Shown: positions 1 to 64,000 of the stretch, piece by piece | How the letters are laid out: each line of letters opens with the position of its first letter | Numbering within the stretch: the first letter of the stretch is position 1 | Source of the DNA: a bacterium | GTDB lineage: Bacteria > SAR324 > XYD2-FULL-50-16 | Length of the DNA stretch: 64,000 nucleotides | Direction: 5' to 3' | Assembly: GCA_018830885.1 (NCBI GenBank) | Contig: JAHJRI010000076.1 | Span: forward strand, 53,268-117,267 | Translations under genes and position numbers: made by a program | The notes under the pieces: model-generated | What the model was told of the DNA's origin: nothing | Database searches by the model: none | The model's input: only the letters and a program-made list of their open reading frames with translations

Positions 1-386
1 TTGCCACCATAGTGGTTCAGTATCCCGGGGTTGGTGACCGCCCATTCATCCACCAGTTGCGAATAGTTACGGAACAGCTCCGGGGAAAAAAACGAACCCG
101 GCACCGGACCATTGACCCATTCAATCTGCAGCGATTCGGGCAACCGGTTTTCAAACGGGTTGACCTCGTATCGCCGCCGGTGCCGGCCTTCCCAGATGTG
201 TATCTTACACTTCTGGCACAGGGCCTTGAGCAGGGTGGTTTTTCCGGTCCCGTTCTCTCCAGCGAAGACCGTCACCGCGCTGGACAGATCCAGCCGGTCC
301 GTTTTCTGAAAAAGGGGGAGACTGAAAGGATACGCCTCCCTGTTGGGAAAGGTGTGCTGCTGGATAACGACTTCCTTCAGATGCAT
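1..386 (-). CDS. AAA-type ATPase, N-terminal part (truncated by window edge)
   Basis: Minus-strand translation MHLKEVVIQQHTFPNREAYPFSLPLF...VFAGENGTGKTTLLKALCQKC; Walker A GENGTGKTT. Confidence 0.75.
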   Translation of the reverse strand, partial: MHLKEVVIQQHTFPNREAYPFSLPLFQKTDRLDLSSAVTVFAGENGTGKTTLLKALCQKCKIHIWEGRHRRRYEVNPFENRLPESLQIEWVNGPVPGSFFSPELFRNYSQLVDEWAVTNPGILNHYGG

Positions 387-638
387 GGAAGAACTCCTGT
401 TGATGATCCGGTCTGTTCAAACGATCGATCTGCCTCATTCAGGTGTGGTGCCGGTTCAGGGTTGATTCCTGTGACGACATGCGATTCAGACAGACCGAGA
501 CTAGCAAATCCCGGTTTCTTTGTAAAATGGCAGGGTGACCCGGGCAGGGCTAATTTGTCCTACTTTGCTAGGCAGCACCATTATTTAATTCAGATATTGA
601 ATTTGATCAATAGTATTAAATTCAGACCTCTGGCAGCC

Positions 639-715
639 CGTCATCCCCGCGAAAGCGGGGATCCAGATGTATTTCATTGTTTACACTCCTGGACTCCGGC
701 CTACGCGGGAGTGAC
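639..715. repeat. Short intergenic inverted repeat of the gtcat-ccccgcgaaagcgggga-tccag ... ctggactccggcctacgcgggagtgac type
   Basis: Inverted arms visible; translates to the familiar SWTPAYAGVT string; related copies near 3374, 14181 and 25318. Confidence 0.7.
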
Positions 716-771
716 ATTGCGAGGGAGAACAAATTAGCCCTGGTGACCCCGCTGCCAGCAGCCCGTGCCGA

Positions 772-1221
772 CTACATGGATTCCAGGATAGCACCCTCCT
801 CCACCTCCCTGATTGCGATGATGGTTCCCAGAAAACGAATGATCGTGTCCATTTCCGTCACACTGAAATCGCTGGTCAGGAGGCTGTTGATCTCATTCAG
901 CACCGGATCCGCCGCTTCGGTGATGGTCCGACCCTTTTGAGTCAGACTGACATGAACGGCCCGACCATCCGTCTCGCTGGCTCGCCGGGTAACCAGACCG
1001 GCAACCACCATGCGACGAACCAGACCGGTGACCGCCGAATTGTTCAATTCCAGCCCGACACTCAGATCCTTCAACAGACAGCCATCATTGCGGCTGAGAT
1101 AAAACAGCGCTGACAGATGGGCCGCCGAAACCCCCAGCACCTTCTGAAAGACTTTCTCCCCCAACTTGCTCAAACTGTGCTGTGCCCGCAGTGCCAGAAA
1201 AAAAAGATGCCTGTGCGCCAT
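772..1221 (-). CDS. MarR family transcriptional regulator (start 1221, or 1305 as in the ORF track)
   Basis: wHTH pattern LKDLSVGLELNNSAVTGLVRRMVVAGLVTRRASETDGRAVHVSLTQKG. Confidence 0.85.
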   Translation of the reverse strand: MAHRHLFFLALRAQHSLSKLGEKVFQKVLGVSAAHLSALFYLSRNDGCLLKDLSVGLELNNSAVTGLVRRMVVAGLVTRRASETDGRAVHVSLTQKGRTITEAADPVLNEINSLLTSDFSVTEMDTIIRFLGTIIAIREVEEGAILESM

Positions 1222-1331
1222 GTGCCTCCTGCTCCTGTTCGGAAAATCAATCGGTCGCTCCACCCATGCCGACCCGCTCCCTGCCAGCGACTTCATCTGC
1301 CGCACCCGGGAAAAGAGCCGGTGCCCACCAC

Positions 1332-1416
1332 CTTTGACACAGGGTATTCCAGAAGAGCAACCTATTACACATATAAACCAATATAGTGTATATGTGTAAT
1401 AAATAGTGTGTCAAAG
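1332..1416. promoter_or_regulatory. Nested inverted repeats upstream of marR-like gene (candidate operator)
   Basis: Perfect 13-bp arms TATTACACATATA (1363-1375) / TATATGTGTAATA (1389-1401), inside perfect 9-bp arms CTTTGACAC (1332-1340) / GTGTCAAAG (1408-1416). Confidence 0.6.
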
Positions 1417-1583
1417 CGGGCTCTGTCTGTCAAGCAGGGAAGATGTCACTCGTTGGGAAGAGGGTTATTGTTAGGGGGGTTGGTGCTTCGGGAGAGAATA
1501 GCACACGGGGCCCCTTGCCGGGGATGAATGTCTGACAGGCAGCTGGGGGCAGTGTCCAGACCGCCTGTTGTTTCCGGCAGGGA

Positions 1584-1856
1584 TCAGTTGAGGGCATCCT
1601 TGAGGGCTTTGCCGGCTCTGAAGGTGGGAACGGTTTTGGCGGGAATGGTGATTGACGCTCCTGTGCGCGGATTTCGACCGGTTCGTTCTGCGCGTCTGGC
1701 TGTCGAAAAGGAACCGAAGCCGATCAACTGGACATCCTCACCGTTTGCCAGGGTTTCCTTCATCTCTTTCAGAATTGAATCGACAGCTTTGCCGGCCTGG
1801 GTTTTCGTCATCTTTAACTCTTCAGCCAGGCGATTGATCAGATCCGTTTTGGTCAT
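1584..1856 (-). CDS. hup: HU family DNA-binding protein
   Basis: MTKTDLINRLAEELKMTKTQAGKAVDSILKEM...GFGSFSTARRAERTGRNPRTG. Confidence 0.95.
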   Translation of the reverse strand: MTKTDLINRLAEELKMTKTQAGKAVDSILKEMKETLANGEDVQLIGFGSFSTARRAERTGRNPRTGASITIPAKTVPTFRAGKALKDALN

Positions 1857-2081
1857 CTCAGCTCCGTGTTCGGGTGTTAGCCAGCAACAAGTAATGTCAT
1901 TGTTCAGCGTCTGTCCTGCAAAAATTCGGATCCTCTGGATCGGTATCGGTGGTGAATCGTACCAAAGCGATCCAGTCTCAACTGAGTCCGGTCATCAGCG
2001 GGGTTTCATCTGTTTGTCACGTTCGGGCGCTTGGTCATCGGGCAATCCTGCGGGTCCGGTATTCGTATCCCGGGCCCGCGG

Positions 2082-3229
2082 TTATTTTTCAGCCAACATC
2101 CAGTCATGGGCGGTTTTCAGCCATTCAACAATGGGGATTTCCTGGGGACAGACCTCTTCGCATTCAAAGCATTCAACACACGCATCGGCCTGTTTGCCAC
2201 CCAGAAACCGTTTGTAGACCATCCGTGGCCGGATGTTGTCCTTGTAACGCTGGCCATCGTTGTACAGCTCAAAGATCTGGAAGATATGCACCCCTTCTGG
2301 ACACGGCATGCAGTATTTGCAGCTGGTACAGGGAATCGGCGTGGTTTTCAGGTACTCTGTACGGATCTCATCGATCAACTGGTGTTCAGCAGCGGACATG
2401 GAACCGACAGCGGCTTTTTCTGCGCTTTCAATATTTTCCGTCACATGGTCCATGGCTGTCATCCCGCTCAGGACCACCGATACTTCCGGCTGGTTCCAGA
2501 CCCACTGCAGGGCCATGTCCGCCTGGGTGCGGTTGACCGGTGCGGTTTTCATCATCGCAGCGATGGTGTCTGGGGGTCGCTTTGTCAGCTGGCCACCCCG
2601 CAGGGGTTCCATGATAATAGTGGCCAGACCGCGGTCGCTGGCATAGCGCAGTCCTTCAAGTCCCGCCTGGAACTCGACATCCATGTAGTTGTACTGAATC
2701 TGACAGACCTCCCACTTGTCATAGGCATCAACAATATCCTTGAAAACATCCAGTGTATCGTGAAAGGAAAACCCCAGATGATGAATCCGACCATCCGCCC
2801 TGGCCTTTTCAGCCCATTCCAGGGCACCCAGATCCCGGAGTTTCGGCCACTGTCTGTCATTCAATCCATGCAGCAGGTAAACCTCGATGGTATCGGTCTG
2901 CAGTCGCTTGAGCTGTTCATTCAGGAGGCGATCGAAATCGCTCTGTTCATTGACAATCCAGGAGGGCAGCTTGGTGGCGATCTTGACCTTTTGGCGGTGA
3001 CCTCCTTTGAGCGCACGACCCAGGAATTTTTCACTGTTTTCACCATGGTAGACATAGGCGGTGTCGACGTAGTTGATTCCCTTGTCGATGGCATAATGGA
3101 GCATTCGGGTTGCCTCCGGTTCGTCGATGGCGGATGGATCCCTGCCGATAACCGGCAGCCGCATGGCACCAAATCCCAGAACCGACACGTCCCAACCCAG
3201 CCTGCCAAAAGGTCTGTATTTCATCATCT
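2082..3229 (-). CDS. Aldo/keto reductase with C-terminal Fe-S cysteine motifs
   Basis: MMKYRPFGRLGWDVSVLGFGAMRLP, NYVDTAYVYHGENSE; C-terminal CTSCKYCMPCPEGV and CVECFECEEVCPQ. Confidence 0.9.
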
Positions 3230-3373
3230 CCCTCTTTTTGAAAGTGTGTGCGTATCTCGTGGGACGCTTTTTGTCCCTTCCTGTTTCTTTAAAAACCAAT
3301 TCCGAGTCTATAGACTTTGACCGGCTTTTTCAATCCCCAACCTTGACGGGGTGCACCAAAATCCTGTGGGTAG

Positions 3374-3440
3374 TCCGTCACACCCGCACAGGCGGGTGTC
3401 CAGATGTGTAAACGGTGAAATACACCTGGAAGCCCACCTC
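3374..3440. repeat. Degenerate copy of the 639-715 inverted repeat
   Basis: gtccgtcacacccgcacaggcgggtgtccagatgtgtaaacggtgaaatacacctgga. Confidence 0.5.
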
Positions 3441-3765
3441 CGTATGCATGACGGGAGAGACACAGCTCTTTCTTGTTGAAACGAAATTCGAAATTGCCCA
3501 CATGATTTTGGTGCACCCCCTTGACGGAAGCCTCCAATAGGGTGGGTCAATGCCGGGATACCACCGGGACTGACCGGGAAACCGTCATTCAGCAAAGGCT
3601 GCAGGGAATCTATTGTGGGTGGTGGGTTGTTCCACTGAACCCCTTTCATGTTGACAAAGCCTCAAAAAGAAAATAGGGAAGAAATAAGCATCATCCTGGC
3701 CTGACAGGAAATCCGGTTTTCTCCGCTGACACGATAGGGTACCTTGATTCACGGGAACTCAGTCA

Positions 3766-3846
3766 GCATCAAAGGGTTGGTGTTTCAATAACCCTGGAAG
3801 CCATGGATGGACTCGTGCGTTTCTTGAAAGATCAACCCTTTGGTGC
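3766..3846. repeat. Long hairpin repeat, copy A
   Basis: GCATCAAAGGGTTGGTGTTTCAA ... TTGAAAGATCAACCCTTTGGTGC arms; shares core CTGGAAGCCATGGATGGACTCGT with copy C. Confidence 0.7.
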
Positions 3847-3905
3847 GGTTCTATAATTTTACTGAATCAGGGTGCCCGATAGATATCTTCCAAAAGGACA
3901 TCAAC

Positions 3906-4748
3906 ATGGCACAAATCGATTATATCACCAGTTTAAACGACATGTACCAGAGCCAGGGGTTTCCGCCGTATCAATGGTCTGAATTTGAAAACAGTCCCTG
4001 GACGCCGGTGAACAAACCGCTGGCTGAAATGGTGGTATCCCTGATCAGCTCGGCGGGTATTTCCCGGGACAACCAGGAACCATTCGATCCCTGGGCGGTC
4101 AATGACCTGAGTTTCAGGCAGATTCCCATTGATACCCCCTTTGAGCAGTTAACCCTGCGGCACAACTATTTTGATCATCGAGATGCCGTCACCGATCTCA
4201 ATTGTGTTTTTCCCACCCGGCGACTGTCTGAGCTCGCGGCTGAAAGGATCATCGGCAAACTGGCCCCGACGGCTGTTACCCTTGGTATGGGAAGGCTATA
4301 CAAACGCACGGCCCTGCAAAACGAGACCGTGCCCCGGATTGTTGAGATCCTGAAAAGGGAGCAGGCGGATGCTGTGTTGCTGGTACCCGCCTGACCGCTG
4401 GATCATCAGTCGGTCGGACTGATCGCCCGGAAAATTGAAGAATCCGGAATTCCAACCATCACCGTCGGTTCCTGTCGGGACATGATGGCTTCCGTCAAAC
4501 CACCTCGCAGTGCCTTTCTTGATTTTCCCCTGGGCCATCCATGTGGAAAACCCCATGATGTCCCATTGCAGAAATCAATCATCAAAGATGTACTGGATTT
4601 CCTGGTCACTGCTGAACGGCCGGGGGAAATTCGGGACCTGGTCTATGACTGGGGCCGACCCTTTGGCTGGTCTGACTTTATGCAGGATTTACAGGCGATG
4701 ATCGAAGCGGAAGGGGCCCCTGTCCAGCACTGGAAGCCGAAGGATTGA
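3906..4748 (+). CDS. Glycine/sarcosine/betaine reductase selenoprotein B-like protein; in-frame TGA at 4392-4394 read as selenocysteine
   Basis: ORFs either side of TGA share a frame (843 nt total): ...REQADAVLLVPA-U-PLDHQSVGLIARKIEESGIPTITVGSCRDMM...KPPRSAFLDFPLGHPCGKPHD; perfect stem-loop ATCAGTC-GGTCG-GACTGAT 10 nt after the TGA. Confidence 0.85.
4405..4423 (+). promoter_or_regulatory. Bacterial SECIS-like stem-loop
   Basis: 7-bp perfect stem ATCAGTC/GACTGAT, 5-nt loop GGUCG, starting 10 nt 3' of UGA; loop GGUC resembles the E. coli fdhF SECIS loop. Confidence 0.75.
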
Positions 4749-4858
4749 TGGTTTCACAACCAGGAGCCCGCCTTTCAGTTGGGATCCGGACCCCGGATGC
4801 CGGATGCCGGATCACTGCAACCATGTTGACGTCAACCCCTTTTCCAGAGGAGCGGAAA

Positions 4859-5866
4859 ATGAATCAACCATCGAAAAAGATCGGCACCATTCGTCTGCAA
4901 AACCTGAGTTACGCCCATAAACAGGCAGCAACCCTGATGGCTGCGGTGGAACTGGACCTGTTCACCCATGTCTCCCGGGGATGTTCGCAGCTCTCCGATA
5001 TTGCCGATACCCTGCAGATCAGCCGGATCAATGCCGAAAGGCTGGTTGTCGCCTGCGCGGCACTGGGGTTGCTGGAAAAAACAGACGGCGAGTACCAGAA
5101 TGCTGCGGATGTGGACCGTTTTCTGGTCAAAGGCAAACCCACCTATATTGGCCCGTGGCTTCTTTTTTCCCGCATGGATTTTGAAAAATGGCGCGATCTG
5201 GGAACATTTCTGAAATCGGATGAACCGCCCAAAACCCTGGGTCTCTATGAAACGCTCACCGAGGAGATGGCCCGGGAATACCATGAAGCGACCTACAGTG
5301 TCGGACTGGGGGCCGGTATGCTGTTTGCGAGGGACGTGGACATGAGCCAGCGATCGCTGATCCTTGATCTGGGAGGCGGTTCAGGGGCATACTGTATCGC
5401 TGCTGTCCAGAAATACCCGCATCTCCAGGCTGTCGTCCTGGATTTTGAACCGGTCTGCCGGATCACAGACCGGTTTATTGCCCAGTGGGGGTTGACTGAA
5501 AACATTACAACCCGCCCGGGAGACTTCACCCGTGACCCGCTGCCCCAGGATGCCGACCTGATGATCATGGCCAGCAACCTGCCCCAGTACAGCGGCCAGA
5601 TGTTAATCCGCATACTTTCCAAGGCTTATGAGAGTCTCGTTCCCGGCGGCGAGTTTCATCTGGTGGGAGAAACCCTGAACGACGAAAAAACGGGTCCCCT
5701 GGGGCCTGCTCTCTGGGGCATTCACGAATCGCTGTTTGGCAGCGAAGGTCGATCCCACTCGGAATCCGAGGTTCGGCATTACCTGGAGACGGCCGGATTC
5801 AGCAAGGTCACCATCAATCCATTCATTCCCGGGTCCCTCAGCCGCATCACCGGGATAAAAAAATAA
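4859..5866 (+). CDS. SAM-dependent methyltransferase (O-methyltransferase type with N-terminal dimerisation domain)
   Basis: SLILDLGGGSGAYCIAAVQKYPHLQAVVLDF motif I; N-terminal winged-helix-like region. Confidence 0.85.
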   Translation: MNQPSKKIGTIRLQNLSYAHKQAATLMAAVELDLFTHVSRGCSQLSDIADTLQISRINAERLVVACAALGLLEKTDGEYQNAADVDRFLVKGKPTYIGPWLLFSRMDFEKWRDLGTFLKSDEPPKTLGLYETLTEEMAREYHEATYSVGLGAGMLFARDVDMSQRSLILDLGGGSGAYCIAAVQKYPHLQAVVLDFEPVCRITDRFIAQWGLTENITTRPGDFTRDPLPQDADLMIMASNLPQYSGQMLIRILSKAYESLVPGGEFHLVGETLNDEKTGPLGPALWGIHESLFGSEGRSHSESEVRHYLETAGFSKVTINPFIPGSLSRITGIKK

Positions 5867-5881
5867 AACGGACGAGGTATT

Positions 5882-6952
5882 GTGAAAACACGCATCACTG
5901 AGTTGCTGAACATCCGGTATCCCATCGTGGAAGCGCCCATGGCCTGGATTACCGATGCCAGACTGGCAGCCGCAGTCTCGGAAGCGGGTGGTCTGGGGAC
6001 CATCGGGCCCAATGCCGGAACGGACAAAGTCACATCGGACGTGCATGAAACCGGTGAGCGTCTGCGGAGTCAGATTCGGCTTTGCAGGGAGCTGACCCAA
6101 TATCCATTTGCGGTTAATTTCGTTGTCGGTGTTGTCGGCTGGGATCGAAAATACAGCGACCGCTGTGTGGCGGTGGGGATTGAAGAAGGGGTGCCGGTGG
6201 CGATTGTCTCCCAGGGCAGTCCCGCTGTTTACACCCAGCGGTTGAAGGAGGCCGGTATGACGGTGATTCACGTCTGTTCGACGGTTCGTCATGTCATCAA
6301 GGCGGAAGCATCAGGTGTCGATGCGGTTGTGGTTTCCGGAACCGAAGGGGGTGGTCACAGTGGATTTGACCAGATCACCACCCTCTGCCTCGTGCCCCAG
6401 GCAGCGGATGCGTCGACTATTCCCGTTATCGCCGGTGGTGGCATTGTCGATGCCAGGGGGCTGACGGGCGCTCTTTCGCTGGGGGCCGACGGTATCTATA
6501 TGGGTACCCGGTTTATCGCCACCCGGGAATGCCTGGCCCATGACAACGTGAAACAGGCGCTGCTGGATGCTGTCGATACCAGTACGATCGCCATCCGGCA
6601 TGGAAACCCGGTCGCAGCAGGGGTTAATGACACGGAAAACCGGGGCTTTGTTGAAGAACGACGGGGTTCGATTCGGATGCTGGTGAATGACTACCTGAGA
6701 CAGGTGATTGCGAAGGAGGGCATGATCACCTCGTTTGAGCAGGCCATGCAGACGGATGGAGAACCAGCGCCTGCCTCGGAGAGCAACCGCACCGTGGAGG
6801 CCTTCATCATGGGGAACCTGGAGCGGAACAGCATCACGGCCGGCCAGGGAGCAGCCATGATCTGGGACATTCCCAGTTGCCGTGAACTGATCGAAACCAT
6901 TGTCAGCGAAGCCCGGCCCATCGTCGAGCGGCTGAACACCATCTTCCGGTAA
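5882..6952 (+). CDS. Nitronate monooxygenase / 2-nitropropane dioxygenase-like FMN enzyme
   Basis: NIRYPIVEAPMAWITDARLAAAVSEAGGLGTIG, SGTEGGGHSG, VIAGGGIVDARG, GADGIYMGTRF. Confidence 0.9.
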   Translation: MKTRITELLNIRYPIVEAPMAWITDARLAAAVSEAGGLGTIGPNAGTDKVTSDVHETGERLRSQIRLCRELTQYPFAVNFVVGVVGWDRKYSDRCVAVGIEEGVPVAIVSQGSPAVYTQRLKEAGMTVIHVCSTVRHVIKAEASGVDAVVVSGTEGGGHSGFDQITTLCLVPQAADASTIPVIAGGGIVDARGLTGALSLGADGIYMGTRFIATRECLAHDNVKQALLDAVDTSTIAIRHGNPVAAGVNDTENRGFVEERRGSIRMLVNDYLRQVIAKEGMITSFEQAMQTDGEPAPASESNRTVEAFIMGNLERNSITAGQGAAMIWDIPSCRELIETIVSEARPIVERLNTIFR

Positions 6953-7394
6953 CAACGGTTCGTTTATACTCCCTGAAACTGACGGTCTTGTCAGCCATTG
7001 AGACCAGCAGGGATTCCGGGTAATGGGGGGGAATCGGCGTCAGGGGCCACATGTGTCTCAGGATGGCATTCTTTTCGATGGCATTGAGTCTGAAATAGCG
7101 CCCGGCATTTTTCAAGGCGATGTGGGAATGCTTGACGCCATGGAAACCCGGGCTGTCCGTATGCCAGTCATAGAGATAAAAATCATGCAACAGCGCTCCG
7201 CGGGTTGCTGAACAGGTGTCCAGTCCCCACCGCCCGGCTGTTCTGAAAACAAGATCCGCCACTGCCAGGGTGTGTTCCAGGCAGGAGACATCGGCATGGT
7301 GGCGGTAACCGGCCATGGAAAGAAACAGGCTGTTTTCCAGAATCTCCTGCAACGCAGGTTCATCCCGCATGGCACCCAGATATCGATCGTTCAT
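6903..7394 (-). CDS. HD-domain protein
   Basis: CLEHTLAVADLV ... GALLHDFYLYDWH; converges with and overlaps the upstream + strand gene by 50 bp. Confidence 0.65.
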   Translation of the reverse strand: MNDRYLGAMRDEPALQEILENSLFLSMAGYRHHADVSCLEHTLAVADLVFRTAGRWGLDTCSATRGALLHDFYLYDWHTDSPGFHGVKHSHIALKNAGRYFRLNAIEKNAILRHMWPLTPIPPHYPESLLVSMADKTVSFREYKRTVVTGRWCSAARRWAGLR

Positions 7395-8128
7395 CGCTTC
7401 CTTCTCTTAAAACCGAGGTTGTGGAATTTCGCCGACCGGTTTTTTCCCAGGCGGATCACCCATTCCGGGGCTGATGTCAACAGATGCCGGACGGCAATAC
7501 CGGCCGGTACTCGATGCGGCCAGTACCGGGTCATTTTTCTGTTCAGGTAGGACCGGCCCAGGTACCATATTCCGGAAGAATAGATGATATCTGCCTGCAA
7601 CATGAGGATTCCCACGCCGTTGATCAGCATCAGCTGCTGATCGCGCATGTGCCCGATCAGCAACATGGAGAGGGGATAGATCGTTTTCTCAATTCCCAGC
7701 GACAGGACGGCCCAGGCGATTGAATAGGGTAAACAGACATGTCCCCGGACATTCAGAAGATTGTCTGAATAGTCCCAGTATCGCCTCTTGAACAGACGAA
7801 CCATCACCTCTCCGGTGATAAACTCCATTCCCGTAATCACGGTAAAATAGATCGCCAACCGGATCAGGATCGATTGCTGCTGGGTGATGATGATGGTCAG
7901 CGTGATAAAAACACCGGCATTGCCATACAATGGTACCAGCGGCCCGGTGAGAAACCCCGCATTGAAAAACCGACCGTAACTCACCGAGCGATAAGCGGTT
8001 TCCAGCATCCAGCCGAGCAGGGAATAGAGAAAAAACAGAAACAGCAGCTGATTGCCGGTGACGGCATTTTCAATCATCTGGTAATCAATATATCCCTCAT
8101 TCAGTAACTGACTCAAGACCATATGCAC
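7391..8128 (-). CDS. Putative ABC transporter permease (PF06541-type membrane protein)
   Basis: FFLYSLLGWMLETAYRSVSYGRFFNAGFLTGPLVPLYGNAGV ... RYWDYSDNLLNVRGHVCLPYSIAW. Confidence 0.75.
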   Translation of the reverse strand: MHMVLSQLLNEGYIDYQMIENAVTGNQLLFLFFLYSLLGWMLETAYRSVSYGRFFNAGFLTGPLVPLYGNAGVFITLTIIITQQQSILIRLAIYFTVITGMEFITGEVMVRLFKRRYWDYSDNLLNVRGHVCLPYSIAWAVLSLGIEKTIYPLSMLLIGHMRDQQLMLINGVGILMLQADIIYSSGIWYLGRSYLNRKMTRYWPHRVPAGIAVRHLLTSAPEWVIRLGKNRSAKFHNLGFKRRKR

Positions 8129-8711
8129 CTCCGTTTTGCCCTGCAGGTTTGCCTGTCAGCAGGGCCTTGATCAGGAAGTCGATCTCCTGTTCGAACTTTT
8201 TGATGGACACCGGCTCCATCCGTTCCCGGACAGATACGGTCATCCCCTTCAGGGTAAAAAGGAGGGTGTTGACGATTGCTATTTTTTCCCTGGCGGCAAG
8301 TTTTTTATTGTCAACCCCGTCCAGAATACGACTGATCATTTGCCTGGTTCTTTTTTCCAGTTCCGCCAGAAAACCTTTTACCTTATCGTCATAATTCCCG
8401 TACAACAGCCTGTCCGACAGGAAAGGGTTGTCGATGGACACTTTCAAATGACCGATCGCGGTGATCTTCAGTTTCTCCATGGGGTCCTTGATATTCGCGA
8501 TGGATTTCTCGAGCAGGGCTTCAAAAACCGCCAGTTTCTCCAGAGCCAGCGCCCTGAATAACCCCTCCTTATTGCCGAAATAGTTATAGATGGTTCCCTT
8601 GGCAACATTGGCCAGTTTTGCGATCTCATCGACCCCGGTCCGATGGATGCCAAAGCGGTTGAACAGTTTCTCTGCGATTTCGAGAATCTGCTGTTTCTTG
8701 ATCGGTTTCAT
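8097..8711 (-). CDS. TetR family transcriptional regulator
   Basis: ILEIAEKLFNRFGIHRTGVDEIAKLANVAKGTIYNYFGNKEGLFRAL. Confidence 0.9.
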   Translation of the reverse strand: MKPIKKQQILEIAEKLFNRFGIHRTGVDEIAKLANVAKGTIYNYFGNKEGLFRALALEKLAVFEALLEKSIANIKDPMEKLKITAIGHLKVSIDNPFLSDRLLYGNYDDKVKGFLAELEKRTRQMISRILDGVDNKKLAAREKIAIVNTLLFTLKGMTVSVRERMEPVSIKKFEQEIDFLIKALLTGKPAGQNGGAYGLESVTE

Positions 8712-8881
8712 GGGACCCCAGATGGTTTTGGGTTAATATACTTTTGGACTTTTTAATCAAGATAGTATAAAAATACAAAAACAGATCCGGTCTGTCAAGT
8801 ACCGAATGGAAATCGTCTGGATTTTGGGAAAGACAGACAGGATGGGTGCTGCCTTTTTTCCGGTGGATGATCCGGAACCTG

Positions 8882-10270
8882 TCAGCTGCTGACAGGCTCT
8901 CTCATCTCAAGGAATCCCGTCAGACCGATGATGATCAGGATGGGCAGCAGAATACGGATTTGCTGTCCGTTACCCTGATCAAAGGCGGGTAGCAGTTTCA
9001 GGCAGACTCCGGCAATCGCCCCGGTAGCGCAGGCCATGGAAACAGCTGTAAACAGGAGGCGGGCTCTGCCAAAGACCCTCAGCAGGCCGAGCGGCAGCAG
9101 AGCAAAGGTGAGTGGATTGAAAAGGAAAAAATTCTCATTCCAGTATACGTCCTTGTGCGCGGCAATCACGGTCATGAAGAAAAGCACCACCCCCAGAAAC
9201 CCCGCAACGGCACCAAATATCGCTACCAGAACCGGATAGAATTTTGTCGCCAACGCCCCCAGGGGTTTGTTTTCCCCGTTATCCGCTCTGGAATCGGACC
9301 GGGCAGACCCCGGACCGGTTGGGGCCAGCTGAGTGCGGGTCTGCCGCCGGTGTTTCTTCAGATAGGGCATGGCCAGGACAGCCAGGAACAGCCCGGCGGC
9401 AAGACCGGCGAACCATTCCCGTTGAGCTGTCCGTGGGAAGACCGGATCCGGGCCGAAAAAAGGGGATCGCTGCCCCGGGACCTGTTCCAGCCGTCTGGCA
9501 ACCAATGGACCCCCCGTTTCCGGGTTGGTGCTGGTTTGAAAAACCATCATCAGTCGGTCCGGCAGAAACATGGTTTCCCAGTGGGTGATCGTCCGATCAA
9601 CGCCATCACTGAGAACGGCGTTGAGCAGGAAATTCAGGGCCGGCAGGTGGGCTGTCATGCGATGAACGTAGTCCCTGGTGGTTCTTCCCGTGTCAGCAGC
9701 GGACTGTTTTCTGATCGCGCCGTCCAGGGCATCATCCACGATATCCCGCAGGCGGGTGGCACAATTGTCCTTGAAATGGTCATATATATAAAAGCGGTTC
9801 CGCGGTTCGAGGGCGGTGAGCAGTCGTTGCCGGATTCTTGCTGTTTGCAGGGGTGTCAGGCTGAGTGTCTGGATCACGACATGCCGTCCCTGTTCCCGGT
9901 AGTAATCCAGTAATGGACGGCTGTCTTCAGTATAGGACCAGAAGATGAATTTTCCCATGGCGAACTTCAGAAAATCCTCCGCACGGAACGAGAATCCGCC
10001 GAAACTGTAGGCAATCGATTTTCCGGTGCGACGGTTTTCAACAGCCAGTACGGTGTGTCCGAACCATTCAAAGAGATGGTCACTGGGGGAAAAGGTGATC
10101 AGGCTGATTTCAAAGGGTTCCTGATCCGGCAGGGAGAGGGGCTCGCTTTGTGTTTTCTGGCCAGAGTCCGCCTGTGCCTGACCGGGGCTGATAAACAGAC
10201 TATTCATCAGCAGCAGTAACAGGTAGAGGGTGACCAGCAGTTGAGATTCCCGGTACGGTATTGTCATCAT
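8882..10270 (-). CDS. DUF4105 / Lnb-type N-terminal domain membrane protein
   Basis: FEWFGHTVLAVENRRTGKSIAYSFGGFSF ... FKDNCATRLRDIVDDAL followed by transmembrane segments. Confidence 0.7.
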   Translation of the reverse strand: MMTIPYRESQLLVTLYLLLLLMNSLFISPGQAQADSGQKTQSEPLSLPDQEPFEISLITFSPSDHLFEWFGHTVLAVENRRTGKSIAYSFGGFSFRAEDFLKFAMGKFIFWSYTEDSRPLLDYYREQGRHVVIQTLSLTPLQTARIRQRLLTALEPRNRFYIYDHFKDNCATRLRDIVDDALDGAIRKQSAADTGRTTRDYVHRMTAHLPALNFLLNAVLSDGVDRTITHWETMFLPDRLMMVFQTSTNPETGGPLVARRLEQVPGQRSPFFGPDPVFPRTAQREWFAGLAAGLFLAVLAMPYLKKHRRQTRTQLAPTGPGSARSDSRADNGENKPLGALATKFYPVLVAIFGAVAGFLGVVLFFMTVIAAHKDVYWNENFFLFNPLTFALLPLGLLRVFGRARLLFTAVSMACATGAIAGVCLKLLPAFDQGNGQQIRILLPILIIIGLTGFLEMREPVSS

Positions 10271-10325
10271 CGAATTTGGATTTGAATCCCTGCAGGCGTT
10301 CGAATCACTGCCGGTCTCGCAATAA

Positions 10326-11138
10326 TCAGGCCAGAACCACCCGCATGACGTTGACCAGCATTCTTGTCCCGACCAGCATCAGCAGGATGGCAAATACTTT
10401 CTTCAGCTTGTCCACCGGCAGGCGATGGGCCAGCCGGACACCCAGCGGCGCTGTCAGAACGCTGGCACATGCAATGCCGGCAACGGCCGGCAGGTATATG
10501 TACCCCAGGCTGAATGCCGGCAGGGTTGGATTTCCCCACCCATTGAAGATGTAGCCGATCGTACCGGCAATGGCAATGGGAAAACCAATGGCCGCCGAGG
10601 TACCGATGGCGTGGTGAACCGGAAGATTACACCAGACCATGAACGGCACGGACAGGGTCCCCCCGCCGATACCGACCAGTGCGGACACCACGCCGATCCC
10701 ACTTCCCACGCCAAACATTCCCAGGTTTCCGGGAATCTGACGGGAGGGCTTCGGCTTCTTGCTCGTCAGCATCTGGATCGCTACATAGAAGATAAAAATG
10801 ACAAAAAACCCCTTCAGCAGGTCTGTCCCCATGCGTGAGGCGATGGTTGTCCCCAGAAACGTTCCGGCAAAGATGCCCAGGACAATCCGGCGCACCACAT
10901 CCCAGTGAACGGCTCCCCGCTTGTGATGGGCCCTGAAACTGGAAATGGAGGTGAAAATAATACTGGCCATGGAAGATCCCAGGGCCAGGTGCATCACCAG
11001 TTCGTGGGGAATTCCCTGCCAGTTGAGGGTGAAAACCATCATCGGCACGATGATCAGACCGCCACCAATGCCCAGTAATCCTGCGAGTACACCGGCAATA
11101 GCACCCACAACAAGATAAACCAGTAAAACTGTGATCAT
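10326..11138 (-). CDS. TauE/SafE family sulfite exporter-like permease
   Basis: AIAGVLAGLLGIGGGLIIVPMM; SALVGIGGGTLSVPFMVWCNLPVHHAIGTSAAIGFPIAIAGTIGY. Confidence 0.9.
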   Translation of the reverse strand: MITVLLVYLVVGAIAGVLAGLLGIGGGLIIVPMMVFTLNWQGIPHELVMHLALGSSMASIIFTSISSFRAHHKRGAVHWDVVRRIVLGIFAGTFLGTTIASRMGTDLLKGFFVIFIFYVAIQMLTSKKPKPSRQIPGNLGMFGVGSGIGVVSALVGIGGGTLSVPFMVWCNLPVHHAIGTSAAIGFPIAIAGTIGYIFNGWGNPTLPAFSLGYIYLPAVAGIACASVLTAPLGVRLAHRLPVDKLKKVFAILLMLVGTRMLVNVMRVVLA

Positions 11139-11210
11139 AAGAAATCCAGGATATTCAAATTAAACGCAATCGTGATATTGATCCAGACTTGTGAAGCCCT
11201 TTTATTTTAC

Positions 11211-11235
11211 CCATAAAACCGCGTCCTTTGGGCAC
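11211..11235. repeat. Hairpin AACCGCGTCC-TTT-GGGCACGGTC-type, copy 1
   Basis: aaaaccgcgtcctttgggcacggtcaa; near-identical copy at about 56752-56777. Confidence 0.5.
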
Positions 11236-11435
11236 GGTCAAGTTCCATTGGCTTAGCTGTGAGTTTTTCTAAATCGTAATCGTAACCCCAGGAATGCTGC
11301 TTTCAAGAAAGAAGAGTAAGCGTAAGCGTAAGAGTTAGCGTAAGACTATGACGAATCAACGTTTACTCGCCCTTTGAGCTTGTACCAAAACCGGGTTCTG
11401 GGGACCCGGGGCAATCATCCGGCTGACAGGGTCGG

Positions 11436-12242
11436 TCAGGGAGCATCGATCACGGGGTTCACCAGCGTTCCGATTCTGTCAATTTCCATCTCCATGCGAT
11501 CGCCCTGCTTCAGGTACACCGGTGGGTTCCGGGTGAACCCGACGCCAGCGGGGGTGCCTGTCAGGATAAGGGTTCCGGGTCGCAGGGTCGTATCCTGGGA
11601 GAGATAGGCAATAATCTGCGCCACCGAAAAAATCATATCCGCGGTACTGGCCTGCTGCATCACTTCTCCGTTCAGCCGGCACACCAGTTCCAGTTGCTGG
11701 GGGTCTTTGATTTCGTCTGGGGTAACCAGACAGGGTCCGATGGGGCAGAATGTATCATAACTTTTCCCACGCACCCACTGTTTACTCCCGGCATGGGCCT
11801 GCCACCGTCTGGCAGAGACATCATTCCCGACGGTGTACCCGGCCACGTAGTCAAGGGCCCGGTCCTCCGGGACATCTTTCGCTGCCTTTCCGATGACAAC
11901 CGCCAGCTCCATTTCGAAATCCACCTCCGGTTTGTTCATGCAGCAGCGGGGGATCTGGATGGGCTCTTCAGGATGGTTCAGGGCGGCAATGTTTTTCATA
12001 AACAACGCGGGATAGCGGGGAACCTCCATCCCGGTTTCCCGGGCATGTTCATGATAGTTCAGACCGATACACATGATATTGATCGGTATAATGGGTGAGA
12101 GCAGTTTTTTAACCGGTATCCGTTTTCCGGTATCCTTCAGTGATGCGTACATGTCTCCTTCCAGCAGACTTGCGGTGCTGTCCCGGTAGTCGCATCCAAG
12201 ACTTACCCCGTTTTGCGCATTGATGAAACGAATGATTTTCAT
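11436..12242 (-). CDS. Fumarylacetoacetate hydrolase family protein
   Basis: CIGLNYHEHARETGMEVP, PEVDFEMELAVVIGK, GTLILTGTPAGVGF. Confidence 0.9.
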   Translation of the reverse strand: MKIIRFINAQNGVSLGCDYRDSTASLLEGDMYASLKDTGKRIPVKKLLSPIIPINIMCIGLNYHEHARETGMEVPRYPALFMKNIAALNHPEEPIQIPRCCMNKPEVDFEMELAVVIGKAAKDVPEDRALDYVAGYTVGNDVSARRWQAHAGSKQWVRGKSYDTFCPIGPCLVTPDEIKDPQQLELVCRLNGEVMQQASTADMIFSVAQIIAYLSQDTTLRPGTLILTGTPAGVGFTRNPPVYLKQGDRMEMEIDRIGTLVNPVIDAP

Positions 12243-12454
12243 GGGTTTTCCATTTTTTTGTCAGGTTGACCCTTCACCTTTTATCTGATCCCTGCTACCG
12301 ATCGGTCTGGCTGGTTGATCGTCGATAAAAGGTGATGGTATCCATTGAAGTGAATATTGATTCGTGAAGCGGAAGAAGCATATTCGGTGTTTTATATTGA
12401 TCGGTCCTCGCGCTTTTGTCAAAGATCCTGATGCCCTTCAATAGCGGGTTGGTG

Positions 12455-13894
12455 TTACAGCTTGCCATTTTTCTTTTTAAGCGTCAAATCGTTTCCCTTT
12501 TTCAAGGGGATATCCCATTTTTTCATATACTTCCAGAATGCAGAGTGACTCAGATTCAGCCGACGGCCCACCTCCGACTTATTCCAGTCACATTGGTCAA
12601 GCAGGTCAAGCAATTCCTCCTTTTTCAACTTTTTCCGCACAGCAGATTGATCAGTGGTTGTCGGCGGTTTGCCAGAAATCGCCAAGGTCTGATCAACCAG
12701 CCGAATCTCTGCTGGAAGATCAATGACATCGATCTGATCACGGTCGCATAGAACAAAAGCGTGCTCGACGGCGTTTTCCAGTTCACGAACATTTCCTTTC
12801 CAGGAATAGTCCATCAACATCCGCAGGGCTGATTTGGTAACGCCTTGTATATTTTTGCCAGTTCTTTTGTTCATGATTTTCGTGAAATGGTCCACCAGTA
12901 GAGGAATATCCTCTTTTCTGTTTCGCAGGGGTGGTAAATGGATTGGAAACACTTTGAGCCGGTAATAGAGATCTTCCCTGAAAAGCCCGTCGCATACCTG
13001 CTGATAAAGATCCCGATGGGTCGCTGCGATGACCCGGATATTGATCTTTCGTTTTCTGGACTCCCCCACACGCTCAACCTCCCGCTCCTGGAGGACACGC
13101 AGGAGTTTGACCTGAATAAAGGGACTCAATTCCCCGATTTCGTCAAGGAAGATCGTCCCTTCCTGGGCCTCTTCGAAACGGCCGATTCGATCACGCATGG
13201 CACCCGTATAAGCACCTTTGACGTGGCCGAAAAGCTCACTTTCCAGCAGGGATTCGGAAAGCGCTGAGCAGTTGACAATCACCAGGGGACCATCGCTGCG
13301 ATCGCTTTGATAGTGAATGGCACCAGCCACCAATTCCTTGCCGGTGCCGCTTTCACCCTGGATAAGGATGGTAGACCCACTGGCCGCCGCAGCCTTGATC
13401 GCAACAAATACCTTTTGCATTTCATGGCCCTTCCCGATAATATTCCCCATCTGGTGAATCTCACCCAGTCGAAGCGCTGCCATTTCCGCCTTTTGTTTCG
13501 CCTCTTTCAGTTCAGTCAGGTCGGTCACGGTCTCGACAATCCCGATGATGGTTCCGTCTTTGTCTCTGACCACACTGGCGTTTTTGATAACAGCCACATC
13601 ATGCCCCTGCTTATGTTGCATCTGGCACTCTTTTGTTTCAGAAGAACCCCGTTCCAGAATCCCACAGTTTTGAACACCGGCAGGGCACTCCCTTCCAAAA
13701 CAACGACTGCACCCGAGGATTTCACAGGTCCGTCCCAGGGCCTCCTCGGCTGAATATCCACTGATCCGCTCCATGGACCGGTTCCAGGAGGTAATTTTTC
13801 CCCGGGCATCCATGGTAAAAACCCCATCTGCCATTGAATTCATGATCTGGTTCAGAAATCTCAGATTCCAGATCTCATGGGTCTGATTTTGCAT
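12455..13894 (-). CDS. PAS-domain sigma-54-dependent transcriptional regulator
   Basis: GESGTGKELVAGAIHYQSDRSDGP, ELFGHVKGAYTGA (GAFTGA-type), C-terminal Fis-like HTH CDWNKSEVGRRLNLSHSAFWKYMKKW. Confidence 0.93.
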   Translation of the reverse strand: MQNQTHEIWNLRFLNQIMNSMADGVFTMDARGKITSWNRSMERISGYSAEEALGRTCEILGCSRCFGRECPAGVQNCGILERGSSETKECQMQHKQGHDVAVIKNASVVRDKDGTIIGIVETVTDLTELKEAKQKAEMAALRLGEIHQMGNIIGKGHEMQKVFVAIKAAAASGSTILIQGESGTGKELVAGAIHYQSDRSDGPLVIVNCSALSESLLESELFGHVKGAYTGAMRDRIGRFEEAQEGTIFLDEIGELSPFIQVKLLRVLQEREVERVGESRKRKINIRVIAATHRDLYQQVCDGLFREDLYYRLKVFPIHLPPLRNRKEDIPLLVDHFTKIMNKRTGKNIQGVTKSALRMLMDYSWKGNVRELENAVEHAFVLCDRDQIDVIDLPAEIRLVDQTLAISGKPPTTTDQSAVRKKLKKEELLDLLDQCDWNKSEVGRRLNLSHSAFWKYMKKWDIPLKKGNDLTLKKKNGKL

Positions 13895-14045
13895 CGTTGG
13901 TTTCCTGTATTCCCATAAAGAAGCTCAATACCCGCCATTGAATCGCACTGTTAATGATACCTGCAGATGCGGTTTCTGGAAGTGGGTTATCAATGATCGC
14001 TCCCATTCAGTGATGTTACCCTTTCAGTTTCTGTTGCGCTAAATG

Positions 14046-14069
14046 TGTTACTTTTTTTTAATTGTAACA
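14046..14069. promoter_or_regulatory. Inverted repeat TGTTAC-N12-GTAACA upstream of the sigma-54 regulator gene
   Basis: tgttacttttttttaattgtaaca; same half-sites at 23976-24032. Confidence 0.5.
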
Positions 14070-14336
14070 TTCGCCATTCGATTAAACAATGCCTGCCAGC
14101 AGGATATTGCAGAACTTGAGCCTTTCGCCCAATAGACGGTATAGTCTAAAATGGTGAAATCGTAAAAACCCAAAGCTTGTCTTTTCCTGTCAATCTGGCG
14201 AAAGCCGGAATCCAGGCATACCAATACCCAAAACCGCGATCAACATACCCGCCAGGAGAGGGAAATCGCTGCTGTCAAACTCACTATTCCGATGTGTATG
14301 CTCGAACCGCCGATATTAAGTATTAATCAGGAGAGA

Positions 14337-14498
14337 ATGCCGTTAACCTAAGCAACCTTTTCTTGCTGAGCACCAACGGTTCCGGTTTTCAAGAACCTTG
14401 GAAGCCAGGGATGGCTCCCCGGAGCTCCAGGAAGGATGAATGCGTTTCTTGAAAATCGGGACTGCTGGTGCGGAACCATTCGCGTAGGTTAACGACAT
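14337..14498. repeat. Long hairpin/MITE-like repeat, copy B
   Basis: Ends ATGCCGTTAACCTA ... TAGGTTAACGACAT; internal GCACCAACGGTTCCGGTTTTCAAGAA ... TTTCTTGAAAATCGGGACTGCTGGTGC. Confidence 0.75.
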
Positions 14499-14522
14499 TG
14501 AATGAGGAGAGAATCCCACTTC

Positions 14523-15872
14523 CTATCCAAAGATATGCTTCTTTGCTGCAATTTCTGCAGCCTTCATCAGTGGATAGGCTGTTGGCGGTGCGGTCAACAG
14601 TGGATGGGTTCCTATTTGACTGGTCAGGATGGCCTCGACCGTCATTCGGTTTTCAATAGCAAGACCGATGAGATTAATCAACTCCCCAGAACTGGGTCCA
14701 CCAATAATTTCGCCACCCAGAATGATACCGGAATCCCGTGCGACAATCAGCTTGACCAACTGTTTATGTGTGTCGGGCAGCGTGCCGGGATGCTTGTCGA
14801 TCCCTTCAAATGTCCCTGTAACAATATCAAACCCCCTCTCCTTGGCCAGATTTTCCGTCACGCCCGCTGCAGCAAAGGAGGTGTCGCCGAACGAGGTGCA
14901 AAAGATGGCAATTGTGCCGCCAAACGACCGCACGACGGAGAGCTTATATAGGTTCATACCTGCGATCCTGCCTTCCGCGCACGCTGTTGAAGCCAGCATG
15001 ATCCCCTTGAGGGTGCGGGTGATAAAACTGAACTTCTCAGCACAGTCCCCGACCGCGAAGACATCAAAGTTTTCTGTCCGCATGTATTCATTGACCTTGA
15101 TTGACCCAAATTCATTGATTTTGATACCTGCTTTTTCCGCCAGGGCAACATTGGGCTGATAGCCGGTGGAGAGAATAACGGCGTCTGCATCGAGTATTTC
15201 TCCGCTATTCAGTAAAACACCAGTGACTTTATCTTTTCCCAGAACCTCTTTCACCCCTTCATTGGTCCGCAGTTTCACCCCTCGTTGCATCAGCACCTCC
15301 TCCGCTCTGATGGACAGGTCTGCGTCAAAGGCGAGATTGAGGGCATGGGGCAGAATCTCGACGATGGTCACATCTTTATCCCTTTTATTTAACTCATCTG
15401 CCATTTCGACACCGATAAAGCCGCCACCCAGCACAACAATTTTTTGAAGTGTTTCAAGTTTCTTCAGGGTTTGGTCCAGATGGATTTTATCTTTTGGGAT
15501 CGTAAAGGCATTCTCAAGCTCTGCTCCCTTGAGCCAGCCTGGAATTTTAGGGGTAGAGCCGGTCGCCAGGATCAGTTTGTCAAATTCAATTTCCTGGTTG
15601 CCGGCTGTCTTGCAGATTTTTTTCTTCAGGTCCAGGGATACGGCTTCATCGATGATTAACTGGATCCCCGCTTTGAGCAGACCCCCATCCGGGCTGACAT
15701 TCTGATCGCTATTCTCTAGTGTCCCGAAAATATAGGGAATACCGCAGGGCACCATCACTTTTTCCTCTTTACGAAGCACGAGAAAATCTTTTTCCGGATA
15801 AAAGGTCTTTCCGGTGGTTGCGGCTGAAATCGCAGCGGCGCTGCCGCCGATAACCAATACGTCTGTTTTCAT
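14523..15872 (-). CDS. FAD-dependent pyridine nucleotide-disulfide oxidoreductase (CoA-disulfide reductase / NAD(P)H sulfur reductase-like)
   Basis: VLVIGGSAAAISAA, single-Cys motif VPCGIPYIFG, ILATGSTPKIP, FAVGDCAEK. Confidence 0.85.
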   Translation of the reverse strand: MKTDVLVIGGSAAAISAATTGKTFYPEKDFLVLRKEEKVMVPCGIPYIFGTLENSDQNVSPDGGLLKAGIQLIIDEAVSLDLKKKICKTAGNQEIEFDKLILATGSTPKIPGWLKGAELENAFTIPKDKIHLDQTLKKLETLQKIVVLGGGFIGVEMADELNKRDKDVTIVEILPHALNLAFDADLSIRAEEVLMQRGVKLRTNEGVKEVLGKDKVTGVLLNSGEILDADAVILSTGYQPNVALAEKAGIKINEFGSIKVNEYMRTENFDVFAVGDCAEKFSFITRTLKGIMLASTACAEGRIAGMNLYKLSVVRSFGGTIAIFCTSFGDTSFAAAGVTENLAKERGFDIVTGTFEGIDKHPGTLPDTHKQLVKLIVARDSGIILGGEIIGGPSSGELINLIGLAIENRMTVEAILTSQIGTHPLLTAPPTAYPLMKAAEIAAKKHIFG

Positions 15873-16106
15873 CTTAACACCCTCTCTAAGAATTAAAAAA
15901 CCAGCAGCCTAAACAATCTGCTGTTATTATTCCAAACCAATAGTAACTCACTCCTTTTTTGAGGAGATGATGAGACCGGTGTGTGATTGAAATCAAGAGA
16001 CTCGCAGCGAAGTCCGTCGAGTATGCGTTCAATCACAACCAGGTTTTCGTGTCTATAGCTGAACCTGAATAGCTTTCCAGCGGGCCTGCAGCCCGCCCCA
16101 ATTCTC

Positions 16107-16139
16107 AAGCAACAACCGAAAAACGACCGGTTGTTGCTT
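16107..16139. other. Perfect 12-bp stem-loop, intergenic
   Basis: AAGCAACAACCG-aaaaacgac-CGGTTGTTGCTT. Confidence 0.55.
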
Positions 16140-16176
16140 AAAAGAAACAATCAATAAACGTCAGGTTTCTGCCTAA

Positions 16177-16216
16177 AAAAAACGGCGAGGCATTCTAGGC
16201 TACCCCGCCGTTTTCA
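16177..16216 (-). terminator. Rho-independent terminator-like hairpin
   Basis: aaaacggcgagg...ccccgccgtttt with T-rich flank on both strands, just downstream of the 16266-16979 gene. Confidence 0.65.
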
Positions 16217-16265
16217 TTCCGGGAAAAATGGCAGAAAATTTACCGGAAATCAGATTTGGGAGATT

Positions 16266-16979
16266 TCAGGGTCCATATTCAAAAAACTGTGCTTTGTAGG
16301 TGATGCCGGCCTCGTCAAAGTCCAGATACAGATCGGACAGTCGCTGGTTGGCAACAACGATGGCCAGGGGTTTCTCTGTCTTTTCTGTCTCGGTTGGGTA
16401 ACAACCGAGACAGCGTTGATAGTGACCTGTTTTACCGAGGGTTTCGATGGTAAAATACCCATTCAGAAAGGTTTGCCGGTTGATCGTATGGTCAAAATGC
16501 TCGACAGCCGAAACAAATTCTGTATCCACTTCAACCGCAACGCCATGGCCTTCTCTGGCAATATTGATGTAATCATGAATGGTCAGAACGGGCTCCGTCT
16601 CCTCTGGACGGGTGTCGAATTTTGTCAGCATCTCCTGCAGCGTAAACCGCTTTTCTTCAACCTCGATTCCAATCTCGCGCATCCTGTGATAATCCCGATA
16701 GAGATATCGATTGGCAATCATGACTGCCTGCGAGACATGGGGGCATAAATTGTGGGGACATCCCCGGGCATAGCACTTCCTGAACATAAATGCTTCACCA
16801 TCCACCATCACGGCGTAACGGCAAAGAAAAATATAGGCCTGAAATGGATTGTCCCTGTGGGAAAAATCCACCGGCAGCACTTCAAATGACAATTCACAGG
16901 CAACATCCGATCCGGATCTTTTCAATTCCACCAGATCTGTCACCCGTTTTGGGGGAAAATGGATGGTTTTGTCTTTCAT
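16266..16979 (-). CDS. Uncharacterised protein with Cys motif CYARGCPHNLCPH
   Basis: Open 237-codon ORF, last gene in the Hdr/Tus/DsrE operon. Confidence 0.7.
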   Translation of the reverse strand: MKDKTIHFPPKRVTDLVELKRSGSDVACELSFEVLPVDFSHRDNPFQAYIFLCRYAVMVDGEAFMFRKCYARGCPHNLCPHVSQAVMIANRYLYRDYHRMREIGIEVEEKRFTLQEMLTKFDTRPEETEPVLTIHDYINIAREGHGVAVEVDTEFVSAVEHFDHTINRQTFLNGYFTIETLGKTGHYQRCLGCYPTETEKTEKPLAIVVANQRLSDLYLDFDEAGITYKAQFFEYGP

Positions 16980-17069
16980 AGAAAAACCTCATGGTTTCCG
17001 TCGACGTAAACGGCCTAACCCTGGTTTGTAACTGCAGGGTGCAGGCAGGCTGTCCGCACCCTGAATAAA

Positions 17070-17444
17070 TTAAAATGTCATGACGGCATTGGCTTTAAGG
17101 GCCAGAAGGTTTACCTGTCCTGCAGCGGTGACACTGGCCCCTTCAATCAGGCCGGACTCTTCAATACCGCGTTCTTTAATACAGGGACCACAGACTTTCA
17201 ATTCACCTCCCAGTTCCAGAAAATCGGCCAGTAACTTCTTTACCGGGGGAAATCCACCCGGTTTTTTCATTGTATCCACATATCCCGGCTTTGCCAGGTA
17301 TACCCCCTCACCCTGTAAAACAATCACCGCTTTAATATCCATCGCCAGGGCCGCTCCGCCCAATACAAACGGCGCAGCTGCCTTTTCGGCATTATCGCCG
17401 GAAAAAGTCGCAAAATAGAGGATCATTTCTTGGTTTTCTGACAT
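17070..17444 (-). CDS. DsrE family protein
   Basis: MILYFATFSGDNAEKAAAPFVLGGAALAMDIKAVIVLQGEGVYLAK ... LKVCGPCIKERGI. Confidence 0.85.
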   Translation of the reverse strand: MSENQEMILYFATFSGDNAEKAAAPFVLGGAALAMDIKAVIVLQGEGVYLAKPGYVDTMKKPGGFPPVKKLLADFLELGGELKVCGPCIKERGIEESGLIEGASVTAAGQVNLLALKANAVMTF

Positions 17445-17465
17445 TGTTTTTCTCCTTTTTGAAAG

Positions 17466-18635
17466 CTATGAATTATTTGCCAGGGCTCGCTCCCTGACCT
17501 TCATCAAATACTGAATCATGGGTCTGTAGAGCTGGTGCGTCCATTTGGCAAAGGGGACTTCAATGACCAGCATGGGAACCGCGATCATTAAGTGAATGAC
17601 GTATATGGTGTAAGTCGACAAAGGCATTTCCAGTAACCGGGTAAAATGGATCAGGATTCCGGTAAACGTCGTCAGCCAGAGAAGTATGAGAAAGGCCCAA
17701 TCTGAGGAATGGGTATGTTCATAAACGGGCTTACTTTTCCGTAATCGACCGACAATGGCATAGGTGGTTCCGTACAGAATGGCAAAGGTCGAATAGTACC
17801 CGAGAAGTCTGATCGGATTCCAGATTGAATAGATCTCATCCCGTTGAAACCACCGAATACCAACAACAACCAGCATGAAAACAATGGTATAGCCGCTCAT
17901 GATCAGCAGGTGCACAAACCACTGCATCCGTTGGGTATCGGTATCACAAGAGGCAAATTTCTTCTGGGTAAAAAAATGGATAACAAATTCCTTGAATTCA
18001 GCTATAAACAACGAAAGCGGGATACCCCGGATCAAGATTCCCCGTGGCGGTTGTTTGTCCTCTTTGTCTGACAAGCGGTATTGTGCTGGATCCCCAGTGA
18101 CGGCTTTAAACATTCGGTAACCGTTGCTCAGCAACAATATCCCCAGTACCCCCAGCATGATCAGATCTAAAATCTCAATGACGGTATTTGGCGCAAAAAC
18201 GTTCAAAGCGACACGATCGGTCAGCATCGGGCCATGAAAGAAATAGAATCCGAATCCAACCAAAAGCGCCACGACGAGAATAGCCATTACCTCAAATAGT
18301 TTAGAGGTATAAAACAGGCGGGATATTCCAGTCCAATCGTACTTTGTCGTCAGATACCGCCTTAACCCCATCATGACTTCCCCCGGATTTGCATCACGCG
18401 GGCAGGTCTCCGTGCAGTCTCCGCAATAGTAGCATAACCAGGGTTCCGGACTTTGCAGCAGCTTTTCCCTGGCACCTAACTGTAAGTAGCGAATTGTTTT
18501 GCGGGGAAAAGGGGTTGTTTCGGTTGAAAGCGAACAAACAGCCGTGCAATTGCCGCAGTTAAAACAGATACTGGCATCTGCGACCCCGAATTTTTTCAAG
18601 TCCAGAATAAAATCTGGATCAACACCAATACTCAT
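17466..18635 (-). CDS. QmoC/HdrC-E-like Fe-S and cytochrome b-type membrane subunit
   Basis: CFNCGNCTAVCSLS, CYYCGDCTETCPRDANPGEVMMGLRRYLT, then multiple TM helices. Confidence 0.85.
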   Translation of the reverse strand: MSIGVDPDFILDLKKFGVADASICFNCGNCTAVCSLSTETTPFPRKTIRYLQLGAREKLLQSPEPWLCYYCGDCTETCPRDANPGEVMMGLRRYLTTKYDWTGISRLFYTSKLFEVMAILVVALLVGFGFYFFHGPMLTDRVALNVFAPNTVIEILDLIMLGVLGILLLSNGYRMFKAVTGDPAQYRLSDKEDKQPPRGILIRGIPLSLFIAEFKEFVIHFFTQKKFASCDTDTQRMQWFVHLLIMSGYTIVFMLVVVGIRWFQRDEIYSIWNPIRLLGYYSTFAILYGTTYAIVGRLRKSKPVYEHTHSSDWAFLILLWLTTFTGILIHFTRLLEMPLSTYTIYVIHLMIAVPMLVIEVPFAKWTHQLYRPMIQYLMKVRERALANNS

Positions 18636-18712
18636 GATATTTTCTCCGTTCAATAAAACCATTTAACCAAAACGCATTTGCTATCGGTCAGCAACATATA
18701 TCCAGGAAAGGG

Positions 18713-19015
18713 TTACTGGGGGACAAGCTCATATTTGAAGTAATTCCCATCCTTAGCTCCTTCAACCACCAGACCATATTCCATCAGACCGGCCACAATC
18801 AACATGACCTGAGATGTCGGAATGCTGACAGCAGCTGCAATCTCTGGAACTGTTTTCCCACCGGATTGCAGTTGCTCACTGATATTTCGAATGTCACCGG
18901 TTTGATCCTTATTCATTTGTCGAACCTGCTCAATGCGATTGCTACGTGTCTTACGAAGCGTTTTTAAAGCCTCTTTTTTTTCGTTCTTTTCCTTTTCGCT
19001 CATAGGGTGCACCAT
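18713..19015 (-). CDS. Small winged-helix-like protein
   Basis: GGKTVPEIAAAVSIPTSQVMLIVAGLMEYGLVVEGAKDG. Confidence 0.65.
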   Translation of the reverse strand: MVHPMSEKEKNEKKEALKTLRKTRSNRIEQVRQMNKDQTGDIRNISEQLQSGGKTVPEIAAAVSIPTSQVMLIVAGLMEYGLVVEGAKDGNYFKYELVPQ

Positions 19016-19104
19016 TAACTTAGATTGTGATCTTTCTCCCCCAGGACATTCTCTCGAATGGGAAAACAGGGGATAAGGACAGGAGATTCAAGTTATCCAT
19101 CAGA

Positions 19105-21009
19105 TCATGCCATAACAATGGCATCAACCATCTCCTCATACTGTTCCAGAGTCCAGCCGTTGATATTAATGGCATTTTCCGGACAGACCGCCACGCAGGC
19201 GCCGCAGCCTGTGCAAACAGCCTGAGAGACCCGTGCCTGTTGAGAAACGACACCGTCAATGTCAACGGTTTCCATGGTGATGGCTCCCTCCACCAGGCAT
19301 GCTGTCAGACACTCACCATGTCCGACACAGCGCTGCGGATCGACTTGAGCAATAAATGGATCCAGTTCCACAACCCCCTTGGAAAGCAAGGTACATGCTT
19401 TTGCAGCAGCAGCCTGGGCTGCGTTGCAGGATTCCCCGATATCCATGGGGGCCTGACAGGTGCCGGCCAGCAGCACGCCCGTTTTGGCAAGTTCCACCGG
19501 TCTCAGTTTGGGATGGACTTCCTGCAAAAAACGGTCTGCACTGACTGGAAGTTTCATCATCTCTGTCAGATCACTGATATTGTTCGGCAGCATCCCGACA
19601 GAAAGAACCACCAGATCAACATCTGCCTCGATCTCCTCACCAAATGTCAACGTATCTTTGACCGATACTTTCATCGGATAGGAACTGTTCGGTGTTTGTT
19701 CCACAATGGGACTGTTTTCCGGTTCAAAGCGCAGAAATATCACATTGTTCTTTGACGCCTCATCATAGTATGCCTCCTGACCCCGTCCGTAGGTTCGGAT
19801 ATCGCGAAAATACTCAAATATGTGTGTTCCAGGATGCCGTTTGCGAATTTCTGAAGCGGCCTGAAGCGTAGCCGTACAGCAGGTTCTCGAACAATGTTCA
19901 TGATAGTGGCCATTTTCATCAGGGGCATGAATACCGGGAATTTGTCGGCTCCCCACACAATGAATGAGGGCAACCCTTCTTATTTTTTTACCATTGATTT
20001 TCAACAGGTCACCTTCATCTTTGTCCTGTGCCATGATCCGGATTAAGTGGGGTAAGGTAATAACCTGATCATTTTCTCCATAACCATATTCTTTCTGCCG
20101 TGGGATATAAGACTGAAAACCGCTGGCAAAGATCAGGGCCCCGGTTTCTATCGTTGTTTCCTCTGTTGCTGTCGGGACCTTTTCTGAATAAAACCCGGCA
20201 AAAGGGATATAATTTCCGACATCTTTGCCACTGCTCGCCAGTCTCTTCAGTTTTTCGAAGTCATCCGGGGAGTCCGGGCGTTTTCTCTGCAGGGTGATTT
20301 TGAAATTACCAACATACCCCTCGGCATGGATAATCTGACTGCAGGTATAAACGCTGATTTTTGGATCATTCACCACAGCGCTGGCCATCTCGGTAACGAT
20401 ATCGGCGGCATTTTCCCCGGTTGGAAAAAGCGTATCGAGATTGGCGACCTGACCGCCCAGAAATGGGCTCTTTTCAATCAGAACGACATGGATGCCCCTT
20501 TGGGAAAGGTCCTGTGCGGCTCTCAGTCCCGACATGCCGCCACCAATAACGATGGCATGTTTGTGCGCATCCACGCGAATCGGGTCCAGAGGAACCAGTC
20601 TCTTTGCTTTGGCAATGGCCGCTTTAACCAGAACAGTCGCTTTTGCGGTGGCCATATCCCCATCATGGACCCAACTGACCTGTTCACGAATATTGGCATG
20701 TTCATAGAGATACGCATTCATGTCGGCTCTGCGAATGGCACCCCGGAAAGTTGTTTCATGCAGGCTTGGGGCACAGGAGGCCACAACGACCCTGTCCACT
20801 TTTCCGTTCCTGATGTCTTCCTGGATCAGCTCCTGACCCGGATCTGAGCACATAAACACGTTGGTATGAACCGTGCTGACACCCTCAATCCCTTTGACAT
20901 TTTCGGCAACCTGCTGCACATCCACATGGTCGGAGATGTTACCACCACAGTGACAGATATATACCCCGACCTTCTTTTCCCCTGGTTCTCCATTTGGTTT
21001 CGATGACAT
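19105..21009 (-). CDS. HdrA/QmoB-like FAD protein with C-terminal ferredoxin motifs
   Basis: VGVYICHCGGNISDHVDV, VIGGGMSGLRAAQDLSQRG, CVGHGECLTACLVEGAI, CTGCGACVAVCPENAI. Confidence 0.9.
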   Translation of the reverse strand: MSSKPNGEPGEKKVGVYICHCGGNISDHVDVQQVAENVKGIEGVSTVHTNVFMCSDPGQELIQEDIRNGKVDRVVVASCAPSLHETTFRGAIRRADMNAYLYEHANIREQVSWVHDGDMATAKATVLVKAAIAKAKRLVPLDPIRVDAHKHAIVIGGGMSGLRAAQDLSQRGIHVVLIEKSPFLGGQVANLDTLFPTGENAADIVTEMASAVVNDPKISVYTCSQIIHAEGYVGNFKITLQRKRPDSPDDFEKLKRLASSGKDVGNYIPFAGFYSEKVPTATEETTIETGALIFASGFQSYIPRQKEYGYGENDQVITLPHLIRIMAQDKDEGDLLKINGKKIRRVALIHCVGSRQIPGIHAPDENGHYHEHCSRTCCTATLQAASEIRKRHPGTHIFEYFRDIRTYGRGQEAYYDEASKNNVIFLRFEPENSPIVEQTPNSSYPMKVSVKDTLTFGEEIEADVDLVVLSVGMLPNNISDLTEMMKLPVSADRFLQEVHPKLRPVELAKTGVLLAGTCQAPMDIGESCNAAQAAAAKACTLLSKGVVELDPFIAQVDPQRCVGHGECLTACLVEGAITMETVDIDGVVSQQARVSQAVCTGCGACVAVCPENAININGWTLEQYEEMVDAIVMA

Positions 21010-21108
21010 TTTTAGATTTCTCCTCTGACGATGAAAATTTCGATTCCTTTGTTCAGTCCGAGCTTGTGCCGCACACAGCTCCCTTTGGCCTGTCAACAGG
21101 AGATCATT

Positions 21109-22428
21109 TCAGGCCGCGCTATTCCTGGAAAGGTACTTGGCTGCTTCAATGGCTGCTGCACCGGCCTCGGTAATGGTATCAACGATGTCCTTGGGACCCA
21201 ATGCAACCCCTGCCGCAAAAACCCCCTCCATATCGGTCAATGAAGGGGCTGTCATCGGTTTAATCGATCTGATAAAGGCATCCGTATCGCAGGAGACATT
21301 GCAGACGCCCGCAGGGTTCCATTCTGGAACCATTCCCAACGACAGAACCACCAGATCATGGGCCCTGGTCAGGACTCCCCCGTCTCCCTCCTGGTTCTCA
21401 TACCTGAGTTTGACGGTTTGATGATCCCCCTGTTCGATTTTTGCAATTTTGCTTTTTACAAACTCAATACCCATGGCTTTGGCGTTTTGAAAAAACTGTT
21501 CGTAGCCCTTTCCAAAAGCGCGAATATCCATATAGTAAATCGTAATATCCGCCAGGGGTAAAGAACCGGAGAGAAGCATGGCTTGTTTGATGGCGTACAT
21601 GCAGCAGACCCTGGAACAATAAGGTATCCCCAGGGATTTATCCCTGGAGCCGGCGCATTGGACGTAGGCGATGGATTCCGGTTCTTTCCCGTCTGAAGGT
21701 CTCAATACACGATGATAGGGTCCGTGGGGGGCCAGAAGTCTTTCCATTTCCATGGACGTAATCACGTTCTGGACGTTACCCTGGCCATATTCGGGTTTTT
21801 GCTTCATGGAGGTCAGTTTAAAACCAGTCGTCAGAATGGCGGTCGTTGCTTTAATCCTGAATTCTTCCGGCTGTTCGAGATAGTCGATGGCATCGGTGGG
21901 ACACACTTTGGCACATCGGCCACAAAGGGTGCAGTTGTCCATATCCAACACAGCTATCTGCGGAATCGCATTGGAAAAGGGGATATAGATCGACTTCCGC
22001 AGACTGAAGTTCCCCTGCTCTTCATTGGGAATATACACCGGGCAGACATATTCACACTGACGGCAGCCGATACAGGTATCCGGATTGACGTATCTTGTTT
22101 TCTGATTGAGGGTTGCTTCAATGCCAGCAGATGAACGCTGCAGCTCTTTCAGTTCGCAATAGGTGAATATGGAAATATTATCATGATGGGCCGCAGAGGC
22201 CATTTTCGGCGTGGTAATGCAACTGGCGCAATCCAACGTAGGAAACACCTTTGATAGACGTATCATTTTGCCGCCGATCGTCGCATCTTTCTCCACAATT
22301 GCCACCTTAAAATCCTGATCGGCAAGATCGAGAGCAGCTTGAAGACCGGCGATACCACCGCCAACAACAAGGGCATCAAAATTCAATTCACGACTGGCAT
22401 GCATGAATTTCTCCTGGATATCCGGCAT
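21109..22428 (-). CDS. HdrA/QmoA-like FAD protein
   Basis: VVGGGIAGLQAALDLADQ, FPTLDCASCITTPKM, CIGCRQCEYVCPVYIP, CTLCGRCAKVCPTDAI. Confidence 0.9.
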   Translation of the reverse strand: MPDIQEKFMHASRELNFDALVVGGGIAGLQAALDLADQDFKVAIVEKDATIGGKMIRLSKVFPTLDCASCITTPKMASAAHHDNISIFTYCELKELQRSSAGIEATLNQKTRYVNPDTCIGCRQCEYVCPVYIPNEEQGNFSLRKSIYIPFSNAIPQIAVLDMDNCTLCGRCAKVCPTDAIDYLEQPEEFRIKATTAILTTGFKLTSMKQKPEYGQGNVQNVITSMEMERLLAPHGPYHRVLRPSDGKEPESIAYVQCAGSRDKSLGIPYCSRVCCMYAIKQAMLLSGSLPLADITIYYMDIRAFGKGYEQFFQNAKAMGIEFVKSKIAKIEQGDHQTVKLRYENQEGDGGVLTRAHDLVVLSLGMVPEWNPAGVCNVSCDTDAFIRSIKPMTAPSLTDMEGVFAAGVALGPKDIVDTITEAGAAAIEAAKYLSRNSAA

Positions 22429-22495
22429 AGAATCCCTGATCAGAAAACATTCCGGGTTGTTTATCGTTATGGTTTTTACTTCAGGATGGCTGTTT

Positions 22496-22930
22496 TCAGG
22501 CGATCTTTTTCTCTCCCTCTGTGGGCAGCCCGATTTCTCGTACTAAACTGTTCATTTCGTTGATATTTTTTAGGAAGGCACGATTGCAGACCGTGCAAAT
22601 AGCCGTCAGTTTCAGCCTGCGAATGTCGAGCTCCCGCTCCCTCATCATCTTGTAAACACGGTCCAGTCTTTTTGCCAGTGCCGCATAGGCACTTTCATAC
22701 GGACACTCCTCACCACAGGACATGACAATGATGCCACTGATGCCTTTCTTGAAACAGTCCAGGTAGAATCTTTCCGGGAACAGCACCGGTGCCCTGACTC
22801 TGAGAATGTATGTATTGGCCGGATAACTCGAATGGGAGGATCCCACAGAGTCCGCCCCTGGATAGGCACATGATTCGGTAGCCAAAATAAGAATCTTGCC
22901 CCCTGTCGTTACCTTCGTCTCGTCTGGCAT
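22496..22930 (-). CDS. MvhD/FlpD-like hydrogenase iron-sulfur subunit
   Basis: ILATESCAYPGADSVGSSHSSYPANTYILRVRAPVLFP ... GEECPYESAYAALAKRLDRVYKMM. Confidence 0.8.
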   Translation of the reverse strand: MPDETKVTTGGKILILATESCAYPGADSVGSSHSSYPANTYILRVRAPVLFPERFYLDCFKKGISGIIVMSCGEECPYESAYAALAKRLDRVYKMMRERELDIRRLKLTAICTVCNRAFLKNINEMNSLVREIGLPTEGEKKIA

Positions 22931-23047
22931 GATGTTCCTGTTGAAGTCATAAAAGTTGAGCCATGGAACAAATCGAAATCATGTCTTTTGTTTCCATGGC
23001 CTTTCAAAAATTTTGGTCCCATTACGCTGGTTTTTACCCAACAAGGT

Positions 23048-23299
23048 CTATTTTTTCCGTCGGATATAATGTTTGTCATATCCATCGGCTTCCAGATAAC
23101 CAAGGTACTCATGGCCCACTTTACCGGACCAGGCCGGGATGTCGTTGCGGGTTCCACTGTCGTTGGAAAAAATTTCCAGCACCTCTCCAACCATGACTTT
23201 GCCAATACCTTTCTTTGCTTCTAACAGCGGCCCGGGACAAGCACTTCCGCGTGCGTCGACATTACTTGAAAATTGGATGGTACTCAGTTCTTCTGACAT
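23048..23299 (-). CDS. tusA: TusA-family sulfurtransferase
   Basis: VDARGSACPGPLLEAKKGIGKVMVGEVLEIFSNDSGTRNDIPAW; CPxP motif. Confidence 0.88.
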   Translation of the reverse strand: MSEELSTIQFSSNVDARGSACPGPLLEAKKGIGKVMVGEVLEIFSNDSGTRNDIPAWSGKVGHEYLGYLEADGYDKHYIRRKK

Positions 23300-23390
23300 T
23301 GTTGTCTCCTTGAATTGATTCGTTGACAATAGGTGGTATTGCTTTTTAAAAGACAGTCTGGAAACCAGAACGGATTGGCCTGTCTGCCCT

Positions 23391-23708
23391 TTACCCGCCA
23401 AAATCTCCAGCTCCAAGTGTTTGCATAGCTTCATTGGCTTTCATGCGGACATTGACCAGGGATCGATCGTACGCATCCCGCTCTGCCTGGATATCCTCCA
23501 TGCCGGTTTCCGGGGTGCATGATTCGCGAATTCCCTCAATCCTTGCATCCATCTCTTCGATTAAGATATGGAGGTCTCCAATATTTGCAGCCAGCGCTCC
23601 TTTTGGATCAGCGGAAGCCTTCTGCATCTTTCTGGAAATATCATACACAATCGCTTTCCAGGCGGTCAGTTCCATTTCCATCGTTTTACAACAGTTTTTT
23701 GCTTTCAT
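23391..23708 (-). CDS. Uncharacterised small protein, first gene of the Tus/Hdr operon
   Basis: 105-codon ORF MKAKNCCKTMEMELTAWKAIVYDISRKM... Confidence 0.65.
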   Translation of the reverse strand: MKAKNCCKTMEMELTAWKAIVYDISRKMQKASADPKGALAANIGDLHILIEEMDARIEGIRESCTPETGMEDIQAERDAYDRSLVNVRMKANEAMQTLGAGDFGG

Positions 23709-23821
23709 GGGTGTCTCCGTTGTGTCCAGTTTTTGAAAATCATCGGTTACAAGCGACGCGATTTTTCAGGATAACCTGCGTCGACTCAGGTGTCTTTGCT
23801 TTATGGTCTATTCTACACGAT

Positions 23822-23836
23822 GCATGCCAATGCCCT
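23822..23836 (-). promoter_or_regulatory. Candidate sigma-54 promoter of the Tus/Hdr operon
   Basis: Minus strand GGGCATTGGCATGCA: GG-N10-GC spacing, GGCA..TGCA; about 115 nt upstream of the first ORF. Confidence 0.45.
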
Positions 23837-23975
23837 GTGATTCGATGGGGAGCCAATTTTTAAATTTTATAAATAGATGAATTTTATGACTTATTTATAA
23901 AAATCTGGGGGGTTTCAAAGAGCGAGGTGGGGCTAATCCAACAGCGGGATCATTGACGACCGTCAATAACCAATA

Positions 23976-24032
23976 TGTTACCTTTTTGCTTTGTAACAAT
24001 AAGATATATTACCGTAACATATTAAGTAACAT
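23976..24032. promoter_or_regulatory. Cluster of TGTTAC/GTAACA half-sites (candidate enhancer)
   Basis: TGTTAC-N11-GTAACA at 23976-23998, plus direct repeats GTAACAT at 24014 and 24026. Confidence 0.5.
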
Positions 24033-24304
24033 TATTCTCCAAAAACGGCATCGCAGGATAAGGGACAGGTCCTGTTCTCAGATACCGGTGACTGCTTTGG
24101 ATTCTTTCAGATGGGGGGTTGGCGCTGAACCCCTGCATTTTAATCAGGGGGGAATGATGGTGGGTTTACCGCCTGCGAGCCAGACAGCTTTCAGAACAGT
24201 GCAGCGATGATCATTCTGTTTGTCTGTGAGAAACGTGATTCCTGGTAAATGCGCAGGCTGTTTTTCAGGGGAGTCAGAAACCGCTCCTTGCAGGGATTAA
24301 GGCC

Positions 24305-24350
24305 CCACCTGGGCGTTGTTTTTTTTTGGGGGGGGTCACCGCCCAGGTGG
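24305..24350. other. 11-bp perfect hairpin with T9G8 loop
   Basis: CCACCTGGGCG-ttgtttttttttggggggggtcac-CGCCCAGGTGG. Confidence 0.6.
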
Positions 24351-24369
24351 TGGTGTGTGGTAACGGCGG

Positions 24370-25134
24370 TCAAGCGGAGATGATGATCTTTTCAGGTATG
24401 GTGACTTTTTCGCCCTCTCCCTTTCTTTCTGTCTTTTTCCGCAGCCTGCCATAGTAGGGGCTTTTCGACAGGTAACAGGCCGCCAGCGGGTTGTGACCGA
24501 AGACCCGGTCCTTAACTGCCAGCACCGTAGTTGGTGCCTGGATGGTTTTCAGGAAGAGCGTATCGTGACCGACACACAGACCCATCATGATCGCCAGATC
24601 GACCCCCTCCGCATCAAGCACAGCCGCCTGGGCGATCGGATTGCACATGGTTTCCATCATATCAGGTCCCAGAATTTTTTCTTTCCCTGCCAATCCGATG
24701 GACTCTTTGGGAACACCGCCAACCTTGCAGTTTACCGTGATTACGTCCAATCCTTTTGATTCCAGAATATCTGAAACCATGCGCATCTCCTCCTTCAAAC
24801 CAAGGCAAAATGCCACGCCGATTCGGGTGTAGTTGCACTTTTGCGAGAACTGGATAATCTCCTCAATCCGTGGAAATTTTGTTCTCATGCCGTCTTCAGT
24901 TGCTTCATAGCATTCTGCCTCCTGAATGGAGGCAAGCCGGGCAAACTCTCTGATATCAGGTTGGTTGTAGGTTTCCTGGACCTTTTGAATGGTTTCGGGA
25001 AAACGTCGCATCGGGCAGAATGTTGGCGCCTCTGCTACCGGTGGCAGCGGTTCATCTGCAGCGATTCGCGGAAAACAGGTGGTCCCCGGACACTTCCCAC
25101 AGACAGAATATCCTTTTTCTTTTGCTGGGTTCAT
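24370..25134 (-). CDS. DUF1847 metal-binding-type protein
   Basis: Cys-rich N-terminus CGKCPGTTCFPRIA, FCPMRRFPE, GVAFCLGLKEEMRMVSDILESKGLDV. Confidence 0.75.
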   Translation of the reverse strand: MNPAKEKGYSVCGKCPGTTCFPRIAADEPLPPVAEAPTFCPMRRFPETIQKVQETYNQPDIREFARLASIQEAECYEATEDGMRTKFPRIEEIIQFSQKCNYTRIGVAFCLGLKEEMRMVSDILESKGLDVITVNCKVGGVPKESIGLAGKEKILGPDMMETMCNPIAQAAVLDAEGVDLAIMMGLCVGHDTLFLKTIQAPTTVLAVKDRVFGHNPLAACYLSKSPYYGRLRKKTERKGEGEKVTIPEKIIISA

Positions 25135-25411
25135 CTTGAATCAATAGTCATGGTTGAATCGATAGTGATCGTCAGCCGCAAATCCCTTCCATTTTCCGCA
25201 AACTGATGGCAACTATCAGAAATATAGTGATTAAATTAATATCTTGTCAGTCTGGAGGTCTCCCCCCTCATACCGAACTTGATCCGCTATCCAGGTTAGC
25301 TTATCTTTGAAATTATTCTGGATTCCGTGTCGAGCACGGAATGACAATATTCGAGATCAACATTATGCAAAAATTCAGCTACTTAGAAGAGAACTCAAAA
25401 CTGAACAGTCA

Positions 25412-25540
25412 ATGCCGTTAACTTAAGACTGTTCCGCACCATAGGGATGTCATTTCAAGAGACGCATAAATCCATCCTGGAGCTCCTGGAAGCCATGGAT
25501 GGACTCGTCGTTTCTTGAAAGATCAACCCTTTGGTGCGGC
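25412..25540. repeat. Long hairpin/MITE-like repeat, copy C (right end not recognised)
   Basis: ATGCCGTTAACTTAAGACTGTTCCGCACCATAGGGATG...CAACCCTTTGGTGCGG; core ATCCATCCTGGAGCTCCTGGAAGCCATGGATGG. Confidence 0.75.
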
Positions 25541-25922
25541 AAGCTCGATAATGTTTATTAATCAATGTGCCCTTAAATCCTTCTTGGATTTTTAAAAGCT
25601 GTCAACCGGTAATATGGCGACATCTAAAACCAGACCGCTGCCGCTGGGAATCGGGCCGCCGATTATCGTCGGAGCGGTAACCAACCAAATCCATGATCCA
25701 AATGCCATTCTGATGATAACCCCTCTTTTCCATTGCCTCCCGATATAGAATGCCTGGTCGCCGGTCATCTTTTTTTAAAAAGCCCTTGACAAGAAAATGT
25801 TTGTTGTTTAACGTTTCTTCTCGAATTCATTGTCCCTCTGCATTTGACTCATGTTAATTTCCGCCGGTGTCCGCACTGGTTTGGAACCAGTCTCAACACC
25901 GGTTTTAAAAAGGAGATCCGTC

Positions 25923-27255
25923 ATGAAGAAAAAAGCAATTGCTGGCCTTTCGTTTATCCTTCTGATTTTTCTGCTCTTACCTTTTTCCCTGGCCGCCAAA
26001 GAGATCAAAACCCTCTCACAATTTCCCATGAGCGGACCGGTGGGATCGTTACCCGAATTTGGCTGGGGGTTCATTGACGCTATCAACTGGGTCAACAATG
26101 AGGGCGGCGGTGTCAACGGCAAAAAGATAACCTGGTTCCTGGAGGATATGCGCTACAGTCCCACTGTCGAAGTCGCCACGTTCAACAAGTACGTCGCCGA
26201 GCATGACCCCAGCGAGTTTCTGATGGTCACAGGGTATATTACCGGTGGTTTGAAACCGCTGATCAGCAAGGTCAATGAAGAGGAAAAGATCCCCTGGCTG
26301 GACGGCTCTTATTCCACCGAGATTTTCGGCGAAACCGGCGGCCCCCAAAAATACCCTTACTATTATTCCCTGGGGGCCACCTACGGCAGCCAGGTCAAGA
26401 TACTGGTGAAATGGATCAAGGAAAACCACACAGGTCAAGATACTGGTGAAATGGATCAAGGAAAACCACAAAGGAAAAGGGGCTCCCAGACTGGGCTTTG
26501 TATACAGTCCCACAGCCTGGGGAAGAGACGGCACCCCGGAAGCCATTGAATATGCCAAGAAACTGGGTGTGAAGGTGGTCGCCCAGGTGGAATATCCCTA
26601 CACGGCCACATCAGCCACCAACGAGTGTATGACCCTGCGTAAAGCGAAGGCCCAGTATGTGATTTATCATGGATATTCCGGTGCTGCCGGACATACGGCC
26701 ATCTTTTTTAAGACTGCCAAAAAGATCCTCAAAGATACCCAGCTCATGGGTACTCACTACACCACCGGCCGTTTCCCGATCCTGGTCGCCCAGGAAGCCT
26801 TCGACGGGTATGTCGGTGTGGCCACACGGCCCTTTGGGGATGCGGTCCCCCGATCGGCCACCAAGATGGACAACCCCATGATCAAGCTGGCCCACGAATT
26901 TGCCCAGAAGTACCGTCCGGAAGAGTATAAGAACGAGATGCGGGGTGGTATCAAGGATATCTTTCTGTATATGGAGGGGCTGACGTATGCGTTCCTGCTG
27001 CAGAAAGCCCTTACCGATGCCGATAATGCCGGTGATCTGACCCGTGAGGGCGTCAAGAAAGCCCTCGACAATATGGTCTGGGATTTCAAGGGGATGTTCG
27101 ACGGCAGGACCTTCTCCTATAAGTCCCACACGATTCCCATGATGCGGATGTACAAGGCCCATGTCAAGATGGTCGATTATCAGGGGAAAAAGGTGCCAAC
27201 CGGTTACATGACACCCGTCGGGGACTGGATCAATACCGACGAAATCCAGTGGTAA
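25923..27255 (+). pseudogene. Branched-chain amino acid-type ABC transporter substrate-binding protein, frameshifted by a 40-bp tandem duplication
   Basis: ORF MKKKAIAGLSF...TYGSQVKILVKWIKENH leaves frame at 26431; frame resumes as ...KWIKENHKGKGAPRLGFVYSP. Removing one 40-nt copy fuses the ORFs. Confidence 0.85.
26391..26470. repeat. Perfect 40-bp tandem duplication
   Basis: caggtcaagatactggtgaaatggatcaaggaaaaccaca at 26391-26430 and 26431-26470. Confidence 0.98.
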
Positions 27256-27335
27256 CGGATTCCCCTAGAACGGCTGGACATCTTTCCAGCATCATTTTCG
27301 GTGCCGGTTCCCCATCATCCGGGTGAACCGCCAAA

Positions 27336-27388
27336 CCGTGATCTTCGGGAAGAACCCGTCTTCCGGCGGCCTTTCCTGAAGATCACGG
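27336..27388 (+). terminator. Intra-operon hairpin between the binding-protein and permease genes
   Basis: CCGTGATCTTC (27336-27346) / GAAGATCACGG (27378-27388), followed by tggtttt. Confidence 0.6.
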
Positions 27389-27462
27389 TGGTTTTAACCC
27401 ATGGGCAGGGCTGACAGTTCCGTGCAACCCTGTTCGGTCAATCAAGAACTCCTGGAGTGTTT

Positions 27463-28347
27463 ATGACCGATTTCATTCAGGCCGTTGGTGATGGTGTATT
27501 CATTGGTTTGGTATATGCGCTGCTGGGTCTTTGTATCGTCATTATTTTCAAAGCCTCAGAGACATTCAATTTTGCGATAGGTGAGTTTCTGGTCATCGGA
27601 TCCTTTCTCTTTTATGTTCTCTTTTTCGATCTGAGACTGCCCCTGATCGTGGCGCTTCCCCTGGGTCTGGTGGCAGCTGGCATCGTAGGCGGTATTATTG
27701 AATGGTTTTCCATTAAGCCGTTGCTGGGACGTTCGCCGTTGTCGATGACGATGGTCACGCTGGGATTGAGTTTCCTGTTGAGGGCCATCGTTCAGTTTAT
27801 CTGGGGGTCTGACTCCTACTCGTTTTTCATGGAACTGCCGGACTTGACGGTTGAAATCAGTAACTACCTGTTCATTTCGGACCCGATCTGGGCGGGTCTG
27901 TTTTCTGTCGTGACCTTTATCATCGTCCTGGTGTTTCTCTATCGGACGCGATGGGGTCTGGCCATCCGGGCCGTTTCCGAGGACCAGGCCAAATCCATGG
28001 CCTTTGGGATCAATGCCCGGTTCATTCTGCTGATGATCTGGGCCATCAGTTCCGCCTGCATCGCCGTTGCCGGTATCATGATCTCAAATTTCGGGGCGCT
28101 GTCGGTGGGATCGGGTTCCGTGGGTCTGCGTGCGATTCCCGTTGTTCTGATCGGAGGTATGGACAGCATTATCGGAGCCCTGCTGGCCGGCATCATTGTC
28201 GGTATCTGTGAATCTCTGGCCGGGGCCTATATTGAACCGATGGGGCTGGTGGGTTTCAAGGAGGTGGCTCCCTATTTTGTGATGCTGCTGGTTCTGTTTA
28301 TCAGGCCCTATGGACTTTTTGGAACCGTTCGGATCGAGAGGATTTAG
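27463..28347 (+). CDS. livH: LivH-like branched-chain amino acid ABC permease
   Basis: Hydrophobic; QAVGDGVFIGLVYALLGLCIVIIFKASETFNFAIGEFL. Confidence 0.85.
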   Translation: MTDFIQAVGDGVFIGLVYALLGLCIVIIFKASETFNFAIGEFLVIGSFLFYVLFFDLRLPLIVALPLGLVAAGIVGGIIEWFSIKPLLGRSPLSMTMVTLGLSFLLRAIVQFIWGSDSYSFFMELPDLTVEISNYLFISDPIWAGLFSVVTFIIVLVFLYRTRWGLAIRAVSEDQAKSMAFGINARFILLMIWAISSACIAVAGIMISNFGALSVGSGSVGLRAIPVVLIGGMDSIIGALLAGIIVGICESLAGAYIEPMGLVGFKEVAPYFVMLLVLFIRPYGLFGTVRIERI

Positions 28348-28349
28348 GT

Positions 28350-29135
28350 ATGCTGTCAATCAATAATTTACGCGTGGTCTACCACGATGTGATCTCGGTG
28401 CTCAACGGTATCTCCATGGAGGTGAAACAGGGCGAGATCCTGGTGATCATCGGTGCCAACGGTGCCGGAAAAACGACACTGCTGCGCACGATCGCCGGCA
28501 TGATCCACTTTTATGACGGCGATATTATCGACGGGGACATCAAAATGGGGGATGTGTCGATCAATGGGCTGGACTCCTCCGATATCATGAAGCGGTATTC
28601 GCTGACCTATGTGATGGAGGATCGGCCGATTTTTGAATATCTTACCATCGAGGAGAACCTGAAGGCCGCCGCCTACTCCCGCTGGGATAGTAAGGTCAAG
28701 GGGGATATAGAGAAGGTACTGGGCTATTTCCCGGCTCTGAAAAATACGTTCAACCGCCGGGCCGGCTATGCATCGGGAGGAGAACAGCAGATGCTGGCCA
28801 TCGGGATGGCCCTGATGACAAAGCCCAGAATGCTGCTTCTGGATGAACCCTCCCTGGGTCTGGCCCCCATGATCACCCGGGAGCTGTTCCAGATTATCCA
28901 GAAGCTGAATGAGTCCGGGATCACGATTGTCCTGGTGGAACAGAACGCTTTTGCCGCTCTGAGCATTGCTGACCGGGGGTATGTGGTCGAGATGGGACGG
29001 GTGGTCCTGGATGGAGAGGGACAGGCACTGTTGAAAAACGAGGATGTCCGGGAGTTTTACCTGGGTGCCGGTGAATCTGAACGCAAGAGCTATAAGGACG
29101 CCAAGCGCTATAAACGCCGAAAACGATGGTTATGA
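28350..29135 (+). CDS. livF: LivF-like ABC ATPase
   Basis: GANGAGKTTLLRTIAG, YASGGEQQMLAIGMALMTKPRMLLLDEPSLGLAPM. Confidence 0.88.
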   Translation: MLSINNLRVVYHDVISVLNGISMEVKQGEILVIIGANGAGKTTLLRTIAGMIHFYDGDIIDGDIKMGDVSINGLDSSDIMKRYSLTYVMEDRPIFEYLTIEENLKAAAYSRWDSKVKGDIEKVLGYFPALKNTFNRRAGYASGGEQQMLAIGMALMTKPRMLLLDEPSLGLAPMITRELFQIIQKLNESGITIVLVEQNAFAALSIADRGYVVEMGRVVLDGEGQALLKNEDVREFYLGAGESERKSYKDAKRYKRRKRWL

Positions 29136-29923
29136 ACATGACGGAAAACAACACCCTGCTGGAGATTAACCACCTGACGCTCTCCTTCGGAATGCGAAAG
29201 GTACTGGATGACATCAGCCTCTCGGTGCCCCGGGGATCCATCTATTCGATTATCGGTCCCAACGGTGCCGGGAAGACCAGTCTGATCAACTGCATCAACA
29301 TGCATTATCGCCCCGAAAGCGGCAGCATGATGTTCGATGGTGTTCCCCTGACGGGTCTGCAGCCGAACAAGGTCGCTACGCTGGGGATTGCCCGCACATT
29401 TCAGAAGGTGGAACTGTTTCATGGGATGACCGTCCTGGATAACATCAAACTGGGACGCCATTTTCTGATGAAATTCTCGCTTTTCGGCAGTTTTTTTCGG
29501 CTGCCGCATATCGTGAAGGACGAAATGAAACACCGACAGGATATTGAAGAGCACATTCTCGATTTCATGGGATTGACCAGTTTCCGATATGCCCCGGTGG
29601 GAACTCTCCCCTTCGGTATCCGTAAGCGGGTGGATATGGCCCGGGCCCTGGCGATGAAACCCAAGCTGCTGCTGCTGGATGAAATCATGGCCGGCATGGC
29701 GGTTGAGGAGAAAGAGGATATTGCCAGCTATATCATGGATGTACAGCGGGATCTGGATGTCACCATTGTCTGGATCGAACATGACCTCTCGGCAGTGATG
29801 GATCTGTCCGACAAGGTCTGTGTTCTCAATTTTGGAAACAAGATCGCCGAAGGACTGCCAGCTGAGGTACAGAAACACCCGCAGGTGATCGAGGCTTATC
29901 TGGGCACCCAGGAGGTATCATGA
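29132..29923 (+). CDS. livG: LivG-like ABC ATPase
   Basis: GPNGAGKTSLINCINMHYRPESG, LLLDEIMAGMAVEEKEDIA. Confidence 0.85.
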   Translation: MNMTENNTLLEINHLTLSFGMRKVLDDISLSVPRGSIYSIIGPNGAGKTSLINCINMHYRPESGSMMFDGVPLTGLQPNKVATLGIARTFQKVELFHGMTVLDNIKLGRHFLMKFSLFGSFFRLPHIVKDEMKHRQDIEEHILDFMGLTSFRYAPVGTLPFGIRKRVDMARALAMKPKLLLLDEIMAGMAVEEKEDIASYIMDVQRDLDVTIVWIEHDLSAVMDLSDKVCVLNFGNKIAEGLPAEVQKHPQVIEAYLGTQEVS

Positions 29924-31833
29924 GCAGACTGGAAGAGACGCTGGTCGGGTTGATTGTCAAGAACGCCAGCGAGATGCCCGATGTGGCCGCCATGCGTGAA
30001 AAACGGTATGGCGTCTGGCATCCCACCACCTGGCGGGAATTCAAAACCCAGGTTCAGCGATTTGCCCTGGGTCTCAAGGCCATGGGATTCGAGGCTGATA
30101 ACAAGCTCACCATCGTCGGTGACAACAAACCGGAATGGATCATTGCCGAGTTCGGCTGCATGGCAGCCGGGGGGATTCCAACCGGTGTCTATCCGGACAG
30201 CCTGCCCGAAGAGGTTGAGTACCTGATCAGTTATTCGGAATCCCGTTTCCTGGTCGTGCGGGATCAGGAGCAGGTGGATAAAATTCTGACTTTCTGGGAC
30301 CGGATCCGTCACCAGGTCCTGAAAGTGATCGTCTGGGATTCCCGGGGCATGAGCCACTACTATGACGAGTACCCTTTTCTGGAGGAGTTCAAGCGGGTTA
30401 TCCAACTGGGTGCGGAACAGGCGGCGGATCGGACCGATTTCCTGAAACAGGCGGCCGAAGCCATGGATCCGATTCAGGTGGCCATGATGCTCACGACTTC
30501 GGGGACCACGGCCAAACCCAAGCTCTCCATGCTCAGCCATGAAAACCTGATTTTCGCATCCACCCAGTATGGCAGTGTGACGGACCTGTCCCGGGGAGAC
30601 GAACTCATGTCCATCGCCCCCCTGGCCTGGATCGGGGAGCAGTCCTTCACGGTCGCGCGATTTCTGACCATCGCCGCCTATTATAATTTCCCCGAAGAGA
30701 CCGAAACCGTGCGCCGGGATCTGCTGGAACTGCAACCCTATTATTTCGGGGGTACCCCGGCGGTCTGGGAACTGCTGATTTCAAGTATCCAGGCAGCCAT
30801 TGATAATGCGGACCGCCTCAAACAGGTGTTCTACCGCCTGGCCATCGATACGGCGCTGAAAAGAACCGAAGCGGAACTGGCGGGGACCGCCGTCGGCATA
30901 AAGACGCGGATCCTGCATCCTGTCCTGGGTTTCTTCGTTATCCGTGCCCTGAAGAACCGGATGGGGCTGGGACGGGTCAAGTCCGCTATCACCGGTGGCG
31001 GCGCCATCTCACCCGAGGTGTTTAAGTACTTCAAAGCCCTGCGGCTGGATCTGAGACAGATATACGGGCAGTCGGAATGTTCCGGGATTGCCTCCACCCA
31101 CCGCAAAACCGATGTTCGTCCGGAAACGGTCGGGGTGCCCATACCGGGTGTGGAGGTTAAAATATCCGCTGACGGCGAAATCCTGGTGAAGGGGAAAAAC
31201 GTGCATCTGGGGTATTACAACAAACCGGAAGCGACCCGGGAGGCCCTGACGGAGGACGGATTCCTCAAGACCGGTGACGCCGGTTACTTTGGGGAGGATG
31301 GTCATCTGTATGTCTTTGACCGATCCAAGGACATGATGACCATTACGGACGGAACCCGTTTCGCCCCCCAGGACATCGAAACGCGTCTCAAATTCAGCGC
31401 CTATATTCGCGATGTGATGGTCATCGGACAGGGTCGACCCTATATCACCGCCATTGTCAGCATCGATATGGAAAATGTGGGGAACTGGGCCAAAAAACGG
31501 GGTATCTCCTACACCACGGTCCAGGATTTGTCCCAGCGTGCTGAAGTCTATGATCTGATCAGCCGGGAGATCAGCAAGATCTGTCAGCGATTTCCGGAAA
31601 ACATCCGGGTTAAACGATTCGTAAACCTTATCAAGGAACTCCATCCCGATGATGGAGAACTGACCCGTACCAAGAAAGTTCGGCGGGGATTTGTCAACGA
31701 TCGCTACCAGTCACTGATCGATGACCTCTTCAGCGATAAAGACAGGCATCAGCTCGATATCGAGATCCGGTACGAGGACGGTCGGATATCCAATTTCAAA
31801 GGCGATGTGACCATCCAGGAGGTAGCCCCATGA
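29920..31833 (+). CDS. AMP-dependent synthetase / long-chain acyl-CoA ligase
   Basis: TTSGTTAKPKLSMLSHENL, IYGQSECSGIASTHRKT, FLKTGDAGYFGEDGHLYVFDRSKDM. Confidence 0.92.
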   Translation: MSRLEETLVGLIVKNASEMPDVAAMREKRYGVWHPTTWREFKTQVQRFALGLKAMGFEADNKLTIVGDNKPEWIIAEFGCMAAGGIPTGVYPDSLPEEVEYLISYSESRFLVVRDQEQVDKILTFWDRIRHQVLKVIVWDSRGMSHYYDEYPFLEEFKRVIQLGAEQAADRTDFLKQAAEAMDPIQVAMMLTTSGTTAKPKLSMLSHENLIFASTQYGSVTDLSRGDELMSIAPLAWIGEQSFTVARFLTIAAYYNFPEETETVRRDLLELQPYYFGGTPAVWELLISSIQAAIDNADRLKQVFYRLAIDTALKRTEAELAGTAVGIKTRILHPVLGFFVIRALKNRMGLGRVKSAITGGGAISPEVFKYFKALRLDLRQIYGQSECSGIASTHRKTDVRPETVGVPIPGVEVKISADGEILVKGKNVHLGYYNKPEATREALTEDGFLKTGDAGYFGEDGHLYVFDRSKDMMTITDGTRFAPQDIETRLKFSAYIRDVMVIGQGRPYITAIVSIDMENVGNWAKKRGISYTTVQDLSQRAEVYDLISREISKICQRFPENIRVKRFVNLIKELHPDDGELTRTKKVRRGFVNDRYQSLIDDLFSDKDRHQLDIEIRYEDGRISNFKGDVTIQEVAP

Positions 31834-32933
31834 AGACAGTTTCCGAATGGTACAATTCCATCTTCTCCTCGACCGCTGTTTTCAGCCATGTCGAAGACGA
31901 GCAGATTTTCCGGACCCGGTTTAAACGCGCCTGGTTCAGGGGGTTTCTGATCCTGATGCTGATCATGGTGGTCGCCTCGGAATTCGGGTACGGCGCCAAT
32001 GAGTACCATTACTTTATCCTCAACCTGATCCTGGTGAACCTGATCGCAGCCATCGGTCTCAACCTGCTCGTCGGTTTTACCGGTCTGCTCTCCCTGGGAC
32101 ATGCCGCGTTTATGGGCGTCGGTGCTTATACCAGCGCACTCCTGATTACCAGGGCCGGATTCCCTCTGGTCGTTTCCATGATTGCAGGCGGTCTGGCAGC
32201 AGCCCTGGCAGGGTTGATCGTGGGTATCCCGTCGCTGCGGATTAAGGGATTTTACCTGATGGTGGCCACCCTGGCGTTCCAGATGGTGATCGATTATGGC
32301 GTGATCCACTGGGAAAGCCTGACCCAGGGAATCCGGGGGATCGAGCTGCCAACACCGGAATTCCTGGGTCTGTCTCTCCAGGACCAGCAATCGTTTTTTG
32401 TTTTTATTTTTGTCATTACGGTGGTGATGATGTGGGGGGCCAAGAACCTGACCCGATCCAAAATCGGCCGGGCGTTTGTCGCGATCCGTGATAACGATGT
32501 CTCGGCCGAGGTGATCGGGATTCCGATTTTTCCCTATAAACTGCTCTCCTTCTCCGTCAGTGCCTTTTATGCAGGACTGGCAGGGGCCCTCTTCGCGTCC
32601 CTGATGCGAACGGCGATTCCGGAAGACTATCACATCACACACTCCATCATGTTGCTGGCCATGGTTCTGATCGGGGGACTCGGTCGACTCACCGGTACGG
32701 TCTTCGGTGTGATTTTCATGACGCTGGTGCCGGTCCTGCTGGACAATTTTTTCAGCTTTCTGAGTATCGTCTACGACCCCAATATCACCATCATGCTGGG
32801 ACCTGCCAAAGAGTTTGTTTATGGTGGTCTGATCGTGCTGTTTATCATCTTTGAACCGGAAGGCCTGATTGCGATCTGGATCCGTATCCGCGACTATTTC
32901 AGGATCTGGCCGCTGCCGTATATCTCAGAGTAG
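31830..32933 (+). CDS. livM: LivM-like branched-chain amino acid ABC permease
   Basis: NLILVNLIAAIGLNLLVGFTGLLSLGHAAFMGVGAYTSALL. Confidence 0.9.
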   Translation: MKTVSEWYNSIFSSTAVFSHVEDEQIFRTRFKRAWFRGFLILMLIMVVASEFGYGANEYHYFILNLILVNLIAAIGLNLLVGFTGLLSLGHAAFMGVGAYTSALLITRAGFPLVVSMIAGGLAAALAGLIVGIPSLRIKGFYLMVATLAFQMVIDYGVIHWESLTQGIRGIELPTPEFLGLSLQDQQSFFVFIFVITVVMMWGAKNLTRSKIGRAFVAIRDNDVSAEVIGIPIFPYKLLSFSVSAFYAGLAGALFASLMRTAIPEDYHITHSIMLLAMVLIGGLGRLTGTVFGVIFMTLVPVLLDNFFSFLSIVYDPNITIMLGPAKEFVYGGLIVLFIIFEPEGLIAIWIRIRDYFRIWPLPYISE

Positions 32934-33239
32934 CCCGTGCTGATGAAACCCGGTGGAGATATGCGTCGACCGCCCATTCTTCTCCGGGCCATTGGGCAAC
33001 CCACCGGAACCCATATGCGGATCGCCCGCAGGTTGCCGGTCCACCTCGGGCTTTATCAATCTCCCCGAACACCCCGTTAAAGTCCCGGACCTCGCTCCAG
33101 TGGGGGTGTGCCGGGCTTCGCCAGTTATCCCCAGGATCTGTTTTAGATTGATTTTAAAGTGAAATCGCGGTAAAAAAGAGAAGAGACAACAGGCAGATCA
33201 TGTGTCGCCGTTTTTGAAACACCCCCTGAATGAGGTCCC

Positions 33240-33653
33240 ATGCGAATTGAAAACTGGAAGGATGTTGAGGAAGTCAAAATTGAGAAATTTCCGTATAAAG
33301 GTAAAATGCACGATGTTACCGGAACAAGCGTCCGCTGGCTGTCCAGCCACGGCGATGACGGAAACGGGTATCCCGAGTACGGGTTGCGGTTTTTCACCAT
33401 TCAACCGGGCGGACAGATTCCCATCCACAACCATTTCTATCACCAGACCATGTATATTGAAAGCGGTGAATTCGAGTGCTATGCCTATGACCCCAAGACG
33501 GATGCTGTGGCTGAAACAAAAATATGCGGTCCCGGCACGTCCATCTATATCCCCAGCATGGAACCCCACGGTATGAAGAATATCGGCAGTGAACCGGCGA
33601 CCTTCCTCTGCTGTATCTGTAATGTCTATGATGACGAAGAAAATCCCGGGTAA
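33240..33653 (+). CDS. Cupin-domain protein
   Basis: IQPGGQIPIHNHFYHQTMYIESGEFE ... GPGTSIYIPSMEPHGMKN. Confidence 0.85.
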   Translation: MRIENWKDVEEVKIEKFPYKGKMHDVTGTSVRWLSSHGDDGNGYPEYGLRFFTIQPGGQIPIHNHFYHQTMYIESGEFECYAYDPKTDAVAETKICGPGTSIYIPSMEPHGMKNIGSEPATFLCCICNVYDDEENPG

Positions 33654-35416
33654 TGGAAAACAACACCCGTCCACTCATCCTCATTGTTGACGACAACGAA
33701 GATAATCGGGAGATCCTGGGCCGCATCATCGAAAAGAAAGGGTATCAGACTGCTATTGCCGGCAATGGGATTGAGGCGATTGAATTCACGACGAAACAAA
33801 TGCCCGATTTGATCCTGCTGGACATTATGATGCCCGAGCTGGACGGTTTTGAAACCTGTCGCCGGTTGAAGCAGAATGAAGAAACCAGTCAGATACCGAT
33901 CATCTTCGTCACAGCACTGGCCCGTTCGGAAAGCATCGAAAAAGCCTTTGAATCCGGTGGTAACGACTATATCACCAAGCCCTTTATCCGGGAAGAGGTC
34001 ATCGCCCGCATCAATCTCCACATTCATCTCAAAAAAGCCAGTCAACAGGTTCTGACCACCATGGCTGAACTGGCCAAAAGCCGGGACGATCTGCTGACTG
34101 TCCTGAACCAGCTGCAGGTTGGCACTATCATCATTGACAAGGAGGGATTGATCCGGTTTATCAGCCAGTCCTGTGCCATGATCGAAGGTCTCAACTGGGG
34201 GGAGACGGAGGACAAACACTGGCAGGAAGCGCTGCCCCTCAATGCCGAGTCCAAAGTGCGTCTGCAGCAGATGATCGATCAGTCGCCGGAAGAACGAACC
34301 CGGGTCGCACTCACCCTGGAATCCCCCTCCAGCCGGTTTTACTGGATGGACGTTGAGGTCCGGGAGGACCCCAGACAGCCTGATCGATCGATTATCTGCC
34401 TGTATGATATGACCGAAGTCCAGACCCTGCGTAATCAGGTGAAGCAGTCCAACACGGTGAACATGGTGGGCAACAGTCAGCCCATGCTGGACATGTATCG
34501 GGTGTTCGAACAGGTAGCACAGGGGGACTGGACCGTTCTTATCGAAGGGGAGACCGGATCGGGGAAGGAACTGGTTGCCCGTGGGATTCATGCCTCCAGC
34601 AGTCGCAGAGACGGCCCCTTTATCGCTGTCAACTGTGCCGGTCTCAATGAATCACTCCTGGCCAGTCAACTGTTTGGACATCGACGGGGCGCATTTACCG
34701 GAGCGGTATCGGATCAGGCCGGTTTTTTCGAAGCGGCGGAAGGGGGAACCCTTTTCCTCGATGAGATCGGTGATATTCCCCTGGGGATGCAGGCCAGTCT
34801 GCTCAGGGCGCTGCAGGAACATGAAATTACCCGTATCGGGGAGACCCGGTCCCAGAAGGTGGATGTCCGTATCCTGACGGCCACCAACAAGAATCTGGGC
34901 CAACTGGTGGAAAAAGGTCTGTTCCGTGAGGATCTCCTTTACCGCGTCAGGGTCGCTCGTATCACTGTACCACCCCTGAGAGACAGAAAAGAAGATATAC
35001 CCGTTCTCCTGAATACCTTTCTGTCGGAAAAACGCATCACCATGGGAAAACCATCAGTCAAGTTCGCTGCAGAAACCATGCAGATACTGACAGAATATGA
35101 CTGGCCTGGGAACGTGCGGGAACTGAAAAACATCGTCGATCATTGTATCATTCATTGCAGAAAAGCGGTGATCGAACCCGAAGACCTGCCGGCCGAGATC
35201 AACAACCCCGAGGTCCATCCCCTGGAGGCAGCAATGCCGCTGCTGGAACGGCGGATTGCATCTTCCAGAGCCGACCTGCCAGCCGACCCGGATGAAGCGA
35301 CCCAATTCCGCAACGCACTCAAACAGACCAGGGGCAATCGCAGCCAGGCTGCAAAGTTGCTGGGCATCAGCCGGGCAACATTTTACCGTCGACTGGAACA
35401 CCTGCAGCTTGATTGA
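33653..35416 (+). CDS. NtrC-type response regulator (REC-PAS-AAA-Fis)
   Basis: ILIVDDNEDNREIL, GETGSGKELVARGIHASSSRRDGPF, LFGHRRGAFTGA, C-terminal Fis HTH GNRSQAAKLLGISRATFYRRLEHL. Confidence 0.95.
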   Translation: MENNTRPLILIVDDNEDNREILGRIIEKKGYQTAIAGNGIEAIEFTTKQMPDLILLDIMMPELDGFETCRRLKQNEETSQIPIIFVTALARSESIEKAFESGGNDYITKPFIREEVIARINLHIHLKKASQQVLTTMAELAKSRDDLLTVLNQLQVGTIIIDKEGLIRFISQSCAMIEGLNWGETEDKHWQEALPLNAESKVRLQQMIDQSPEERTRVALTLESPSSRFYWMDVEVREDPRQPDRSIICLYDMTEVQTLRNQVKQSNTVNMVGNSQPMLDMYRVFEQVAQGDWTVLIEGETGSGKELVARGIHASSSRRDGPFIAVNCAGLNESLLASQLFGHRRGAFTGAVSDQAGFFEAAEGGTLFLDEIGDIPLGMQASLLRALQEHEITRIGETRSQKVDVRILTATNKNLGQLVEKGLFREDLLYRVRVARITVPPLRDRKEDIPVLLNTFLSEKRITMGKPSVKFAAETMQILTEYDWPGNVRELKNIVDHCIIHCRKAVIEPEDLPAEINNPEVHPLEAAMPLLERRIASSRADLPADPDEATQFRNALKQTRGNRSQAAKLLGISRATFYRRLEHLQLD

Positions 35417-35458
35417 TCATTGTCTGATACCATTTCACCCTAACCAGCGAGATGTCTC

Positions 35459-36268
35459 ATGCCTGAAGAAACCGTCAATCTTGAATACCGCGGCAATATT
35501 GCCATTGTCACCATCAACCGACCAGCAAAACGAAATGCCTTCAATGCCGCGCTGTTTTCTCACCTGGAGGCGGTCACCCGGCGGTTGCAGGCCAACCTGC
35601 CGCGGGTTGTGATCCTGACCGGGGCAGGGGAGAAAGCCTTTTGTGCCGGTTTTGATGTCCACCCGGACAATCCCCTGTCTGTAGACCTTCTAAAATCAGC
35701 GGAAAACAACGATAAAGCAGCAGCACAAAAAGTCGTGGGCCGTGTCCGGGAGGTGGTGGACGGCTTGATGGCACTGCCGGTACCCATCATTGCTGCCCTG
35801 AACGGGCAGGCGTATGGAGGTGGCGCTGAAACGGCCGTTCGCTGCGATTTGAGGGTCATGGATCCCGCTGCCGTGATCTGTTTTTCCGAAACCCGGCTGG
35901 GGCTGATGCCCGACTTTGGCGGTGGACCGGGCCTTGTTCGACTCGTGGGCCCCTCCATTGCTGCCGATCTGATCCTGACAGCCCGACCGGTATCGGCCGA
36001 TGAGGCACTGGCTTTGAAAATCGTCAAAAGGATCAGCGCCCCGGGGCAGGCATTGGCTGAAGCCATGGCCCTGGGGGAAACCATCGCCGCAAACGGACCC
36101 AGGGCAGTCCAGGCCGCGCTGGCAGTGATCCGCCGCAGTCCGGACCTGCCAATGAAAGATGCATTGGCACTCGAATTTGAAAAAGCAGTCTCCCTGATTG
36201 CTTCCGGCGAATTTATGCATGGTGTGAGCGCTTTTTTTGAAAAAAAGACCCCTGTTTTTCCCGACTAG
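35459..36268 (+). CDS. Enoyl-CoA hydratase/isomerase family protein
   Basis: VTINRPAKRNAFNAALFSHLE, GAGEKAFCAGFDVH, LNGQAYGGGAETAVRCDLRV. Confidence 0.9.
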   Translation: MPEETVNLEYRGNIAIVTINRPAKRNAFNAALFSHLEAVTRRLQANLPRVVILTGAGEKAFCAGFDVHPDNPLSVDLLKSAENNDKAAAQKVVGRVREVVDGLMALPVPIIAALNGQAYGGGAETAVRCDLRVMDPAAVICFSETRLGLMPDFGGGPGLVRLVGPSIAADLILTARPVSADEALALKIVKRISAPGQALAEAMALGETIAANGPRAVQAALAVIRRSPDLPMKDALALEFEKAVSLIASGEFMHGVSAFFEKKTPVFPD

Positions 36269-36376
36269 GTCAAAAACACCGACATCACCCCCTCTCTGCC
36301 GGTTTTGATCACTGACCGGCATCTCCCTTTTGTCTCTTTTCCGTGGCGCTGGCGTTTCACAGGATATGATACAAGC

Positions 36377-36414
36377 TGTCTCACTATTGTCTCATTTGAG
36401 ACAGATATGAGACA
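36377..36414. promoter_or_regulatory. Nested palindrome TGTCTCA..TGTCTCATTTGAGACA..TGAGACA (candidate sigma-54 enhancer site)
   Basis: Four heptamer half-sites in mirrored arrangement. Confidence 0.6.
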
Positions 36415-36500
36415 GACATTCCCCGTTTTACTCCTGCGGCTGGAACCTGGTACTGTATAAGCCATTGAAATATTGTATATATTTTATATTTAATCTCTGG

Positions 36501-36516
36501 TGGTACAGCTTCTGCA
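36501..36516 (+). promoter_or_regulatory. Candidate sigma-54 promoter
   Basis: TGGTACAGCTTCTGCA, GG-N10-GC spacing, 75 nt upstream of the 36591 ORF. Confidence 0.6.
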
Positions 36517-36590
36517 TAATATACTAATGAGAATGTACAGTTTTGCTGTGTTGCATTCAAACACCAACAAATCAAAAAAAGTGAGATGAG

Positions 36591-38024
36591 ATGAAAAAAC
36601 AAGTCGCTTACCTTCTGATTCTGGTTACGATGATCATCGGCGGTTATGGATGTGAATCGAAAAAGGATGAGAAGGTCGCCACTGCCACTACCGGAGAGAC
36701 AACCCCGGCGGCAAAAACAGCCAGTATCAACGTCAGGGTCAACATGGATTCCCAGTCGAGTGCGGCCCTGTATAATGCGCTGGGCACAGCGGATCAAATC
36801 AGTACCATTATCGTAGACGCAACGAACGACGCAGATGAGGCAGCCATTACCTCGGCAGCACTTGAAAACATCGACGGCATCTGGCAGGGGACCCTCAACG
36901 AGCTCCCCTATAATGTCAAGATCCGTTTTGTCGCCAAAGCGTATAATACACAGAATGTTGTCATCTTTTCGAGCACCATGACACAGACCCTCGTCGATGG
37001 GGCGGACAATGATCTGACCATCGCGCTGTCCTCTGTGGATGACGGCCTGGAACCGGTGAACCCGGTGATCGTTTCGGTAAGTATGCCCCAGAAGGTGTTG
37101 ATCGACTCAGATCCACAACGGATAACGGTTAAGATCAACCACAATGCCAGTGTTCAATATACCATTGGTGTCACAACCGGGAAAATAGCCGCCGCCTTTA
37201 ACGATGTACCGGTCAGCACCCTGTCCGGTGTCCATAACCCGGCCAGTGACCTGGAATTCTTTTACAAGGCGCCGTCTGCTCCGGGTGTGGCTGAGATGAC
37301 CATCACGGTCAAAGACCTGATCGCTTCCGATATTATTGGTGCGAGCTATTATATCAGCATCGTCAGCTATGATCCGGATACCTGGACCGATTCCGGTATT
37401 TCCGTGATCGTCGGACCTGCGATTACCGGTATGACTTTCTCACGCAGTGCAACGGGTCTGAAAGCAACCGTCGCCACGGATCCCGCAAGCGGTCTGACCT
37501 ATGAATGGACCGGGACGGGCGATTTTGCCAGCCTTAATGCCAGCGGAAATCCGATTTTCATTACCGGTTTCAATGACAGTCAGGCGGGTTCGATCAGCGT
37601 CAAGGCCACGGATGTCAATAACCTGAAGGCCTTTACCACCCGCACGGTGGTTGCCGGGGACTATCCCTATACGGTTCAGGAGTATATCGTGGATATGCCC
37701 GGGATATACATCTACGACGAAACGACTCAGCTGCTCTGGCAGGACAACACAAACAAGATCAGTCAGAAGTGGGCCTCCGCCGTCAGTTACTGCCAGAACC
37801 TGAACCTGGTCAACTATGCAGGCTGGCGTCTGCCGACCAAAAACGAACTGGTCAACATGTTCGACAGGAAGACCGATTTCAGCAATTTCTACACGGCCGA
37901 ATACTGGTCAGCAGACAAGGACCCGGACGACAGCAACAGTGCATTTACCGTCTCCTATGCCAATGGCGCAATCGCTGTTCAGAGTCTGACAAAGAAAAAT
38001 CTGGTCCGCTGCGTTAAAAACTAA
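36591..38024 (+). CDS. Putative lipoprotein with C-terminal DUF1566 (Lcl-type) domain
   Basis: Signal/lipobox-like MKKQVAYLLILVTMIIGGYGC; C-terminal LLWQDNTN...WASAVSYCQNLNLVNYAGWRLPTKNEL...YWSADKD. Confidence 0.8.
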   Translation: MKKQVAYLLILVTMIIGGYGCESKKDEKVATATTGETTPAAKTASINVRVNMDSQSSAALYNALGTADQISTIIVDATNDADEAAITSAALENIDGIWQGTLNELPYNVKIRFVAKAYNTQNVVIFSSTMTQTLVDGADNDLTIALSSVDDGLEPVNPVIVSVSMPQKVLIDSDPQRITVKINHNASVQYTIGVTTGKIAAAFNDVPVSTLSGVHNPASDLEFFYKAPSAPGVAEMTITVKDLIASDIIGASYYISIVSYDPDTWTDSGISVIVGPAITGMTFSRSATGLKATVATDPASGLTYEWTGTGDFASLNASGNPIFITGFNDSQAGSISVKATDVNNLKAFTTRTVVAGDYPYTVQEYIVDMPGIYIYDETTQLLWQDNTNKISQKWASAVSYCQNLNLVNYAGWRLPTKNELVNMFDRKTDFSNFYTAEYWSADKDPDDSNSAFTVSYANGAIAVQSLTKKNLVRCVKN

Positions 38025-38042
38025 ACCCGTTCATACCCGCTT

Positions 38043-38750
38043 CTAGAGGTCCCGGACCATCCGGAAGTGGGGCGGTATCTCACAGATCTTCTGCATGGCT
38101 GGAAACCGCGTTTCCAGCCTTTTTTCCAGCCCCATGGCTTCATAGAATCCCACCGCCGGATTACCCCCATAAACATCCAGCTGAACCGATTTATAGCCCG
38201 CATCAGCAGCCCTTGCAAACACATTCTCAAGGAGTCTTCGGCCGACCCCCAGCCCCTGCCGGTCCTTGCGGACAGACAGGAGATGGATGTAGTAGGCGCT
38301 TTTGGGAATGAAGTGGATGATATAGTTCAAATGGCGGGAACAGGCTTTCATATGATCGATGAGCTCCGGGCTGAAAACGCCCGCTGTTTTTTCTCCGGAG
38401 CGGCTTTTCAGAAAATCGTGTCGATCACCGCCGTATCCCTGCTCAAACCCGAGCAACTCACCGTTTTCCAGGGCGACCGTGGCACAATCATGGGAGTATG
38501 AGCATTCGGCCGCCTGCCAGAGGGGTGTGATCCAGCGGCTGAAAAGCGCCCGGTCTCCCCTGACCAGACAGCCAAACACTTTGGGATCAGTCTCAAAAAC
38601 CAGATCGGAAATCCACTCATCATACCTGCCTGTTTCTGCAGGTACCAGCCGGATTGATTCAGAAATTCGATTCATATGGTCCTGATGATTTATTTGTTTT
38701 TGGTGTGTGAAGTCATTGCCTGCTGCATGTGGTCCACATGTGATCAGCAA
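38043..38750 (-). CDS. GNAT family N-acetyltransferase
   Basis: YIHLLSVRKDRQGLGVGRRLLENVFARAADAGYKSVQLDVYGGNPAVGFYEAMGL. Confidence 0.88.
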   Translation of the reverse strand: MLITCGPHAAGNDFTHQKQINHQDHMNRISESIRLVPAETGRYDEWISDLVFETDPKVFGCLVRGDRALFSRWITPLWQAAECSYSHDCATVALENGELLGFEQGYGGDRHDFLKSRSGEKTAGVFSPELIDHMKACSRHLNYIIHFIPKSAYYIHLLSVRKDRQGLGVGRRLLENVFARAADAGYKSVQLDVYGGNPAVGFYEAMGLEKRLETRFPAMQKICEIPPHFRMVRDL

Positions 38751-39470
38751 ATTGTCTGCCGGTCATTTCGGGTCTTCCAACGCATATCATTTCGCCGGCG
38801 GCGACAAACCTGCTGGACATGGGTCTTGTTACATCGAATCGCGATGTTTACTGCGAGAACACAGATTTCACTGGAATCAGGCTACCCGGATGTCAACGGT
38901 CTTTGTATGCGATGCCGGACACAATTCAAGAGCCAGGGCTGAGACAGAATCAGCGGGATTGATCATGGCATCGGGAACAGGACTGAAATCCTCCTGAATA
39001 GTGATACCCATTTCAAAAAACCCGGTTTTCGGTAACTTATCAGACACCAATGGGAATTGGCAACGTCACCGCACCTTGAATGGTACTGATGAATCATTGC
39101 TTTGTGAGGTCCGGGATGTGTCCGACACACTCAGTCTCGAGCGCCACTGCAACCTGGCCGAAGAACGAACGGGCGGTTCAGCCGGGATGAATCATGGCAA
39201 GGACAGCCGAATTTACCTTACTTTTAAAAACGGATACCCGACTCTGGAAAAGGCTGATATGATTATTTCAGGCTCAGCCAGTGATAAACGGCTTACAGTT
39301 TTTTAAAATATATCTTTCCAGAAGGGAAAGGGAGGGATATTGTTCTGTATCTCAAATCGGCTCATGAAAACAGGGTTTTACAGCCCATTTCCAATAACGG
39401 GATAACGGGATCGGCATGCCTGAGGAACTGGACTGGTGCAAAACAGATTCGTAACTATTCACCTGCGTAC

Positions 39471-39571
39471 GCCCCAAAGGGTTTGTGTTTAAAGAAACGC
39501 ATGAATCCTCCTGGAGCTCCTGGAAACCATCCCTGGCTTCCAGGGTTCTTGAAACACAAACCCTTCGGGGC
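39471..39571. repeat. Long hairpin repeat, copy D
   Basis: GCCCCAAAGGGTTTGTGTTT ... GAAACACAAACCCTTCGGGGC; core AAGAAACGCATGAATCCTCCTGGAGCTCCTGGAAACC. Confidence 0.75.
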
Positions 39572-39594
39572 TGAGCGGAAATTGAACTGAATAG

Positions 39595-39726
39595 ATACAC
39601 AGATTCATTGGGGTTTAAGCTGGTCCGGAGTCTGGTTGAAGAACAACTGGGCAGAACAGTTGACATGGAAAGCAATCGCGGAACAAAATTCACCATCAAA
39701 TTCAGAACCGATTTCAGCGGATCTTA
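39595..39726 (+). pseudogene. C-terminal remnant of a histidine kinase ATPase domain
   Basis: Frame reads RYTDSLGFKLVRSLVEEQLGRTVDMESNRGTKFTIKFRTDFSGS*, similar to the C-terminus of the next kinase; no upstream kinase body in frame. Confidence 0.65.
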
Positions 39727-39729
39727 AAC

Positions 39730-41541
39730 GTGGAAAATAAACGGGCGCATCGTCGATCACTTCTCTATTTTTCTCTGGTTTCTCTCCTCACTGCGGCACT
39801 TCTGTATCATTTTGCCAGGATAAACTACCTTTTATTTCATATTATTGCAGAAATATTCAGTATTGTTATCGCATGTGCCGTATTCATGATTTCATGGAAT
39901 GCCAGAAAGCAGATTGAAAATACATTCCTGGTTTACCTGGGCATCGCGTATCTTTTTATTGGTATTATTGATCTTTTTCATACACTGTCCTACGTGGGCA
40001 TGAATATTTTGGCTATATCCGAGTTTCCCAAAAGGCTAACTACCAAGAGATTCAGCAGATCTGGGACATAGCCGATGATTTGTGTTAATCAAAAAACAGA
40101 TGAAATCCGATGTGTATTATCGGATCCAAAGAGCATAAAGTGAGCGCTCCACCATAGATACAGAAACTGTATCCCCAAACCCCTGGTCTTATGCGAAAGC
40201 TCGTGCCTCGCTGCCGCACAAGACGAGCTTACTTGGGGAATGTCTATATCCATGGTCGTTCGTTCATTTATATCTTCGGAAATCCCGTTACAAAAGCATT
40301 TGGGAAACTCGGATACACCCAATATTTTCACCGACTATGACTATTATGCCAATCAGCTTTGGATTGGCGCCCGTTATCTGGAAAGTCTGAGCTTACTGGT
40401 TTTTTTTATCTTTTCCGGTTCAAGAACCAGGTTTTCATTTGGTTCGGTCTTTGTTTTTTATGCATTCGCCACCACAGGCATTCTGCTTTCAGTCTTTTAC
40501 TGGAAGATCTTCCCGATCTGTTTTATTGAGGGACAGGGATTGACGCCATTCAAAAAAACAAGTGAGTACATCATTTCAGGTATCCTGATGCTGACTCTTT
40601 TTGTTCTGTACTACAGACGAGATCAATTTGACAGTTACATCCGCAAGCTCCTGACATGGTCACTTTTATTGACCATGATGAGTGAACTGGCGTTTACGTT
40701 CTATATCAGCAATTATGGTTTTTCCAATCTCGTCGGGCATTACCTCAAAATCGCCTCTTTTTACCTCATATACAAAGCGATCATCGAAACAGGGTTAAAA
40801 AGGCCGTTCAGTCTTCTATTCCAAGGCTTGAAAAAAACGGAAGCAGATCTCAGGATCACCAATGCGAATCTGATCCAGGAAGTTGCAGTACGAAAACAGG
40901 CAGAAGAACAAATGAATATCACACTCAGGGAGAAAGAGACCCTGATCAAGGAAATCCATCACCGTATCAAGAACAACATGGCAGTTGTCTCCAGCCTGCT
41001 GGCACTTCAGGAGGACCGGGTGACGGATTTTAAGACAAAGGAGATTTTGAAAGACAGTCAAAACCGATTACATACGATGTCCATGATCCACGAAACCCTT
41101 TATCGATCCGACAATCCAGCATCCATTGATTTGCAGTCTTTTCTACCGATGCTTGTGGAATCCGTCTTTCAAAGCTATACAATCAGCCAGAATGTGAATT
41201 TGAGCAGTGACATCGAGAAGATCAGGGTCGGTGCGAAGGAGGCAACATTAATCGGTCTGGTGGTCAATGAACTTATTACCAATGCCATCAAATTTGCTTT
41301 CCCCCATAACCGGAAAGGAATGATCGCCCTTAAACTGGAATCGAATACCAATCATGAAGTCGTCATGACCATTTCCGACGATGGTATCGGATTGCACGAC
41401 GAATCAACCAGGCACAGCAAAGATGGTCTTGGGTTAAAACTGGTTACCAGTATGGTTGAAAACCAGCTGGATGGTTCGATTAAAAGAGAAGATACTGTTG
41501 GGACAAAATACATTGTTCAATTTAAAATTGACGAGATATGA
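39730..41541 (+). pseudogene. MASE3-domain sensor histidine kinase (HisKA_2/HWE-like), interrupted by a MITE at 40011-40320
   Basis: N-part ...DLFHTLSYVGMNI; C-part FTDYDYYANQLWIGARYLESLSLL ... EIHHRIKNNMAVVSSLLALQ; deletion of element plus one TSD restores YVGMNIFTDYDYYANQLWIGARYLESL. Confidence 0.85.
40011..40320. mobile_element. 310-bp MITE-like element, no transposase, 8-bp TSD AATATTTT
   Basis: TIRs GGCTATATCCGAGTTTCCCAAAAGGC / GGGTGTATCCGAGTTTCCCAAATGC (right read inverted); TSD AATATTTT at 40003-40010 and 40321-40328. Confidence 0.88.
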
Positions 41542-41789
41542 ACAGGACAAAAGCAGCTATCCTCATCGTCGAGGATGAAACCATCATCGGCCTGGGAATT
41601 GAAGCCAAACTGCAAGGGCTGGGGTACCAGGTAACCGCCATTGTCAATACCGGAAGGAAGGCCATCGAGAAAGCAGAAACTGACCGTCCGGACCTGATCC
41701 TGACGGGTGTTCTCATACAAACCATCATGCTCTGTTGGGCACAACGAAACATGAGAATGATATCGCTCCATTTCGCCAAGATCATCTAG
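41538..41789 (+). pseudogene. Truncated response regulator receiver domain
   Basis: AAILIVEDETIIGLGIEAKLQGLGYQVTAIVNTGRKAIEKAETDRPDLIL, then homology to receivers is lost. Confidence 0.6.
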
Positions 41790-41876
41790 AAACGCGTCTA
41801 ATCAACTGAAACGGCTTCACACCAGTCGCTTCCGTGTTGCTATGCTCATACAGATTGAACGAGTGTAAGCAACAAT

Positions 41877-43145
41877 TCAACTATGGGCTTCTCCGGCAGG
41901 GATCGTGGTTGATTTCAAGGTTCCCAGTTTGTGGGATAACCGGTTGGCCGTTTCTGTAAAGATGTGTTTTTTGGACATATCATGGCTGATCACGGTGTCC
42001 ATGGCATCAATGGCCAGGTTGACGATTTCCTGATGGTCCGTATCATTGTAGAGTCCATGACTCAACTCCGCCATAAAGGCCAGGTTAAAGTAGGCATCCG
42101 TTTCATAGGGTTGACAAAGGGACTGGCCTTCCAGTTTGGTGACGGCAAAGGCGTTTTCCCTTAAAATGGTCTTGCCAATCCTGGACATGACCTCTTTCTC
42201 CCCTTCTGCAGCCGCCAGTTTGAATTTAACGAAATTACGGGTGGAATTGATGGCTATTTTTCGAAGCAAAAAGGATTTGTGGCTTTCTGGCAACTGAGCG
42301 AGGATTTTATCAACGACAGGAAACAGGATCGGTATCCGGGCAAAGGCATTGGCGATGGCATGGGTGTAGGCTATTGTTTCACTGGCGGTCCCCAGTCTGT
42401 TTTTTTTTGTCAGGTCGCCGTTGACGATATGATGGGTGACCTCCAGAATCAGTTGAAAATCTATAATACTTGTATGTTGGGAGGATTTCATTCTTTTCTT
42501 GAGAATGTTGATAGTCTTCTGGATACTCTCTCTATCTGAAAGAAGTTGTTCCCCGATCTGGATCGCATTCAGGAATTCCCGTTTGAAGCCTTCCAGACTG
42601 GGTTCCTGCAGCATCTCTTCATAAATGCTGATCTGGAATCGTTTGTAGCGATCCAGATAGGAAAAATAGATTTTAAAGAACATCTCTATGTTGGCAAGAC
42701 TGATCTGATTGCTCAGCAGTGCCGTGGCTGCTTCCTTGACCGCCATTTTATAGCCGGTCAGGGATGTATCCTTATTGCTGGAATTCAGCACCATACCGTA
42801 GGTGGCAGTCGCGGACAGCATCAGCAACAGGCCGTTGTCGGGATATTTTTTCCTTAGTTTGGTCAGCTTGACCCGGGTGTTGCCGGGAGCCTGAGCCACT
42901 GCTGTTCGCAACTCCTTGACCTCGTCTTCCTTCAGGGCGCGTCGCTTGAAAATCCCCAGAAATTTACGTTTCTTTTGCGCATCCTGATCCACCGCTTCTA
43001 GTTCCCAGAATGGGTTTTTGTGAGATGAAGGGATGGCCATGGCCTCCTTGACGTTATTTTTCAGTTCCAGGTCAATCGGAACTGAACCGTCGGGTCGACT
43101 GCCGGTATCTGACTGTTCAGGGTTGTTTTTCATCCTTTTTTCCAT
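41877..43145 (-). CDS. Uncharacterised 422-aa protein in the signalling cluster
   Basis: Long ORF, co-oriented with cluster. Confidence 0.75.
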   Translation of the reverse strand: MEKRMKNNPEQSDTGSRPDGSVPIDLELKNNVKEAMAIPSSHKNPFWELEAVDQDAQKKRKFLGIFKRRALKEDEVKELRTAVAQAPGNTRVKLTKLRKKYPDNGLLLMLSATATYGMVLNSSNKDTSLTGYKMAVKEAATALLSNQISLANIEMFFKIYFSYLDRYKRFQISIYEEMLQEPSLEGFKREFLNAIQIGEQLLSDRESIQKTINILKKRMKSSQHTSIIDFQLILEVTHHIVNGDLTKKNRLGTASETIAYTHAIANAFARIPILFPVVDKILAQLPESHKSFLLRKIAINSTRNFVKFKLAAAEGEKEVMSRIGKTILRENAFAVTKLEGQSLCQPYETDAYFNLAFMAELSHGLYNDTDHQEIVNLAIDAMDTVISHDMSKKHIFTETANRLSHKLGTLKSTTIPAGEAHS

Positions 43146-43157
43146 GCCACACCGATC

Positions 43158-45692
43158 CTAAAATTGAAAGGGATTTTTATTGGGCTTTTTGCCGGCTGGT
43201 GATTCCGAAACCGGTTTTTTTACCGGACTGAGGTCTGCAGAGGGCTCGTTTCGCTCTGTTTCAGCGGGGTCTTTTTCTCTAAAGATCGGTTTCTCATCCA
43301 CCATCCCGGCACCTGAATTTCGGGGCGGGTCCGCTGTTACGCTTTCCTGTGGTATCGACGAGGCATCATCATCGAAGGAGAACAGGGAGCCCAGTGTATA
43401 GATGGACTTTGGTTCTTCTTTAATCGGAATCAGCTGTATTTTGTCATCTTCATAACGGCTGCCGGGATGAACCATTGGTTTATCGGAATCGACGGCCTTC
43501 TGGACCTGAGCCGTCACGATAGTGCCTTCTGACGTTGGATCGACAAACGGCTCTTCGACGAACCAGTCGTCATCACTGACCGGTTCGGTGTCCTCTTTTT
43601 CACCGACGAGGGATGGAACGGAATTTTCATTAATTCCCAGCACTTCGCAAAGTACCGGATATAGAGCAGAAGCGTCATCCAGGGAGTTTAACCGATAAGG
43701 GGCCACCTGCAGGCTCATCATTCCGGCAGCCCCTTTTTCCAGACCGATCAGCAGATCCAGGGTTGTCTTCTGTCGGCTGGCTGCGATCTGATCCATGGGA
43801 TCCAGAATTAAAACGGGGACGAAAGGCCGTTGAGACTGGTTTCTCATCTTCAGGCATGCAACCAGCTCGTGAAATGGGTAGGCATCATAGTTGAGGATAT
43901 ACAGATCATAGGCATCGTTATTAAAATCCCGGATCCCGGGCAGGACCGGGGATCGCTCGATCCGTCCTGAAATATCACCCGGTTTGACGCGAAAGAACGT
44001 CTGCAGCAGCATATCGCTGACCGAGATATGTTTTGAAGCCAGGAAAATAGACACCCGGGAGAGCAGATCATCCTCCCAGTTGACGGATTGTTTTCCCCAA
44101 CGTTCCAGAAAATAGGGTTCTTCCGGGCTGGTATGGACCAGCCGGTTCACCTTGGCGATCCCACATCCCAGGATAGTCATTTCCAGCTTGTTCAAGGTAT
44201 GAATCCCCAGAATCTGCTGGTAGGTTTTTTCCGGGTCCAGCGGGTTCTGACCGGCATATGCATTCATTTTTTTGAGCATCAGCGTCACCAGGGCATTCAA
44301 TTGTCGCACCTGGGACTCAATCTCCTTTTTCTGCTTTAGCAAATTGCTCAGGGTGTGAAGGTCCGCGGGATTCAACTTAATCAGTTCGGGTTGCAGGACT
44401 GCTTTTTGAGACTTGATCTGTTTGATTGTCTTCGGGTCGGTGAAGGCGGCAAGGAGGTCTTTGACGTAAAACGTCAGTTCCGGGTTGTCATCAACCTCTT
44501 TCTGGATCTCGGTGATGTTCTCCGAAATCATCTGAATATGCCTCAGGAGACGTTTTCGTTTCTTGTTCAGGGCCACGTATGCGGTTTCGTTCAAACCGCC
44601 TTTGGCTTCGGACGTATGAAGTTCATATTCGGCGGTTTTCAGCAGCAGCTCCAGTTTCTGTCGTTCCTTGACCAGCTTTTCCGTTCTGACCGCCAACTTC
44701 GCTGGATCCTCATTTTGCTTGCGAACCTCTTTGCGGGTCAGTTCAGGGCTTTTCATCAAGCGGAATTGCACCGGCATCATCCCCTTGTCTATTTTCCAGG
44801 GATTGTAAAAGACAACTTCGTGTTCGTCGAAAACAGAGCATTTGGATAGAAAGTCGTGGTGGGTGACCTCATGTCCGGGAACTCTCTCCTGGTAAAGCTG
44901 TTTGAATTCACTGAATGTCCTGCCAAATGTATGTTGGCTCATGGTTGTCAGAAATCGTTTGCGGAACCCCTTATCCTCCAGCTGGTCATAGCTCCGCTCT
45001 CCCATATCGTCAATCAGCAGTATTTTGACATATTTTTTCATCACATCGCCCAGGGTGAAAAGCTGTAGGACGTTGTCGATGGCCTGTTTGAGGAAATATC
45101 CCAGGAGATGGAAATAGCCACTGTCAACCGTCTGCATTTGATCCTTCAGATTTTTGATTGCCGACTGCCGTTCCTCGATCACTGACAATTTCAAACGGAT
45201 ATTCTGCTGGAAACTGGCCAGATTCTGGAAGTGTTCATCCTTTTCCTGGATCTGGATCGCTTTCTTCAGCTGTAAAAATCGTTCCTCCAATACGGTCAGA
45301 TTCCCCGTTTCCCTGGGAAAGGGGGTCATTCTGGTTTCGGAAGGGGTGCCTTTGATCTCAAACAAATCCGTCTTTGATGGGGGTTTTCCTGGCGGATTCA
45401 CCGGAATCGGCTCCTTCTCAGATCCTGATGCCGGTAAATCACATTGAAAGGCCAGTATCCGGTCATAGGAGCTGAATTCTGCCGGCAACGTGTCCGGTCT
45501 GGTGATGACCAGGGTGATACCGGTGTTTTTCAGTCTGCCTGCCAGGGATGCCTGGTACAGATCGCAATAGTCCTTTGGCATACACAGGATAATACGCTGG
45601 TCTGCCTGCAACTTTGACAGTCCCTTCAAGAAGATGAAAGGGTCCTGGCCCTTGACAGGCTGCTGATCTGGCTGCTTGATGATTTGAGACAT
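43158..45692 (-). CDS. Uncharacterised 844-aa protein with coiled-coil-like centre and possible degenerate receiver-like regions
   Basis: Long ORF; charged/heptad-like central region; LLIDDMGERSY and YDLYILNYDAYPFHELVACLKMR segments. Confidence 0.75.
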   Translation of the reverse strand: MSQIIKQPDQQPVKGQDPFIFLKGLSKLQADQRIILCMPKDYCDLYQASLAGRLKNTGITLVITRPDTLPAEFSSYDRILAFQCDLPASGSEKEPIPVNPPGKPPSKTDLFEIKGTPSETRMTPFPRETGNLTVLEERFLQLKKAIQIQEKDEHFQNLASFQQNIRLKLSVIEERQSAIKNLKDQMQTVDSGYFHLLGYFLKQAIDNVLQLFTLGDVMKKYVKILLIDDMGERSYDQLEDKGFRKRFLTTMSQHTFGRTFSEFKQLYQERVPGHEVTHHDFLSKCSVFDEHEVVFYNPWKIDKGMMPVQFRLMKSPELTRKEVRKQNEDPAKLAVRTEKLVKERQKLELLLKTAEYELHTSEAKGGLNETAYVALNKKRKRLLRHIQMISENITEIQKEVDDNPELTFYVKDLLAAFTDPKTIKQIKSQKAVLQPELIKLNPADLHTLSNLLKQKKEIESQVRQLNALVTLMLKKMNAYAGQNPLDPEKTYQQILGIHTLNKLEMTILGCGIAKVNRLVHTSPEEPYFLERWGKQSVNWEDDLLSRVSIFLASKHISVSDMLLQTFFRVKPGDISGRIERSPVLPGIRDFNNDAYDLYILNYDAYPFHELVACLKMRNQSQRPFVPVLILDPMDQIAASRQKTTLDLLIGLEKGAAGMMSLQVAPYRLNSLDDASALYPVLCEVLGINENSVPSLVGEKEDTEPVSDDDWFVEEPFVDPTSEGTIVTAQVQKAVDSDKPMVHPGSRYEDDKIQLIPIKEEPKSIYTLGSLFSFDDDASSIPQESVTADPPRNSGAGMVDEKPIFREKDPAETERNEPSADLSPVKKPVSESPAGKKPNKNPFQF

Positions 45693-45723
45693 TTTTTTAG
45701 CCCTCCCGCAGTGGCTTTTCGGT

Positions 45724-47394
45724 TCAATTGGTGGCTGAGACTTGCTGCTGCTCCCTTCTCAACCATTCGGTAGCAAAATAGACTTTATCCAATAACTGTT
45801 TGCGTGAGAATGGTTTGATTAGATATCCCCTCACACCGACGCTGAGGGCCTCCACAATGGATGCCTTATTGTCTACGGTGGTCAGCATCAGAAAAGTGAC
45901 GTTGCGAGCCAGCTCTTCGACCTGCATGATTCGTTTAACCAGCTCTATGCCTGTTAATTTGGGCATGATCCAGTCACAGAGGATAACATCCACCAGCGGT
46001 TTTTTTTGCAGAAGCACCCAGGCCGCTTCTCCGTCACCCGCCTCTGAAATCTGTTTTACTCCGGCATCTTTGAGTACCTTGATCGTCATCTGTCGGATCC
46101 GGTCGGAATCATCCACCACCAGGAATGTCAGATCCCGGACGACGGACAGGTCAGCCTCCTCATCAGTTGGCGCATCAGCGGTAGATGACGGTTTTGGTTT
46201 TGAGACAGGGGCGAACAGCTGCTGGACTTTAGCAGAGGTCTCTTTTTCCCCCATCTGTTGTTCAGCATAGAGTGCACCCAGCACCTCCCAGACTCTGGAA
46301 GTGAAGGGGTAGTTCTCGCTATCCGAAGCGGGGACCTCCCGACAGGCCAGGGCCAGGTTTTCAAGGTGGTTTCCCTGTGACATCATGGGCAGGATCAGGG
46401 CCCGGATCTCGTCTTTTCCCAGACAACCCATCCACATCACCCGCTGGGTGGGGGTGAGCGTGCTGAGTGTCTCCATAAGTCGTGTTTTTTGCTCCACCGG
46501 CAGTTGCATGAACAGAAAATGGTGCTGCCGGTATCGTTCCCAGGCATCGTCCCGTTCCAGCCGGTCTCTTGTAAAACCGATCCTGTCCGGTATGATGGGT
46601 AGAAATTGTCGGATCTGAAGGGGAACCTGTTTTTTCGACATCAGCAATTCCATGGCGATGTTGAATACGGATATGTAGATGGACCGCAGACAGTTGATCG
46701 CGTGCAGACTCAACGGATCATGATGATTGGGATCGGCACGGTCACATATCCGGTTGATGAGGTCTCCCATACGCGGCCAGGCGTTTATCTGCTGCTCGTT
46801 GAGCAGACTGTTGGCCAGGATGGTCGGCTCCTGCTCAAACGCTTCCAGAAACCGGCTGATCATGTGAACCGCCTTGACCTGCAGGAAGCTGATATACCCT
46901 CTCCGCAGCTGGCTGAAAACCCCTTTTTTATATACGGTCAGGTTTTCCAGGTATTCAAAATATGACGGAATACTGCTGGCCAGCAGCAGTGCATCCAGCT
47001 CTTCAGACAATTCCAGTATTTCACCCTGGTTGCCGTCCGTCTCTGCAAAGAAGCGTGGACGGATCAGTTCTTCAAAGATTTGAGGTATTGTCTTTTTCAG
47101 CTCAGCAAAGAGCTGGCGTTTGACGTAACTTCGATCGCCGATTTTCAAATCCTTGATTTTTACCCACTCCAGTTTTTCTTTTTGAGACATATCGTGCCAG
47201 GCTGGATATTTATTCAGCATCATATCGCTGGCACTGAGCATTTTAAAAAAGTGTGCATGCATCTCGGATAGCTGATAATAACTGAAGCGCGCCGTTCTCA
47301 CCACGGCCAGTATCGTCTCCAGCATTGGCAGGGAAATATGGGATATCTGCAGTAATTTCTTATCTTTAGGGTCGTGCACGTTAAGATAGAGCAT
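45724..47394 (-). CDS. Novel N-terminal region fused to a C-terminal receiver domain
   Basis: C-terminal LTFLVVDDSDRIRQMTIKVLKDAG...VDVILCDWIMPKLTGIELVKRI...GYLIKPFSRKQLLDK. Confidence 0.85.
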   Translation of the reverse strand: MLYLNVHDPKDKKLLQISHISLPMLETILAVVRTARFSYYQLSEMHAHFFKMLSASDMMLNKYPAWHDMSQKEKLEWVKIKDLKIGDRSYVKRQLFAELKKTIPQIFEELIRPRFFAETDGNQGEILELSEELDALLLASSIPSYFEYLENLTVYKKGVFSQLRRGYISFLQVKAVHMISRFLEAFEQEPTILANSLLNEQQINAWPRMGDLINRICDRADPNHHDPLSLHAINCLRSIYISVFNIAMELLMSKKQVPLQIRQFLPIIPDRIGFTRDRLERDDAWERYRQHHFLFMQLPVEQKTRLMETLSTLTPTQRVMWMGCLGKDEIRALILPMMSQGNHLENLALACREVPASDSENYPFTSRVWEVLGALYAEQQMGEKETSAKVQQLFAPVSKPKPSSTADAPTDEEADLSVVRDLTFLVVDDSDRIRQMTIKVLKDAGVKQISEAGDGEAAWVLLQKKPLVDVILCDWIMPKLTGIELVKRIMQVEELARNVTFLMLTTVDNKASIVEALSVGVRGYLIKPFSRKQLLDKVYFATEWLRREQQQVSATN

Positions 47395-49831
47395 CGTTCA
47401 ACTCCTGTTCTAAAAAATCGGCCTTTTTGTCTGGAATGGTTATCTCACCGAGCGTAACGGGGATCTGCAGACAAACACGGGTTCCGCTGTTTTCTCGGGA
47501 TTCGATGGAGACTGCGCCACCCAGGGCTTCCATTTCAGTTTTGATCAGACTCATTCCCACGCCCCGACCCGAGATCAAGGTCATCGAGCTGGCAGTGCTG
47601 AAACCCGGTTCGAACAGAAGTGCCAGTATCTGGTCCCGGGGCAGGTTCTGCCGCATCTGATCAGCGGTGGATGGATCGATCAGGTTCAACTGCAGGGCCC
47701 GGGCCACCGTTTTTTCCAGATGTACCCCCTTGCCTTCATCCTTGACACAGATAACCAGCTTGTCACTGTTCTGCATGATCATCAGTTGAATCTGGGCTTT
47801 CCCCGGTTTTCCAAGCAGGCGGCGTTCACTGGGGGTTTCAATCCCATGGAAAACGGCGTTCTTGACCATTTGAATCAGGCAGGAACTCAGCCGGTGCAGG
47901 ATCAGCAGATTGACCAGAACCGGGGTCTTCTCAATCACCTTGAACACAACCTGTTTGTTCAGCAACCGGGCCGTGTCTGTGATGATCCGCTGCAACCTGG
48001 GAAAGACAATATCGAGTTTTACTTTATCCAGGGCAGACAACTCATTTTTCAGTTTCAACAGTGTTCCCCCATCCCCGTGATGCTGGTTGCCATTGTGACG
48101 ATCATCCAGCAACCGGTTCACCGTTTGTTTAATCTGCTGAAACTGTTTCAGCGAAATGCGGAACTCAGGCTCCCGGGAACGGGAAAGACCCAGATCTTTG
48201 GTTTCCTCTGTATGGCACAGACTCTTGGATACGACCAGCAAAGATAACAGGGTCTTGAAAGCAGTGGTCAAATAACCGGAGGCAGCCGGCTGAGCAGTGC
48301 TTTTAACGCTTTCCGCCAGACAGTCTTCGACTTCATGGGAAGCTGCTGCGATTGTATCGAGGCCGAAAGACTGCCCCATCCCCTTGACAGAATGGATCAA
48401 TCCCGCGATTAGCGGATGGTTCACTGCCAGAGAATGGGGCGTGGTCATATGGGACTGGGCGATCTCCAGGGAGATCTGCATTTCGTTCAGCGCTTCCGAC
48501 AGGTTTGCGTGATGTTCAGCCTCTGCGGCCATCACCTCCTCCATCAGTTTCATGGTTGAGTACTGGAACTCCTGGGTTTTCTCCTCTGTGTCCATGAACC
48601 TGAATTTCCCCAGGACTTCAGAATAGGTTCTGGTTTTGCTTAAATTCAGTGTAAAAGAGAGCTCTATCACTTTTCCCAGCACGGTTTCAAAGGTGAATCC
48701 GGGCGCCAGGTCGGTCAGTTCATCCCTGTTCATGGTCTCCAGCATAAACGGGTCGCCCAGCATCTTGAGCCAGCGTTGGAAGTGATCCTGCTGATCCCTG
48801 GGCTGGCTGATCAGGATCGTTTGCAGGATGTTTTTCCCTTTCAGGTTTTTCCAGGTGGGAAAATGCATCTGCCCAACCTGGGAATGGCTGAAGGTCTCCT
48901 GGATGATCAGGCCGGTTTCCGTTTCGATCAGGACCAGCAACTGTTCCAATTTGCTGAGCATGTTCTGGAAAGAGGAGAGCTCGCTCTGGTACTCCCTGCT
49001 CTGGGTCACGTCATCAATCCCGATGTCAAAACCGGTCGTCTGTTCGGACCCATCAGTCGTAAGATGATAAAACAGTCTGAATATCCGGGTACCCCCGTCC
49101 GGGTGCCGGTAGGTTACCTCATCCGGCAGCCGTTTCAATTTGGTGGAGAGACTCTCCGTATGGTTGCTGGCAAAGGCCTGGATGGCCTTGTCCCACTTGT
49201 CAGCCAGGGGGTTGCTCTCAGCAAACAGCAGTTCACTGAGCCTTCTGCCTGCCAGCTGCGTGATTCCCAGGTAATCGATGCACCGGCTGGAAAACTCGTC
49301 GGTAATCAATCCATCCAGATTGATCTTGATGATGCCGTGGGGGATATGTTTCAGGATTTCACTGAACCGGTGACTCAGTGACTGCAGACGACCGGTAATT
49401 GTCTGGAACATCTTCAGGCGCAAGGCGGGAATGGTGTCCACCACTGAGAGGAACGTCTGCCGCTCGATTTGCCAGACCTGGCATGGGGTGACGGCCCTTG
49501 CCGTAGCTGACGCGGTTGCTTCCCCTGAGAGGCATGACATTTCCCCCAGCGAATCCGTCGCACCTCTCTGGGCGACCCGATCATTGTTCACCAGAATATC
49601 CACCAGGCCCTGCCGGATAATATAAACCGCCGACACCGGTTCTCCCTGGATCAGGATGTCTTCCCCGATTTCTTTCTGTTTCAGGTGCAGATGATCCCCG
49701 ATCAGGTTCAATTCGGCATCATCGAGCTCTTTAAACAGGGGAACGGTGCGTATTCTATTAATCACGCCACTTCTGCCGGTGCCTTCTTTGTTCTGGTCCG
49801 GATGATGGATGTCCACCTGAGCCTGCTGCAT
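47381..49831 (-). CDS. Cyclic nucleotide-binding-domain, PAS, CheA-like HATPase protein
   Basis: cNMP motif IRTVPLFKELDDAELNLIGDHLHLKQKEIGEDILIQGEPVSAVYIIRQG; HATPase VKNAVFHGIETPSERRLLGK, ISGRGVGMSLIKTEMEALGGAVSIES. Confidence 0.85.
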   Translation of the reverse strand: MQQAQVDIHHPDQNKEGTGRSGVINRIRTVPLFKELDDAELNLIGDHLHLKQKEIGEDILIQGEPVSAVYIIRQGLVDILVNNDRVAQRGATDSLGEMSCLSGEATASATARAVTPCQVWQIERQTFLSVVDTIPALRLKMFQTITGRLQSLSHRFSEILKHIPHGIIKINLDGLITDEFSSRCIDYLGITQLAGRRLSELLFAESNPLADKWDKAIQAFASNHTESLSTKLKRLPDEVTYRHPDGGTRIFRLFYHLTTDGSEQTTGFDIGIDDVTQSREYQSELSSFQNMLSKLEQLLVLIETETGLIIQETFSHSQVGQMHFPTWKNLKGKNILQTILISQPRDQQDHFQRWLKMLGDPFMLETMNRDELTDLAPGFTFETVLGKVIELSFTLNLSKTRTYSEVLGKFRFMDTEEKTQEFQYSTMKLMEEVMAAEAEHHANLSEALNEMQISLEIAQSHMTTPHSLAVNHPLIAGLIHSVKGMGQSFGLDTIAAASHEVEDCLAESVKSTAQPAASGYLTTAFKTLLSLLVVSKSLCHTEETKDLGLSRSREPEFRISLKQFQQIKQTVNRLLDDRHNGNQHHGDGGTLLKLKNELSALDKVKLDIVFPRLQRIITDTARLLNKQVVFKVIEKTPVLVNLLILHRLSSCLIQMVKNAVFHGIETPSERRLLGKPGKAQIQLMIMQNSDKLVICVKDEGKGVHLEKTVARALQLNLIDPSTADQMRQNLPRDQILALLFEPGFSTASSMTLISGRGVGMSLIKTEMEALGGAVSIESRENSGTRVCLQIPVTLGEITIPDKKADFLEQELNDALS

Positions 49832-49839
49832 AATTTCTC

Positions 49840-50187
49840 CTATCCCTTGATGGCATCCAGCGCTTTGTCGAGCGAATCGAATACCGTCAGCAACTGGTCG
49901 ATGCCGGTCACGTTGATGGTTTTCAGCACAAATGGGGAGACCGCCAAAATAGACAGTGTCCCCCCGATACCGTCCAGCTCCTTGTAGATCCACATGACCA
50001 CTCCGATTTCCGAACTGGAGAGCCACTCCTTATCTATCAGGTCCAGAAACAGGGTCTTCAACCCGGAAGATTTTAAATCGGCCATGGCATCCTTCACATG
50101 GGCTGGATCCTCCAGCTCGGTTTCAGGCCGCCAGATGGCAGCTTTGTCTTCCTGCAACAGGTCAATTTTCATGGTGTTGATCTCCAA
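49840..50187 (-). CDS. STAS-domain anti-anti-sigma-like protein
   Basis: SGLKTLFLDLIDKEWLSSSEIGVVMWIYKEL...LTVFDSLDKALDAIKG. Confidence 0.8.
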   Translation of the reverse strand: MEINTMKIDLLQEDKAAIWRPETELEDPAHVKDAMADLKSSGLKTLFLDLIDKEWLSSSEIGVVMWIYKELDGIGGTLSILAVSPFVLKTINVTGIDQLLTVFDSLDKALDAIKG

Positions 50188-50193
50188 ATTGTG

Positions 50194-53100
50194 TTAAACC
50201 ACCTCCAGGGCGATCATGGTGACATCGTCATTAAAGCCGCGATGGTTGGAAAAATCAAAACAGAACTGGTATATGGCTTCCAGCAGCTGGTCAACAGGCT
50301 GCCGGCTGTGTGTGAGCAGGAAGGCTTCCAGTTTTTCCCCATCCAGCATCTCTCCTTTGCCATTGGTTACCTCCAGCATACCGTCTGTATACACCAGCAC
50401 CTTGTCTCCAGGTTGCAGGGCAATGGATTTTGATTCAAAGGGCAGTCGCGGTTTCTCAAACATCCCGACAACCATTCCCGATGTCTGGAGCTGGATCAGT
50501 TTTTCAGCCCCGGGACGTATCAGATACCCGGGTGGATGCCCGGCGCTGGTGTATGTCAGGACCTTTTTTCCTAAATCGTAATGACAGTAGAACATGGTCG
50601 CATATTTACCGCCAGGCAGTTTGCCTGCCAGAAAGGCGTTTGACAGCTGCATAAAGGCATCCGGGGGTGAAAAGCTGCTCCTGCTGTTCTTGAACGTGGT
50701 CAGGTACAGAAAAGAGAGCAGAGCCGCAGGAATACCATGCCCGGTCACATCCCCGACAAGAATGCCCAGGCTGCCGGGATCATCTGTCACCAGATCATAA
50801 AAATCCCCGCCGATCTGGGCCATGGGGTGGTACTTGACAGCCAGTTTCAGATCCGGCAGTTCAGGCGGCTCTGCCGGAAGCAGCGCCAATTGTACCAGTC
50901 GGGCCTGCTCCAGCTCTTCAGTCATCTGCTGGTAGACAGTCTCCAGTTTTTTCTGCTGGATTCTGATCTTTTCTTCTGCCTTCCTGCGGTCCGTAATATC
51001 GGTCTGAAAACAGAGCGCTGCCGGACGGTTTTCCCAGTCGAACGGGATCACCCGGGTATCCAGCCAGCGAATATCTCCGGATTGATTGATAATCCGATAG
51101 GTAACCTCATTCGATACCGGTTCCCCTCTCAGGCGCTTAAAATGCCGCTCCCTGACCATCTCCAGGTCATCTTGATGTACCACATCGGCAAAGTCCCCCG
51201 ATTCATTGCCGTTTTCGTTTGCAGTAAAGCCATTCAGTTTCCGCTTCGCCGGATTAAGAAAGGTGGTTTTCCCGTCCTGTGCGACAAACATGGCGATGGG
51301 GGAGTTGTCAAAAATAATCTTATGCCGGGCTTCGCTTTTAACCAGAGCCGCTTTTAAACGATGGCTTTCGATGGTCCGACCCAATTTTTCAGCCAGGGTT
51401 TTCACCAGCTGTTGCTCTTCCTTGAGAAATGGTCCAATATCACCTGCAGGTCTCTCTTCGGAATAAAAAACCACCAGGTGACCGATTGTCTGACCCTGGT
51501 TTTTGATGTCAGCACGGATGGACCATTTTTCCAGGACAGGCAGTTCTCCATGGGGGGAGATGATCTCTTTTCCATCCTGAAATACAATGCGGGAATGGGT
51601 CACTTCGGGATATTGCATTGCCTGGGAAATAAGATCGATGGCACCGGAATAGATACCGTCCAGGGTGATGTCTGTTCTTTCAACCAGTTCTCCCATACCA
51701 TACAGGCAGTTCATCTCCTTGATCCGTTCGTTGAGTTCTGCGGTTTTCCGACGCAGTTGTTCTTCAGCAGCCATCCGGTCGGTGATATCAAAACCGGTAC
51801 ACATGAACTCGACCAGTTTTCCCGAGTCGTCGAAAACGGGGGTATTCCGCCAGGAGACCCAGACCTGGCGGCCATCTTTGCGCCGGTTTTCATTCTCATT
51901 ATCATTATATTTGTCTGGATGGTTGATCATCTCCTCCAGCCACATCCCCATGTCTCGTCCGGTGCTTTTTTCAACATCCGGTGTGATGGTCTCCAGGATA
52001 TTTTTTCCCAGCACCTCCGCTTCAGAATAACCAAAAAATGTCTGTCCGAAGCGATTCAAAAAGGTGAAGTTGAACCGACTATCGGCCTTCATGATAACTA
52101 TGTTCAAAGACTGGACCAGCTCCCTGTACTGCGTTTCGCTTTGACGGAGAGCAGCTTCCATGTTGAGGCGTTCGGTGGTATCGATGATAAACCCCAGTAC
52201 CGCGGGCCTGTCGTCCCAGAGAAAAGCGGAGGATTTGAGATCTACCCGGCGGTTATCGCCGCTCCTGGTTTTTACCCTGAAGGAGAAAATACCGGTCGGA
52301 AGGTTCCCCTGGGACTGTTTACGGAGATCCTGCAGAACCCCTGCCAGGTCATCCGGGTGGATGAAATGGGCAACAGGGGTACTTTCCAGCTCATCCGGCC
52401 GGTATCCAAACAGGGTCTCTGTTTCTGCATTGTGAAACACGATCCGGTCGTCATGGACCACAATGATGGGTATCGGGGCACTGTTAAACAGGGACTCGTA
52501 ATTTTTTCGGGTCCTGAACACCTGCTTTTCCAATTGTTTCCTGGGGTTATATCCCGAATAATGCTTGTTATATGAATATTATCGGTCGCCGTCCAGTGAG
52601 CGAGTGTCAGTTCGATGGCCAGTTCATGACCGTCTTTGTGAATCCCGTAAAGTTCTACGGGCTGGGTAATTTTCCGCTGTCCGGTTTGCCGGAACCGGCT
52701 GAAACCGTTCTGGTGAGATTCCTTGAAGCGGTCCGGGATCAGCAGGTTGATATTCTTTCCCAGCACTTCAGTTTCCGCATACCCGAATATCCGGGTTGCG
52801 GCATTGTTCCACAGATTCATGATGCCTTCACTGTCGGCACAGATGATGGCGTCACTGGCATTCAGAAATATGGATTTGAAGCGGATTTCACTTTCCCTGA
52901 TATTGGTAATATCCTTACCGACACAGAGAATACCCCGGGACTGGCCGTTTTCGTCCCACAGGTAGGAAACGGAGATGCGGAGATAAACCGTGCGACCAGA
53001 CCGGGTCGGATATACCCCTTCAATCATTCTCAGAAATCCGTCTTCAAACAGATCCCCGACGCTGTCCAGTCGTATTTTTTCCAGAACATCATGCCCCAGT

Positions 53101-53546
53101 ATCACCGTCACCGACTGCCCTACCAGTTCAGAGGCTTCATAACCGAATGTGTTCAATGTGGCAATATTGGCATCTTCAATCACCCCATGATTGTTCAGCA
53201 CAAGCATCAGGTCCGCCATGGACTGGATAATATTCTCCAGACGATTCCGGGATTGCTGCAGTTCAGCTGTTCGATCCTCAACCAGGCCTCCCAGGGAGTG
53301 GAGCAGGGTCTGGATCCGGTCCTGCCTGTGACCGACCATGCCGGCCAGCAGACCCAGCAGGAAGGGTGCTGAGTCAATGACCCACAGAAGTGGATTTGAT
53401 GACTGAATATGAACGATGCGGGCTACCGTCAATGGTCCTGCATCCAGATGCCATGCGATCACCGTCGCTGCCACGGGAAACAGCAAACCCAGCAGTATTC
53501 CATAGAGGGCATAGCGAATGATCTGTGATTGGTTGAACGTTTTCAT
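50194..53546 (-). CDS. Membrane multi-PAS/GAF sensor with C-terminal SpoIIE-type PP2C phosphatase (single frameshift near 52543-52546)
   Basis: Two overlapping ORFs (53546-52272, 52533-50194) join as ...ITSIIRDITP-RKQLEKQVFRTRKNYESLF; C-terminus IGGDFYDLVTD...GILVGDVTGHGIPAALLS...ALEVV. Confidence 0.82.
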
Positions 53547-53655
53547 TACCGATCCGGATCAGGAAGAAAAGTGATTTAAAGGTTTCTCGAAACAAATGGA
53601 CGGTTAACGCATCAGGAATCGATGGCAACGGGCATCTTTATTCAATTCCTAGAAT

Positions 53656-54561
53656 TCAAGTCTGGCTCTCACGATATTTCACCAGCGTAATTTCATTTCC
53701 CGTTTCATTCCAGGTCACATCATCGCAGAAAGAGCGGATCATCAGTAGTCCCCGGCCACTGGGCTCGAGAAAACTCTCGGGATCCAGGGGATCAGGCAGT
53801 TTTCTGTAATCGAAGCCTACTCCCTCATCACGAATCACAAATGATATTTTATCTGGCTCCACCATCGAACGGATGAACACTTTCCTTGTATTGTACGGCG
53901 CCTGGCCGTTTCTTTCCCGGGCCAGTGCCTGAAAGGTGTTGAAACTGTTGATATCGTCCTTTGTCTTAATACTGGAGGGAATCTCCAGGTTTCCATGAAA
54001 TACGGCATTGCTCAATGCTTCTATCAGGGAGATCTGCAGGGACTGGATCTCCGCCTTCACGTTCGGGGTCGCCAGGTTGTGGCATAAAAACCGGGCCATC
54101 CCGTTGATCTTGTCTGGATTGCCATCAAACAGATAGGTCGTTGACGCGTTGACTTGACACCCCATAAATGATTTGTCTGTTGTTTCGTCTGTCCTCAGTC
54201 GGGCCGCCCGCTCGATACTGTGATGGACATCCTGCTCTTCATAGGGTTTGGTGATGTAGTCACAGGCGCCACAGCGCAGTGCTTCAATCACATCTTCCAG
54301 TTCACGGTAGGCAGAGATGATGATCACCGGCGTCTGCGGGCTGCTTTTTTTGATGGCACACAACAATGAGAGACCATCCATTTCCGGCATGCGGATATCC
54401 GTGATAACAAAATCGAAATCCGCCTTATGAAAAAGACCCAGGGCGATTTTACCGTTTTCAGCCGCAGTGACGGAATGTCCTTTCAGCTCCAGGAGCGTCT
54501 GCAGGAAAAAACGGTTGTCTTCCAGATCTTCTGCAATCAATATTTTATAATTCATGGTCAA
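53656..54561 (-). CDS. Receiver domain fused to RsbW-like HATPase (serine kinase-type)
   Basis: ILIAEDLEDNRFFLQTLL...DITKPYEEQDV; SLIEALSNAVFHGNLEI, FVIRDEGVGFDYRKLPDPLDPESFLEPSGRGLLMIRSFCDDV. Confidence 0.88.
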   Translation of the reverse strand: MTMNYKILIAEDLEDNRFFLQTLLELKGHSVTAAENGKIALGLFHKADFDFVITDIRMPEMDGLSLLCAIKKSSPQTPVIIISAYRELEDVIEALRCGACDYITKPYEEQDVHHSIERAARLRTDETTDKSFMGCQVNASTTYLFDGNPDKINGMARFLCHNLATPNVKAEIQSLQISLIEALSNAVFHGNLEIPSSIKTKDDINSFNTFQALARERNGQAPYNTRKVFIRSMVEPDKISFVIRDEGVGFDYRKLPDPLDPESFLEPSGRGLLMIRSFCDDVTWNETGNEITLVKYRESQT

Positions 54562-54638
54562 TCTCAGTTGCCCGTCGGGATGTTCATGTTCTTTGAAGAT
54601 ACCAGAAATAAACGGATTAAGCGAACTTCAATAAAACC

Positions 54639-56711
54639 TCAATTCGTTTTCAGGTGTCTGTCTTCGATAACCTTCTGTATCCTTTCATCCAGCACTTCAA
54701 AGTCAAAGGGTTTATGCAGGACAGCATCGATTCCCATCTTCCGGCAGGTTCGTTCATTTTCGGAATCGACCCGGCCGGTACAGATGATGATTGGTATATC
54801 GGGTTGGATGGTCCTTATTTTCTGTGCCAGTTCGAGTGCGGAGATATCCTGTATCTTCTGGTCGGCAATGACGATGTCAAATTGCCGGGGGTTGCTGCTG
54901 AACAGCTGCAGTGCCCTCGTCCCGGAAGCCTCGGTGGTGACATGGTAACCTGCCTCTTCCAGGTTCAGCCGGTTCAGCTCCAGGATGGACACTTCGTCAT
55001 CGACCAGTAAAACCGATGCCCCGCCATCTTCTGCCGCAATCTTCCCGAGGTTTGAGACAGTGTCTGTCTGTGTCAGGTAAGCCGGGAGAATAACATGAAA
55101 TTCAGTACCCCTTTCCGGAATGCTTTTGACGTCGATGACCCCGTCCATCTGTTCCACAATTCCCATCACCACCGATAACCCCAGACCAATATGGGCCGTA
55201 TCTTTCCGGGTCGTGAAAAAGGGATCGAATATCTGCTCCCTGGTTTCGTTATTCATGCCGTGGCCTGTATCCTCAAACACCATGCAGACGCAGGGTGTCT
55301 CTTGGGTGTCGTTTTTGAGCTGCAGCAGCGGGTGTCCTTCCCTGTTGAAGAGCCTGACCCGCAGTTTCCCGCCTTCCGGCATCGCATCGACGGCATTTTC
55401 ACTCAGGTTCAGGACCAGCTGTCTGATCTGTTTCAGATTTCCAAAGACAGGGGTGAGCTGGTTGATCATCTCCAGTTTAAGCGCCACCGTTTTCGGCAGG
55501 TTTGTACGCACTTCATCGAATACCTGGGGCAGAATGGACGCCATTTCAATCTTCTCTAGAACTACATCGACCTTTTGGCTGAAGAGCCTGACCTGGGCGA
55601 TGATATGGGAAGCCCGGTAAGCAGCCTTGATGACGCGATCGAGGTAATCGGACTCTGTGCTGTCCGGGGCCAGTGTTTTTCTGACCATTTTTGAAAACCC
55701 GATAATCGGCACCAGCAGATTGTTGAATTCGTGGGCCACACCACCGGTGAGTGTGGCGATGGTTTTGAGTTTTCGAATTTGACGCTGCTGGGTTTCCAGT
55801 TGGCGTTTCTCCATGTCCTTCTCTTTCTGGTCGGTGATATCCTGAATCAAGGAAAAAAAGCCATGGGGAATGTCTTCAACCATATGGGGAATGCAGGAGG
55901 CACTGAAAAAACGGCTCTTTTGCCCTCTGTCCGGTATCTCCAGTTCAAACTGGATGGGCAATCCTTTCAGAACCCTATCAATATGGGGCTTTGTCTTTGC
56001 GGTCAGGTCAGCTGTAATTCCGGTTTCAATAGATTCTCCTTCCAGGTTTTTATCTTCTCCAACCAGTTCCTGATACTGGTGGTTGACATATTGGTAACGG
56101 CGGTCCGAATCAACAAAAGCCACCATGGCCGGGATATTATCGATTACCAGACGCATGCGTGCTTCGCTACGCTGCAACTCCAGGTTGGCTGTTTCCACGG
56201 CTGCCGTTCTGTCTTTGACACGCGCCTCCAGAGATTCCCTGGCTTTTGTCAATTCCAGTTCCACGTTACTGCGGTGCGCTATTTCCTGGTGCAACGCCTG
56301 ATTGGATGCCTCGAGCTGTTTTTTCTGCCGGCAGAGTGTCAAAAAGACACTCACTTTGCTTTTCAGGATATTCCCGTCGATGGGTTTGACCAGGTAGTCC
56401 ACGGCTCCGCTCTGATACCCCTGCTGAATGTTTCGGGTTTCCCTGCCAAAGGCCGTGATGAAAATAATCGGGGTATCCATCCGGGAATGAATCATGTGGG
56501 CAGTCTCATATCCATCCATTTCCGGCATCTGGACATCCAGCAGGATCAGGGCGAACTCATGCTTCAGGATCAGTTCCAGGGCCCTGTTCCCGCTGGTTGC
56601 CGTCAACAGGTCGGCCTCAAAGTCTTCCAGCAGGTGAAGCAGTGCATCCAGGTTTTCCTGTCTGTCATCCACCAGCAAAATTTTTGGTTTTCCCGGAATG
56701 TGTGTTCCCAT
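54639..56711 (-). CDS. Hybrid histidine kinase REC-PAS-HK-REC
   Basis: ILLVDDRQENLDALL, GGVAHEFNNLLVPIIGFSKMV, SVLLVDDEVSILELNRLNLEEAG. Confidence 0.92.
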   Translation of the reverse strand: MGTHIPGKPKILLVDDRQENLDALLHLLEDFEADLLTATSGNRALELILKHEFALILLDVQMPEMDGYETAHMIHSRMDTPIIFITAFGRETRNIQQGYQSGAVDYLVKPIDGNILKSKVSVFLTLCRQKKQLEASNQALHQEIAHRSNVELELTKARESLEARVKDRTAAVETANLELQRSEARMRLVIDNIPAMVAFVDSDRRYQYVNHQYQELVGEDKNLEGESIETGITADLTAKTKPHIDRVLKGLPIQFELEIPDRGQKSRFFSASCIPHMVEDIPHGFFSLIQDITDQKEKDMEKRQLETQQRQIRKLKTIATLTGGVAHEFNNLLVPIIGFSKMVRKTLAPDSTESDYLDRVIKAAYRASHIIAQVRLFSQKVDVVLEKIEMASILPQVFDEVRTNLPKTVALKLEMINQLTPVFGNLKQIRQLVLNLSENAVDAMPEGGKLRVRLFNREGHPLLQLKNDTQETPCVCMVFEDTGHGMNNETREQIFDPFFTTRKDTAHIGLGLSVVMGIVEQMDGVIDVKSIPERGTEFHVILPAYLTQTDTVSNLGKIAAEDGGASVLLVDDEVSILELNRLNLEEAGYHVTTEASGTRALQLFSSNPRQFDIVIADQKIQDISALELAQKIRTIQPDIPIIICTGRVDSENERTCRKMGIDAVLHKPFDFEVLDERIQKVIEDRHLKTN

Positions 56712-56751
56712 GTCATCCTTGTCTGATGATGCTCCCGTTTATTTAACACAG

Positions 56752-56777
56752 AAAACCGTGTCCTTTGGGCACGGTTA
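56752..56777. repeat. Hairpin AACCGTGTCC-TTT-GGGCACGGTT, copy 2
   Basis: Near-identical to 11211-11235; terminator-like on minus strand after cheB. Confidence 0.55.
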
Positions 56778-56781
56778 GGTT

Positions 56782-57387
56782 TCATTTCAATGTCCGTGTT
56801 GAGACAAGCGCCGCCAGAAAGGGAATAATCCCATCCAGTGGCAGAATATAATCCACCGGCACCATGTCAATCGCCGACTGGGGCATGAACGGAGCCTCAG
56901 CGGTTCGCGGATCCTGGACGATGGTCAAACCACCGGCTTTTTTGATCTCCAGCAGGCCCCTGCTGCCATCATGGCTGGCCCCCGTCAGAACAATGCCAAT
57001 CAGGTGCGAACCGTATGTGTCCGCGGCTGTTTCAAACAGGACATCAATGGAGGGACGGGTATAGTTCACGGTTGCGCGGGTCGAGAGGCTGAATGTCCGG
57101 TTCTGCTCCACCAGCAGATGGTAGTTGGCGGGTGCCGTGTAAATATATCCCTGGCGAATAATCTCCTTCTCGTCCGCCTCTTTCACTGTCAGAGCACAGA
57201 AATCATTAAGCGATCTGGCCAGATAGTCGTCTGATGAGGGGGCCATGTGCTGTACGATCAACATCGGGGTTGGAAATGTCGCGGGAAGCCCCGGCAGTAT
57301 CCTGTGCAATGCCTGCCACCCGCCTGCTGAAACCCCCACCACGATGGCTTCAAATCTCATTTTGTGAACCGGGTTTGATTGAGGCAT
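56782..57387 (-). CDS. cheB: CheB-type protein-glutamate methylesterase (no receiver domain)
   Basis: VVGVSAGGWQALHRILPGLPATFPTPMLIVQHMAPSSDDYLARSLN, VLTGASHDGSRGLLEIKKAGG. Confidence 0.88.
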   Translation of the reverse strand: MPQSNPVHKMRFEAIVVGVSAGGWQALHRILPGLPATFPTPMLIVQHMAPSSDDYLARSLNDFCALTVKEADEKEIIRQGYIYTAPANYHLLVEQNRTFSLSTRATVNYTRPSIDVLFETAADTYGSHLIGIVLTGASHDGSRGLLEIKKAGGLTIVQDPRTAEAPFMPQSAIDMVPVDYILPLDGIIPFLAALVSTRTLK

Positions 57388-58217
57388 TTCCGATAGATGA
57401 TTTCCGGTCTTACAAATTCTTCAAAAACCGCTTCGACCTCGGAAAACCGCAGGGTCTCTTTTTTTCCCAGACAAAGGAACCCTCCCTGGCAGAGACTCTC
57501 CCTGAACAGTTGATAGACATGGTTCTGCAACTCCTTGTTGAAGTATATCATGACGTTGCGGCAGCTGACGAGCTGCATTTCATTGAACACGGTATCGGTG
57601 GCCAGATTGTGGGCCGAGAAAACAACCTGCTCCTTTAAATCCTGTCTCATGATCGCTGAGTCATAGCGGGCGGTATAATAGTCTGAAAAAGCATGCTGCC
57701 CCCCGGCTTTCTGGTAATTGCCAGTGTACGCCTGCATCTTCGCGAGCGGATAGATCCCATCCCTCGCTTTTTTCAACACGATTTCATTAAAATCGGTGGC
57801 ATATATCTGGAAACGGTTTCCAAACCCTTCTTCTTTCAGGATGATCGCCATGGAGTACACCTCCTCACCGGTGGCACATCCCGCCACCCAGATCCGCAGA
57901 AAAGGATATGTTTTCAGGACCGGAATTACCTGGGTCCGAAACACCTTATAAAACGAGGGATTCCGAAACATTTCGGTGACATTGATGGACAGGTCCAGCA
58001 ACAAGGTCTCGAAAAAGGTCCTGTTTGTCAGGATCCGATGCTGCATCGCAGATACATCGGTCAATCCCGACGTTACCAGTCGGTGCAGCACCCGCCGTTT
58101 CAGCGAAGCTTTGGCGTACCGTCTGAAATCGTGCCCGTATTTCAGGTAAATGGCTTCCAGGAGCAGTCTGATCTCTAAATCTTCGCTGTTCATTTCATTC
58201 CTGTTGAAAATAACCAC
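57357..58217 (-). CDS. cheR: CheR-type methyltransferase
   Basis: VTEMFRNPSFYKVFRTQVIPVLKTYPFLRIWVAGCATGEEVYSMAIILKE. Confidence 0.92.
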   Translation of the reverse strand: MVIFNRNEMNSEDLEIRLLLEAIYLKYGHDFRRYAKASLKRRVLHRLVTSGLTDVSAMQHRILTNRTFFETLLLDLSINVTEMFRNPSFYKVFRTQVIPVLKTYPFLRIWVAGCATGEEVYSMAIILKEEGFGNRFQIYATDFNEIVLKKARDGIYPLAKMQAYTGNYQKAGGQHAFSDYYTARYDSAIMRQDLKEQVVFSAHNLATDTVFNEMQLVSCRNVMIYFNKELQNHVYQLFRESLCQGGFLCLGKKETLRFSEVEAVFEEFVRPEIIYRKCLNQTRFTK

Positions 58218-58287
58218 TCAAGGCCATCATGATGATGTGTTGCATGAGCCGACCCTGGAATCGGCTGTTCGTGTCAAAACCCTTCTG

Positions 58288-61200
58288 TCAGCTGTACAAC
58301 CAGACCCTGAGCAGCGAAAACAGTTTTTCGGGATCAACGGGCTTGGCCAGGTAATCATTGGCACCGGCGTCAATGCATTTTTCACGATCCCCTTTCATCG
58401 CTTTGGCGGTCAAGGCGATGATCGGCAGTTTCGCCCACGCCGCCTGCTGCCTGATCTTGCCGATGGCCTCGTAGCCGTCCATGACCGGCATCATGATATC
58501 CATCAGCACCAGGTCGATACCCGGTATTTCAATCAGGCGGTCCAGCGCCTCCTGGCCGTTGGCGGCAGCATGAACTTTGAGACCCCTGCTTTCCAGAACG
58601 GCCATCAATGCGTATACATTGCGCATATCGTCATCCACCAGCAAAATCTCCCTGTCCTTTAATGCTGTTTCCTGGTCATGAATCATTCGAAACGTGTTCT
58701 GCAGTTCGGCGGGAAGATCCGCTTCAACCCGATGCAGAAACAGCGTTACCTCGTCCAGCAGTCTTGTTCCGGAATTCACCCCTTTGACAATGATGCTCTC
58801 GGCGTATTTGCGAAGTTCAATCTCTTCCCTGCGTGTAATATCACGGCCGGTATGCACAATAACGGGTGGTAAGCTGCTGCTTGATTCCTTTTCAATTCTT
58901 GACAGCAACTCAAATCCCGACATATCCGGCAGACGGAGATCCAGGATCATCAGATCGATGGCATTCGATTGCAGAATTGTCAGCGCTTCGCCGGCTGTTG
59001 CCGCCAAATGGATCTGCAGATCTTTTTTTTCTCCCAGCAGGTCTGAGAGACTGTTTCTGGTGGTTTCATCATCCTCGACAATCAGGAGCTGCTGGATGGT
59101 TTTGGTAATGGTATTTTCGATTTTATCAAATGCCTGACCCAGTTTTTCTCTGTTGACCGGTTTGGTGAGAAAACCGATGGCCCCGATTTTCAGGCCGATC
59201 ATCTTTTTGTCCAGCACGGAAATGAAATGGACTGGGATGGCCCGGGTCCGGGGATGGCTCTTGAGCTGTTCCATTACTGTCCAGCCATCCATCCCGGGCA
59301 GATTGATGTCGAGAATAATGGCGCTGGGCAGACGTTTCTCGGCCACTGCCAGCCCCTTTGCCCCGTCCACTGCCACCAATCCCTTGAATCCCTTTTCGCG
59401 GGCCAGATCCAGTAGAATACGGGCAAATTTGACATCGTCATCAATAATGAGAATCGATTTCTCGTCCGGGAGAAGATTGTCGCTGTCATCTCCCTCGAAA
59501 CCGGGTTTTTCCGTTTCTTCCGTCAAAACGGTTGATGCGGGTGATGCTGCTCTCCCGGGAATGCGCAACGCCATCACTGGTATCGGGACTGTGGGGTGAC
59601 CCTCGTTTTGAGCGGGTGGCTGGAGAGCCGTCGTGACCCCGGTCTGGATATTCTCAATATGCAGCGGCAGATAAAGGGTAAAGGTGCTCCCTTCCCCCTC
59701 ACTGCTTTCCAGCAGGATCTCACATTGCAGTAGTTTCACCAGTTCCCGGGAAATGGAGAGACCCAGACCGGTGCCCCCATATTGACGGCTGGTGCTGCCA
59801 TCAACCTGTTGGAAGGCTTCAAAAATCAGTTTCTGTTTCTCAACGGGGATGCCGATACCGCTGTCTGATATGGAAATAGCCAGGGTTTGTCCCGGGACCA
59901 TGTTGACTGTATCAGGGATGGCTGCGGGTCGGAAGATCCTGACATCGATGCCACCCTTTTGCGTGAATTTCACTGCGTTGGACATCAGGTTTTTCAATAT
60001 CTGGTTCAACTTCTGGCTGTCTGTGTGGATGGTGTCCGGGACATCCCTGTCCAGTCGGATATTCAGCGAGAGCTTTTTCTTCTCCACCAGCGGTTGAAAC
60101 GAGTGCTGCAGGTACCGGGAAATATTGGCCACGCTGATATTTTCCGGTATCAGGTCCATCTTCCCGGCTTCGATTTTGGAGAGATCCAGGATATCATTGA
60201 TCAGGGTCAGCAGTTCTGTGCCACTGGAGTGGATATCCCGTGCAAATTTCACCTGTTTGGCACTCAGGTTCTGATCCTTGTTTTCATAGAGTAACTGTGC
60301 AAAAATCAGGAGACTGTTCAGTGGGGTTCTCAATTCATGGGACATGTTGGCCAGGAACTCGGACTTGTAGCGACTGGCGGTTTCCAGATCCCGGGCCTTC
60401 TCTTCAAGCTGTCGGCCGGCGGTTTCCAGGTCTCTGTTTTGCTGCTCCACCTCCACCTGCTTTCTTTCCAGGGACTTTGTGTTCTCCTCCAGCTCTTCGT
60501 TGGACTGTCTCAACTCCTCCTGCTGGGTCTGCAACGCTTCGTTGATCAGTTTCAGCTCCCCCTGTTTGGCCTTTAGATTGGCTTCCGACGATTGAGCGCC
60601 TCGGTCTGCTCTTCCAGTTCCTCGTTGCTGGCGCGCAGTTCCTCCTGCTGGGATTGCAGTTCCTCCGACTGTCGCTGGGTTTTTTCCAGCAGTTCCTTCA
60701 GCCGCAGTCGGGACTGGCCGGCATGGATGACAATGGCGATGGTATCCAGTACCCCTGCCAGAAAACGCTGTTGCATGTCGGTAAAAGGATTTAATGCCCC
60801 CAGGAACAGGACCCCTTTGAGCTCCCCTTCGAAAAAAAAAGGCAGGGCCATAAAACTCCGCGGAACCATGTTGACATGGCCCACATCAACAGTCAGAAAC
60901 GCTTCCGGGATATCGGTGAGATGCAACGGTCTCCCTTCCAGGGCACACTGCCCGATAAAGCCTTCTCCAAAGGAGATCCGCGATAAATCCTCCCGGTTTT
61001 TGGGAAAAGCGTATCCGGCAGCCAGCGCCAGTTTCTGCGGTCCACTGTGCAGGTAAAGAGCGCCGGTCTGCGATTCCAGAAAGGGAACCAGGAAGTTGAG
61101 AATCGCCTGGGATAGGGCCTCCGGGTCTTGTTCCCCCCGTATCTGATGGTTCAATTCAGCCTGGCCGGTTTTCAACCAATTTTCCGCTTCAATTTGATCT

Positions 61201-62374
61201 TGTTTTTCCTGGACAGTTCGGTTGACCTGCTTCAGGTTTAGGGTCAGTTCATTAAAATCCTTGCCCAGATCACCAATTTCATCCTGGCTGCTCAATTGGA
61301 TACGGTGGTCCAGATCGCCGCTGCCGATAATATTAACTCCGGATTGCAGTGCCTTGAGCGGCTGTGTGATGGAACGGGAGATATAATAGCCCACCGCCAC
61401 GATAATCAGCAGCAGCAGGACAAAAACCATCAGAATGCGAATTCCCAGATCAAAAATCGGGCCCATCACTTCCGCTTCGTCATATTCGACCATCAGGATC
61501 CAGTCGTAGTCCTTGAAATCCTCAAACCCCATCGAGTGGGTGAAGGCAAACAGTTTCGATCCCCTTTGGGAGCGATAAAAAATCCCTTCTCCCCGTTTAT
61601 TTTCCTGTATTTTTTCGTGCCGGAAAGATCCGCCCAGAACTTGAATGTCTGGGTGGAGTATAACTGACGTCCCTCCCGGGTCATCAAATGGATGCGGGTG
61701 GATCGATAGGGTTTGACGAACAGCTCAACTTCCCGGAAAAAATCCTGTGTTACGACCATTACACCAATCAACCCCAGCATGTTCCCTTCATCATCATCAA
61801 TTCTGACCACGATCGGGAAAACGCCGTGGTTGTGTTCCGGATGATTGATGACCCTGCCCACATAGGTGCCCTTTTTTGCAGCCTCTTTCCATCCGGTCTC
61901 ATTGCCCAGTCTGTCAGTGGTGTTATCATCGGTTTGTGCGATGACGATACCATAACGGTTCGTCACCACAATGTTAGAGTACTGACTGTACCCATATTGC
62001 TTTTCCGGGTATTCCAGGAACATTTTACTGAGATGGTCGGTCAGGTTTTTATTGATCCGTTTCTGCCGGGAAGCAGCGGTTTTTTGACCATCCCCTTCGT
62101 CACGGTTTACCTGCCGGGCAAAAGCTCGATTTGATTCCACCAGCGTTTGCTGATAGATTTCCCGATCCACTTCTTTCTGTATCTCCTCAATCATCCTGTG
62201 TATCTTCTGATCAAAGCTGTGCATCAGGGAATCGGCCAGGAAAACCGACTGGTTGCCCACCGAACTTTCCAGGGATTGCCGGCTGACACTCCAGGTATAC
62301 AGAGTCAGACCGACCAGCATCAGCGCCGCTACTCCAAAACCGATCGTCAACCGGGTCCCGATGGTATTTCTCAT
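58288..62374 (-). CDS. dCache-HAMP-GAF-HisKA-HATPase-REC-REC-REC hybrid kinase (two apparent single-nt frameshifts near 60592 and 61652)
   Basis: Three consecutive ORFs encode contiguous parts; FLANMSHELRTPLNSLLIFAQLL, GGTGLGLSISRELVKLL, three receiver domains. Confidence 0.82.
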
Positions 62375-62383
62375 AGAATGGGC

Positions 62384-63499
62384 TCAATAAATCTGGTTTA
62401 GAAATTCAAGCTTCCCTCGTTTGATCCGGGCCGGAAACAAGGGGAAGAAAATGTCCTGGGTACCGGGTGGTACCGTAAAACTGCCGAGGATGCCGTTATG
62501 GGAAAACCCGCTATTTAACGCTGTTTTGACAGTTTGGCTGTTCAGATCGTTTTCTGTTAACAGGTTGGTGATCAGGGTGATGAAATCATACCCGCTGGCT
62601 GCCTGATGGAAAAATTCCTTCCGGTACCGGTGCTCATATTCAGCCTTGATTTTCTGGTGGAAGACATAATTGGTGTTGTAGATGATGGGTGCAGCCGTGT
62701 AGACACCATCATTGTGTTCGAGCAGCGGTATGCCCGAAGTCGCCAGGATAAGACCGCCGTAACCGGTAGCCTTGATTTGGCCCACCAGGGTATCGACGAA
62801 ACTTGGAAAACCAGCCACATAGACCGCTTCCATCTTCAGGTGTGCCTGGATCTGGTGCTGGATGTCCTGATCTTGAAGTTGAATCGGTTCACTGCTGATA
62901 ATCCTGCCGGGTGCCCGGTAGATCCTGTCAAAGGCCCTGTTGACGGATTGGCCAAATTCATCATCCTGGAAGAAGACAGCGATGCTGGAGATTTTTTTTG
63001 TACTCAGGATACCGGCAATGGATTTTGCCTCGTCGATTGACGACAAATAATATTGAAACACCCAGCTGTTCTGCTGGGTAAATCTGGGGGATGACACGGC
63101 CAGACCGGCGATGACGACTTTGTACTGCTCCGCCAGGGGGGCCAGGGACAGGGCAACGGCACTGGTTGCCGTAATATAGAACAGGGGTTGATGCTTCAAT
63201 TCAATTTCATTAAAGAGTCGCACAGCTTCCAGGGGATCGGACCTGCTGTCCCTGACGATCAGCTCCAGTTCTCGACCGTTCACCCCCCCCTCGGTATTGA
63301 CAGCATCAACGGACAGTTCCAGTCCCTCTTTGAGTACGACCAGATGGGATGCCGGACCCGACATGGGAATGATGACCCCGATTTTGATGGTTTTCCGGTT
63401 CAGGATTCCGCTCAGGTAAATTCCTCCGGCTCCTGCAAATATCACGAAAAACAGGATGCCAAATCCGATTTTCAGTCTGTTTGATGATTTCTCTGGCAT
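62384..63499 (-). CDS. LivJ-type periplasmic binding protein
   Basis: IKIGVIIPMSGPASHLVVLKEGLELSVDAVNTEGGVNGRELELIVRDSRSDPLEAVRLFNEI. Confidence 0.88.
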   Translation of the reverse strand: MPEKSSNRLKIGFGILFFVIFAGAGGIYLSGILNRKTIKIGVIIPMSGPASHLVVLKEGLELSVDAVNTEGGVNGRELELIVRDSRSDPLEAVRLFNEIELKHQPLFYITATSAVALSLAPLAEQYKVVIAGLAVSSPRFTQQNSWVFQYYLSSIDEAKSIAGILSTKKISSIAVFFQDDEFGQSVNRAFDRIYRAPGRIISSEPIQLQDQDIQHQIQAHLKMEAVYVAGFPSFVDTLVGQIKATGYGGLILATSGIPLLEHNDGVYTAAPIIYNTNYVFHQKIKAEYEHRYRKEFFHQAASGYDFITLITNLLTENDLNSQTVKTALNSGFSHNGILGSFTVPPGTQDIFFPLFPARIKRGKLEFLNQIY

Positions 63500-63677
63500 G
63501 GCTCTTCCCTGTTCAGGTGTCTTAAAAACGGTGTGATCGGCATGAATCCTTTAATGGACGATTCGACTGGCTGCGCAATCGGTTTTCGGACTGACCAGAA
63601 TGCCCGTTTGGGTCCAGCTGATAATGGGAACCCTGAAATGGCTGGCTGGATTTCCACACCCTGTAGCATGTGCCCCT

Positions 63678-63840
63678 ATGTCGTTAACTTATGACTGTTC
63701 CGCACCATAGGGATGTCATTTCAAGAAACGCATCAATCCATCCTGGAGCTCCGGGAAGCCATCCATGGCTTCCAAGGTTCTTGCAATGACACCCCTATGG
63801 TGCTCTGACAATTGAGAAAAGCCCCTTAAGTTAACGACAT
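63678..63840. repeat. Long hairpin/MITE-like repeat, copy E
   Basis: Ends ATGTCGTTAACTTA ... TTAAGTTAACGACAT; internal GCACCATAGGGATGTCATTTCAAGAAACGCAT ... GTTCTTGCAATGACACCCCTATGGTGC. Confidence 0.85.
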
Positions 63841-64000
63841 TGACATGTGTCCTGTTTCTAATAGTTGACTTCATTTAGTGTGCCAGTTGGGGCTGAACCT
63901 GAAATTTCTAATATTTAGTGTATAATTCTATATTTTATCATCATTGTCCGGTCAGGATTTTGCACTTCAGGACCAGTCAATCGAGGTTTTCAATAAAATC

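Follow-up and report, generated by a model that had tools for sequence, protein, structure and literature searches.

A perfect 40-bp tandem duplication that splits the substrate-binding-protein gene of a Liv-type importer operon in a draft SAR324 genome

Spontaneous short tandem duplications that arise by replication misalignment are among the closest described counterparts of the locus analysed here, with which they share two perfect adjacent copies, a recent origin and the inactivation of a gene. Experimentally confirmed rearrangements in Salmonella carry long microhomology at their junctions, the events having been selected for it (PMC3411829), and slippage that does not depend on RecA can delete short perfect tandem repeats (for a review, see PMC4627823). 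In M. tuberculosis, moreover, genes are reported to be reversibly silenced by frameshifts via sequential indels, a process whose scars are visible in population data on thousands of isolates (PMC8339072). In terms of gene content, the locus resembles the importers of the Liv/Urt type (HAAT), i.e. pieces of a Peripla_BP_6 substrate-binding protein (SBP) are followed, in one direction, by homologues of LivH, LivF, LivG and LivM.

The window, i.e. the whole stretch of DNA that was analysed (64,000 nucleotides), derives from a draft genome of 7.41 Mb in 496 contigs with 6.43% contamination. Within it, the SBP gene is broken by an 80-bp array. We favour, with a probability of roughly 0.6, the reading that a recent spontaneous duplication of 40 bp, restricted to one lineage, inactivated the SBP of an accessory Liv-type importer operon.

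The array and the gene that it splits

The two copies of the 40-bp unit (caggtcaag...aaccaca) lie head-to-tail and are identical (100% identity, 0 mismatches, 0 gaps), as the initial annotation had claimed. Chance cannot account for a perfect repeat of this kind, and among units of 12 bp or more the 64-kb window contains no second perfect tandem array. The maximal exact match equals the period (both 40), so that extra homology at the junction is absent and the mark of a microhomology-mediated tandem duplication, a match longer than the period, is missing. An 11-nt inverted repeat (26337-26347 / 26371-26381) is found 10 bp upstream of the array. Slippage provoked by a hairpin was considered and rejected, as this inverted repeat folds unremarkably as a single strand (z about -1.5 relative to shuffles); the array region itself also folds no better than shuffled sequence (z about +0.5).

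The SBP gene starts at ATG 25923, which is preceded by aaggag, and its product has a lysine-rich, hydrophobic N-terminus (MKKKAIAGLSFILLIFLLLPFSLAA). In agreement with the loss of frame that had been deduced from the unit length (40 mod 3 = 1), the frame passes through copy 1, shifts in copy 2 and meets a stop at 26547-26549. The resulting product of 208 residues, the final ~40 of which are out of frame, is presumably non-functional. The downstream frame remains open as far as 27255, overlaps the first by more than 100 nt around the array, and encodes a piece that has no signal peptide of its own; the intact frame of an exported two-lobed SBP is thus interrupted at the duplication. The Peripla_BP_6 profile (Pfam, 343 positions) is matched consecutively by the two pieces, both above the gathering score. 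Since the matches continue from one frame (profile positions 9-135) into the other (127-339), they represent a single binding-protein gene that the duplication has split, which places the array inside an ABC binding-protein gene, as proposed. The identity of the copies, together with the lack of further stops in the rest of the gene, indicates that the duplication is young, and the earlier claim of a recent event is thereby borne out.

Table 1. Features of the split gene, the array and the downstream operon (positions in the window)
Feature	Position	Strand	Basis
SBP gene, 5' part	25923..26549	+	translation; Peripla_BP_6 E=2.1e-12, profile 9-135
Copy 1 of the 40-bp unit	26391..26430	+	exact tandem repeat
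Copy 2 of the 40-bp unit, adjoining copy 1 and identical to it	26431..26470	+	exact tandem repeat
SBP gene, 3' part, other frame	26446..27255	+	Peripla_BP_6 E=1e-16, profile 127-339; 64-82% identity to 17 relatives
LivH/UrtB-type permease, intact	27457..28347	+	NCBIfam matches; synteny
LivF-type ATPase, intact	28350..29135	+	NCBIfam matches; synteny
LivG-type ATPase, intact	29126..29923	+	NCBIfam matches; synteny
AMP-forming fatty-acid/acyl-CoA ligase (FadD-like), intact	29920..31833	+	NCBIfam; operon relatives
LivM-type permease, intact	31830..32933	+	NCBIfam matches; synteny

The operon, its relatives and its genomic setting

The LivH, LivF, LivG, ligase and LivM genes are all open and run in the direction of the SBP gene, and the linked permease and ATPase genes that are expected of a Liv-type system with a Peripla_BP_6 protein are thus present (27457-32933). 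The acyl-CoA ligase matches the FadD11-type NCBIfam model below its cut-off (E=4.7e-84) and is 70-72% identical to its operon relatives. As this ligase is embedded in the operon, the importer probably takes up carboxylic acids.

A scan of the genome_contigs collection recovered 17 related SBP loci, at a protein identity of 64-82%. All of them come from genomes assembled from metagenomes, namely those of Desulfobacteraceae/Desulfobacterales and of bacteria similar to these. Every one of the 17 has one unit and a frame that is open through the site; three of these frames end at a contig or locus boundary, away from the site of the duplication. The N- and C-terminal halves of the split SBP are each about 61-83% identical to the relatives and contain no further stops. 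The gene order SBP-livH-livF-livG-fadD-livM is complete in seven of the related loci, and the others match as far as their contig reaches. Both halves being conserved, and the remaining genes of the operon being open and syntenic, the view that a binding-protein gene was split by a tandem duplication is upheld. Because none of the 17 carries the pair, the one-unit state is, judged from this comparison of sequences, ancestral and the duplication private to this genome. A match to the SBP gene at the DNA level was absent from 38 related genomes, and the sole genome of the same genus (68% complete) does not contain the gene.

The distribution of the operon points to a foreign origin. Among the other genomes of the class and phylum (52 in the set) no relative of the SBP was found at E <= 1e-60, and the remaining 51 genomes of the class lack the operon of Liv and acyl-CoA-ligase genes (25923-32933). 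The SBP relatives at 75-80% identity are found in Desulfobacteraceae-type metagenome-assembled genomes (MAGs), in which the operon is 70-80% identical. A mis-binned contig, as these relatives might suggest, is not favoured, since the contig matches the host's own genus and family and has a tetranucleotide composition that is typical of this genome. More specifically, another stretch of the contig has 65-76% DNA identity to same-genus and same-family genomes and no match in the five Desulfobacteraceae-type genomes tested, and window positions 44000-63500 are collinear with a same-family genome, only two short matches being given by one of these five. The host genome's own rpoB was not found in the search. 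An operon that is absent from the class, close to that of Desulfobacteraceae-type MAGs and located on a native contig was probably acquired horizontally.

Several further elements were observed in the surroundings of the operon. Directly upstream lies an imperfect palindromic intergenic repeat (25405-25580) that is predicted to form a long hairpin of about -62 kcal/mol (as RNA, 176 nt) and that recurs in the window at 3793-3877, 14387-14504, 39470-39571 and 63678-63803. It is MITE- or REP-like, with about 91 copies in 1.57 Mb sampled from the genome, which would amount to several hundred per genome if they are evenly spread. A second, rarer interspersed repeat is found beside it (25236-25412; 4 copies in the sample; motif GGATTCCGTGTCGAGCACGGAATGACA). 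Elsewhere on the window's contig, L036:3600-3811 and L036:6983-7160 are dispersed repeats (72-87% identity) common to many contigs of same-family and of same-genus genomes, respectively. The window also encodes an HdrA-like FAD/iron-sulfur protein (21109-22428) that has a single close relative, at 63%, in a MAG of the Desulfarculaceae and is only about 40% identical to proteins elsewhere, its own family included; this may be another transfer. HdrA-like matches with a single in-frame TGA (G000:C202, G000:C10 and many other genomes) suggest a selenocysteine-containing HdrA in G000 and in these other genomes.

Fresh duplication, assembly error or switch

According to the preferred reading, the duplication would have arisen by replication misalignment or by an event similar to end joining, at a breakpoint without microhomology, and the shift of frame would then have inactivated the SBP of the operon of Liv-type and acyl-CoA-ligase genes. 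Such a loss should be tolerable because the same genome carries further SBP and acyl-CoA-ligase loci, which are intact and distant (on C333, C193 and C61). The importer is presumably idle or dispensable in these cells.

This reading presupposes that the array is true DNA, which we infer, and the explanation that competes most seriously with it, possible although we consider it less probable, is an error of assembly or consensus. In that case two overlapping pieces, or strain variants, would have been joined without a merging of the 40 bp by which they overlap; the organism itself would have one unit and an intact gene. The fragmentation and the contamination of the draft are in line with such an error, as are the single unit in every relative found and the evident constraint on the remainder of the gene, and an unmerged overlap of 40 bp would likewise give an exact equality of match length and period. 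On the other hand, an 80-bp array fits within one ordinary read, and assembly at high k normally needs read support, which counts against an error. We scanned 1,566,584 bases of the same genome (~21%) for perfect tandem duplications with a unit of 15-400 bp, and found about a dozen sites. Those inside long ORFs, the array of the window apart, have unit lengths that are multiples of 3 (among the sampled repeats is a 39-bp perfect in-frame one, L028:1094-1177, in a proline-rich low-complexity protein segment), and two units of other lengths (22 and 17 bp) are located where no long frame runs. Among the perfect duplications in the 1.57 Mb with units of 15 bp or more, the array is thus the only one that breaks an evident gene, and a second 40-bp duplication was not encountered there. 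Where the ends of sampled contigs overlap exactly, the lengths of the overlaps span 19 to 141, without a mode at 40. An assembler k-mer signature was accordingly rejected: a single 40-bp case, combined with contig-end overlaps that do not cluster at 40, gives no indication of a systematic artefact of assembler overlap. A search of the literature on such duplications in metagenome assemblies yielded nothing specific.

The initial annotation had also raised a reversible on/off state, in which the pair would be gained and lost at a useful frequency and the importer thereby switched off and on. Slippage can remove perfect tandem pairs, so that reversal is possible in principle, and the sequential indels of M. 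tuberculosis offer a precedent; nevertheless, this removability is a general trait of perfect tandem pairs and constitutes no evidence of a switch. The proposal did not stand up to the comparison and we regard it as very unlikely: the array has just two copies, the unit is duplicated in 0 of the 17 relatives, and the sampled 1.57 Mb contain no class of comparable frame-breaking arrays. Contingency genes are, to our knowledge, not usually importers of carbon substrates. A switch would require variation in copy number within the population and usually also conservation of the repeat, the latter of which is not seen in the 17 relatives. Slimmer still is the prospect that the 40-bp pair segregates as a reversible frameshift that leaves part of the population without the importer, which would give a free-living bacterium a contingency switch based on a single long tandem unit.

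It is hardly conceivable that a whole product is made by ribosomal frameshifting over the overlap of the two frames around the array, or two pieces by a restart at GTG 26446, since the duplication is missing in the relatives, so that an evolved recoding signal is not expected, the array region shows no special folding, and a restart would yield a binding protein that lacks its N-terminal half.

Comparison with known systems

The duplication is either an ordinary recent mutation or a slip of assembly, and no new mechanism is involved. Its meaning is chiefly that of a caution, in that a gene of a draft genome is silently turned into two annotated fragments by a single long tandem duplication. 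If real, it would capture an accessory importer, probably of horizontal origin, in the course of its loss or of a temporary silencing; it has no bearing on any long-standing open question.

With respect to the importer, the difference from described Liv/Urt-type (HAAT) systems is that the matches do not reach the equivalog cut-offs set in NCBIfam for branched-chain amino acid or urea systems, that the operon includes a gene for an acyl-CoA ligase, and that the SBP gene is broken. With respect to the array, the resemblance to spontaneous misalignment duplications is close, whereas the junction microhomology of the Salmonella rearrangements (PMC3411829) is lacking. The locus shares with phase-variable (contingency) loci that the copy number of a tandem unit sets the reading frame, but it has two long copies instead of many short ones, and the array that would be conserved among the relatives of a phase-variable locus is absent from them. 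Like the reversible silencing in M. tuberculosis (PMC8339072), it involves a frameshifting indel that silences a gene and that a second event could undo; unlike that case, it concerns one genome, in which there is no second event. Since reversible silencing by frameshift is already known from elsewhere (PMC8339072), even the reading as a switch would not make this locus a new kind of system.
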